From positions 1-21,441 of the IMG/VR virus record IMGVR_UViG_3300030616_000088: a stretch of DNA of 21,441 nucleotides; one strand, written 5' to 3'. The notes under the pieces were generated by a model. That model was given only the letters and a program-made list of their open reading frames with translations. It searched no databases and was not told the DNA's origin. Each line of letters starts with the position of its first letter. Within the stretch, counting starts at the first letter, position 1. Source of the stretch: a virus. Below, piece after piece: positions 1 to 21,441 of this stretch. The position numbers were made by a program, and so were the translations under genes.

Positions 1-160
1 TACGCACCGTACCGCCCCAGATGTTACGCACCGTACCGCCATAGATGTTACGCACCGTACCGCCACAGATGTCATGCACCGTACCGCCACAGATGTAATC
101 CACCGTACCGCCCCTGATGTTACGCACCGTACCGCCCCTGATGTAATCCACCGTACCGCC
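1..160 (-). repeat. 24-bp tandem repeat encoding GGTVxxIx octapeptides
   Basis: Seven tandem copies of a 24-bp unit are visible, the last cut by the window edge. The twelve bases GGCGGTACGGTG (minus strand) are identical in every copy, while the remaining codons vary between CGT/GAT/CAT, AAC/TAC/GAC and TGG/TAT/TGT/AGG. The strict identity of the core at synonymous sites suggests recent expansion or gene conversion rather than ancient protein-level conservation. Confidence 0.92.
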
Positions 161-505
161 GTTGATAAACCAACGCCCCTCGGTTATTTCGTCAACCGTA
201 TCCCCAGGCATAACAAAGCGGTGCTTAAAGACGTTTTTCAAGGATTTTTTCATCAAGGTTTCGGCTTTCTTTTTATCAAACCAATCGGGAATTAAATCCT
301 GGTCAACTTGCAATTCCCAGTTAGACATTTTATGGTTGTAAATATTCCCGTCTTGAGGGAGTATTTCTACTCGCACAAAGTTAGGGTTAACAGTATCGTC
401 TTTTAGCCCGGCTTGCTCTAGTAATTCTGTATGGCTATCTTCATCAATGTTGGTTATAGCTCTTTTGTTTTTATAGGTTATTATCCCACTATGAAATTGA
501 CGCAT
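1..505 (-). CDS. Octapeptide-repeat (GGTV) beta-solenoid-like phage protein, 3' end cut by window edge
   Basis: The frame stays open from the ATG at 505 to the window edge (168 residues visible). An AAGGAGGGGG ribosome binding site lies just upstream. Residues 1-114 form a non-repetitive domain with a motif around residues 70-100 (DQDLIPDWFDKKK). From residue 115 the protein becomes perfect eight-residue repeats of the form GGTVxxIx; the x positions carry R/D/H, N/Y/D and R/C/Y/W. Such repeats with hydrophobic V and I at fixed spacing suggest a beta-solenoid with variable residues facing out. I recall similar N-terminal domains followed by short solenoid repeats in phage hypothetical proteins, but no function is established that I know of. 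It is the last visible gene of the operon reading left, 2 nt after the 59-aa gene. Confidence 0.8.
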   Translation of the reverse strand, partial: MRQFHSGIITYKNKRAITNIDEDSHTELLEQAGLKDDTVNPNFVRVEILPQDGNIYNHKMSNWELQVDQDLIPDWFDKKKAETLMKKSLKNVFKHRFVMPGDTVDEITEGRWFINGGTVDYIRGGTVRNIRGGTVDYICGGTVHDICGGTVRNIYGGTVRNIWGGTVR

Positions 506-507
506 CT

Positions 508-687
508 TTACCCCCTCCTTTGTTTTTCTTGGTAACACCAATCCATAAGTATTTCAGCCTTTGCCCTTGATACTTCGCTTGAGTTAGGGCTCAGTTCTAT
601 GGCTGAATACTGGTATATCCTGCGTCTAAGCTGTTTATCGGTGAGGGTTTTTAGCTTTTCTTTGTAATCTACTTCGCGCAACTGCAT
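508..687 (-). CDS. Small hypothetical protein (59 aa)
   Basis: A short, charged, probably helical protein beginning MQLREVDYKEKL and ending EKQRRG. I do not recognise a family. The start at 687 is preferred over an upstream ATG at 702 because a GGGGGGA ribosome binding site sits between the two at correct spacing. It overlaps the 54-aa gene by 19 nt and ends 2 nt before the octapeptide-repeat gene, so it belongs to the same leftward operon. A single Trp-Cys near residue 50 and high Lys/Arg content are the only notable features. Confidence 0.6.
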   Translation of the reverse strand: MQLREVDYKEKLKTLTDKQLRRRIYQYSAIELSPNSSEVSRAKAEILMDWCYQEKQRRG

Positions 688-833
688 GATTCCCCCCTGC
701 ATATAGCAAAGATTTGATCTTCTACCTTTGCGATTCTTGGTTCTACGTTCTGGCTGTGAGACATTTTTTTAAGCTTTCTCCTTTGGTGTTTAAGCTCCCA
801 GTAAGCCCTATGGATATTAACTAAATACTTCAT
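669..833 (-). CDS. Small basic hypothetical protein (54 aa)
   Basis: Starts at the ATG at 833, preceded by an AAGGGGG ribosome binding site. A longer frame to 875 has no such site and would run into the preceding gene. The product is strongly basic in its middle (HQRRKLKK around residue 15) and ends in a Cys-containing tail (CRGESCSCAK). The ATG overlaps the stop of the 57-aa gene upstream (ATGA arrangement), which points to translational coupling. The family is unknown. Confidence 0.6.
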   Translation of the reverse strand: MKYLVNIHRAYWELKHQRRKLKKMSHSQNVEPRIAKVEDQIFAICRGESCSCAK

Positions 834-1003
834 GCCGCCCCCCTTACTTCTTTGACTTCGCCTTTGTGAAGCCACACCAGAAACTTATTTATCCGCACCC
901 CATAAGATAAAAAACAATCTTTCCTAAACTCTTCAACCTTCCCGATCCGGCCAAAGTACCTGTGCCAAGGATTGATTATTTTTACCTTCCGGGATTTACT
1001 CAT
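830..1003 (-). CDS. Small KOW/SH3-like phage protein (57 aa)
   Basis: A 57-codon frame from the ATG at 1003 with an AAAGGG ribosome binding site. It overlaps the end of the XRE gene by 4 nt at the start and the next gene by 4 nt at the stop. The translation contains INPWHRYFGRIGKVEEF, then a YGVRI strand and a VWLHKGEVKEV strand. The pattern 'pW...yfG+iGkV...' followed by a strand and '..El' resembles short KOW/SH3-like beta-barrel proteins in phages that may contact nucleic acid. The family call is by eye only. Context places it in an operon with a DNA-binding regulator. Confidence 0.65.
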   Translation of the reverse strand: MSKSRKVKIINPWHRYFGRIGKVEEFRKDCFLSYGVRINKFLVWLHKGEVKEVRGAA

Positions 1004-1293
1004 TTTTCACCCTTTCCGATTAGATGGTCCGCAACTCCCCTCAAAACATCTTCGGCAAGCTGTATTCTTTTGTGGACCATACCTTCTTCGGACTCTTTCG
1101 GGACAACTAAAACCTCATAGCCTAAAGCCTTCGCCCAGGCAGACAAACTATCAAGGCTTGGCTTAGTTGTTCCCTTTTCTGCCTGTGATAAAAAAGACGA
1201 AGTAGCTTTGGTTCTTCTAGCAAGCTCGTTTAGCTTCATACCCTTTAAATGCCTAATATGCCGCGAGTTCTTCAAAAAATCCTTTAATTCCAT
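1000..1293 (-). CDS. Cro/C1 (XRE)-type helix-turn-helix regulator (97 aa)
   Basis: Residues 1-65 match the XRE/Cro fold: an N-terminal helix (LKDFLKNSRHIRH), then KLNELARRTKATSSFLSQAEKGTTKPSLDSLSAWAKALGY, where LNELARRTKA is helix 2 and SSFLSQAEKG is the recognition helix. The C-terminal ~30 residues are charged and may dimerise. The ATG at 1293 is chosen because GGAGGT lies 5 nt upstream. The start overlaps the end of the lysozyme-like gene by 10 nt. Co-transcription with a lytic enzyme and with small operon partners suggests a role in timing phage gene expression, but no operator is recognisable. Confidence 0.88.
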   Translation of the reverse strand: MELKDFLKNSRHIRHLKGMKLNELARRTKATSSFLSQAEKGTTKPSLDSLSAWAKALGYEVLVVPKESEEGMVHKRIQLAEDVLRGVADHLIGKGEK

Positions 1294-2072
1294 TCTGACC
1301 TCCATTTTTCCATGTAATATTTAGCGTTACCGTACCAATTCTTATTTAACCCCGTAGGGTCGTTCTCTGCGCCTACCGGACACCACCTATCGGCAAAAGC
1401 CTTTAAGTCGCCGGCAAATCGTTTCTTGATAGTTCCTGCCGCCCATTGTGCTTGACATCGGAAAGAAACCCTCCAATCAGGGTGATCTTCAAATCGTTGG
1501 GCGGCGGGCGATAAAACGCCGAACTCTCTGCCTTGCCGCCCATTTTCCACTTTGCGGATAACGAACAACAATAGCCTAGCCTCACCAGCCAGGCTGTATT
1601 CGTTAGCCACTTCATTTATGATTTGAGACTCTTGAGGGGATAAAGACATCTGCTCTGCCGTGACTGTCTTAGATGTATTTTCGGCGTAGACAGAGCAGGT
1701 TAACAAAAAGGGGGTTGTAGTGATTGCGCTAAGTAAAAAGATCGCCCTTACAAAAAAAGTTAATTTGGGCTGAAACCGAAGGAAAAAGCTTTTAGCAAAT
1801 GGCAACTGTGAGTTACCATCGAGGACGTTAGCGCAACGCCACTTGTCGCTATCCCTTACGCCTTTATATCTTATGTTAACTTTTTGGCGATAAAAAAAAG
1901 ATGAAAATTCTAAGCCGGTATTAGCCTTTTTTCGTTCTCTATGTAAACGGTTACTGTGAAGTTCTACCCCTAGCGCGTGAGATGACACTACGCCCAGACA
2001 GGCACGACTAGAGTCCACGCCAGGGGTTTTTATGTTTGCTTTTGGTTTTAGGGTTTTTCGTTTTTGTGTCAT
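1284..2072 (-). CDS. Lysozyme/transglycosylase-like protein with membrane or signal segment; N-terminus uncertain
   Basis: In the 262-codon frame, residues 167-262 look like a phage lysozyme-like muramidase domain: VIRKVENGRQGREFG with candidate catalytic Glu176, then AAGTIKKRF, CPVGAENDPTGLNKNW near the end. Residues ~105-131 are hydrophobic and end in SVYA, consistent with a Sec signal or anchor. Residues 1-100 have odd composition and no family likeness. The ATG at 2072 has no ribosome binding site and lies about 4 nt from the predicted transcript start of a consensus promoter, so translation may really begin further in; a candidate is the ATG at M142. The first 300 nt may instead be a structured leader RNA (see the ncRNA entry). 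The enzyme domain itself is reasonably secure and would cleave cell-wall glycan during entry or lysis. Confidence 0.65.
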   Translation of the reverse strand: MTQKRKTLKPKANIKTPGVDSSRACLGVVSSHALGVELHSNRLHRERKKANTGLEFSSFFYRQKVNIRYKGVRDSDKWRCANVLDGNSQLPFAKSFFLRFQPKLTFFVRAIFLLSAITTTPFLLTCSVYAENTSKTVTAEQMSLSPQESQIINEVANEYSLAGEARLLLFVIRKVENGRQGREFGVLSPAAQRFEDHPDWRVSFRCQAQWAAGTIKKRFAGDLKAFADRWCPVGAENDPTGLNKNWYGNAKYYMEKWRSEWN

Positions 2073-2076
2073 CTCA
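1741..2076 (-). ncRNA. Candidate structured leader or non-coding RNA with 25-nt antisense to the HTH gene
   Basis: The predicted start of transcription (about 2076) coincides with the first base of UGAGAUGACAC, which pairs perfectly with 1978-1988 (11 bp). A second stem pairs 2016-2026 with 1967-1979 (11 bp with GU pairs) and crosses the first, so a pseudoknot is possible. Further in, AUCGCC plus AAAAAGUUAA (1876-1891) pair with 1741-1746 and 1754-1763, enclosing a hairpin AGCG-A-CAA/UUG-CGCU. Bases 1794-1818 are perfectly complementary to codons 18-26 of the HTH gene mRNA. The 3' end is unknown: a U8 tract at 1892-1899 follows a weak AU-rich hairpin, and otherwise the RNA would run on into the lysozyme gene. 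No known RNA class is recognised. Confidence 0.5.
1794..1818. repeat. 25-bp perfect inverted repeat, left copy
   Basis: This 25-bp segment is the exact reverse complement of 2508-2532; the match stops abruptly on both sides. The left copy lies between the structured RNA and the lysozyme domain, the right copy inside the HTH gene. A 25-bp perfect match in a 0.7-kb neighbourhood is not expected by chance. Confidence 0.93.
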
Positions 2077-2082
2077 ATTATT

Positions 2083-2110
2083 ATTATAAACCTCTATTTA
2101 ACCTTGTCAA
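2083..2110 (-). promoter_or_regulatory. Consensus sigma-70 promoter for the structured RNA/lysozyme transcript
   Basis: On the minus strand, TTGACA (2105-2110) and TATAAT (2083-2088) are both exact consensus hexamers separated by 16 bp. An A/T-rich tract lies just upstream (2111-2140) and could act as an UP element. The predicted start of transcription is near 2076, only about 4 nt before the ATG at 2072. Confidence 0.85.
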
Positions 2111-2120
2111 GAAAATTTTT

Positions 2121-2585
2121 TTATTTTTTTCCCTTTATTTCTGCTTCATATTGTTGTTGCCGGAACTCTCCCGAAAGACTATATTTTTCATAAGGCACTT
2201 GCCCTTGATACTTGGCCTCGTTGAACATGGGGTGATTAGAATTTATCCCAGAAGCTTTAACTCTAATACAAAACATGTGACACCAACACCCCTCTGTCCG
2301 CCCTCTCGCCAGAAGAACAATTAGGGGGATGATCCAGTCAGAACACGAAAACTTGCCCTTTGCTATCCCCGTGGCATATTGGCGACTAACACCTAAACAT
2401 GTCCCAAACTTAGTATATTTCCCCTTATGCCATCTTTGAGCGTAACAGATATGCTTGAACGCTTCTGGTTTTAAATATACAGATAAATAATCTCGTTTAC
2501 CTTTTTTTGGTAACTCACAGTTGCCATTTGCTTGACCAATATGGAAAATACTATATACCATTTTGCCTAACGCCCATTTACTCAT
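2121..2585 (-). CDS. HTH DNA-binding protein with Cys-rich C-terminal motif (154 aa)
   Basis: The ATG at 2585 follows an AGAGGG ribosome binding site and overlaps the stop of the ribbon-helix-helix gene by 8 nt. Residues ~56-90 (YTKFGTCLGVSRQYATGIAKGKFSCSDWIIPLI) look like a helix-turn-helix. They are followed by GCWCHMFC (residues 99-106), a motif I associate with small phage HTH proteins, here with four Cys/His that might bind metal. The last 45 residues are polar and unrecognised. Codons 18-26 are complementary to the neighbouring structured RNA. Together with the RHH protein upstream and the strong promoter downstream, this is a likely repressor or switch protein; the exact role is inference. 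Confidence 0.75.
   Translation of the reverse strand: MSKWALGKMVYSIFHIGQANGNCELPKKGKRDYLSVYLKPEAFKHICYAQRWHKGKYTKFGTCLGVSRQYATGIAKGKFSCSDWIIPLIVLLARGRTEGCWCHMFCIRVKASGINSNHPMFNEAKYQGQVPYEKYSLSGEFRQQQYEAEIKGKK
2508..2532. repeat. 25-bp perfect inverted repeat, right copy (inside HTH gene)
   Basis: Exact reverse complement of 1794-1818. It covers codons 18-26 (QANGNCELP) of the HTH gene, so a transcript of the left copy on the minus strand would be antisense to this mRNA. The two copies could also pair within one long transcript with a loop of about 690 nt. Confidence 0.93.
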
Positions 2586-2751
2586 TCAACCCTCTTTTAT
2601 ATAGACTTTTTAAGGCCGCCCGCCGAATCCAAGAAGAAGGCTTTAAGTCGTCCTTTTCTGCATGGTCCTCAATCTCGCGGAGCTCTTTCACAGAAAACCT
2701 AATAGATACCTTTTCAGTCCTTTTTTCTCTCAATTTCTTTAAGCTAACCAT
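2578..2751 (-). CDS. Ribbon-helix-helix (Arc/MetJ/CopG-type) regulator (57 aa)
   Basis: The frame from ATG 2751 encodes a 57-residue protein. Residues 13-18 (EKVSIRF) form the DNA-binding beta strand, followed by helix SVKELREIEDHAEK, a turn, and helix SSWIRRAALKSL: the textbook ribbon-helix-helix layout. An AAGGAG ribosome binding site lies at good spacing, overlapping the end of the preceding gene. It sits second in a three-gene operon behind two strong promoters and is translationally coupled to the HTH gene by an 8-nt overlap. No antitoxin partner is seen, so a transcription regulator is more likely than a toxin-antitoxin member. Confidence 0.85.
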   Translation of the reverse strand: MVSLKKLREKRTEKVSIRFSVKELREIEDHAEKDDLKPSSWIRRAALKSLYKRGLNE

Positions 2752-2768
2752 CGGTTTTATTCTCCTTT

Positions 2769-2951
2769 TTAGTCGTCAATAGACATGAATTTTACGTCAA
2801 CATTTTCTAAAAGATTAAAAATTTCTTCCTTGCTCGGCTCTTCATAAAAAGGGCTGTCTTTGTCCGGGCTAGTACCCTTTGCCTTCTTTGCCTTATGCGC
2901 CCTAGATGGCCGGGTGTATTCTTTTTTGTCTCGCCTGCGTTTTAATCCCAT
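2769..2951 (-). CDS. Small basic hypothetical protein (60 aa), first gene of regulator operon
   Basis: Starts MGLKRRRDKKEY with a strong AAAGGAGGG ribosome binding site. The first ~30 residues are very basic and the last 25 acidic (SKEEIFNLLENVDVKFMSIDD). An in-frame upstream ATG at 3035 with a weaker GAGG site would add 28 residues and also lies downstream of the promoter, so two starts are possible. The family is unknown. The basic half followed by an acidic helix suggests nucleic acid or protein binding. It lies 17 nt upstream of the RHH gene. Confidence 0.6.
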   Translation of the reverse strand: MGLKRRRDKKEYTRPSRAHKAKKAKGTSPDKDSPFYEEPSKEEIFNLLENVDVKFMSIDD

Positions 2952-3053
2952 GTTCCCTCCTTTGCCTACAATCAGAACATCTGACCAATAAATCGTGAAC
3001 AGATCGTTTAACGTCCACGCAATATTCTCTTTCATGATAACAGCCTCACTTTA

Positions 3054-3082
3054 AATATACCATGCCTTACTTTGTCTGTCAA
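3054..3082 (-). promoter_or_regulatory. Sigma-70 promoter P2 of the regulator operon
   Basis: Minus strand TTGACA (3077-3082) and TATATT (3054-3059) with a 17-bp spacer. Predicted transcript start is near 3047, about 95 nt upstream of the preferred ATG at 2951 and 12 nt upstream of the alternative ATG at 3035. Confidence 0.78.
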
Positions 3083-3109
3083 GGGGAAACCAGAAAAAAG
3101 CATAGGTTT

Positions 3110-3138
3110 ATTTTATTAAGCTTTGCCCAACTTGTCAA
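3110..3138 (-). promoter_or_regulatory. Sigma-70 promoter P1 of the regulator operon
   Basis: Minus strand TTGACA (3133-3138) and TAAAAT (3110-3115) with a 17-bp spacer, 56 bp upstream of P2. The two tandem promoters make this the clearest transcription start region of the left half. The rest of 3036-3192 holds no gene that I can support; a weak CAC/GTG hairpin followed by a T7 tract (about 3145-3165) may end the leftward transcript of the 60-aa gene. Confidence 0.72.
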
Positions 3139-3192
3139 GCAAAAAAATACACTGTGGGTGAAAACGCTTAACTTGTAGTATATAAGGTAAGG

Positions 3193-3375
3193 TCAAGTGT
3201 TCTTTTCAATACCTCTGCGGATAGCCTCTTTTGCGCCGGCCTTGATAGCTTCCCCTAAAATCGCCTTAAATCGCTTTTTAAAGGCCTCTCTCTTTTCCCC
3301 TTCCGGGACGCCAACTACTTTAAGAAACGCCGAGAATAGACCCGTCAAGCCTTTTTTTATGCCTTTTAATAACAT
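3193..3375 (-). CDS. Small amphipathic basic protein (60 aa)
   Basis: Starts MLLKGIKKGLTGLFSAFLKVVG, followed by a Lys/Arg/Ala-rich helix. The N-terminus is an amphipathic helix that could bind membranes; the rest is highly basic. The ATG at 3375 lies inside the end of the amidase-like gene (56-nt overlap), but a well-placed GGAGGG site 9 nt upstream supports it. At the end of the lysis-like block it might be a pore-forming or envelope-binding peptide, or a DNA-binding one. I recognise no family. Confidence 0.6.
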   Translation of the reverse strand: MLLKGIKKGLTGLFSAFLKVVGVPEGEKREAFKKRFKAILGEAIKAGAKEAIRRGIEKNT

Positions 3376-3901
3376 CTTCGTAACCCTCCGGTATTATTTC
3401 GCCTACTTCTACCCATTGGGGGTATTTTCGGCAGTATTTTCTAAGTTCTTCTGGGGTAGGCCGCTTTTTTATCTCTGATCCAAAAACTTCAAAAAGGTGT
3501 TGCTTGACCTTCTGGGAGCAATATTCAGTAAAAGGGCTTTCAAGCCACCGAACCCCGAAAAGCTGACCGACTACTCCAAGCCAGTCATAGCGTCTAAGCC
3601 ACCAGGGTTCGTCAAGATCACGGTATATCGCCTTCCACCATTCTTCCTGTTTCTCCTCAGTCAACCCCGCATAGCGGTAAAATAAAAAATAGGTGTGCTT
3701 ATTATCAACTTTATCAAAAGGTAAAGTCTTGAATCCGGTGAAATCCTGTGTAGCGAAGAACCCCGGCCGGTGGGATTCCATAACGTGAGATACCAGGCTA
3801 TTGGTTCTAAGCTGTATGCCCTTTCCAATAGGGCTTCTAAAATTATGGGTGAATGTTATTAAGGGGTAATAATCCAAAGGGATAGCGCTTATATCAAGCA
3901 T
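3320..3901 (-). CDS. Permuted papain-like (NlpC/P60 superfamily, YiiX/YaeF-like) amidase or peptidase
   Basis: 193 residues. The order of the candidate catalytic residues is His39 (NSLVSHVMESH) before Cys128 (SPFTEYCSQKVKQHL), as in circularly permuted NlpC/P60 enzymes of the YiiX/YaeF type (family C92). The strand-rich region around residues 58-75 (TLPFDK...TYFLFYRY) fits the core barrel. Such enzymes cut amide or thioester bonds in peptidoglycan or lipid-linked substrates. No signal peptide is seen, so if it is an endolysin it would need the neighbouring holin candidate. Its ribosome binding site (GGCGG) is weaker than most here. The start overlaps the 69-aa gene by 8 nt. Confidence 0.6.
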   Translation of the reverse strand: MLDISAIPLDYYPLITFTHNFRSPIGKGIQLRTNSLVSHVMESHRPGFFATQDFTGFKTLPFDKVDNKHTYFLFYRYAGLTEEKQEEWWKAIYRDLDEPWWLRRYDWLGVVGQLFGVRWLESPFTEYCSQKVKQHLFEVFGSEIKKRPTPEELRKYCRKYPQWVEVGEIIPEGYEDVIKRHKKRLDGSILGVS

Positions 3902-4103
3902 ATTTTAACCGCCATTTAAGCTGTTTTCTAAGGTCTTTCTCTGACCCACCGGATTTAATGATAAGCTTTTTTAAAGCATAAACTTCGGCAATATGCCGCC
4001 TAAACCTATCTTGTCCGTCCGGACCGAACTCGGCTTTTTCTCTTGCTTGCTTAATCAGCCAACTCGTTACGCTCGTCTGCTTTTTGTATGGCTTCAAAGA
4101 CAT
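3894..4103 (-). CDS. Small basic hypothetical protein (69 aa)
   Basis: A helical, basic protein (SLKPYKKQTSVTSWLIK at the start, KDLRKQLKWRLKYA at the end). An AGGAG site lies 12 nt upstream of the ATG at 4103, inside the preceding gene, which it overlaps by 53 nt. No family is recognised. It sits between the coiled-coil membrane proteins and the amidase-like gene, so a role in lysis or entry is possible but unsupported. Confidence 0.5.
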   Translation of the reverse strand: MSLKPYKKQTSVTSWLIKQAREKAEFGPDGQDRFRRHIAEVYALKKLIIKSGGSEKDLRKQLKWRLKYA

Positions 4104-4239
4104 GACGCAATTCCGCTCCTATTACTAACAACATTTCAGACAAATATCCCTCTTCCGGGAGATTAGGTAACACTCTCCGTTCAATATATTTGCCGACATG
4201 CTTAACAAAATCTTCCCGTTTTATCTTGCAATTTACCAT
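4051..4239 (-). CDS. Small hypothetical protein (62 aa)
   Basis: Starts MVNCKIKREDFVKHVG, with a predicted helical body and an acidic end (QKADERNELAD). The ATG at 4239 shares one base with the stop codon of the upstream coiled-coil protein, and AAGGG lies 6 nt before it, so translation is coupled. A longer upstream frame to 4326 would overlap the previous gene and has no ribosome binding site. Family unknown. Confidence 0.6.
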   Translation of the reverse strand: MVNCKIKREDFVKHVGKYIERRVLPNLPEEGYLSEMLLVIGAELRHVFEAIQKADERNELAD

Positions 4240-4604
4240 TATACCCTTAATAGCCACCAGAAACCGCCGACACACCCGCCTAATATAAGTAAGGTGATTC
4301 CCCAATGGATTGGCCGCCAAAACCACAAGGCAGACACCTTATCCCTTACCCCCGGCGCTTCGGCCAAGTGTTCCTCAACTTCCTTGTGTTTAAGCTCACA
4401 GGCTTCCTTCTGGCTAGTTATGTAAGACTCCAGGGTCGTGGCTATTCTTACCATTTCGCGGGAAGTGCTGATCTTAAAATCAGTCATGCTTGTAGTAAGT
4501 AAGTCAACCTTCCCTTCTAAAACTCCAAGCCGTTGGTTTACTAAACTAATCTGGGAGATATCTTTCTCTAAGCGAGCTACTCTTTTTTTCAGGTCTTCTG
4601 ACAT
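4239..4604 (-). CDS. Coiled-coil protein with C-terminal transmembrane anchor (121 aa)
   Basis: Residues 1-90 carry heptad-like leucines (LKKRVARLEKDISQI, LGVLEGKVDLL) typical of a coiled coil. Residues ~97-119 (HWGITLLILGGCVGGFWWLL) form one membrane helix with a very short tail, so the coiled coil should face the cytoplasm or periplasm depending on insertion. The layout resembles XhlA-type haemolysin or spanin-like accessory proteins next to phage lysis genes, but sequence likeness is only general. The ATG at 4604 follows AAAGGA and overlaps the previous coiled-coil gene by 59 nt. Confidence 0.65.
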   Translation of the reverse strand: MSEDLKKRVARLEKDISQISLVNQRLGVLEGKVDLLTTSMTDFKISTSREMVRIATTLESYITSQKEACELKHKEVEEHLAEAPGVRDKVSALWFWRPIHWGITLLILGGCVGGFWWLLRV

Positions 4605-4797
4605 TTTCTTCCTTTGCTATTGTTTCCATCATTCTAAAATACGACAACCCCACGTCCCGAACTGACACAGCAAGCTTGGCCACCTGTTCGTCTAACTGGT
4701 TAACCAACCCCTTTAAATCCTCAAACAACAATTTCCTGTGCGCCTTCTCTTCCTCGACTGCTTTCTCTAAAGCGTGAACCCTCTCCTCTAATCCCAT
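4546..4797 (-). CDS. Coiled-coil hypothetical protein (83 aa)
   Basis: Residues 1-50 form a clear coiled coil (LEERVHALEKAVEEEKAH, then LVNQLDEQVAKLAVSV), ending in a charged tail. There is no membrane segment. It is first in the leftward block after the single rightward gene and so should have its own promoter in 4798-4850, where I see only weak -10-like TATACT. Its coiled coil could pair with that of the 121-aa membrane protein directly downstream. The ribosome binding site is weak (AAGG). Confidence 0.55.
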   Translation of the reverse strand: MGLEERVHALEKAVEEEKAHRKLLFEDLKGLVNQLDEQVAKLAVSVRDVGLSYFRMMETIAKEENVRRPEKKSSSLRERYLPD

Positions 4798-4804
4798 TTT
4801 AACC

Positions 4805-4835
4805 TTGACTTATATTTTTTAAGCAGTAGTATAAA
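4805..4835 (+). promoter_or_regulatory. Possible promoter for the rightward DUF3467-like gene
   Basis: TTGACT (4805-4810) and TATAAA (4830-4835) on the plus strand, with a long 19-bp spacer. The gene is alone on this strand and needs its own promoter, but the predicted leader would be only about 10 nt, so the assignment is weak. Confidence 0.35.
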
Positions 4836-4852
4836 TAATAAAGGAGGTGGTT

Positions 4853-5092
4853 ATGTCAGAATATACCCCGCAAATGCCGGTTAATCTTTACCCCCCGGTT
4901 ATTACTAACTTTTTCCAAGTTTCAATCGTTGACAATGAACAGGTTTTGTTTGACTTCGGATATACCGGTCCGGACAAATCTATGATTCCTTCTAAAACAG
5001 TAGTGTTCGCCCGTTGCCAAATCCATAAAAAAGACCTACCAGGATTGAAAACCTTGGTTGACGAAGCCTGTAAGAAGCTTCAAGCCCCGTGA
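4853..5092 (+). CDS. DUF3467-like small protein (79 aa), only clear rightward gene
   Basis: The ATG at 4853 has an excellent AAAGGAGGTGG site. The translation shows PVITNFFQVSIVDNEQVLFDFG, then ARCQIHKKDLPGLKTLVDEACKKL. This matches my memory of the DUF3467 layout: an NF.qV....eFvlDFg strand pair, a short linker, then a strand plus helix with a conserved Leu near the end. The function of that family is not known to me. The gene is convergent with the holin candidate (39-nt gap) and divergent from the coiled-coil gene. Its lone orientation suggests independent expression, as for an accessory (moron-like) gene. Confidence 0.72.
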   Translation: MSEYTPQMPVNLYPPVITNFFQVSIVDNEQVLFDFGYTGPDKSMIPSKTVVFARCQIHKKDLPGLKTLVDEACKKLQAP

Positions 5093-5131
5093 GGTCGTAC
5101 TTGTAAACCTTCCCCTTATGGTAGGCTACCG

Positions 5132-5314
5132 TCATTTATCCTCCTTGGGCGATCTTCTAAAAAAGTATTGGAACACTAAAGTAAAAATCACAACCACCCA
5201 ATCGGGAAGGTTTATCTCTTTCCCAGAGCAAATAAGAAAACCTATATACCCCGTAAAGGCCAAGAGAACCAAATATTTAAAACAGACATCTATTAACAAT
5301 CGGTTTTTCATCAT
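5132..5314 (-). CDS. Two-helix membrane protein, holin candidate (60 aa)
   Basis: Two hydrophobic segments (about residues 11-29, FKYLVLLAFTGYIGFLIC, and 37-52, LPDWVVVIFTLVFQYFF) are separated by a short polar loop, with a charged tail (RRSPKEDK). The size and topology fit a class II-type holin. The start ATGATG overlaps the stop TGA of the large fibre gene, so translation is probably coupled; a separate ribosome binding site is weak. Its position after the tail fibre and near an amidase-like gene is typical of lysis cassettes. An inert small membrane protein remains possible. Confidence 0.6.
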   Translation of the reverse strand: MMKNRLLIDVCFKYLVLLAFTGYIGFLICSGKEINLPDWVVVIFTLVFQYFFRRSPKEDK

Positions 5315-7395
5315 TTTTCAAAGGCTATGTAAGTTACCTTGTAAGTTCCTGACGGACTGCCCGCTTTCGACCATGTAACAGTAAAAGACCCGTGGTCTGT
5401 GGCTGTAATCTTTGCCCTATTTACTGTTCCCCCCCCTTCATAATCATAAATTGAGTAGGTCGTATCCCCGTTGTAGTTAGCGAGTTTCCGATAAACACAT
5501 TGAGCGTTGCTCCCATCATCTGTTCCCCAACTTGCTTCGCCTGCGTCATCTTCCGCCCCAAAAAACAAAAATCTAGTAGGTTTAAAGCTTAACCCCGTGA
5601 CTTGTTGCGTGCCATCACCAGCAGTCGTATCCCGGGAAAATTGACCTGTTGCTGTTGCCCCAGAAGCAACCCCGCCTTCCCACGTTTTAGAGTTAGCGTT
5701 GTAATAAAGAACATACTGGTCTGTGGATTGGCTTAAATCTACGTTTAAATCCCCAATAGTAATTGTTCTATCCTCTGTTGGGTCTGTAACTGATACCGTG
5801 GTCTGCTTATTGTCGTCCGTTGCCCCTTCAAAGCTTACCTCACTTGCCAAATACAACTTTTTCCAGTACAACGCCTCCGACCCTAAATCATCCGTATTGG
5901 CGGTGTCCGAGATTAAAGACGTATTTATAGCCACAGAAGCTAAGTTATCCAAAGCTGTGCTTGCTCCGCCGACAGAGGCTAAAGCGTCATCTATCCCCTC
6001 TAAAATCGCCGCTAAGTCATCTACTGAATCCGCCTCACCTATGCTTGTGTCTGGGGTGATGTTATCCCAAGTAGCGGTTATTTCAATTTTGTCACCGTCT
6101 ATCGCCGCCGCCCCACCGTCTATAAAGATCGACACCCCGTTAAACCCAGTAAAGGCAGTTGTTCCGTCAAAAATGTTTGTGTACCATGTTTCATCAGTAA
6201 ACGAGCTATCATCGTCAGAATCAAAGTTATGCAAATAATCGTAGATATCGTCTTTTTCCGGGATGCCTGTGTCAGCGTTCCACCCGGAAGAATAAGCCTC
6301 GTTAGCACCTACTAACTCACTGGCTTCTATGACATTCGCTCCGCCTAAATGGGTCTCAAGTTCGGCCATAGTGTCTACTTCGGAGGTAGCCCCACCGTTT
6401 ACCCCTAAAAGTCCGGAATATCCCGAAACATTGGCCTCAACTCCGCCGTATTCATGCTCTATCGTCCCCGCAGAGAAGAAAGCAGTTGCGCTGTCACCAC
6501 TTGTCGCTGACCCGCCCTCAGAAGCACTAGCGGCATAATTAAAGTTAACGTCCCCGGAATCTACCGAATCATTGGGTAAATCTATATCCGCAGTCCCTTG
6601 GAATTGGATTGTAATTGTAGGTAAACTCGCGAACTTAATATAGTTGTTCACCCCGTCCCCTATTCTAAAATCGGAGGTAATGATCTGCTCTGTAAAAGAC
6701 CCGAAATTTATATCACCGTTTGCGTCAGGGTCGCTGATATCATCCCAAGCAGTAGCTCCACCAGCCGCGCCCAATGCGTCATCTATTCCTTCTAGGATGG
6801 CCGAAAGATCGTCTACACTATCAGCCTCGGCGATTCCCGTATCGGGGGTAATATTGTTCCATGTAGCGGTTATCTCAAGCTTATCTCCGTCAATAGGGTT
6901 AGCCCCGCCGTCTATAAATTGGCCTACGTTGCTTACACTAATATTATCCGGGACTTCGGAATCATCGTCTGGCTGGTCATCGTCAGGTGAGTCGTCAAGC
7001 GTATCTAGCGCTTTCTGGACAGTATCGTCCCCGGCCCCTAACCGTGTGTTAAAGTTAGTAACCGTAGTAGGAGTAGAGGAAGCGTTAATGTCGTCTAACG
7101 CCTCTAAACACTCCTGCACGGTGTCTGTGGTAGAGTTTAAGATACCATTAAAATTAGTCGTAATGACAGGAAAAGACGCGGCGTTGATGTTGTCTATCCT
7201 TTCTAAAGCCGTCTGAACAGTAGCCGGAGAAGCCAGAAACCCTTGCAACGTAGTATCATCTGTGTTAGTGATCTTGGCCTCATCGTAGACCATATCCATT
7301 TTTCCGGTGCTGTAATTATATTCCCAATTACTGTTCCCTGCCGCAAAAACAGAAATACACAGACTAAGCGCTAATAGTATAAGTATATGTCGCAT
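5311..7395 (-). CDS. Large repeat-rich tail fibre with Sec signal peptide (694 aa)
   Basis: The start at 7395 is chosen over an ATG at 7437 because AAAGG precedes it and it places a classic signal peptide at the N-terminus (MRHILILLALSLCISVFA). Residues ~35-130 hold TVQxALExLDxIN repeats, common in phage fibre shafts. A ~55-residue module beginning FIDGG and containing GDK(L/I)EITATW occurs twice, at about residues 160 and 424. The last ~110 residues (from GQFSRDTTAG) are a beta-rich domain shared with the 299-aa fibre and probably bind the receptor. The gene overlaps the small tail protein by 32 nt. A signal peptide on a fibre is unusual because phage tails normally assemble in the cytoplasm. 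Confidence 0.85.
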   Translation of the reverse strand: MRHILILLALSLCISVFAAGNSNWEYNYSTGKMDMVYDEAKITNTDDTTLQGFLASPATVQTALERIDNINAASFPVITTNFNGILNSTTDTVQECLEALDDINASSTPTTVTNFNTRLGAGDDTVQKALDTLDDSPDDDQPDDDSEVPDNISVSNVGQFIDGGANPIDGDKLEITATWNNITPDTGIAEADSVDDLSAILEGIDDALGAAGGATAWDDISDPDANGDINFGSFTEQIITSDFRIGDGVNNYIKFASLPTITIQFQGTADIDLPNDSVDSGDVNFNYAASASEGGSATSGDSATAFFSAGTIEHEYGGVEANVSGYSGLLGVNGGATSEVDTMAELETHLGGANVIEASELVGANEAYSSGWNADTGIPEKDDIYDYLHNFDSDDDSSFTDETWYTNIFDGTTAFTGFNGVSIFIDGGAAAIDGDKIEITATWDNITPDTSIGEADSVDDLAAILEGIDDALASVGGASTALDNLASVAINTSLISDTANTDDLGSEALYWKKLYLASEVSFEGATDDNKQTTVSVTDPTEDRTITIGDLNVDLSQSTDQYVLYYNANSKTWEGGVASGATATGQFSRDTTAGDGTQQVTGLSFKPTRFLFFGAEDDAGEASWGTDDGSNAQCVYRKLANYNGDTTYSIYDYEGGGTVNRAKITATDHGSFTVTWSKAGSPSGTYKVTYIAFEK

Positions 7396-7624
7396 GTTGA
7401 TCTTGCCTTTTGTTAAATTGTTTACTATTGTCCGCAAAAATTATTTGCGTGTTGAACCCATTAGAATCATAGATAAACTTCCTGATCCTCCAGACAGAAT
7501 CTGATTTTTTAGCCCCCGGGTCGGACTCGCAGACATACTCAACCTTGTTTTTAGCGTTCCCGCTCGTTCCCTTAACCTGTATCACCTGATATGGATAATC
7601 TAAGCTTGGTACTATTCCAGACAT
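7364..7624 (-). CDS. Conserved small phage tail-associated protein (86 aa)
   Basis: The segment SDPGAKKSDSVWRIRKF followed by TQIIFADNSKQFNKRQDQHATYTY matches the pattern I recall for a small protein family often next to phage tail fibre genes (APGs...s...WrI...y...iadGn..f...W..R..y.Y). Its molecular role is not known to me. The ATG has a strong AAGGAGG site. It directly precedes and overlaps the large fibre gene, consistent with a fibre-attachment or virion role. Confidence 0.75.
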   Translation of the reverse strand: MSGIVPSLDYPYQVIQVKGTSGNAKNKVEYVCESDPGAKKSDSVWRIRKFIYDSNGFNTQIIFADNSKQFNKRQDQHATYTYTISA

Positions 7625-7681
7625 TAAGCCCTCCTTGCTTTTTCTTCAAAAATATGGTATATGTTAAGTAGAGGTGAAATA

Positions 7682-7750
7682 ATGTATATCGTTTTAGCTG
7701 TTATTTTTGGGCTAATCATAATAGTTTTGTTCCAAACTTTCAGGGGCTAA
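7682..7750 (+). CDS. Candidate 22-aa single-pass membrane mini-protein
   Basis: On the plus strand, in the otherwise empty gap between the 86-aa and 471-aa leftward genes, a GAGGTG site lies 7 nt before an ATG. The frame encodes MYIVLAVIFGLIIIVLFQT plus FRG and stops. This is a compact membrane helix with a positive C-terminus. A TTGCTT/TATATG promoter-like pair with a 17-bp spacer precedes it (7635-7663), though the leader would be very short. It overlaps the stop of the 471-aa gene by 4 nt. Such tiny membrane peptides can modulate holins or exclude other phages, but there is no direct evidence here. Confidence 0.45.
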   Translation: MYIVLAVIFGLIIIVLFQTFRG

Positions 7751-9162
7751 TCACCACCTACACCTTTAAATCCCCCATACAAATATCGTCCTAAAAGGTA
7801 CGCACCTGCGCCTCCTGCCCCGATTTTCATGGTTTGTCTGCCTCGGTATTTGTTCATATTGGCCAATAGCTGTTTTGCGTTCCTTCCTAGCTCAACCAGG
7901 TCGTCAGCATACTCCTTAGAAAGATACTTTTTGAGTTCTCCGATCAATTTTGGAGTTGTCCTTATAGCTTGCCGTTCCCCGGCAGTCCCGATATTCTTTA
8001 AGGCAAAGGTGCTCGTAACCCCTTGGGTTCTCGGTTCTCCTCTTTTCCCAAAAATCCCCTCTAGCCTCTCCAAACGAGGGTACAGCTTATCACTCGCAAA
8101 CTTGTTAAGCTCTTCTATTTGCTTTCCGACTTCCGGATCAACCTTTTTCACTGCGTTGTTAATTTCTTCCTGCAACCGGCGAGAAACATTCATTTTTTGT
8201 ATTTTAGGGCTAGTCATTCCCCCCTTACCTCTCACTCCTCCCTGGAAATAATAGGACTTAGGCACTTTAGACCGTACTAACTGCTTTAGCTGTCTTAGTT
8301 TTCCTATGGTATCTATCCTTCCCTGGAAAAAATCATCTACCTGTTGCAAAAAGCTGTTTTTGGCCATTGTCGGGTTTACGGCGTCATCAAATCCCATTTT
8401 TAGAATTATGTCATCGGCGACATCTGGATTAAACGGGATATCATCAACTATCTGTCCTGCGGATGTTCTAGTTTTTTGGTAGAAAGAATCAAAAGCCCCA
8501 CCGATAGCGTCATCAAAGTTTTTATAAACCACTCTACCCAACTTGGCTTGGTCTGTAAACCATTTGTCGTTCATAATCTTTGGGCGTGCTTTTACTGCGG
8601 AGGAAACAATCTTTTCCGGAATACCTGTTAATAGTTGAGTTACTAACATATCTCCGGCCATATCAATTCCTTTTGATACCGGGCCAGGCAACCCAACTTC
8701 TCTAGCCGGATCACCGAATTTACCGACCTTATCCCCGGCTAGACTTTCTAGCATAGGCTTTCCAAACCGCCCTAAAGCAGGGCTTACGGCTGTCACCGCC
8801 ACGTCTTTTAAGGTTTGCTTGAGTGGCTTATCCTTTTCTGGAGACATTACGTTAGCCACACCCCCAACTATTCGCCTTCTTATTCCTTCTCCGATATCCA
8901 TTGTCGCTAAAGGTAGCCCCATAGGAGAAAACTTGCCGAAAGACATTTCTTTAATCAGGTTAGACATCGTTTTGGGAGGCGATACAAACTTACGAAAAGA
9001 AGATGTCAGCAAATCTCCCCCTTGGGGTTTTGTATCTATTGAACCACCCTTAGAGAACCTTTTAGGTTGCTTCCGAAGTGAAGAAGTCTTTTTTTCTTCC
9101 AATTCCTCTAAGGATATAATATTTTTTCTTTCTTCTAGTTCATCTAATGAAATAATTGGCAT
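7747..9162 (-). CDS. Probable internal virion or DNA-ejection protein (471 aa)
   Basis: The N-terminus contains two copies of IISL(D/E)ELEE(R/K)K (residues 3-13 and 15-25), followed by a basic Gly-rich linker. The middle is helical with many charged residues (residues ~210-420), and the C-terminus ends in a Gly-rich hydrophobic stretch (GAGGAGAYLLGRYLYGG). There is no catalytic motif. Position beside the 393- and 289-aa proteins, between fibres and lysis genes, matches the ejection-protein trio of P22/T7-type viruses, which form a conduit for DNA through the envelope. Ribosome binding site AAGGAGG. Assignment rests on context and architecture rather than sequence homology. Confidence 0.55.
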   Translation of the reverse strand: MPIISLDELEERKNIISLEELEEKKTSSLRKQPKRFSKGGSIDTKPQGGDLLTSSFRKFVSPPKTMSNLIKEMSFGKFSPMGLPLATMDIGEGIRRRIVGGVANVMSPEKDKPLKQTLKDVAVTAVSPALGRFGKPMLESLAGDKVGKFGDPAREVGLPGPVSKGIDMAGDMLVTQLLTGIPEKIVSSAVKARPKIMNDKWFTDQAKLGRVVYKNFDDAIGGAFDSFYQKTRTSAGQIVDDIPFNPDVADDIILKMGFDDAVNPTMAKNSFLQQVDDFFQGRIDTIGKLRQLKQLVRSKVPKSYYFQGGVRGKGGMTSPKIQKMNVSRRLQEEINNAVKKVDPEVGKQIEELNKFASDKLYPRLERLEGIFGKRGEPRTQGVTSTFALKNIGTAGERQAIRTTPKLIGELKKYLSKEYADDLVELGRNAKQLLANMNKYRGRQTMKIGAGGAGAYLLGRYLYGGFKGVGGD

Positions 9163-9174
9163 TTATCCTCCTTA

Positions 9175-10356
9175 TTAAATAGGGTTGCCATCTTGATCCA
9201 CGAAAACACCCCTTGAAGTATCATATCCAGTTGCCCCACGCTTCCGGGCGTTCTTTATTTCTTCAACCGTTACAGACATGCCGATATCTTTAGTTTGCTC
9301 CTCTCCATAGCTTTTGACAGCTTTAGCTCCTAAAACATACTCAATAGCATCCTCAATGCTCTTTTCTTCTTTAGAAGACAACTGGATCCCCGATAATACA
9401 GCGGCTATCTCTTTGTCAGACTGAACTTCGGAACTAGGATCAATACCCATCTCCCTTAACTTCTCTTCTGTCAAAAACCCGTTCTTAATAGCGTAAGCCA
9501 TAGTCATCATATTACGTATTGACTGAGCCATAAGATCGTTTCTGGTTTCAGGGATAATAGAAATGTCCGGGACAGTTCTTTTAATACGTTCACCTAAACT
9601 TTCAATGTACCTAGCCTGCCCTGATAAAATAGGAAGCAAACCAATAGACACCTCTTCTGTCTGTGCTTGCGCTCCTTGCAACGGCGCGGCCGCTTTCTTT
9701 AAAAAACTCGGAGCATACCTGAGCCTTCCTAAATCATAAGTCATCGCCGCTTTTGTTCCGGTGGCCCCAAACTCTTCATCTATCATTTTGAATTGTCGTT
9801 GTAAATTCCTCATAGCCCCAACAACCCTATTTAACTCACCAAACTTTTTCCCTAACTTTTCACTTTTATCTTTACCAGCCTGCTCTTTAGCTGAAACACT
9901 TATATCTTTAAACTTAGTAGGTACTAACTTACCAAACGGAGTTATCTTATAGTCTGTTGCGACAATGTCTTTTGACGGAGAAAACTGGCCGATCTTAGCC
10001 CCTTCCCCGGGGGACATGTCTTGATACGGAACGTCTATCACACCCCCAGTCTGCCCCATTACAGAAGTCGGGTCTATTCCTAAATTACCAAAAGCCTCTG
10101 CCACTTTCCCCATTCTTAAAATATTAGCCATTGGGTCTAAGTTTTGTTTAGCTCTTTCGTAATCTAGCGCTTCTTGCATGGATGTCGGCTTCCATGCTCC
10201 TGGTGTAGCGTACCTCTGGTCTATATCTCGTTTCATCTGATATAACCGCAAAGCGTCCTGTAACCCTTGACTTCTTTGCTGTTGAACCATTCGGCGGTTT
10301 GCTAAAGCAGAGGCGATCCCCCCAATATCCTTGTGTAAATTACTAAAATCTGCCAT
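9175..10356 (-). CDS. Probable internal virion protein (393 aa)
   Basis: A mostly helical protein. The N-terminal 65 residues (MADFSNLHKDIGG ... DALRLYQMKRDIDQ) are Gln/Arg-rich. A central region holds helix-forming repeats of basic and acidic residues, and the C-terminus ends FVDQDGNPI. No enzyme motif is recognised. AGGAGG ribosome binding site; 8 nt after the 289-aa gene. Its place between two other glycine-rich helical proteins supports an ejection or internal capsid role. A structural linker is the alternative. Confidence 0.55.
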   Translation of the reverse strand: MADFSNLHKDIGGIASALANRRMVQQQRSQGLQDALRLYQMKRDIDQRYATPGAWKPTSMQEALDYERAKQNLDPMANILRMGKVAEAFGNLGIDPTSVMGQTGGVIDVPYQDMSPGEGAKIGQFSPSKDIVATDYKITPFGKLVPTKFKDISVSAKEQAGKDKSEKLGKKFGELNRVVGAMRNLQRQFKMIDEEFGATGTKAAMTYDLGRLRYAPSFLKKAAAPLQGAQAQTEEVSIGLLPILSGQARYIESLGERIKRTVPDISIIPETRNDLMAQSIRNMMTMAYAIKNGFLTEEKLREMGIDPSSEVQSDKEIAAVLSGIQLSSKEEKSIEDAIEYVLGAKAVKSYGEEQTKDIGMSVTVEEIKNARKRGATGYDTSRGVFVDQDGNPI

Positions 10357-10364
10357 TCATCCTC

Positions 10365-11234
10365 CTAATTAAACGCTGATTGTATATAACCTTTTCCTCC
10401 GGGATAATAACTCTTGCCGTAGGAAGTATTAACGTACCCCGCAGGGTTAGAATAAGCCCGTCCAACTGGTTGCGAAGTCGGTAAGTTACTTAAAGCTAAA
10501 GCGTCTTGAAACCCTATCGGAGACCCTGCGCCACCGCCGGCCATAGCTCCCCCTAAAGAACCGCCGATTGAAGCCCCAATCATAGGAGCTCCGAAAAAAG
10601 AACCACCGATTGCACCGATCCCTGACCCTATCAAAGACCCTAAAGACCCCGCGCTTTGCCAATCGCTTAAAGCGTTCTGAAACCCTGCTTGAGAGTCAGC
10701 AACCCGCCCTTGATACTCCGCCAAAGACTTTAAGTTTGACTGCTGTATGTCTGTTTCTAGGTATGGGCCATATACGCTAGCAGGATCAATACCTATTTCT
10801 GCCATTAACGCCGCTTGACGTCCCTGTATTCCTAGCTCTGCCCTGCGTTGAGCTAAATCGGCAAGGTATTTGCCAACGTCATACCCAACGCGCCCTCTAG
10901 CTTGAGCTATTTGCTCGGCAAGAATAGGCGAAGAATACATCCCCGATAAAGAAAGGTTATGCTTGATAGAAGCTTCTAAGTCAGGTATGATGTTTTGAAA
11001 ATACTGATTGCCTAAAGCTTCCTCAAAGGAAGTCGGCCCATATTGAGCGTAATACTCTGGGCTTGCCTCTAAACTGCGTATATCCCTCAACCCCTTTTCC
11101 CTAGACATGGTGGCTTGGGGAAAAGTCTTTTTAGCCCAAGCTAATGCGTCCCTGAAAAATTCCGGAGCTTGATCGTAATGTATCGGCTTCGGCGGTGAAT
11201 AAGACGGCCTATCTCCAAATCCAAAAAATCCCAT
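10365..11234 (-). CDS. Probable DNA-ejection protein with glycine-zipper membrane segment (289 aa)
   Basis: Residues ~15-190 are helical with a PEFFRDALAWAKKTFPQ segment near the start. Residues 196-237 are an extended Gly/Ala/Ile stretch (SLGSLIGSGIGAIGGSFFG and following) typical of glycine-zipper membrane insertion in phage ejection proteins such as P22 gp7/gp20-type proteins. The tail is polar (SYGKSYYPGGKGYI). Strong GGAGGAG site. It sits just downstream of the secreted 133-aa protein and upstream of two further putative internal proteins, so the three probably form the DNA-transfer apparatus. Confidence 0.65.
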   Translation of the reverse strand: MGFFGFGDRPSYSPPKPIHYDQAPEFFRDALAWAKKTFPQATMSREKGLRDIRSLEASPEYYAQYGPTSFEEALGNQYFQNIIPDLEASIKHNLSLSGMYSSPILAEQIAQARGRVGYDVGKYLADLAQRRAELGIQGRQAALMAEIGIDPASVYGPYLETDIQQSNLKSLAEYQGRVADSQAGFQNALSDWQSAGSLGSLIGSGIGAIGGSFFGAPMIGASIGGSLGGAMAGGGAGSPIGFQDALALSNLPTSQPVGRAYSNPAGYVNTSYGKSYYPGGKGYIQSAFN

Positions 11235-11636
11235 TTACTCCTCCAATTTTAAAAGCTGTTTCAAGTCATTAAAAGATTCTTCCGACAACCCCAACTCTTT
11301 TTTTATTTTTTCAAGCTTTTTAACTTTTTCGGTCTTCTCTTTCTTCTTCTTTTCCTCCACAGGATCAATAATCCATTTTTTCTCAAGGATTTCCCATTCT
11401 TTTAAAGACACATATTTCTCTACCACGTCATTTTTTGAGTGCCCCGAACTTACGGCATTTTTGGTTAATGTCCCCAATTCAGCGTACCCCGTTTGAAACT
11501 CAATCAGCTTGCCGGTGTCTTTCTCCACGCAAACTCTGCCGTAAACTCCGTTTTTCTCAACAATCACCATTGGCAAGGGTTGTGCGAATACACACCCGCA
11601 CCAAATAACAAAAAGGATAGTAAAGCCCTTAGTCAT
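11235..11636 (-). CDS. Secreted hypothetical protein with charged C-terminus (133 aa)
   Basis: A short signal peptide (MTKGFTILFVIWCGCVFA, cleavage after VFA) is followed by a beta-rich segment (PMVIVEKNGVYGRVCVEKDTG) and, from about residue 85, a Lys/Glu-rich coiled-coil-like tail. No family is recognised. It overlaps the end of the fibre gene by 8 nt and ends directly before the ejection protein gene, so it is part of the tail operon. With five neighbours it forms the set of signal-peptide proteins within the virion block. Could be a periplasmic chaperone or tail part. Confidence 0.65.
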   Translation of the reverse strand: MTKGFTILFVIWCGCVFAQPLPMVIVEKNGVYGRVCVEKDTGKLIEFQTGYAELGTLTKNAVSSGHSKNDVVEKYVSLKEWEILEKKWIIDPVEEKKKKEKTEKVKKLEKIKKELGLSEESFNDLKQLLKLEE

Positions 11637-12528
11637 AAGCTATATACACCACCGTTATAGTTCCTGACGCCCCACCAGTACGAGTCCACGCCACAGTAAA
11701 CCCGTCAGAATCAAAACTGTTAATATTGCCTTCATATATATTGCTTGCGTCTTGGTGAATACGAATACTGTCGTCCGTGTCTGCGTTGAAAACCGTCCCC
11801 GATCTATACACACATGCCGCAGTCGTTCCGTCATCAGCCCCCCAGGAAACCTCGTCAGAGTCGGCGTCCGTAGCGTAAAAATCAACCGCTCTTGGGGTAA
11901 ACCCTACCCCTGTAACTGATTGGTTGCCCGAAGCCGTGCCTTCGTCTCTAGTGAAAGTCCCGACATAAATATCCGTTCTGCTATCTATATACTCTTTTAC
12001 CGCCTTTTCAGTAGGGACAGCGGTATTTGAACTATCTCCTAAAGTCAAATCCGTGGAAAACTCGTTTATCGCCGCACCGTTCTCTAACGTCAGCCCAACA
12101 CTTGACATTGACGCCGCTTGCGTTCCCCCACAATCAAACCTTAAAAAATCTTCGTCCGCCGATTCTTCCGTCTGTATCTTGGTATCCCTGTCTTTATCCC
12201 AAATAAACGAACTGAAATTGTTGAAAGCAGACCCATCATCTACGTTCCAGGATTTTTCGCTAGTGTTATAAACCACTCGTCCATTTGTCCCCGCGGAAGG
12301 AGTAGACCCTAACGATTCATAAAACCTAAACCCAGAGGAAGTTTTAGCGTTATCATTGTCAAGGTTCCCGTTAACAACCGTGACTATATTACTGACATTA
12401 CCGTTTAACTTTGTGTTAGTAACCTGATCGGTCGCGGTGTAAGTATGGTAAACGCTAATCTGATCCGCAAACGCCACACCGAAAAGAACCAAAAACCCTA
12501 ATAACCCAAGTAAAAACTTCTTTTTCAT
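11629..12528 (-). CDS. Short tail fibre with Sec signal peptide (299 aa)
   Basis: The start at 12528 is set by the GGAGGAG site overlapping the upstream ATG at 12540. The N-terminus MKKKFLLGLLGFLVLFGVAFA is a textbook signal peptide. The motif LGDSSNTAVPTEKAVKEYID at about residues 163-182 is common in phage fibre stalks. The last ~110 residues (from YVGTFTRDEGTAS) are a beta domain with GVGFTPRAVDFYA, WGADDGTTAACVY and TVVYIAY that is clearly paralogous to the end of the 694-aa fibre. The start overlaps the stop of the 536-aa gene (ATGA). Confidence 0.85.
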   Translation of the reverse strand: MKKKFLLGLLGFLVLFGVAFADQISVYHTYTATDQVTNTKLNGNVSNIVTVVNGNLDNDNAKTSSGFRFYESLGSTPSAGTNGRVVYNTSEKSWNVDDGSAFNNFSSFIWDKDRDTKIQTEESADEDFLRFDCGGTQAASMSSVGLTLENGAAINEFSTDLTLGDSSNTAVPTEKAVKEYIDSRTDIYVGTFTRDEGTASGNQSVTGVGFTPRAVDFYATDADSDEVSWGADDGTTAACVYRSGTVFNADTDDSIRIHQDASNIYEGNINSFDSDGFTVAWTRTGGASGTITVVYIAYD

Positions 12529-14135
12529 TCTCTCCTCCAAGGTTTCATGTAGGCGAAAATAGTCGCCCTATGTAAGTCGCACAATTCGCTAAGTCCATCC
12601 TGGACAACTCTTATCTTTATGTTTTTAAACTCCCCATACTGTTGCAGTTGGAAAGTCTCTCTCGCCACTCCACTAGCACTTAGGGTAAACGGTAATGACA
12701 CAGGTAAAGTCACAGCGCCACCGGCCAAGTTCATATCCCCAACTCTTTGCCACCCGCCGTCATCCATTTCGATATAGACATCAGCGTCATAGTCACCGCT
12801 CGCTCCAAGCTCTAAGTCCAAGGCGTCCAACATCTTATAGTTTTCGGGGTTATCAAAAGAAATGTTTTTGGACCGCCAGTCAAAAGTAATCGCAACGGAA
12901 GGCTCGGAAGACCCTGTAACCACCGGCCCCTCGTACATATCCCCCGTAGTTCCGGTGAAGCACTCAATCATCCGCCCATCATTAGCGTCTATATAGTAAA
13001 GGTCGTTTTCATAAACTATCCATTCTGCGGGATACCACCCATCAATAGTGGTCCACGACTTAGTAAGAAAATCATATACAACTACATAATCGTTTACAGT
13101 AGAAACCCCTGTAGGAATACCCAAAATATACTTATTGTCATGCAAGATAGCGCACGCCACATCTATTGAAGAAACATTTATCGTGGTTTCCCCCGTCCCG
13201 TCAAAAATATCTTGTATCGGGTCAGAAGCTCTATCCAAAAGAATTTTGTCAAAGCTTGACCGGATTAAGCTCCTTACAGCTATCGGCTCACTTGATAAAA
13301 ACCAATGATCGTTCCCAATGTTAACAACCGATCTTTCTGCGGCACACCCGATTGTTCTGCTTATAGGTTTATAAGCCCAGTCAGCTAATGGGGTTGACCC
13401 CGTTATATCAAGCATATAAACACTTCGTTGCTTATAGACTATGATTTCGTTCTCTCTAAACGGCTCTATCCTTACTATCTCTTGTCCGTCTCCGGTGTTT
13501 ATCTTTATCACGTTATTAGCGGTAAACTCTCTAGGTTCAAGGTTGTTTGAAAAATATACCCAATCCGGATAGGTAGGGTTGCCGGCTAAAAACAAATAGT
13601 TAGCAACCCAAGCTCCGGTTGTAGCTTTGGGCGGGCTAGCTGGGTAAACTGTCCCTACCGAGGTTGGCAAAACAAAAGTAGACCCATCGTACCAAGAAGT
13701 GTTGTCTTCCCCATTAAAAATAAACAGTAAGTTGTCGGCCTGTAAAAATTCGGTATTATACCCTGCCGTTAAAGCCTTCCCTGTATTAACAACCGTCCAA
13801 CTAGCTCCTGCCGAAGTAGAGCGGACAATATCTGTGCCAGAAGCGGCTAAAACGTAAGATGTTGTTGAATCCGGGTAAAAATCCCCTACCCCTCGAAAAG
13901 CCGTGTTCCCAAGGTCATCCGCGAAAAGAGCCTGTCCTTTTCTTTTTTCTAGCCTTCCTCGCTTTTCCTGGCTAGCGTTTTGGACGAGTTCTCCTTGGTT
14001 TACGTCTATGCTATCGGCTAAATCATAGCTATTCTGCCCTCCGGAAAAATCGTCAATACGGACCTTTATTAACTCTTGCGAGTACGCCGAGGCAACCAAA
14101 AACAACGAAATCGTTAAAGTTAAAAACTTTTTCAT
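12525..14135 (-). CDS. Tail / DNA-stabilisation-like beta-propeller protein with signal peptide (536 aa)
   Basis: After the N-terminal MKKFLTLTISLFLVASAYS comes IDDFSGGQNSYDLADSIDVNQ then RGRLEKRKGQALFAD, a pattern typical of phage stabilisation or tail-hub proteins (P22 gp10-like in layout) that begin with fGGlN...e...N...G.l.kR.G. The middle shows repeated beta-blade features (WVANYLFLAGNPTYPDWVYFSNN; VVVYDFLTKSWTTIDGWYP). It lies directly after the adaptor-like gene, the usual place for the protein that closes the head-tail channel. The signal peptide is completely unexpected for such a component, which normally assembles onto filled heads in the cytoplasm. Confidence 0.75.
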   Translation of the reverse strand: MKKFLTLTISLFLVASAYSQELIKVRIDDFSGGQNSYDLADSIDVNQGELVQNASQEKRGRLEKRKGQALFADDLGNTAFRGVGDFYPDSTTSYVLAASGTDIVRSTSAGASWTVVNTGKALTAGYNTEFLQADNLLFIFNGEDNTSWYDGSTFVLPTSVGTVYPASPPKATTGAWVANYLFLAGNPTYPDWVYFSNNLEPREFTANNVIKINTGDGQEIVRIEPFRENEIIVYKQRSVYMLDITGSTPLADWAYKPISRTIGCAAERSVVNIGNDHWFLSSEPIAVRSLIRSSFDKILLDRASDPIQDIFDGTGETTINVSSIDVACAILHDNKYILGIPTGVSTVNDYVVVYDFLTKSWTTIDGWYPAEWIVYENDLYYIDANDGRMIECFTGTTGDMYEGPVVTGSSEPSVAITFDWRSKNISFDNPENYKMLDALDLELGASGDYDADVYIEMDDGGWQRVGDMNLAGGAVTLPVSLPFTLSASGVARETFQLQQYGEFKNIKIRVVQDGLSELCDLHRATIFAYMKPWRRE

Positions 14136-15092
14136 TTACATCCTATGCGCTTGTGCGAACATTGTCGTAAGTTTATGCTGATAGTCTGGCCCAAGCTTTG
14201 CATTCTGGTTCGTTAATAGGTTATACAAAGCGTCCTTTGATTTTCTCCACATATCACTAGCCCTTTGCGAATCTCTATCTTGAGCGAAACAGTACCCCGC
14301 GGCTTCTAACACAAGAAAGTTGTCGGCCTCAATAAAGGGGTAATCTTCGTCATCGTTCAGCTTGTTTTTCTTTTTCTTGAACAAAGTCCTCATGGAATAA
14401 GCCCCATCTGGGATAAGCCCTAGTTTCATTACCTTATGCCTTAAAACTCTAGTCTTTGAAGCTAAAATCGCTAACGTAGTGTTAGAGGAATCCGCCAAAG
14501 TCAAATATCCTGTGGTATCCTGTGACTTACTAACATGCGTTATCCCATAAAAGGTCTTGGTCCCTGAAGCCCACCCTGTCGGGCCGGAGGCGGAAATCGT
14601 TATCTCTTCATAATCTAAAATCGTCTTGCTAGAATCAATGTACCCCTCTACCCTTATAACTGGGTTGTCAGTATCGCTCGCCGATGAACTCTTGGCTTTT
14701 AATGTCGTGCCCGTTGCCCCTATTGTTCCGGTTATCCCCTTAACCCCGAAAAGACGAAAATTCTCTGGTTTCCCTGTCACGGAATCCGCAATGTTTTGTA
14801 TGTTTCCGTCAAAATATTCTTCTTCTGTTTCGGGAGAGATTTTTTTGTTATTGGTAAGATCATAAACCCTTAAAGGCTTATCGAAATGAGCCGGCATGAC
14901 ATAGTTTTCTGTTCCGTCAACAGTGGTAAAATTATAAACGTCCTGCAACTCGGTGAAATAATCATAAGAGTTAAACAAGAAATCTTGAGCTAGATTAAGA
15001 AAAACCGCCGCTTCATCGTTTAAATAGCTTGGGTCATCAGACCGCTGAACTATATACCCCGTCTGGGTTTTTAACTCACCGAAGTTATACAT
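14136..15092 (-). CDS. Head-tail adaptor-like protein (318 aa)
   Basis: The pattern LNLAQDFLFNSYDYFTELQDVYNFTTVDGTENYVMPAHFDKPLRVYDL, then YFDGNIQNIADSVTGKPENFRLFG, matches a common phage adaptor/connector-type family with an N-terminal helical bundle and a beta insert ('tyaLP.dfd...rvy', 'G.P..frl.g'). No signal peptide, unlike its downstream neighbour. An AGGAG site precedes ATG 15092; a TTG three bases upstream is less likely. The C-terminal half includes a basic stretch (LFKKKKNKLNDDEDYPF) and a helical end. It would bind the portal, whose gene is off window. Confidence 0.65.
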   Translation of the reverse strand: MYNFGELKTQTGYIVQRSDDPSYLNDEAAVFLNLAQDFLFNSYDYFTELQDVYNFTTVDGTENYVMPAHFDKPLRVYDLTNNKKISPETEEEYFDGNIQNIADSVTGKPENFRLFGVKGITGTIGATGTTLKAKSSSASDTDNPVIRVEGYIDSSKTILDYEEITISASGPTGWASGTKTFYGITHVSKSQDTTGYLTLADSSNTTLAILASKTRVLRHKVMKLGLIPDGAYSMRTLFKKKKNKLNDDEDYPFIEADNFLVLEAAGYCFAQDRDSQRASDMWRKSKDALYNLLTNQNAKLGPDYQHKLTTMFAQAHRM

Positions 15093-15301
15093 CAATATCT
15101 CCTTGCTTTTGAAACAGGGTGGACTCCAGTAATCTGTAAAATAGTAAAGCTTCTAGTTTTCTCAATAACCCTGTAATTCATTATGACCTGAACTTTCTGC
15201 CCTATTTTCGTTTCGTTTAGCCCCATAGCCATTTGTTCCGGGATCGTCACTTCCGGTTGGCCGCCAGGGTAATACATGCTAGCAACTCGTTTAAAAGTCA
15301 T
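15092..15301 (-). CDS. Small beta-rich phage protein (69 aa)
   Basis: The segment NETKIGQKVQVIMNYRVIEKTRSFTILQITGVHPV looks like a compact barrel ('iGqkv.v...yrVi......i.i..v.pv'). This resembles small phage proteins of unknown role found near connector genes. The 73-aa neighbour has a similar arrangement (IGEKGQMRANLVLDSERLEMEEG ... VTAEDIQ), so the two may be distant paralogues. AAAGGAGA ribosome binding site. It overlaps the neighbours upstream (4 nt) and downstream (1 nt). Confidence 0.7.
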   Translation of the reverse strand: MTFKRVASMYYPGGQPEVTIPEQMAMGLNETKIGQKVQVIMNYRVIEKTRSFTILQITGVHPVSKARRY

Positions 15302-15519
15302 CTTTTCTCCTTTATTTGGATATCTTCGGCAGTCACAACAAGAAACGTCATCACTTTATGCTCGCTACCCTCTTCCATCTCTAACCGCTCAGAATCCAAT
15401 ACTAAGTTAGCCCGCATTTGGCCTTTTTCCCCGATATCCAAGTCTTTAGCCATAGCGAACTTTTTGTCTAACACTATTCTAGGTTTTCTAGTTTGTGGGA
15501 ATCTCCTACTTTCAAACAT
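15298..15519 (-). CDS. Small beta-rich phage protein (73 aa)
   Basis: A basic N-terminus (MFESRRFPQTRKPRIVLDKK) is followed by DLDIGEKGQMRANLVLDSERL and a final strand MTFLVVTAEDIQ. The 'iG.kg.m..n.vlds.rl' core resembles the 69-aa neighbour and small phage proteins of unknown function. Strong AAAGGAGA site; ATGA overlap with the following gene. Likely a minor virion or assembly protein, by position only. Confidence 0.7.
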   Translation of the reverse strand: MFESRRFPQTRKPRIVLDKKFAMAKDLDIGEKGQMRANLVLDSERLEMEEGSEHKVMTFLVVTAEDIQIKEKR

Positions 15520-15529
15520 ACAATCTCCT

Positions 15530-15889
15530 TTAATAAGTTGCTAAGATACTAACCGGACTCGCTACATACTGGTCAAAATAAACAGTTACCCCTGATGTAG
15601 AATAATTCTCTAAAGTAAGTTGCATTGCCCCTGCCAACCTTATACTTCCCGCGGTGTCAACAACATTAGGAGAACTGGATACATCTGAAAAATCAACCCA
15701 AACAGCATGGCTTGTGTCACCGTTTAGCACGGATACCGACCTACATGACTGATAGGGAAAAGATATAAACTCCTTTGCGTTTTCAGCGTCTAAATATACG
15801 GTTTTCTGGTAAACATTCTGTTTATAATCCTGTGCAAACACCGATACCGCGAAAATTACAAACAACCCCACAAACAAAGCTTTCTTCAT
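15530..15889 (-). CDS. Secreted small beta protein in the virion operon (119 aa)
   Basis: Signal peptide MKKALFVGLFVIFAVSVFA with cleavage after VFA, then a domain with alternating beta-type residues (AKEFISFPYQSCRSVSVLN; MQLTLENYSTSGVTVYFDQY). The 'sv.v.N.d.s..vWVdf' and 'a..ltlenys..gvtvyfd' pattern suggests a small beta-sandwich of the sort found in phage decoration or tail proteins. No family name is recognised. Strong AAAGGAGG site and ATGA overlap with the 65-aa gene. Confidence 0.7.
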   Translation of the reverse strand: MKKALFVGLFVIFAVSVFAQDYKQNVYQKTVYLDAENAKEFISFPYQSCRSVSVLNGDTSHAVWVDFSDVSSSPNVVDTAGSIRLAGAMQLTLENYSTSGVTVYFDQYVASPVSILATY

Positions 15890-16083
15890 CTCATCCTCCT
15901 TTGGACTAAATCTTGTCTTTCTTTTTCCGTTAAAGTGTCAAAGTTAGCCCTATCCACTAACTTACCGTCCCGTTCAAAAAGTTTTCCCTCTAGCTCCCCA
16001 TACCAAAATCCAGAAATATCGCACCGTTTAAGCTTCCCTTTATACCAAGACGGAAGCCCTTTTGACCGCCCTTTTCTGCTCAT
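15886..16083 (-). CDS. Small conserved phage protein (65 aa, RCDxSGFWY motif)
   Basis: Starts MSRKGRSKGLPSWYKGKLKRCDISGFWY, followed by a turn (ERDGKLVDRANFDTLTEKERQD). The RCDxSGFWY....L..rdG.lV...~.DtLte pattern is one I recall from small zinc-finger-like phage proteins near head genes, but here only one Cys remains, so zinc binding is unlikely. The ATG at 16083 has AAAGGAG 7 nt upstream and lies inside the end of the O-antigen ligase-like gene (44-nt overlap). Probably the true continuation of the operon after that insertion. Confidence 0.7.
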   Translation of the reverse strand: MSRKGRSKGLPSWYKGKLKRCDISGFWYGELEGKLFERDGKLVDRANFDTLTEKERQDLVQRRMR

Positions 16084-17230
16084 GCACAACTCCTTTGAAT
16101 AGCCCGTAAAATAAAACAAAAAACATTCCTGACATAGCCACATGATTAGCGAAAACACCCATACTGCATAACATATAAGCTAAAAGACAACAAAAATATA
16201 AGCACAGCTCTTTGTTTCTGTACCGCTTAAACTCCCGGAAAAAGCTTACAAGAAAGAAAACTAAAATCGCTAGCCCCAGGCGTCCAAACTCAAAGATCAA
16301 CTCTATATAATCATTATGAAAATGCGTGTACTTCTCAAGCCGGCGGTTAAAGTATCTGTTCTCTTTGTATAACGGCAAAACTTTAGACGTGCTCCCTAAC
16401 CCATACCCTGTCCAAGTATTAGCGCCCAATATCTTTTCATGGTGCTTGACCTCTAACGGAATATGACCCGTTAACATAGCCTCAAACCCTACCTTTGCCG
16501 GGGCGATCCTCCCGTGCAAATGCCCTAAGACGTTTTTGTCGTATTTGGTAAAGAAAACCGCCGCCCCGCATAAGAGAATCACCAACGTAAAGTATCTTAG
16601 TTTATGCTTAGTTAAAAAAAGATAAACGATAGACGCTACTGTAAACCCGACAAAAGCGAACGAAGTCGTAGAACAAAAAAGACCGAAAAGGACCAATGGC
16701 AGTAAAACAGGGCATACCCCAACAGCTATCGGGGCGGTAGTCGCAAAGAAAACCCCTAGTTGGTTATGGCTTCCGCTGAATCCCACAGTATCATCGCTGG
16801 AATAATCAACTTTTCCGTGAACGACCTTAGTAAACAAAGGATCAATGCCGTTAGCTTGTAAAATAACCCAAGCCCCTTGAAGGAGAATCAACCCAATGAT
16901 AGCCCAACAGACTATCTTCCTTTTCTTAACCGTCAGGTTGCTTATTCCATACATAGCCAACCCCGCGAGGTAGACTTCTCCTGTGATAAACATAGCTTTC
17001 ATGTTTAATTTGGTAACGAATATCGCCGAAAGAAGGCACATAATCGAAAAAAGAGAGATAGCTTTGTCAAACTTCCATAAGAAAATAGACACACCTACCA
17101 TAAATAACGCAATCAGCGCAATACATTGAGGATACCAGACATCAGCCCCAGGCATTGGAATAGCCGCCGACAACGGAACTATAAATAGCGAAGCGATAAT
17201 AAGAATTAAATATTTGTTTATAGTTTTCAT
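16040..17230 (-). CDS. O-antigen ligase/polymerase-like (WaaL/Wzy) membrane protein (396 aa)
   Basis: About ten hydrophobic segments across the length. SGSHNQLGVFF (His155) and YTHFHNDYIELIFEFGRLG (residues 301-319) form the characteristic Wzy_C/O-antigen ligase signatures, with the HNDY histidine in the large periplasmic loop and a conserved Arg241 region (GRIAPAKVGFEAML) before it. Such proteins attach or polymerise O-antigen sugars on lipid carriers at the periplasmic face. Phage-encoded versions are known to change host serotype (for example phage D3). Here the gene sits inside the virion operon. It has no ribosome binding site and its ATG follows directly on the U-tract of an intrinsic terminator, suggesting low or special expression. 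Confidence 0.85.
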   Translation of the reverse strand: MKTINKYLILIIASLFIVPLSAAIPMPGADVWYPQCIALIALFMVGVSIFLWKFDKAISLFSIMCLLSAIFVTKLNMKAMFITGEVYLAGLAMYGISNLTVKKRKIVCWAIIGLILLQGAWVILQANGIDPLFTKVVHGKVDYSSDDTVGFSGSHNQLGVFFATTAPIAVGVCPVLLPLVLFGLFCSTTSFAFVGFTVASIVYLFLTKHKLRYFTLVILLCGAAVFFTKYDKNVLGHLHGRIAPAKVGFEAMLTGHIPLEVKHHEKILGANTWTGYGLGSTSKVLPLYKENRYFNRRLEKYTHFHNDYIELIFEFGRLGLAILVFFLVSFFREFKRYRNKELCLYFCCLLAYMLCSMGVFANHVAMSGMFFVLFYGLFKGVVHEQKRAVKRASVLV

Positions 17231-17261
17231 AATAAAAACAAGGGGAGGCCGAAACCTCCCC
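17231..17261 (-). terminator. Intrinsic terminator behind the capsid genes
   Basis: On the minus strand a 7-bp GGGGAGG/CCTCCCC stem with a 6-nt loop (17242-17261) is followed by TTGTTTTTATT. It lies 10 nt past the stop of the secreted 118-aa gene and ends exactly at the ATG of the O-antigen ligase-like gene, so it should limit read-through from the capsid genes. Confidence 0.85.
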
Positions 17262-17271
17262 GATCTTGCTA

Positions 17272-17628
17272 TTAGTCTCCTAGCGTGTTACCTCTTACCG
17301 TGTTTTGTGTGCCTACGGCGGTGCTACTAGCAATGGCTATCCTGTACTGCCCCCAACTACCAGTAGGGAAACTAGCAATTTCCCGGATACTGGTTGAAGA
17401 AGTAATGCACAGAACCCCAGAAGCTACATAAAGATAGTATGGTTCGTCCTTTACAGCGTCATACAACTCTATGTACCCCGGGTTGCCGGTAACATCTAAC
17501 CCGTTTACACTCAGATTACCGTAGTTAGATTTCCCCTCATAATTGTAAGTCGGGTTTCTAACACTTTGAGCGTAGCAAAGCGAGGACACGAATAAGATCA
17601 TCAACACGCTGATGATAGCTTTCCTCAT
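17272..17628 (-). CDS. Secreted small protein directly behind the capsid gene (118 aa)
   Basis: Signal peptide MRKAIISVLMILFVSSLCYA, cleavage after CYA, then NPTYNYEGKSNYGNLSVNGLDVTG, a beta-rich middle (GYIELYDAVKDEPYYLYVASG) and a Ser/Thr-rich end. The 'l.vnGldvtG..g.ie~yda~.~~pyyl.v' pattern suggests a virion decoration or fibre-type domain. Strong AAAGGAGGG site, 12 nt after the major capsid protein stop, and followed by a terminator, so it should be expressed as strongly as the capsid. A signal peptide at this position is highly unusual. Confidence 0.72.
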   Translation of the reverse strand: MRKAIISVLMILFVSSLCYAQSVRNPTYNYEGKSNYGNLSVNGLDVTGNPGYIELYDAVKDEPYYLYVASGVLCITSSTSIREIASFPTGSWGQYRIAIASSTAVGTQNTVRGNTLGD

Positions 17629-17640
17629 AATCCCTCCTTT

Positions 17641-18543
17641 TTACGCTCCCGCACTTCCGTAAGTACCCATATAATGTGAGTACCCTACTGAAAACCTCAT
17701 GCGTTGTAAGTGTTTCAAGTTAGTAGAATCAAAGTCCGTCCCCCTACGCAAAGCGCCCGGTTTAACTCTCCAGAAGAATTTAAGCTTGTGCTTTGACTTC
17801 TCAGCTAACAAGAACCATGCGTCAGTGTCAGTAAGATAGTGGCTTACAAAATACTGCAAGTCCTTCTCCTGCAAGGCGTTGCGTTCGTTGTTGGCTACAT
17901 AAGGTTTATACTCTGATCCTAGCAATTCATCTGCTATGTTCCAAAGGTCAACAGGAACAAGCAAGGTTACAGCCTTTGTCGGCTGTTTTAAGCCTCTTTC
18001 GTCTTCCAACTTCTCTATCGCGGTGATAGCCGCTGTTAAAGAAGTAACGCTTAAATCAGCGTCAGTGGAAGGTTTGTTGGCTTGTGTTCCGCCAGAAAGA
18101 ACCGGGTGAGAAGCAGAAAGCAGCGGTACACCGTCAAACCCGTTGGTTGTAAACCCGTTGTTGAACACGTTGAACGCTGTTATTTCTACTGTCTCTTCCG
18201 CGCTTCTTGACAAAGCAGTCGGAAGCTTGTCAAAAGTTTCCGGGGTCCGCAAGTTATCTTCTATGGCCTCTTCGGTGATCTCATAGCCTAGCGCATAAGT
18301 AGTATGCACGTAAGTTTTTGAGATACCAGTATATAGAGTGTCGTAGTCTGCGGCCGACCCTTCGGCTTTCTCCTGGAACAATCCAAACCCAGAGACAAGG
18401 CTGTCTTTCTCGGACTGCTTATCGCTAGATTCTACGTTAAAAACTTTCCTGTACTCTTCACCCCAACCGTTTAAACCGTCTTGGTGCATTTCGTTCAAGT
18501 TGGCGTCAAGAGTGTCTACCATAATTGTTGAGTTAATAGGCAT
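17641..18543 (-). CDS. Major capsid protein (Mu gpT-like features, 300 aa)
   Basis: Residues 75-100 (SKTYVHTTYALGYEITEEAIEDNL) and 136-150 (FDGVPLLSASHPVLS) match the pattern of Mu-like major head subunits with an HK97-type fold, and the C-terminal segment (HKLKFFWRVKPGALRRGTDFD, then MRFSVGYSHYMG) fits the strand-rich core. The length of 300 is in the family range. No signal peptide. Strong GGAGGG site. It is preceded by the decoration-like gene and, further upstream, the scaffold-like gene, the usual order for head genes. Confidence 0.82.
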   Translation of the reverse strand: MPINSTIMVDTLDANLNEMHQDGLNGWGEEYRKVFNVESSDKQSEKDSLVSGFGLFQEKAEGSAADYDTLYTGISKTYVHTTYALGYEITEEAIEDNLRTPETFDKLPTALSRSAEETVEITAFNVFNNGFTTNGFDGVPLLSASHPVLSGGTQANKPSTDADLSVTSLTAAITAIEKLEDERGLKQPTKAVTLLVPVDLWNIADELLGSEYKPYVANNERNALQEKDLQYFVSHYLTDTDAWFLLAEKSKHKLKFFWRVKPGALRRGTDFDSTNLKHLQRMRFSVGYSHYMGTYGSAGA

Positions 18544-18557
18544 TTATCCCTCCTCTC

Positions 18558-19130
18558 TTAGACACCGTTTACGCCACCTACAAAGTAGCTTTCATTAAAA
18601 GTAACAACCAAATCTACATGAGCGCCCCAATCGTTCCCTGGTTCGTCCACCTTGTCAAGGATACAGCACTGAGCGGCGCTACCAGTTACCACGGTAGAGT
18701 TGAGCTCATGCCCTGATCTTCCGGTAGTCGTGCTTCCTGTTCCTGCAACGTGGTTGGCACAAGCGAACCTATCAGTTGCCGCTAAAGCCGTGCCTGTTGA
18801 CGCTTGAACCCTAAATTTGGCCCCAGGTAGCGCAAGAGCTACCAATAAGAACCCTGTGTCGCCGGAAGGTAGGTATTTAGTTGAGATGGTGCTGTTAGGA
18901 TGTCCCGCCGGCACTTTGTTCTCATCTACGATACCTACAACCACACCATAAACTATGTTCGCGTCATCGGCGGTGGCGGCATCTAAGTCGCCTCCTGATT
19001 TAACGCTAACAACATCTCCAATGAAAATGTTGCTACCTGCTGAGTTAATGGCGGCTATTTCCACAGGGATTTTTGACCCGTCTAACATACCTATTGGCGT
19101 GAAACCATTAGGTCTATCTGAGTTAGCCAT
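18558..19130 (-). CDS. Capsid decoration/stabilisation-like protein (190 aa)
   Basis: Begins MANSDRPNGFTPIG, then FIGDVVSVKSGGDLDAATADDANIVYGVVVGI, a pattern common in small head-associated phage proteins (MAn...p.GF.pvg ... i..GD.V....dG.v..a.ag....GV..g). The rest is Gly/Ala/Thr-rich with a final acidic-aromatic segment (HVDLVVTFNESYFVGG). No signal peptide. AAAGGAGGG site, 14 nt upstream of the capsid gene. A capsid spike or cement protein is the best guess. Confidence 0.7.
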   Translation of the reverse strand: MANSDRPNGFTPIGMLDGSKIPVEIAAINSAGSNIFIGDVVSVKSGGDLDAATADDANIVYGVVVGIVDENKVPAGHPNSTISTKYLPSGDTGFLLVALALPGAKFRVQASTGTALAATDRFACANHVAGTGSTTTGRSGHELNSTVVTGSAAQCCILDKVDEPGNDWGAHVDLVVTFNESYFVGGVNGV

Positions 19131-19172
19131 GTTCCCTCCTTTGTCTCACCCTAAAACGGACATTTATTCCGT

Positions 19173-19727
19173 TTAAGATTTCATTCCTAAGTCTTTTGCA
19201 GTCTGCAAGCCTTTCATAGACTCATGGATTCCGCTTGATATCTCAGAGGCGTTGTCTCCCTTTTTCATAGTCCTCTTAATCATGTTCATCGGTGCGTCAG
19301 CTTGCTTCTGCTTATACTCCCTTTTCTCCGCATACAGTTCTTTAGGTATGCGAGCTAGAACCGTGTCTCCGACACGATAAAGACCGTCCGGGGCGATATA
19401 CTCGTCAGCTATCCCAAGCTTTTTTAAATGAGCTCTGTTAACCAACTGCCACCCGCCTTTTTGAAAAAGCATGTTGCCAGTTTTCATAGATAAGTTTTTA
19501 AACTCATCCTTTAAAAACCTGTACTCGTACTTTGGGTCCTTGTTGGACAAAGTGAAAGGATCAACCTTCCCATACCAATCTTTTATGACCTCAAGTGTGT
19601 ACTCATCCTTCTCCGGGGCTCTCATCGCCGGCGGAGTTCTGTCCGCAGTTTCCTGCGATAATTCCGAGGGTTTTTCCTCGTTAAGAGACTTCTTCTCTTC
19701 AGGGCCAGTTTTCTTGGTTTCCTTCAT
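19173..19727 (-). CDS. Head-region structural or assembly protein (184 aa)
   Basis: Residues ~60-135 contain DPKYEYRFLKDEFKNLSMKTG, GGWQLV, then GLYRVGDTVLARIPKELYAEKREY. The pattern 'dp.yeYrw..d...n......Gw..v...vGD.vLmr.Pkel.....' is seen in phage proteins between scaffold and capsid genes. The first 40 residues are Lys/Glu-rich and disordered-looking; the last 40 basic with MNMIKRTMKK. No enzyme motif. The start overlaps the scaffold stop (ATGA). Possibly an internal head or minor capsid component. Confidence 0.62.
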   Translation of the reverse strand: MKETKKTGPEEKKSLNEEKPSELSQETADRTPPAMRAPEKDEYTLEVIKDWYGKVDPFTLSNKDPKYEYRFLKDEFKNLSMKTGNMLFQKGGWQLVNRAHLKKLGIADEYIAPDGLYRVGDTVLARIPKELYAEKREYKQKQADAPMNMIKRTMKKGDNASEISSGIHESMKGLQTAKDLGMKS

Positions 19728-20584
19728 CGTCTCACTCTCCTTTGTTTAGCGGCTTTCGCTCTTACGATAGCCTCTTTTTCCGTGTAGTTCCTGCCAGTAG
19801 CAGGATTTATCCGTCTAGTCCATAATCTAACGGCGGTTTCTTCTTCCTCCCTAGACAAGTCTACTTCCTTTTTCTCGGTAGACTCCGGAGCAGAAGGGGA
19901 TGACACGCTTAAATCTTTTGACAAATCCGGTCTCCCCGCCTGAGTTTTCAATATGGACTCTGCTCGCTGTATTGCTAACCTTATCCCTTCCGGGTGTGTC
20001 CCGTACCCCTCTTTTAAAAGGGTGTCCGCTAAAACATACACCGGGTCGGTAGGATCAAAACTTGGGTGCTTCTCGTTAAAATGAGGGTACTTCTCTTCCA
20101 CCCATTTAACAGTTTTCATGTGAAGCTCTTTGGCCGATTCAGCCTTATTCCGCTGTTCAATCTTTTTCAGCGCCCTTTCCGCGGCTTTAGCCTCAATGCG
20201 TTCCTGCTGATGTCGTATCGCTTCCGCCTCAGTCATTTGCTTCTCTTCGATAAGAGCAGTTAAAGCCTGGTCCGTGTAGAAAGTCTCACCGTCATGCTCA
20301 ACAGTCTCTTTTCGGATAGAAGGCCGAGCAGGCGGTTTGTCCTCTTTAGCGGCTCTTGCTTCCTCTAGCTCTCTTTTCAGCCTTTCGTTCTCTTCCTCCG
20401 CGGACTTTATCTGGTAGGTAAACTTATCAATCCGTTTTTGATACCGGGTTTTCCGTTCACCTTTCAGTTCCTCAAGCTCTTTCCGCTCGTCTTCGTTGAT
20501 GTCCTGTTTCTGAGACAAAGCCGTGATCCGTTCTTCAACCTGTTCGTCCGTAACCGTATTTTGGTTTAACGCTTCTAGTGTCAT
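19724..20584 (-). CDS. Probable scaffolding protein (286 aa)
   Basis: Highly charged and Glu/Lys/Arg-rich, with a long N-terminal coiled coil (residues ~12-82, e.g. RKELEELKGERK, ENERLKRELEEARAAKED), a central WVEEKYPHFNEKHPSFD segment and a very basic C-terminus (AIVRAKAAKQRRVRR). Scaffolding proteins of podo- and siphoviruses have just this plan, with the basic C-terminal helix binding the capsid. AAAAAGGAG site; position directly before the head genes supports the call. Confidence 0.7.
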   Translation of the reverse strand: MTLEALNQNTVTDEQVEERITALSQKQDINEDERKELEELKGERKTRYQKRIDKFTYQIKSAEEENERLKRELEEARAAKEDKPPARPSIRKETVEHDGETFYTDQALTALIEEKQMTEAEAIRHQQERIEAKAAERALKKIEQRNKAESAKELHMKTVKWVEEKYPHFNEKHPSFDPTDPVYVLADTLLKEGYGTHPEGIRLAIQRAESILKTQAGRPDLSKDLSVSSPSAPESTEKKEVDLSREEEETAVRLWTRRINPATGRNYTEKEAIVRAKAAKQRRVRR

Positions 20585-20587
20585 TTC

Positions 20588-20818
20588 TTATTTCTCCTTT
20601 TTCTCCATCAGAACTAAATCTGACGCATTTACTCTTACTCCGTCAACTTTCCCTTTGGCGTCTTTAGGGTCGCCGGCTTCTTTCCATCCGGCCTCTTTAA
20701 AAGACGGCACTTTGTCCGTTCTGACTAGCCTCCGTTTAACACCTTTCGGTGAGGACGTTTCCATAGCCTTTTCAACAGACTTGTTTCTTACTTCTCGCAC
20801 CTTTTTTGGTCTCGCCAT
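20588..20818 (-). CDS. Small basic hypothetical protein (76 aa)
   Basis: Starts MARPKKVREVRNKSVEKAME with a very basic N-terminal third, then a Lys/Asp/Gly-rich linker (AGDPKDAKGKVDG) and a short end VRVNASDLVLMEKK. The ATG at 20818 is preferred over one three bases upstream because the AAGGAGG site is otherwise too near. Family unknown. It immediately precedes the scaffold-like gene by 3 nt. Confidence 0.6.
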   Translation of the reverse strand: MARPKKVREVRNKSVEKAMETSSPKGVKRRLVRTDKVPSFKEAGWKEAGDPKDAKGKVDGVRVNASDLVLMEKKEK

Positions 20819-20828
20819 CATTACCTCC

Positions 20829-20891
20829 TTACTTAACCTGGCATTTCTTCTTTTTCTTGTTCCTCATCTTACTTTTCTTTGCTCTCCCCAT
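20829..20891 (-). CDS. Candidate 20-aa polybasic mini-protein
   Basis: A 20-codon frame (MGRAKKSKMRNKKKKKCQVK) with a strong AAAGGAGGGG ribosome binding site at ideal spacing. Eleven of its residues are Lys or Arg. It overlaps the 73-aa gene by 23 nt and its stop lies just ahead of the next ribosome binding site. It could be a DNA- or RNA-neutralising peptide of the virion, or a translational coupler; only the signal quality supports it. Confidence 0.45.
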   Translation of the reverse strand: MGRAKKSKMRNKKKKKCQVK

Positions 20892-21090
20892 CGTCCCCTC
20901 CTTTCCACCAGTTATCCTCGGATTGCTCCACTTCCCTATCTATCTCAAAACATCTAAGCAAAAAGCATATATGCACCAACAGACATTTTATTGACGGCGC
21001 TAAATTAAATTGGTCTAACCGACAAGTACTTCCTTTAACCTCATAATGAGGACAATTTTTATTGCACTTCTTCCACAAAAAGTTGAACAT
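20869..21090 (-). CDS. Small Cys-rich protein, possible zinc binder (73 aa)
   Basis: Contains KKCNKNCPHYEVKGSTCRLDQF and then IKCLLVHICFLLRCFE, giving seven Cys with CX3C spacing that could bind zinc. The tail is acidic. The ATG at 21090 has only a weak GGTGGGG site 11 nt upstream that is itself part of a terminator stem. A GTG at 21108 lies inside the terminator and is unlikely. Family unknown. The leucine-rich middle could also suggest a short membrane contact. Confidence 0.5.
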   Translation of the reverse strand: MFNFLWKKCNKNCPHYEVKGSTCRLDQFNLAPSIKCLLVHICFLLRCFEIDREVEQSEDNWWKGGDDGESKEK

Positions 21091-21094
21091 AAAA

Positions 21095-21152
21095 TAAAAA
21101 AACCCCACCCGATAGCGACTGAAAACCTCAATCCTTCTACCAAGTGGGGCTT
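21095..21152 (-). terminator. Intrinsic, probably bidirectional terminator ahead of the head genes
   Basis: On the minus strand AAGCCCCAC pairs with GTGGGGTTT (21144-21152 with 21100-21108), extended by wobble pairs; the loop is about 27 nt, and a U7 tract follows. On the plus strand the same stem leads to CTTGTTTTTT. It would end transcripts from the genes to the right and lies just before the 73-aa gene. The remainder of 21091-21196 has no gene that I can support. Confidence 0.7.
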
Positions 21153-21196
21153 GTTTTTTAAGCTACCCTATATAAAATTTATAAAGAACTACCTGC

Positions 21197-21376
21197 CTAA
21201 ACGCTTGCCGGAACATCCGCCGCCCGTTTTACAGACTTGTTCAGCCCAAAGTTTATGTTGCAAATAACGCCTAACTTATAGTTAACCTTGAACTCTATGT
21301 TTCCAACGAACTTAGCCTCTTCCAACTTTTTAAGCTCATTATCAATATATTCAAGATACCATTCCCTGTCTGTCAT
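21197..21376 (-). CDS. Small hypothetical protein (59 aa)
   Basis: Starts MTDREWYLEYIDNELKKLEEAKFVGNI and ends with a basic VKRAADVPASV. An amphipathic helix is followed by a probable strand pair (IEFKVNYKLGVICNINFG). An AAGGAA site lies about 10 nt upstream of ATG 21376. Family unknown. It is followed by the terminator, so it may be the last gene of the packaging-side operon that enters from the right. Confidence 0.55.
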   Translation of the reverse strand: MTDREWYLEYIDNELKKLEEAKFVGNIEFKVNYKLGVICNINFGLNKSVKRAADVPASV

Positions 21377-21441
21377 CTTTTTTTGTTCCTTCCCCGTCCG
21401 GCGCTCCTGGTCACTTTACACCCGCCTCGGCCCCTGTTCGC

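Follow-up and report, generated by a model that had tools for sequence, protein, structure and literature searches.

A probable control element of phage transcripts: a predicted 5'-terminal pseudoknot with the same layout in three phages

A 21.4-kb record of an uncultivated virus (IMG/VR IMGVR_UViG_3300030616_000088; its full 21,441 nucleotides are called the window here) contains a perfect sigma-70-type promoter followed at once by two interleaved helices. The same layout occurs in two other, distantly related phages, one of which carries another knot of related design behind a further promoter. The pseudoknot probably represents a genuine control element that has not been described before. 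We give an even chance to the fuller reading drawn from these sequences, in which transcripts would start at the first helix, fold as the pairings predict and be controlled in cis by a shape-conserved, 5'-terminal pseudoknot of early phage transcripts.

A pseudoknot directly downstream of a perfect promoter

The window encodes a major capsid protein of the Mu-gpT/capsid_4 type and an SU10-type adaptor, and nearly all of its genes are on the minus strand. The pseudoknot site lies near the left end, beyond the structural genes, flanked by a 154-aa ORF (2585-2121) and a lysozyme-like gene that ends at 1284. The record itself opens on the left with a 24-bp unit repeated in tandem (1-160, 6.7 copies). 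Two more strong minus-strand promoters (3138-3110 and 3082-3054, 11/12 each) stand near each other before the gene 3035-2769, without a pseudoknot. The features of the site are as follows.

2083..2110, minus strand: sigma-70-type promoter TTGACA-16-TATAAT, 12/12, with an A-rich tract upstream; the only 12/12 in the window
2110-2105 and 2088-2083, minus strand: promoter boxes TTGACA and TATAAT, with a 16-nt spacer
2076, minus strand: predicted transcript start, 7 nt past the -10 box, placed from the promoter
2066..2076, minus strand: 5' strand of P1, UGAGAUGACAC, including the AUG at 2072-2070
2028..2065, minus strand: unstructured, A-rich loop L1 of 38 nt (26 A)
2018..2027, minus strand: 5' strand of P2, ACCCCUGGCG
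1989..2017, minus strand: loop L2 (29 nt), containing two short hairpins
1978..1988, minus strand: 3' strand of P1, GUGUCAUCUCA
1976..1977, minus strand: junction L3 (CG)
1966..1975, minus strand: 3' strand of P2, CGCUAGGGGU
1284..1805, minus strand: lysozyme-like gene with a probable signal peptide; start codon uncertain (frame open to ATG 2072)

The original prediction had placed the transcript start of a perfect promoter on the first base of a stem 11 bp long that is crossed by a second one. The TTGACA-16-TATAAT match is exact, on the minus strand and the sole 12/12 match in the window; the start that it predicts (2076) is the first base of P1; and P1 (2066-2076 with 1978-1988) is paired at 11/11 positions. 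The crossing stem is real but was drawn in a register (2016-2026 with 1967-1979) that requires bulges, whereas the contiguous version pairs 2027-2018 with 1975-1966, giving 10 bp with one G-U, 2 nt after P1. What had been described as two more stems that follow corresponds to the two short hairpins inside the 2017-1989 loop, but the 325-nt leader is not unusually stable in nested folding (z -1.20 against shuffles), so that nested folding overlooks the pseudoknot. A structured length of ~110 nt (2076-1966) is supported and the proposed ~300 nt is not. The ATG at 2072 lies within P1, ~4 nt from the predicted start, and, as had been noted, has no Shine-Dalgarno sequence. For transcripts that begin at 2076, the 5' nucleotide would lie where the two helices join, and the anatomy indicates that L1 (33-38 nt in the instances described below) would be long enough to bridge them.

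A lone inverted repeat of the P1 type is weak evidence: within a span of 120 bp, two occur in the window, compared with 0.65 in whole-window shuffles, and one is reached in 34/2000 local shuffles. The combination of P1 at the start, a crossing P2 and a short junction was reached in none of the shuffles in two tests (0/48000 and 0/16000). The proposal of a pseudoknot-capable RNA is thus borne out, with its rarity lying in the combination.

The longest inverted repeat of the window, a perfect one of 25 bp (1794-1818 / 2508-2532), includes the near-palindrome GGYAACTNNNAGTTRCC. One copy is in the leader just ahead of the lysozyme signal peptide, and the other is within the 5' part of ORF 2585-2121. 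If the leader RNA reached 1794-1818, it would be antisense to the mRNA of that ORF; or the copies may be two operator sites.

Relatives of the leader and of the lysozyme-like gene

Searches of the viral_contigs and phages collections revealed no close relatives, at the DNA or protein level, of the leader, of the gene upstream or of the gene 3320-3901; two 16-nt exact matches to the core sequence in viral_contigs have different flanks and were set aside as chance. An Rfam search of the window gave 0 matches at the gathering threshold. The same threshold applied over L003, L004 and L109 returned a tRNA in L003 only, and permissive scans gave chance-level matches alone, far below threshold.

The lysozyme-like protein has few homologues: L003 (67% identity over its aligned part), L004 (58%) and L106 (42%), the last detected through a degenerate DNA pattern. 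The family (window 1284-1757, L003, L004, L106) matches no model of Pfam or PHROG. The lysozyme label is based on these homologues, on weak tblastn similarity to NlpC/P60-type plasmid proteins and on a weak match of the predicted fold to the catalytic domain of a chitinase (TM 0.54, E 2). No homologue was found in genome_contigs or among 50 further capsid relatives, and the nearest capsid relatives, L005 and L006 (75-76%), have no such lysozyme or leader in the DNA examined.

In L003, ~680 nt of HNH-like coding sequence (3320-4000; CxxC and HH motifs) splits the lysozyme gene after the ...RKVENGR codons. This insert, which has no Rfam intron match, is possibly an intron or homing insertion. 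The tRNA of L003 is a tRNA-Lys(UUU) gene (2760-2837) that lies shortly upstream of the lysozyme promoter and on the other strand.

A shared layout in unrelated sequences

The L004 and L106 homologues are each accompanied by a pseudoknot with the layout seen in the window, behind an 11/12 promoter. In L004 the promoter is TTGACA-15-GATAAT, and the order is GGGGUUAG, a loop of 36 nt rich in A, GGGAGUAGGU, a loop of 31 nt that holds two hairpins, CUAACCCC, 1 nt and ACCUGCUCCC. In L106 the promoter is TTGACA-17-TATACT, and the helices are UGCUGAA/UUCAGCA and CCGGUGGCCGUG/CACGGCCACCGG. All three sites have a strong promoter, a P1 at most ~10 nt from the start and a crossing P2 with a short junction, in the following dimensions (window, L004, L106).

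P1: 11, 8 and 7 bp
P2: 10, 10 and 12 bp
L1: 38, 36 and 33 nt
L2: 29, 31 and 22 nt, with one or more hairpins inside
L3: 2, 1 and 1 nt

Sequence similarity among these pseudoknots was not detectable, so that the shared layout amounts to wholesale compensatory change.

The likeness of L004 was first suggested by eye. A blind scan of 640 kb of phage DNA for a promoter with a start-anchored pseudoknot gave rise to four sites (the window, L004, L106 and a weak one in G003), compared with 1, 4 and 2 matches in all on shuffled DNA. Site by site, the observed stems of the window, L004 and L106 were reached in 0/48000, 8/48000 and 1/48000 shuffles. When 1411 promoter-like sites were ranked by stem length, the three pseudoknots came first, second and joint third, with values of 21, 19 and 18 against a background of 0 or 12-15; the other joint third is a weak AU-only pairing at a 9/12 promoter.

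A second scan, in which either junction was allowed to be short and sites were scored by stacking energy, revealed a fourth pseudoknot in the genome of L004 (G004 6763, minus strand; promoter 11/12), upstream of a DnaD-like replication gene. Its helices are UGAUGAGC/GCUCAUCA and AGACGGUGGG with its partner, and its loops (L1 41, L2 1, L3 24) have a short L2 in place of the short L3. It is a variant of the 5'-terminal pseudoknot and counts for less because it was found after the geometry had been relaxed. The four instances, from three phages, score -38 to -44 kcal/mol, compared with -28.5 for the best remaining site, and the stem energy of each was reached in 0/16000 shuffles. Pseudoknot-like pairings at G002 7813(+), L091 6879(-) and L104 1289(+) are weak or AU-rich and were assigned to background. 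In L091, two adjacent paralogous genes (10490-11491 and 11550-12596) carry long variable repeats of the Ser-Ala-Arg/Gly type in otherwise near-identical proteins and could be a site of recombination or diversification.

Three of the four known pseudoknots adjoin the lysozyme-like gene. The description as a lysozyme leader, which fits the placement in the window and directly upstream of the L004 gene, is nevertheless too narrow, since the L106 pseudoknot is on the opposite strand and reads away from its lysozyme, the G004 site precedes the DnaD-like gene, and L003 lacks the structure. Indeed, the strong lysozyme promoter of L003 is followed by an ordinary Shine-Dalgarno leader, so the element is not obligatory. 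Other strong promoters (window 3138 and 3082, the G003 genome, L106 genome 15334) are also without a pseudoknot, as are five strong promoters in an unrelated phage with an annotated genome. Around the L106 lysozyme, the motif GGCGTGAC(A) recurs at 5945-5954, 6427-6438 and 6480-6491, at or near three promoter regions, and resembles an operator at which a repressor would control a divergent early region.

Proposed function in cis

The genes behind the pseudoknots are the lysozyme-like gene (window, L004), a 101-aa gene without known function (L106) and the DnaD-like gene (G004 6763); the genes downstream in L004 are of early type (nuclease, ERF, SSB). Because downstream genes and orientation differ, a function linked to the 5' end fits better than one linked to a gene product. 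In three of the four cases a gene starts 10-22 nt beyond P2, the exception being the window, where P2 is followed by neither a start codon nor a U-tract. All four sites have a strong host-type promoter, a P1 strand ~10 nt or less from the predicted start, and an AUG in or beside that strand. The positions of the gene starts and of the AUG suggest a role in cis. The shared AUG is suggestive only, since a 5'-proximal AUG is not rare (130/662 promoter-like sites, 20%).

In the mechanism that we propose, a strong host-type promoter would start an early transcript whose first ~110 nt would fold as a pseudoknot. P1 would close the extreme 5' end, P2 would cross it, and the two would meet at a junction of 1-2 nt where they can stack, with an unstructured loop of 33-38 nt spanning both. 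That the helices abut but never overlap, in three independent sequences, speaks for helices that form together and stack rather than for alternative pairings that exclude each other. Selection would act on shape rather than sequence. The folded RNA would bury its 5' end together with the ribosome-binding site or first AUG; in this way translation may be delayed and/or the early mRNA protected until ribosomes, polymerase context or a factor opened the knot. Start-codon block, attenuation, 5' protection and antitermination are candidate steps of control; start-codon block, though, cannot be a function common to all, since the gene downstream in L106 has a good ribosome-binding site that the knot does not include.

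More tentatively, and with somewhat less than an even chance, these RNAs may represent an undescribed class set by geometry alone: a ~110-nt coaxial 5' pseudoknot without conserved sequence, found at strong early promoters in unrelated phages and in more than one copy per genome, that would serve as a portable module independent of the gene behind it, in RNA protection, polymerase modification or translation gating. An RNA that keeps only its topology would escape sequence-based searches of the Rfam kind and could occur widely at the early promoters of phages; the pseudoknot geometry is directly searchable.

Alternative explanations

The main rival to an action in cis is a free pseudoknotted non-coding RNA of ~100-115 nt, made from its own promoter and acting in trans on a target in the host or the phage, with P2 and a U-rich stretch serving as terminator and both ends shielded from exonucleases. 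The dedicated strong promoter and the placement of both RNA ends in helices are consistent with such an RNA, as are the L106 copy, transcribed away from lysozyme and hence not tied to one gene, and the U-rich tract that directly follows P2 at three of the four sites (UUUACUAUUU, UUCUUUUA, AUGUUUUUCUU). In the window, however, the nearest T8 is at 1893-1900 and no terminator was scored; P2 as a terminator stem would have a loop of >30 nt; and the gene starts shortly beyond P2 also speak against it. We consider a free RNA unlikely.

Processive antitermination like that of put RNA, in which nascent 5' RNA binds the host polymerase and passes early terminators, is one specific form of the cis reading. 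It would suit an element at promoters of early-type operons, before different genes and in both directions, and HK022 putL likewise forms base pairs between +3 and +72, immediately downstream of pL (PMC9378689). put RNAs share sequence and form two stem-loops, with a pseudoknot unmentioned, whereas the present elements share no sequence, and promoters 3138 and 3082 of the window and 15334 of the L106 genome, strong promoters of the same phages, carry no pseudoknot. This form is improbable.

The lysozyme frame could also be longer, starting at ATG 2072 (262 aa), with the region as its 5' portion and the pairing incidental. The frame is open over 105 codons (2072-1759), which only 0.18% of shuffles equal (p 0.0018), and the L004 lysozyme frame likewise begins at the pseudoknot and is open through it. 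ATG 2072 lacks a Shine-Dalgarno sequence, however, the L003 and L106 lysozymes begin right at a normal signal peptide, leader codon usage is not coding-like (a weak test here), and a longer frame would not account for the layout that three phages have in common. A longer frame is thus very improbable as the whole explanation. The earlier view of the leader as RNA rather than just protein gains from the unrelated sequences with one layout in two other phages, but the open frame may also be coding.

The least probable reading is four coincidental interleaved inverted repeats: cases are few, a single 11-bp repeat is unremarkable window-wide and the comparison was prompted by eye at L004, but none of 16000 shuffles reaches the stem energy at any of the four sites, and the top sites of ~1400 adjoin homologues of one rare gene.

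Comparison with known systems

HDV-like ribozymes have the same order (P1, P2, hairpin, P1', P2', with P1 at the 5' end), but an L3 of 2, 1 and 1 nt leaves no room for P4 and the catalytic C, and no Rfam match was found. Metabolite riboswitches of the pseudoknot types were rejected, as the elements share no sequence and have no conserved ligand-binding core. A type III toxin-antitoxin RNA was likewise rejected: the element is present in a single copy in the window, where tandem arrays lie only at 1-160 and 9089-9156, and the next gene is lysozyme-like.

Nearest in placement are the RNA-only antiterminators putL and putR of HK022, of ~70 nt, with two stem-loops, a short triplex and shared sequence (PMC9378689). 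Both are structured RNAs at the very start of early phage transcripts from strong promoters. The present element differs as a ~110-nt pseudoknot of interleaved helices, known here from sequence, and the two adjacent stem-loops and shared sequence of put RNAs are absent.

The gene 32 pseudoknot of T4, T2 and RB69 is a translational operator of the single-strand binding protein gene, 67 nt before the start codon; its use in autoregulation in T4 was possibly the sole viral example according to a 2010 review (PMC3014915). Like the element, it is an H-type pseudoknot in a phage mRNA leader, with coaxially stackable stems and an A-rich unpaired stretch. Unlike it, the element is at the transcript start, has long loops and precedes lysozyme or other genes; the next genes (lysozyme-like, the L106 101-aa gene, DnaD-like) do not encode single-strand binding protein, which argues against an operator of the T4 type. 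In T4 gene e (lysozyme), a hairpin at the start region of early transcripts could prevent premature synthesis (PMC3014915). The likeness is RNA structure at a lysozyme start region, but gene e has a simple hairpin on long read-through transcripts, whereas the element is a pseudoknot with a dedicated promoter and in L106 lies off the lysozyme mRNA. By the comparisons made here the element belongs to none of these systems, and it possibly works like HK022 put, gene 32 or gene e.

Follow-up and report, generated by a model that had tools for sequence, protein, structure and literature searches.

In phage T4, the early transcripts of gene e are sequestered and lysozyme synthesis is reduced 100-fold, and the late-promoter transcripts, in which the 5' strand of the helix is missing, are translated well (PMC3014915). 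In gene e and in the I-TevI leader, the helix formed in the longer transcripts buries the start, and a promoter gives transcripts without the upstream strand (PMC3014915). Complementary phage transcripts also control a regulator or lysis gene, as in lambda OOP, P22 sar, P1/P7 c4 and PAK_P4as15; OOP, aQ and PAK_P4as15 are listed as cis-acting, and c4 pairs around the ribosome-binding site, with the complementary sequences in loops (PMC12197685). In invertons, short perfect inverted repeats, with arms usually 10–40 nt long, surround a promoter (PMC11892184).

The window analyzed here comprises all 21,441 bases of an IMG/VR record. It is a fragment of a tailed phage and encodes a Mu gpT-like major capsid protein (MCP). 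A perfect 25-bp inverted repeat, with 689 nt between its arms, has one arm in ORF 2585–2121 and the other in a frame that is open into a gene for a secreted protein, both on the minus strand. The features of the region are as follows:

3138–3110 and 3082–3054, minus strand: two promoters (11/12) that could yield a read-through mRNA spanning both arms.
2578–2751, minus strand: small ribbon-helix-helix-like ORF, upstream of ORF 2585–2121 and overlapping its start.
2121–2585, minus strand: 154-aa ORF without a family match, labelled HTH in the preliminary description.
2508–2532, minus strand: right (upstream) arm, codons 18–26 of ORF 2585–2121; RNA AGCAAAUGGCAACUGUGAGUUACCA.
2083–2110, minus strand: sigma-70-type promoter motif, TTGACA-16-TATAAT (12/12), between the arms and directed toward the secreted-protein gene.
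1806–2072, minus strand: 5' leader or N-terminal extension, with an in-frame ATG at 2072; codon usage not gene-like.
About 1966–2027, minus strand: strong leader hairpin, about −31 kcal/mol.
1794–1818, minus strand: left (downstream) arm, UGGUAACUCACAGUUGCCAUUUGCU, covering the in-frame TTG 1805 from −13 to +12; codons 85–93 if the start is ATG 2072.
1803–1805, minus strand: TTG within the left arm, a candidate start codon that lacks a Shine-Dalgarno sequence.
1284–1805, minus strand: secreted protein, MPFAKSFFLRFQPKLTFFVRAIFLLSAITTTPFLLTCSVYA and then ENTS..., with a core 57–65% identical to the homologues in L003 and L004.

The repeat is real, and its function is a proposal. In agreement with the preliminary description, its homology stops abruptly at both ends and none is found past either of them. 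We surveyed 694 kb of DNA from this and other phages for perfect inverted repeats 16 bp or longer whose arms are 60–3000 nt apart, and there was no second one. Simple arithmetic puts the chance of a 25-bp inverted repeat in a 21-kb window at about 2e-7. As the pair is the only one of its kind in the 694 kb, a chance origin is excluded. The arm sequence occurs at two sites only in the window, even allowing 3 mismatches, and its 19-mer core is absent from IMG/VR; a 21-mer match in a Cytophagales FtsX-like gene was taken as chance. Both arms are quasi-palindromic, TGGTAACT-CAC-AGTTGCCA, with a symmetry matched by only 0.9% of the 25-mers in the window. The left-arm RNA is predicted to fold on itself (−8.3 kcal/mol), with 79% of it paired in its own hairpin. 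A 25-mer of this kind would suit a hairpin, an operator or a recombination site. Transposon ends were rejected as the source of the arms: no target duplication was seen and the ORF runs across the arm.

On the right-arm side, the start of ORF 2585–2121 is sound on two grounds: an overlap with the stop codon of the small ORF before it, in the sequence ATGAGTAA, and a GAGG Shine-Dalgarno sequence. Within the coding sequence the arm occupies roughly +54 to +78, away from this start. The codons given for it in the preliminary description are correct, but the HTH label is not supported in Pfam, PHROGs, NCBIfam or PDB sequences, where the protein has no match, and the name reflects appearance only. 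Single-sequence structure models were uninformative, including that of this ORF (pLDDT about 34). DNA and protein searches of phage records, IMG/VR and bacterial genomes, from which near-identical records may have been withheld, retrieved no relative of the ORF or of the leader, and none were found for the ribbon-helix-helix-like ORF or for ORF 3901–3320. The two near-consensus promoters farther upstream are 56 nt apart and stand ahead of small ORFs.

Directly after the left arm, the secreted-protein gene encodes a signal peptide and then the 125-aa core common to L003 and L004. Three phages share this protein. Searches of Pfam, PHROGs, NCBIfam and the PDB sequences gave no match to it; it is possibly a cell-wall lytic protein. 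Its frame is open from ATG 2072 to 1284, with the left arm inside. Based on dinucleotide shuffles, the stretch 2072–1806 stays open in 0.4% of cases, so that translation may begin upstream and the left arm may then be internal coding sequence; 2072–1663 stays open in none. The open frame upstream of TTG 1805 thus favours coding. Against this, the codon usage of 2072–1806 falls under every sampled window of other genes, ATG 2072 lacks a Shine-Dalgarno sequence, and a stretch of about 110 residues ahead of the hydrophobic core is no signal peptide. Of the canonical in-frame starts, only TTG 1805 leads to a signal peptide of the usual length. Judging from these sequence features, the chance that translation starts at TTG 1805 rather than upstream is about even, or slightly below that. 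An AP2-like appearance of the N-terminal extension was not supported.

By eye, the homologues in L003 and L004 each have a promoter-like sequence close upstream. An HNH endonuclease-like ORF, possibly lying in an intron, interrupts the L003 homologue (4396–4990). This interruption raised the possibility of a group I intron in the leader, but Rfam gives none.

The closest phages, L005 and L006, have 75–76% MCP identity and syntenic structural genes. Their records contain no match to ORF 2585–2121 or to the secreted-protein gene, and the stretches of them that were examined contain no such inverted repeat. Among the head genes of the window, at 16040–17230, is a gene for a Wzy_C (O-antigen ligase-like) membrane protein, which L005 and L006 retain at the corresponding position with 34–36% identity. 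At positions 1–170 the window has tandem 24-nt repeats; read on the minus strand, they would give an octapeptide repeat of the type NIxGGTVR, the C-terminal part of a repeat protein that is cut by the record end. In L091 (18993–19979), from the relative G002, a Dam-like methylase ORF carries a long low-complexity insert of LQQLEQLERL repeats.

The consensus promoter noted in the preliminary description is present as the 12/12 motif at 2110–2083, the sole perfect promoter motif in the window. A terminator scan found no minus-strand terminator-like site between ORF 2585–2121 and the secreted-protein gene. The left copy had been placed in a leader RNA, behind a structured part. The hairpin at about 1966–2027 is indeed strong, but the whole leader fold is ordinary (z −0.76), and leader status is not clear given the frame open from ATG 2072. 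There is no Rfam match for the window, nor for the leader under permissive filters.

As the best functional reading we tentatively propose control of the T4 gene e kind over a longer range, in which the arms would act in cis on the mRNA. Transcripts from the upstream promoters at 3138–3110 and 3082–3054 would pass through ORF 2585–2121 into the secreted-protein gene. Such read-through mRNA, carrying both arms, would form a 25-bp duplex that buries TTG 1805. The mRNA from the internal promoter would begin past the upstream arm, which would make the duplex impossible, and would be translated; the product may be a late or lysis protein. Because the 12/12 motif lies between the arms, the arrangement is that used by T4 gene e, and the 3' strand would cover the start if translation begins at TTG 1805. 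The locus differs from gene e and I-TevI (PMC3014915) in that the arms are about 700 nt apart, the 25 bp are perfect and the upstream arm is inside the coding sequence of another gene; the candidate start is a TTG without a Shine-Dalgarno sequence, and the effect is a predicted one.

Folding predictions are consistent with this scheme. In the joint transcript the arms are predicted to pair over all 25 bp, with probabilities of 0.8 and 0.92 for the two terminal pairs and 1.0 for all those in between. Unfolding the start region is predicted to take 30 kcal/mol in the read-through RNA, 15 kcal/mol in the internal-promoter RNA and 14–15 kcal/mol when the upstream arm is scrambled; for most other genes of the window the figure is 4–11 kcal/mol. 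The location of both genes on the same strand, the promoter motif between the arms pointing in the correct direction, and the position of the left arm over TTG 1805, ahead of the core conserved in L003 and L004, also argue for sequestration in cis. Several observations count against it. The genes of L003 and L004 appear to have the Shine-Dalgarno sequence that TTG 1805 lacks, the upstream frame is rarely open by chance, as noted above, and the internal-promoter RNA still hides the TTG in an 8-bp hairpin (15 kcal/mol). Ribosomes on the upstream ORF would, in addition, transiently cover its arm. The proposal is thus weakened by an uncertain start, a residual hairpin in the internal transcript and a protein without a family match. 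It is rather doubtful, though possible, that the phage times a secreted and possibly lytic protein in this way, with the blocking strand for its start codon hidden in coding sequence 700 nt upstream and the promoter between the strands lifting the block.

Nearly as likely as sequestration in cis is a neutral accident, in which 25 bp of one gene were recently duplicated in inverted orientation into the other, through a template switch or through illegitimate recombination, with no regulatory role. The perfect identity and the abrupt ends with no homology beyond them would be expected of such an event. The repeat is missing near the secreted-protein homologues of L003 and L004 and from the close phage G002, and codon usage is atypical in both affected regions, which also fits. 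An accident of this kind does less to explain why no comparable pair occurs in 694 kb of phage DNA, why the copied segment is quasi-palindromic, a property of so few 25-mers in the window, and why the copy straddles a candidate start codon with a promoter motif between the arms.

Pairing in trans between separate transcripts is unlikely. Either the leader would silence the ORF mRNA, as was first suggested for this locus, or the ORF mRNA would silence the secreted-protein mRNA, probably via RNase III. The RNA–RNA duplex is strongly favoured by its predicted energy (−44.4 kcal/mol). RNase III can act on a duplex of 25 bp, and the left-arm transcript has a strong promoter motif. Phages offer precedents in OOP, sar, c4 and PAK_P4as15 (PMC12197685), from which the locus differs in having a second perfect copy in another gene on the same strand. 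The pairing and the promoter motif thus stand, but the direction from leader to HTH mRNA is not favoured, because the right arm is about 54 nt into its coding sequence and not at the start, and it is the left arm that covers a candidate start. The left arm is also shut in its own hairpin, and since both arms are on one strand and possibly share one mRNA, pairing in cis would win over pairing in trans.

Less probable again is an inverton, in which the arms would be recombinase sites and the 739-bp segment would flip, so that the internal promoter is joined to the gene or cut off from it. The quasi-palindromic sites with an asymmetric centre, their perfect identity and inverted orientation, and the promoter motif inside are all in keeping with one, and the 25-nt arms fall within the usual range (PMC11892184). 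A resolvase and an integrase are present in a more distant MCP relative, but neither was found in this or four related records, all of them partial. A flip would truncate the upstream ORF and leave the downstream ORF startless, and the locus differs from described invertons (PMC11892184) in that one arm is within a gene body and no recombinase was seen in these partial records.

It is improbable that the copies are paired DNA operators, at which a phage regulator, either the product of the ORF at 2585 or an HTH_3 protein encoded nearby (1305–1000), would loop or road-block the promoter between them. Lambda-type operators have dyad symmetry with an odd centre. The arms share this property, and the HTH_3 protein is a true one, but there are just two sites in the window, neither arm overlaps a promoter, and an operator would not require the identity that is seen 6 bp outside the dyad and across its asymmetric centre. 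Finally, the scaffold and guide of a host- or phage-encoded nuclease, the other alternative in the preliminary description, is very improbable: structured RNA does lie 5' of the left arm and a T-rich sequence (TTTTTT, plus strand) precedes the target, but no TnpB/Cas12f domain (PF07282), which would mark the nuclease-like protein cognate to a TnpB, Cas12 or TldR guide RNA, was found in this or four related records, Rfam gives no match, the overall leader fold is not significant, and the quasi-palindromic arm folds on itself and would make a poor guide.

Start sequestration with an internal promoter is already known; an arm 700 nt away within another gene would be new. If sequestration in cis is true of this phage, start-site control of the kind known from local T4-type hairpins would also operate through duplexes that join distant genes. 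Sequence alone is enough to find such cases, in the form of a perfect inverted repeat that places one arm over a start codon and encloses a promoter, so that the idea is directly testable across viral metagenomes.

What the first reader, a model, noticed from the sequence alone, without database searches (positions are those of the whole stretch)
5311..17628. Six proteins encoded among the virion genes carry Sec signal peptides
The 118-, 119-, 536-, 299-, 133- and 694-aa proteins all begin with a basic start, a hydrophobic core and an AxA-like end (VFA, AYS, AFA, CYA), each directly after a strong ribosome binding site. They include the tail protein next to the adaptor and both fibres. Capsid, decoration, adaptor and the putative ejection proteins lack such starts. 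Tailed phages normally assemble tails in the cytoplasm, so export of tail parts would mean a distinct assembly or maturation route (periplasmic tail assembly, membrane-attached assembly, or envelope display). The selective pattern argues against chance.
Basis: partly seen in the sequence, partly recalled or inferred. Interest (0 to 1): 0.88.

Follow-up and report, generated by a model that had tools for sequence, protein, structure and literature searches.

The report
Phage tails carrying export signals
In a previously undescribed clade of short-tailed bacterial viruses, the tail nozzle and fibres, but not the head, the adaptor or the injected proteins, all begin with conserved cleavable secretion signals, which suggests that the virus ships its tail out of the cytoplasm before completing the particle, something not known for any tailed phage.

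Summary
The 536-aa protein has the fold of a podovirus tail nozzle (P22 gp10, Sf6 gp8, T7 gp12, SU10 type). It and five neighbours start with Sec/signal-peptidase-I signal peptides. In about 19 related viral contigs the same orthologues keep the signal: 118-aa 14/14, 119-aa 12/12, nozzle 16/19 (others truncated or mis-started), fibre 15/16. Capsid, decoration, scaffold, adaptor and internal ejection proteins never have one (0 of 92), although the ejection genes lie between exported genes. The signals have diverged (34% identity against 58% for mature nozzle), but the residue after the cleavage site is Gln in 16/16 nozzles. Outgroup phages (2/329 genes), a signal-free relative and four cultured Bacteroidota phages (0/67 virion genes) lack them; the trait marks one clade (support 100/97). 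A WaaL/PglL-type O-ligase gene sits between two exported genes throughout the clade and was not seen in the outgroup. Best explanation: heads fill in the cytoplasm, nozzle and fibres are exported and matured in the periplasm, and the halves join when the inner membrane opens at lysis. Export itself is inferred; the host is unknown; SignalP and proteomics could not be run.

The parts
17272..17628 (-). 118-aa protein with signal peptide (MRKAIISVLMILFVSSLCYA|QS); conserved directly after the capsid gene
   Evidence: signal in 14/14 orthologues, Q at +1 in 16/18 aligned
16040..17230 (-). 396-aa polytopic membrane protein of the WaaL/PglL O-ligase superfamily (Wzy_C), between two exported genes throughout the clade
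   Evidence: PF04932, 2.3e-10; invariant R, HxHN, E; 9rmk oligosaccharyltransferase 1.2e-13; WaaL 7tpg 2.5e-12
15530..15889 (-). 119-aa protein: signal peptide (MKKALFVGLFVIFAVSVFA|QD) plus an eight-stranded beta sandwich
   Evidence: AF2 pLDDT 86; resembles many small Caudoviricetes proteins
14136..15095 (-). head-tail adaptor (SU10_adaptor), no signal peptide
   Evidence: PF24175, 2.1e-7
12525..14135 (-). 536-aa tail nozzle with signal peptide (MKKFLTLTISLFLVASAYS|QE)
   Evidence: nozzle fold; signal with invariant +1 Gln in 16/16
11629..12528 (-). 299-aa tail fibre with signal peptide (MKKKFLLGLLGFLVLFGVAFA|DQ)
   Evidence: (phrog_9851 tail fiber)
11235..11636 (-). 133-aa protein with signal peptide (MTKGFTILFVIWCGCVFA|QP); singleton, but short signal-bearing proteins occupy the same place in L002 and L003
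10365..11234 (-). 289-aa putative internal or ejection protein, no signal peptide
   Evidence: 0/11
9175..10356 (-). 393-aa putative internal or ejection protein, no signal peptide
   Evidence: 0/9
7747..9162 (-). 471-aa putative internal or ejection protein, no signal peptide
5311..7395 (-). 694-aa distal fibre with signal peptide (MRHILILLALSLCISVFA|AG)
   Evidence: long fibres at the same place in relatives also have signals
17641..18543 (-). major capsid protein, no signal peptide (control)
   Evidence: PF25209; 0/15
18558..19130 (-). head decoration-like protein, no signal peptide (control)
   Evidence: 0/13
19724..20584 (-). scaffold-like protein, no signal peptide (control)
   Evidence: 0/13

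Best explanation
This is the virion module of a clade of roughly 45-kb podoviruses, probably of a two-membrane host, whose external tail parts (nozzle, fibres and two or three small beta-rich proteins) are made with Sec signal peptides, cross the inner membrane, are cut by the host's signal peptidase I (often leaving N-terminal Gln) and fold or assemble in the periplasm. Capsid, portal, adaptor, ejection proteins and DNA assemble in the cytoplasm. Tail and filled head meet when holins open the inner membrane, so tail joining is coupled to lysis. A phage-encoded WaaL/PglL-type ligase co-encoded with the exported genes may add a glycan to tail parts, or to host surface glycolipid, on the periplasmic side. 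Shown here: signal architecture, its conservation, the +1 Gln, confinement to external tail proteins, nozzle fold, monophyly, and the linked ligase gene. Inferred: export, cleavage, periplasmic assembly, late joining, glycosylation.
For: Signals on the same orthologues across the clade, 0 on head, adaptor and ejection proteins. Ejection genes without signals lie between fibre genes with signals, so operon position does not explain it. Signal sequences diverged (34% identity) while -1 is A or S in 14/16 nozzles and +1 Gln is invariant, 16/16, in otherwise hypervariable sequence; Q also in 16/18 p118 and 10/16 p119. No conserved alternative start near +1. The nozzle fold matches VP1, Pa223, SU10, Sf6, P22 and T7 nozzles. 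Signal-free outgroup, and signal-free relative ctKR88 with the same nozzle-fibre-ejection order. One clade, 100/97. No signals on virion genes of four cultured Bacteroidota phages, one set backed by mass spectrometry. Ligase between p118 and p119 throughout the clade.
Against: No experiment shows export; a signal can be outrun by fast folding. The scorer is home-made, not SignalP. No host was found, so Sec and SPase I compatibility is unchecked. Heads would need to hold DNA without a nozzle until lysis. Two nozzle cleavage sites have Pro at -1. Some small proteins in the fibre region lack signals. The glycan branch has no positive site evidence.
Confidence: 0.58

Rival explanations
1. Membrane-tethered assembly: the hydrophobic segments act as uncleaved or late-cleaved anchors that collect tail parts on the inner membrane, and whole virions are finished there on the cytoplasmic face.
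For: Hydrophobic segments are conserved in kind but not in sequence; the Wzy_C neighbour is an inner-membrane protein.
Against: AxA/AxS sites with an invariant +1 Gln are what signal peptidase I needs and are not needed for anchoring. Anchoring would not need every fibre to carry its own signal. Sec would still translocate the mature part.
Confidence: 0.12
2. Exported copies act at the cell envelope (blocking receptors, superinfection exclusion, glycan modification), while virions use copies that fail to be exported.
For: The Wzy_C ligase is the type of enzyme that alters surface glycans; phage-encoded periplasmic proteins that limit superinfection exist (T4 gp61.3, PMC7650644).
Against: A nozzle has no obvious role at the surface; no conserved internal start would give a cytoplasmic form; external tail parts and not head parts carry signals.
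Confidence: 0.1
3. Export serves mainly O-glycosylation of tail proteins by the co-encoded ligase (a protein O-oligosaccharyltransferase); periplasmic assembly follows from that. This is a special case of the best explanation, not exclusive of it.
For: The ligase lies between p118 and p119 throughout the clade and was not seen in the outgroup; its best solved relative is an oligosaccharyltransferase, 9rmk; PglL genes usually lie next to their substrates and outside LPS loci (PMC3643930).
Against: No PglL_A (PF15864) hit; WaaL scores nearly as well; the Bacteroidetes O-glycosylation motif D[ST][AILVMT] (motif from memory) is not enriched in exported proteins.
Confidence: 0.25
4. The signals are an artefact of gene calling or of unrelated hydrophobic starts.
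For: The antisense ORF control gives 3% positives; two window genes have weak or no Shine-Dalgarno sequence.
Against: In-frame conservation in the relatives, the invariant +1 Gln, near-zero outgroup and head-protein controls, and no conserved alternative starts.
Confidence: 0.03

Closest known systems
Podovirus tail nozzle and adaptor (P22 gp10/gp4, Sf6 gp8, T7 gp12/gp11, SU10)
   Same: Nozzle fold over about residues 60-536, gene next to an SU10-type adaptor, fibres and ejection-type proteins downstream.
   Different: Known nozzles and fibres have no signal peptide and assemble in the cytoplasm (established knowledge); here nozzle and fibres carry conserved ones.
Caudoviricetes sp. ctKR88 (MW202524, Manatee Spring)
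   Same: Related nozzle (25% identity over 97%), same order nozzle - short ORF - fibres - three ejection-like proteins.
   Different: No signal peptides on these genes; glycosyltransferase genes but no Wzy_C ligase annotated in the region.
Filamentous phages (Inoviridae, M13)
   Same: Coat proteins are Sec/YidC substrates with signal peptides and wait in the inner membrane for assembly (established knowledge; PMC8310372 abstract for G3p).
   Different: No icosahedral head, extrusion without lysis, unrelated proteins.
T4 Spackle gp61.3
   Same: Phage protein exported by a cleaved signal peptide and binding a tail protein (PMC7650644).
   Different: An inhibitor of the tail lysozyme, proposed to act on copies outside the virion, not a structural tail part.
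PglL/WaaL O-ligase superfamily (9rmk, 7tpg)
   Same: Wzy_C domain, H-x-H-N and Arg conserved, H-N-x9-G-x-x-G in the window copy.
   Different: Encoded by a phage inside its structural operon; lacks the PglL_A motif region.

Membership tests
Podovirus tail nozzle | Nozzle fold over most of the length | tested here: met
   Foldseek E 9e-16, top 21 hits all phage tail complexes; VIA Z 14; model pLDDT only 63
Podovirus tail nozzle | Gene adjacent to the adaptor | tested here: met
   SU10_adaptor gene directly upstream, conserved in relatives
Podovirus tail nozzle | Cytoplasmic protein without signal peptide (usual trait, not fold-defining) | tested here: not met
   Signal peptide conserved
Sec/SPase I substrates | Basic n-region, hydrophobic h-region, small residues at -3/-1, no +1 Cys, no twin Arg | tested here: met
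Sec/SPase I substrates | Translocation and cleavage in the cell | not testable with these tools
   needs proteomics or reporter fusions
Bacteroidetes Q-rule substrates (PMC5837995) | Gln at +1 in most SPase I substrates (above 48% in 332 of 334 species; mean 71%) | tested here: inconclusive
   42 of 50 aligned nozzle, p118 and p119 sequences have Q, but fibre 1 mostly has G; non-Bacteroidetes such as Ignavibacterium album also score high; host not found
Protein O-oligosaccharyltransferase (PglL) | Wzy_C domain with catalytic Arg/His | tested here: met
   PF04932; invariant R241, H303, H305
Protein O-oligosaccharyltransferase (PglL) | PglL_A motif (PF15864) that separates PglL from WaaL | tested here: not met
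   No hit in the Pfam scan of the window protein at E <= 0.1
Protein O-oligosaccharyltransferase (PglL) | Adjacent candidate substrate genes, outside LPS loci | tested here: met
   Between exported p118 and p119 throughout the clade

The most novel reading that the evidence does not exclude
A tailed-phage lineage builds its virion in two cell compartments: DNA-filled heads in the cytoplasm, and a Sec-exported, possibly O-glycosylated nozzle-fibre tail in the periplasm, joined only when the inner membrane opens, so that infectivity is acquired during lysis.
Probability: 0.5. Interest if true: 0.94.

Novelty: new variant of a known kind. Interest (0 to 1): 0.86.

Why it matters
All tailed phages studied so far, to my knowledge, assemble tails in the cytoplasm. 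A clade that sends its nozzle and fibres through Sec would separate head and tail assembly in space, link particle completion to lysis timing, open tail proteins to periplasmic chemistry (disulfides, O-glycans, N-terminal pyroglutamate), and show how an assembly pathway can be relocated by adding signal peptides to existing genes. It also makes a direct prediction that N-terminal proteomics of one virion preparation can test.

Tried and rejected
Mis-annotated starts: rejected, no conserved start just after the cleavage site. Chance hydrophobicity: rejected by controls. Operon-wide hitchhiking: rejected, since ejection genes between fibre genes lack signals. A general trait of Bacteroidota phages: not seen in 67 virion genes of phi14:2, crAss001, phi12:1 and P2559Y. 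Bacteroidetes O-glycosylation motif: not enriched. Host search: no prophage relative in genome contigs by nozzle patterns; an integrase scan brought unrelated loci, mostly Acidobacteriota; no tRNAs; a profile search of 395 genomes from the phylum of a Kapaibacterium MAG gave one weak partial hit, not followed. Cultured relatives of the ligase, p119 or the fibre N-terminus: no match in the phage collection. An adaptor scan brought no new lineage. Literature: ten searches of the open-access library found no report of signal peptides on tailed-phage tail proteins as a class; the closest are Porphyromonas phage proteins that follow the Q-rule (PMC10367356) and T4 Spackle. Most subscription papers are not held, so prior description is not excluded. 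The ctKR88 fibre N-terminus resembles the mature exported fibre start (MGTL.. against GTIS..), but the match is too short to be significant.

Full report
What is there. The window is a 21.4-kb viral contig with its virion genes on the minus strand. Profile searches name the capsid (PF25209 and Mu gpT), an SU10-type adaptor, a tail fibre and, for the 536-aa protein, families described as virion structural and head closure, with an amidase-named family scoring best. An AlphaFold2 model of the 536-aa protein from 16 relatives (pLDDT 63) matches podovirus tail complexes at the top of the PDB list: VP1, Pa223, SU10, Sf6 gp8, P22 gp10, then T7 and others (Foldseek E 9e-16; VIA Z 14). It is the tail nozzle, and it begins MKKFLTLTISLFLVASAYS|QELIKVRIDDFSGG.

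The signals are real and selective. Relatives of the nozzle were found in viral contigs at 44-63% identity. Nearly every copy with an intact 5' end has a signal peptide at the same place. Genes of these contigs were clustered and scored with one rule: p118 14/14, p119 12/12, nozzle 16/19, fibre 15/16; adaptor 0/18, capsid 0/15, scaffold, decoration and 184-aa 0/13 each, 289-aa 0/11, 393-aa 0/9. Long fibres beyond the ejection genes also have signals in most relatives. The ejection-type genes, whose products must enter the head, lie between fibre 1 and the distal fibres and have none. The scorer is my own heuristic. Its background is 2/329 in outgroup phages, 10/351 on antisense ORFs and 0/67 on virion genes of four Bacteroidota phages, against 91/352 in the clade.

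Selection keeps the cleavage site. In the nozzle, signal regions share 34% identity and mature regions 58%. Yet Gln at +1 is invariant (16/16) and -1 is Ala or Ser in 14/16 (Pro in two); p118 has Gln in 16/18 and p119 in 10/16. This is what the Bacteroidetes Q-rule describes (PMC5837995; PMC10653852), although the fibre has mostly Gly at +1, strong Shine-Dalgarno sites are common, and some non-Bacteroidetes also show high Gln. It points to a host of that kind without proving it. No conserved start lies just after the site, so no signal-free form is expected from the same gene.

Origin. A capsid-based search gave contigs at 60-78% identity, which carry the signals and the ligase where the region is covered, and contigs at 33-39% identity without signals on structural genes and without a recognised ligase. 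The capsid tree puts the signal-bearing contigs on one side of a branch with support 100/97. A distant relative, ctKR88, has a similar nozzle-fibre-ejection gene order without signals, so the signals were probably added to older virion genes.

The linked ligase. Between p118 and p119, throughout the clade where that stretch is covered, lies a polytopic membrane protein with the Wzy_C domain. Its profile matches an oligosaccharyltransferase (9rmk, 1.2e-13, about 282 positions) and WaaL (7tpg, 2.5e-12, about 157 positions), and the Arg and HxHN residues are invariant. Sequence comparison alone does not separate the two functions (PMC3643930). It lacks the PglL_A model, and the Bacteroidetes O-glycosylation motif is not enriched in the exported proteins. 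I treat it as a ligase of that superfamily whose acceptor, tail protein or lipid core, is unknown.

p119. Its model (pLDDT 86) is a signal helix plus an eight-stranded sandwich resembling many small uncharacterised phage proteins; PDB matches are weak and mixed. This fits a small virion protein to which a signal was added.

How it most likely works. Signal peptides on the external tail parts, and on none of the parts that must be inside the head or between head and nozzle, fit export of the tail module and cytoplasmic filling of heads. In P22-type phages the nozzle and spikes are added last, after packaging (established knowledge), so this is the step that could most easily be moved to another compartment. 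Joining would then wait for inner-membrane opening. Export, cleavage and late joining are inferences; the signals, their conservation and their distribution are shown.

Limits. The contigs are uncultured, the host was not found, SignalP was not available, and the literature library holds only open-access papers.

Noticed in passing
window 1284-2072 (-): A 262-aa ORF has an internal hydrophobic stretch ending VYA|ENTSK followed by a sequence that looks like a peptidoglycan hydrolase (from memory); its true start may lie downstream and it may be a secreted endolysin. No Pfam hit.
   Followed up: partly
L010 4916-6508; L064 8944-10654: The capsid gene is interrupted by an ORF resembling a LAGLIDADG homing endonuclease (MDNKIELGWLAGIIEGEGCF...), so an intron in the capsid gene is likely.
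   Followed up: no
L023 10145-10558, L029 13255-13707, L032 10055-10468, L041 3902-4315: A GroES-like co-chaperonin of about 137 aa is encoded upstream of the portal gene in several relatives; crAss001 also has an annotated 10-kDa chaperonin.
   Followed up: no
L051 10033-11291: The Wzy_C ligase gene is split into two overlapping ORFs in one relative, either a frameshift or a sequencing error.
   Followed up: no
L036 17381-19821: Two adjacent paralogues (364 and 448 aa, MATHITNAT.LQNMNLN...) without signal peptides are inserted next to the ligase in one relative, an exception in the otherwise exported neighbourhood.
   Followed up: no
L026 15227-16189 and 17316-17942: One relative (contig 3300020202_000026) has an integrase-like and a repressor-like gene, so some members may be temperate.
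   Followed up: partly
window 12525-14135 and 14136-15095: In most relatives the nozzle gene has no Shine-Dalgarno site and starts on or near the adaptor's stop codon, suggesting translational coupling of the last cytoplasmic and first exported tail protein.
   Followed up: partly

Follow-up and report, generated by a model that had tools for sequence, protein, structure and literature searches.

A gene for a membrane transferase of the Wzy_C family is a fixed resident of the capsid operon in a clade of phages, and not a stray insertion there, and genes for proteins with predicted signal peptides turned out to be its strongest correlate. The window, by which we mean the whole stretch of viral DNA that was analysed, comprises the 21,441 nt of IMG/VR record IMGVR_UViG_3300030616_000088 (locus label G000). 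The features on which our analysis draws are as follows, from the capsid gene onwards in the direction of transcription.

17641..18543, minus strand: major capsid protein gene (Phage_capsid_4 / gpT-like), from profile matches
17272..17628, minus strand: SP118, a 118-aa protein with a predicted Sec signal peptide, the invariant upstream neighbour of the wzy-like gene
17231..17261, minus strand: hairpin (17242-17261) and U-rich tail leading into the wzy-like ATG, with no Shine-Dalgarno sequence in between, from a terminator scan and folding
16040..17230, minus strand: wzy-like gene, for a 396-aa polytopic membrane transferase of the Wzy_C family (WaaL/PglL superfamily), from Pfam, fold match and synteny
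16508-16510, minus strand: codon of the invariant R241 of the wzy-like gene, from the alignment (17/17)
16310..16324, minus strand: HxHND catalytic-loop motif (H303/H305/N306), invariant in 17/17 aligned proteins
15886..16083, minus strand: 65-aa gene that shares 44 nt with the 3' end of the wzy-like gene
15530..15889, minus strand: 119-aa protein, conserved across the clade, for which a Sec signal peptide is predicted
14136..15095, minus strand: SU10-type adaptor, no signal peptide predicted, from a profile match
12525..14135, minus strand: 536-aa nozzle/head-closure-like protein (phrog_5107, phrog_3287, phrog_578) with a predicted Sec signal peptide
11629..12540, minus strand: protein of about 299 aa with a short tail-fibre PHROG match and a signal peptide predicted by our rule
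11235..11636, minus strand: 133-aa protein with a signal peptide predicted by the same rule
5311..7437, minus strand: repetitive protein of about 694 aa, signal peptide likewise predicted by rule

The wzy-like gene is intact in the window, with 396 codons, an ATG start and no internal stops, and the earlier note's description of its product as a WaaL/Wzy-type protein is borne out. The protein matches Pfam Wzy_C (PF04932) over residues 179-324 with 40.9 bits (E 2.3e-10), above the curated cut-off of 31.7 bits, and 12 of the 12 members of our alignment A5 match the same domain at E <=0.1. An AlphaFold model from a 17-row alignment of the window and locus proteins, which replaced an earlier four-row model with a pLDDT of 66, reached a pLDDT of 86.6; its best structural match was WaaL (7tpg; Z 21.9, rmsd 3.8, 293 residues aligned), and in this structural second look FtsW/RodA scored Z 12-15 and unrelated chains Z <7. 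Foldseek alone matched the model to WaaL with E 8.4e-3 and a probability of 1.00. When the 17 proteins were combined into a profile, it found two solved relatives only in the PDB at E up to 1, namely 9rmk, named 'Oligosaccharyltransferase' (59.1 bits, residues 35-355), and WaaL 7tpg (48.8 bits, residues 175-322). Judging by its name and length, 9rmk is probably of the PglL type; it was absent from the structural second look, which is no evidence against the likeness. A Wzy_C protein with a predicted GT-C fold of the WaaL type is thereby confirmed at the level of profiles and models, and the fold alone does not separate ligase, polymerase and protein transferase.

Four residues, R241, H303, H305 and N306, are kept in all 17 aligned wzy-like proteins, and an HX10G loop runs from H305 to G316. 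Two HN motifs had been claimed for the protein; the one within HxHND is invariant, whereas of the first only N156 is conserved and H155 is not. Our reading of the alignments is that R241 probably corresponds to R288 of E. coli WaaL, and the roles that we assign to His and Arg are taken from what is reported in work on WaaL (PMC3643930, PMC10449877, PMC4815439). Enzymes of the superfamily are described as working at the periplasmic face, where they transfer glycans linked to undecaprenyl diphosphate; a His is catalytic, and an Arg lies near the diphosphate (PMC10449877). The likeness to WaaL (7tpg/7tpj) thus takes in the superposed fold, the Wzy_C domain, the HxHND loop and the conserved Arg, whereas the wzy-like protein differs in being phage-encoded, in a capsid operon and 15% identical to WaaL, with an acceptor that is only a candidate. 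The PglL/PilO type is brought to mind by 9rmk being the best PDB profile match and by the position beside a gene for an exported protein (PMC3643930), but SP118 is no pilin and the PglL_A motif (PF15864) was found in 0 of 12 members at E 0.1, which, as far as profile matches can tell, is an argument against a protein acceptor. PilO is presented in PMC3643930 as an O-OTase that likewise has no PglL motifs.

Searches of INPHARED returned zero relatives of the window protein at E 0.1, and zero of the L105, L106 and L100 proteins at E 0.01. Nothing was gained from a single-protein pattern scan of IMG/VR or from one alignment scan of GTDB genomes, and nothing further from searches of PHROGs, NCBIfam, PADLOC and Rfam; a viral structure library offered a weak, possible relative, a protein of Arthrobacter phage Faja (E 0.026). 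Further loci were collected by IMG/VR scans with alignments of the wzy-like protein and of its neighbour, plus one GTDB hit. The sole cellular match is contig VGTM01000014.1 (L115), a phage contig of the clade in a 'Euryarchaeota' MAG, and it holds the only Wzy_C match in the 2.1 Mb of that MAG; its placement there is possibly mis-binning rather than a host assignment.

The gene order capsid, SP118, wzy-like gene is found in 21 of the 21 loci that contain both ends, or 18 loci once near-duplicates are merged (L099, L107 and L109 repeat L098, L101 and L108); L103, which begins within the wzy-like gene, and L120, which stops near the gene start, were left out of this count. The earlier note had placed the gene within the structural operon, correctly, between the capsid gene and small connector genes, and had not remarked on the 118-aa gene at 17272-17628 that separates it from the capsid gene. 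Its picture of a gene 'lodged' in the operon, which 'interrupts' it, has to be given up, since the gene has the same place in every gene-bearing relative found. A missing Wzy_C match, or a gene absent from all close relatives together with disabling mutations, had been set beforehand as refuting outcomes; the domain matches, and close relatives have the gene. Their capsid proteins are 74-76% identical, and wzy-like proteins are 26-40% identical to that of the window (alignments A1, A3, A5 and A6). The overlap with the following gene measures 32 nt in L002 and 50 nt in L003, and the 65-aa gene of the window is served by a GGAG site of its own that lies within the wzy-like reading frame. L082 has about 7 kb of other genes after the wzy-like gene instead of the overlapping small gene; at 9263-12518 of that locus, between the wzy and connector genes, lie two related repeat proteins and a CxxC-repeat protein that resembles the small gene after wzy elsewhere.

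Outside the clade, a Wzy_C-like gene also lies behind the capsid gene in L105, which has a Phage_capsid_2 capsid and a Head-tail_con portal and whose wzy-like protein scores 22.1 bits with Pfam, below the cut-off, and in L106, which has a protease-capsid fusion. Both wzy-like proteins are 17-19% identical to that of the window. Given that the capsid domain of L106 is Phage_capsid_4, as in the window, L106 is a different phage type with a capsid that is not wholly unrelated. The records of 78 distant capsid relatives (L004-L081), mostly fragments, contain no Wzy_C match. A moron is an accessory gene that is transcribed independently. The wzy-like gene has neither a promoter of its own, as judged from a scan with the sigma-70 consensus only, which found no promoter-like site on the same strand from the capsid gene to wzy, nor the absence from close relatives that marks a moron, being present in all those found. 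In open-access literature, searched by titles and abstracts and including few subscription journals, we found no description of a phage capsid operon with a Wzy_C gene as a fixed member, and none of a phage oligosaccharyltransferase that acts on virion proteins.

The hairpin at 17242-17261, with TTGTTTTTATT continuing into the wzy-like ATG, was the top terminator-like site in 11.4 kb scanned. Its fold has a z-score of -2.55 against shuffles, and the hairpins of four loci gave -2.6 to -5.2. In all 18 loci a hairpin separates the SP118 stop codon from the wzy start; these hairpins have unrelated sequences and energies of -16.6 to -30.3 kcal/mol, and 7 of 216 random windows from the same loci match the weakest of the 18 in strength. 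Nearly all other gene-bearing loci are missing a U run like that of the window, such that a terminator U-tract abutting the ATG, as claimed before, is real in the window but not a feature of the family, which has kept the hairpin and not the U-tract. Among the distant relatives, 74 have 150 nt or more of sequence behind the capsid gene, and in all 74 a strong hairpin directly follows that gene (z from 8 mononucleotide shuffles, and hence rough); a U-rich tail was counted at 47 of the 74, a rough figure, since tails that fold into the stem escape the count. Since these 74 relatives have a hairpin and no wzy-like gene, the simplest reading is that the hairpin is an inherited post-capsid terminator; most simply, it now lies behind SP118 in the wzy clade and has mostly lost its U-tract. 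We considered and rejected the idea of a device specific to the wzy-like gene, given its presence in all gene-less relatives examined and the poor U-tract elsewhere. T-phi of T7 is similar in being a terminator directly behind the capsid gene (gene 10), and T7 genes 11 and 12, which lie beyond it, are described as made only by read-through (PMC5592923). The window clade differs from T7 in having SP118 before the hairpin and the U-tract mostly lost, and in a membrane-enzyme gene without a Shine-Dalgarno sequence that begins just past the hairpin.

The earlier note was also right that the wzy-like ATG of the window has no ribosome binding site: no Shine-Dalgarno sequence precedes it, whereas sites of the GGAGG type stand before both SP118 and the capsid gene. 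Among the loci, all 17 capsid genes and all 12 SP118 genes that were scored (those with unfixed starts were excluded) are preceded by a Shine-Dalgarno match of >=4 nt, as against only 2 of 18 wzy starts (for L101 and L104, the start coordinates used were 3 nt off). We also rejected a split ribosome site, a device of the phage T4 kind in which folding of the hairpin would move a remote Shine-Dalgarno sequence close to the start: GGAGG stands at the stem foot in L002 alone, and the predicted fold pairs it within the stem. We propose that the wzy-like gene is poorly translated because it has no Shine-Dalgarno sequence and that this, combined with the hairpin, would give the cell plentiful capsid protein and little transferase.

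Signal peptides were predicted by a home-made rule, not SignalP, which asks for a basic N-terminus, a hydrophobic core, small residues at -3/-1 and no later membrane span. Downstream genes were counted within 8 kb of the capsid gene, excluding duplicates and loci with <700 nt. Behind the capsid gene, 45 of 164 genes have a predicted signal peptide in loci with the wzy-like gene (20 of 20 loci), as against 5 of 414 genes (5 of 64 loci) in relatives without it, so a previous hint of envelope-directed proteins is upheld. Among genes upstream of the capsid gene, a signal peptide is predicted for 1 of 146 in gene-bearing loci and for 0 of 464 in gene-less ones. Six genes of the window have a predicted signal peptide, SP118 and the nozzle-like protein among them. 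Fisher p-values are tiny, and overstated because the loci are related; since the gene-bearing phages are mostly one clade, the association rests on <=3 independent lineages, two of which (L105 and L106) were found only via the enzyme. Both of these have a signal-peptide gene directly before the Wzy_C-like gene, behind the capsid gene. SP118 has no detectable homology to the gene after the capsid gene in relatives without Wzy_C, and profiles of the 119-aa and nozzle-like proteins found no homology among the post-capsid genes of distant relatives.

Other proteins of these phages deserve mention. Tailed-phage proteins of the nozzle type are expected to assemble in the cytoplasm, and a Sec signal peptide on the nozzle-like protein is odd for such a tail part; homologues in L003, L098, L104, L115 and L119 also begin with a classical Sec signal peptide. 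A minus-strand frame at 2-541 of the window, cut by the record end, has a C-terminal run of GGTV-x(3) repeats. In L105, an adaptor-like gene after the wzy-like gene (8657-9568) has two CBM_5_12 carbohydrate-binding modules. The G003 phage, a clade member, encodes a hexapeptide sugar acetyltransferase of the PglD/NeuD-like kind (L091 15258-15887). In L119 (5841-7551) and L120 an insert, about 0.8 kb long, divides the capsid gene; it has a frame in which a LAGLIDADG-like motif was seen by eye, and is probably an intron or an intein-like element.

SP118 and Wzy distances correlate after allowing for capsid distances (partial r 0.50, 5/999 permutations; 0.35, 20/999, without the outlier L118). The SP118 and Wzy trees have in common a 5|10 split, with support of 99/99 and 85/88, that is absent from the capsid tree, although the capsid data do not reject it (AU p 0.144). 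Only 1 of 12 splits agrees per pair of trees, so resolution is low, and since SP118 adjoins the Wzy gene, linkage by itself may account for the history that they share. One Ser of SP118 (S77 in the window) is invariant and a Ser-Phe/Pro-Pro (S86) nearly so, and both serines are candidate glycan sites; acceptor serines of PglL enzymes are described as having a turn or proline alongside (PMC3643930). The S+T content of mature SP118 is 19.9%, only slightly higher than the 16.2% of the capsid protein.

From the tool-supported family, predicted fold, motif, synteny, hairpin, missing Shine-Dalgarno sequence and signal-peptide association, we infer an activity, a low dose, an acceptor and a purpose for the enzyme. 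Our best explanation, put forward tentatively and with rather less than even confidence, is that it is a late, low-dose, periplasm-facing transferase that moves host lipid-linked glycan onto the phage's exported proteins. The wzy-like gene would be a core late gene of a clade of uncultured short-tailed phages and would share a transcript with the capsid gene, through either read-through of the inherited post-capsid hairpin or processing of the RNA there. Its product would be a GT-C type transferase from the WaaL/PglL superfamily, seated in the inner membrane with its active site, R241 with H303/H305, towards the periplasm. Late in infection, it would take up host undecaprenyl-diphosphate-linked glycan and transfer it, most likely to the phage's own exported proteins and to SP118, encoded immediately upstream, before others; it may thus act as a dedicated O-oligosaccharyltransferase with its acceptor gene adjacent, masking or altering exported or particle-borne proteins. 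A protein acceptor is suggested by the invariant, predicted-exported neighbour directly upstream in all 21 loci, the signal-peptide association, the oligosaccharyltransferase as best profile match and the slight relation to the Wzy-beta of phage D3. PglL-type genes are reported often to adjoin the gene of their acceptor (21 of 31; PMC3643930).

A close competitor, to which we give only slightly less weight, is that the enzyme modifies the host surface as an alternative O-antigen polymerase or ligase. Late in infection, or in a lysogen, it would alter how the surface glycan is linked or attached, or how long it is, such that superinfection is blocked and progeny are kept off debris. Its Pfam domain is identical to that of known Wzy proteins, and phage precedents for surface change are described in D3 (Wzy-beta; PMC4815439) and in Acinetobacter prophages (PMC13228068), whose products are likewise phage-encoded members of the O-antigen ligase/polymerase group, that of D3 with an HX9-10G motif. 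The PglD/NeuD-like acetyltransferase of G003 fits surface modification at least equally well, and a tyrosine integrase was found in 1 of 13 gene-bearing records (G083; a serine recombinase in 0 of 13, many records being fragments). However, those precedents are accessory genes that temperate phages carry singly and apart from the head-tail operon, as the D3 genome shows: there wzy-beta is not part of the late operon but is encoded on the opposite strand, flanked by tail-fibre and endolysin genes, with an acetylase gene next to it and attP about 2.5 kb away. D3 Wzy-beta scores only -0.5 bits with the wzy-like family profile, against 21.9 bits with Pfam. The Acinetobacter prophage wzy genes are described as close to depolymerase genes and as swapping between prophages (PMC13228068), in contrast to one kept place in the clade, and surface modification alone leaves the link to signal-peptide genes unexplained.

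Two further accounts seem to us much less probable. The enzyme might have another envelope role, as a polymerase, ligase or scavenger of lipid-linked glycan with no single protein acceptor, making room for exported phage proteins or weakening the envelope before lysis. This is improbable, if compatible with the late position, the many predicted exported phage proteins and a fold group common to the peptidoglycan polymerases FtsW/RodA; against it, HxHND is a motif of the WaaL/PglL kind, and at the sequence level only a ligase and an oligosaccharyltransferase are matched. Lastly, that the gene is a passenger or moron, presently functionless and trapped behind a terminator, is very hard to credit. 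The absent Shine-Dalgarno sequence, the hairpin directly upstream and the reading frame broken in two in L102, the sole such member, would fit a passenger; against it stand the single place in 21 of 21 loci, the catalytic motif invariant in 17 of 17 proteins, a dN/dS of 0.24 in the sole informative pair (L106/L129) and an overlap with the next gene that is conserved in three loci.

Phage O-antigen and capsule polymerases have so far been known as tradeable accessory genes of temperate phages. Here a superfamily member occupies a constant position in the head-tail operon across a clade, accompanied by predicted signal peptides in the same operon. If the enzyme modifies phage proteins, this would be a periplasmic-side protein-glycosylation system of phages. 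Glycosylated mycobacteriophage particles are comparable in that a phage's own structural proteins are proposed to be glycosylated, with the difference that glycosyltransferases are proposed there (PMC11256854), as against a periplasm-facing transferase of lipid-linked glycan and exported proteins here. The broader claim, that in the clade, and in two or more phages whose capsid genes differ, part of the structural-operon products are exported through Sec and decorated with host glycan by a phage O-oligosaccharyltransferase, we regard as unlikely; if true, the particle or exported parts would wear a coat of host sugar, and some particle maturation would take place outside the cytoplasm. If instead it is the host that is modified, the enzyme would act as a late switch of the cell surface throughout the clade. 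On either reading, the signal-peptide pattern raises the question of where the particle is assembled.
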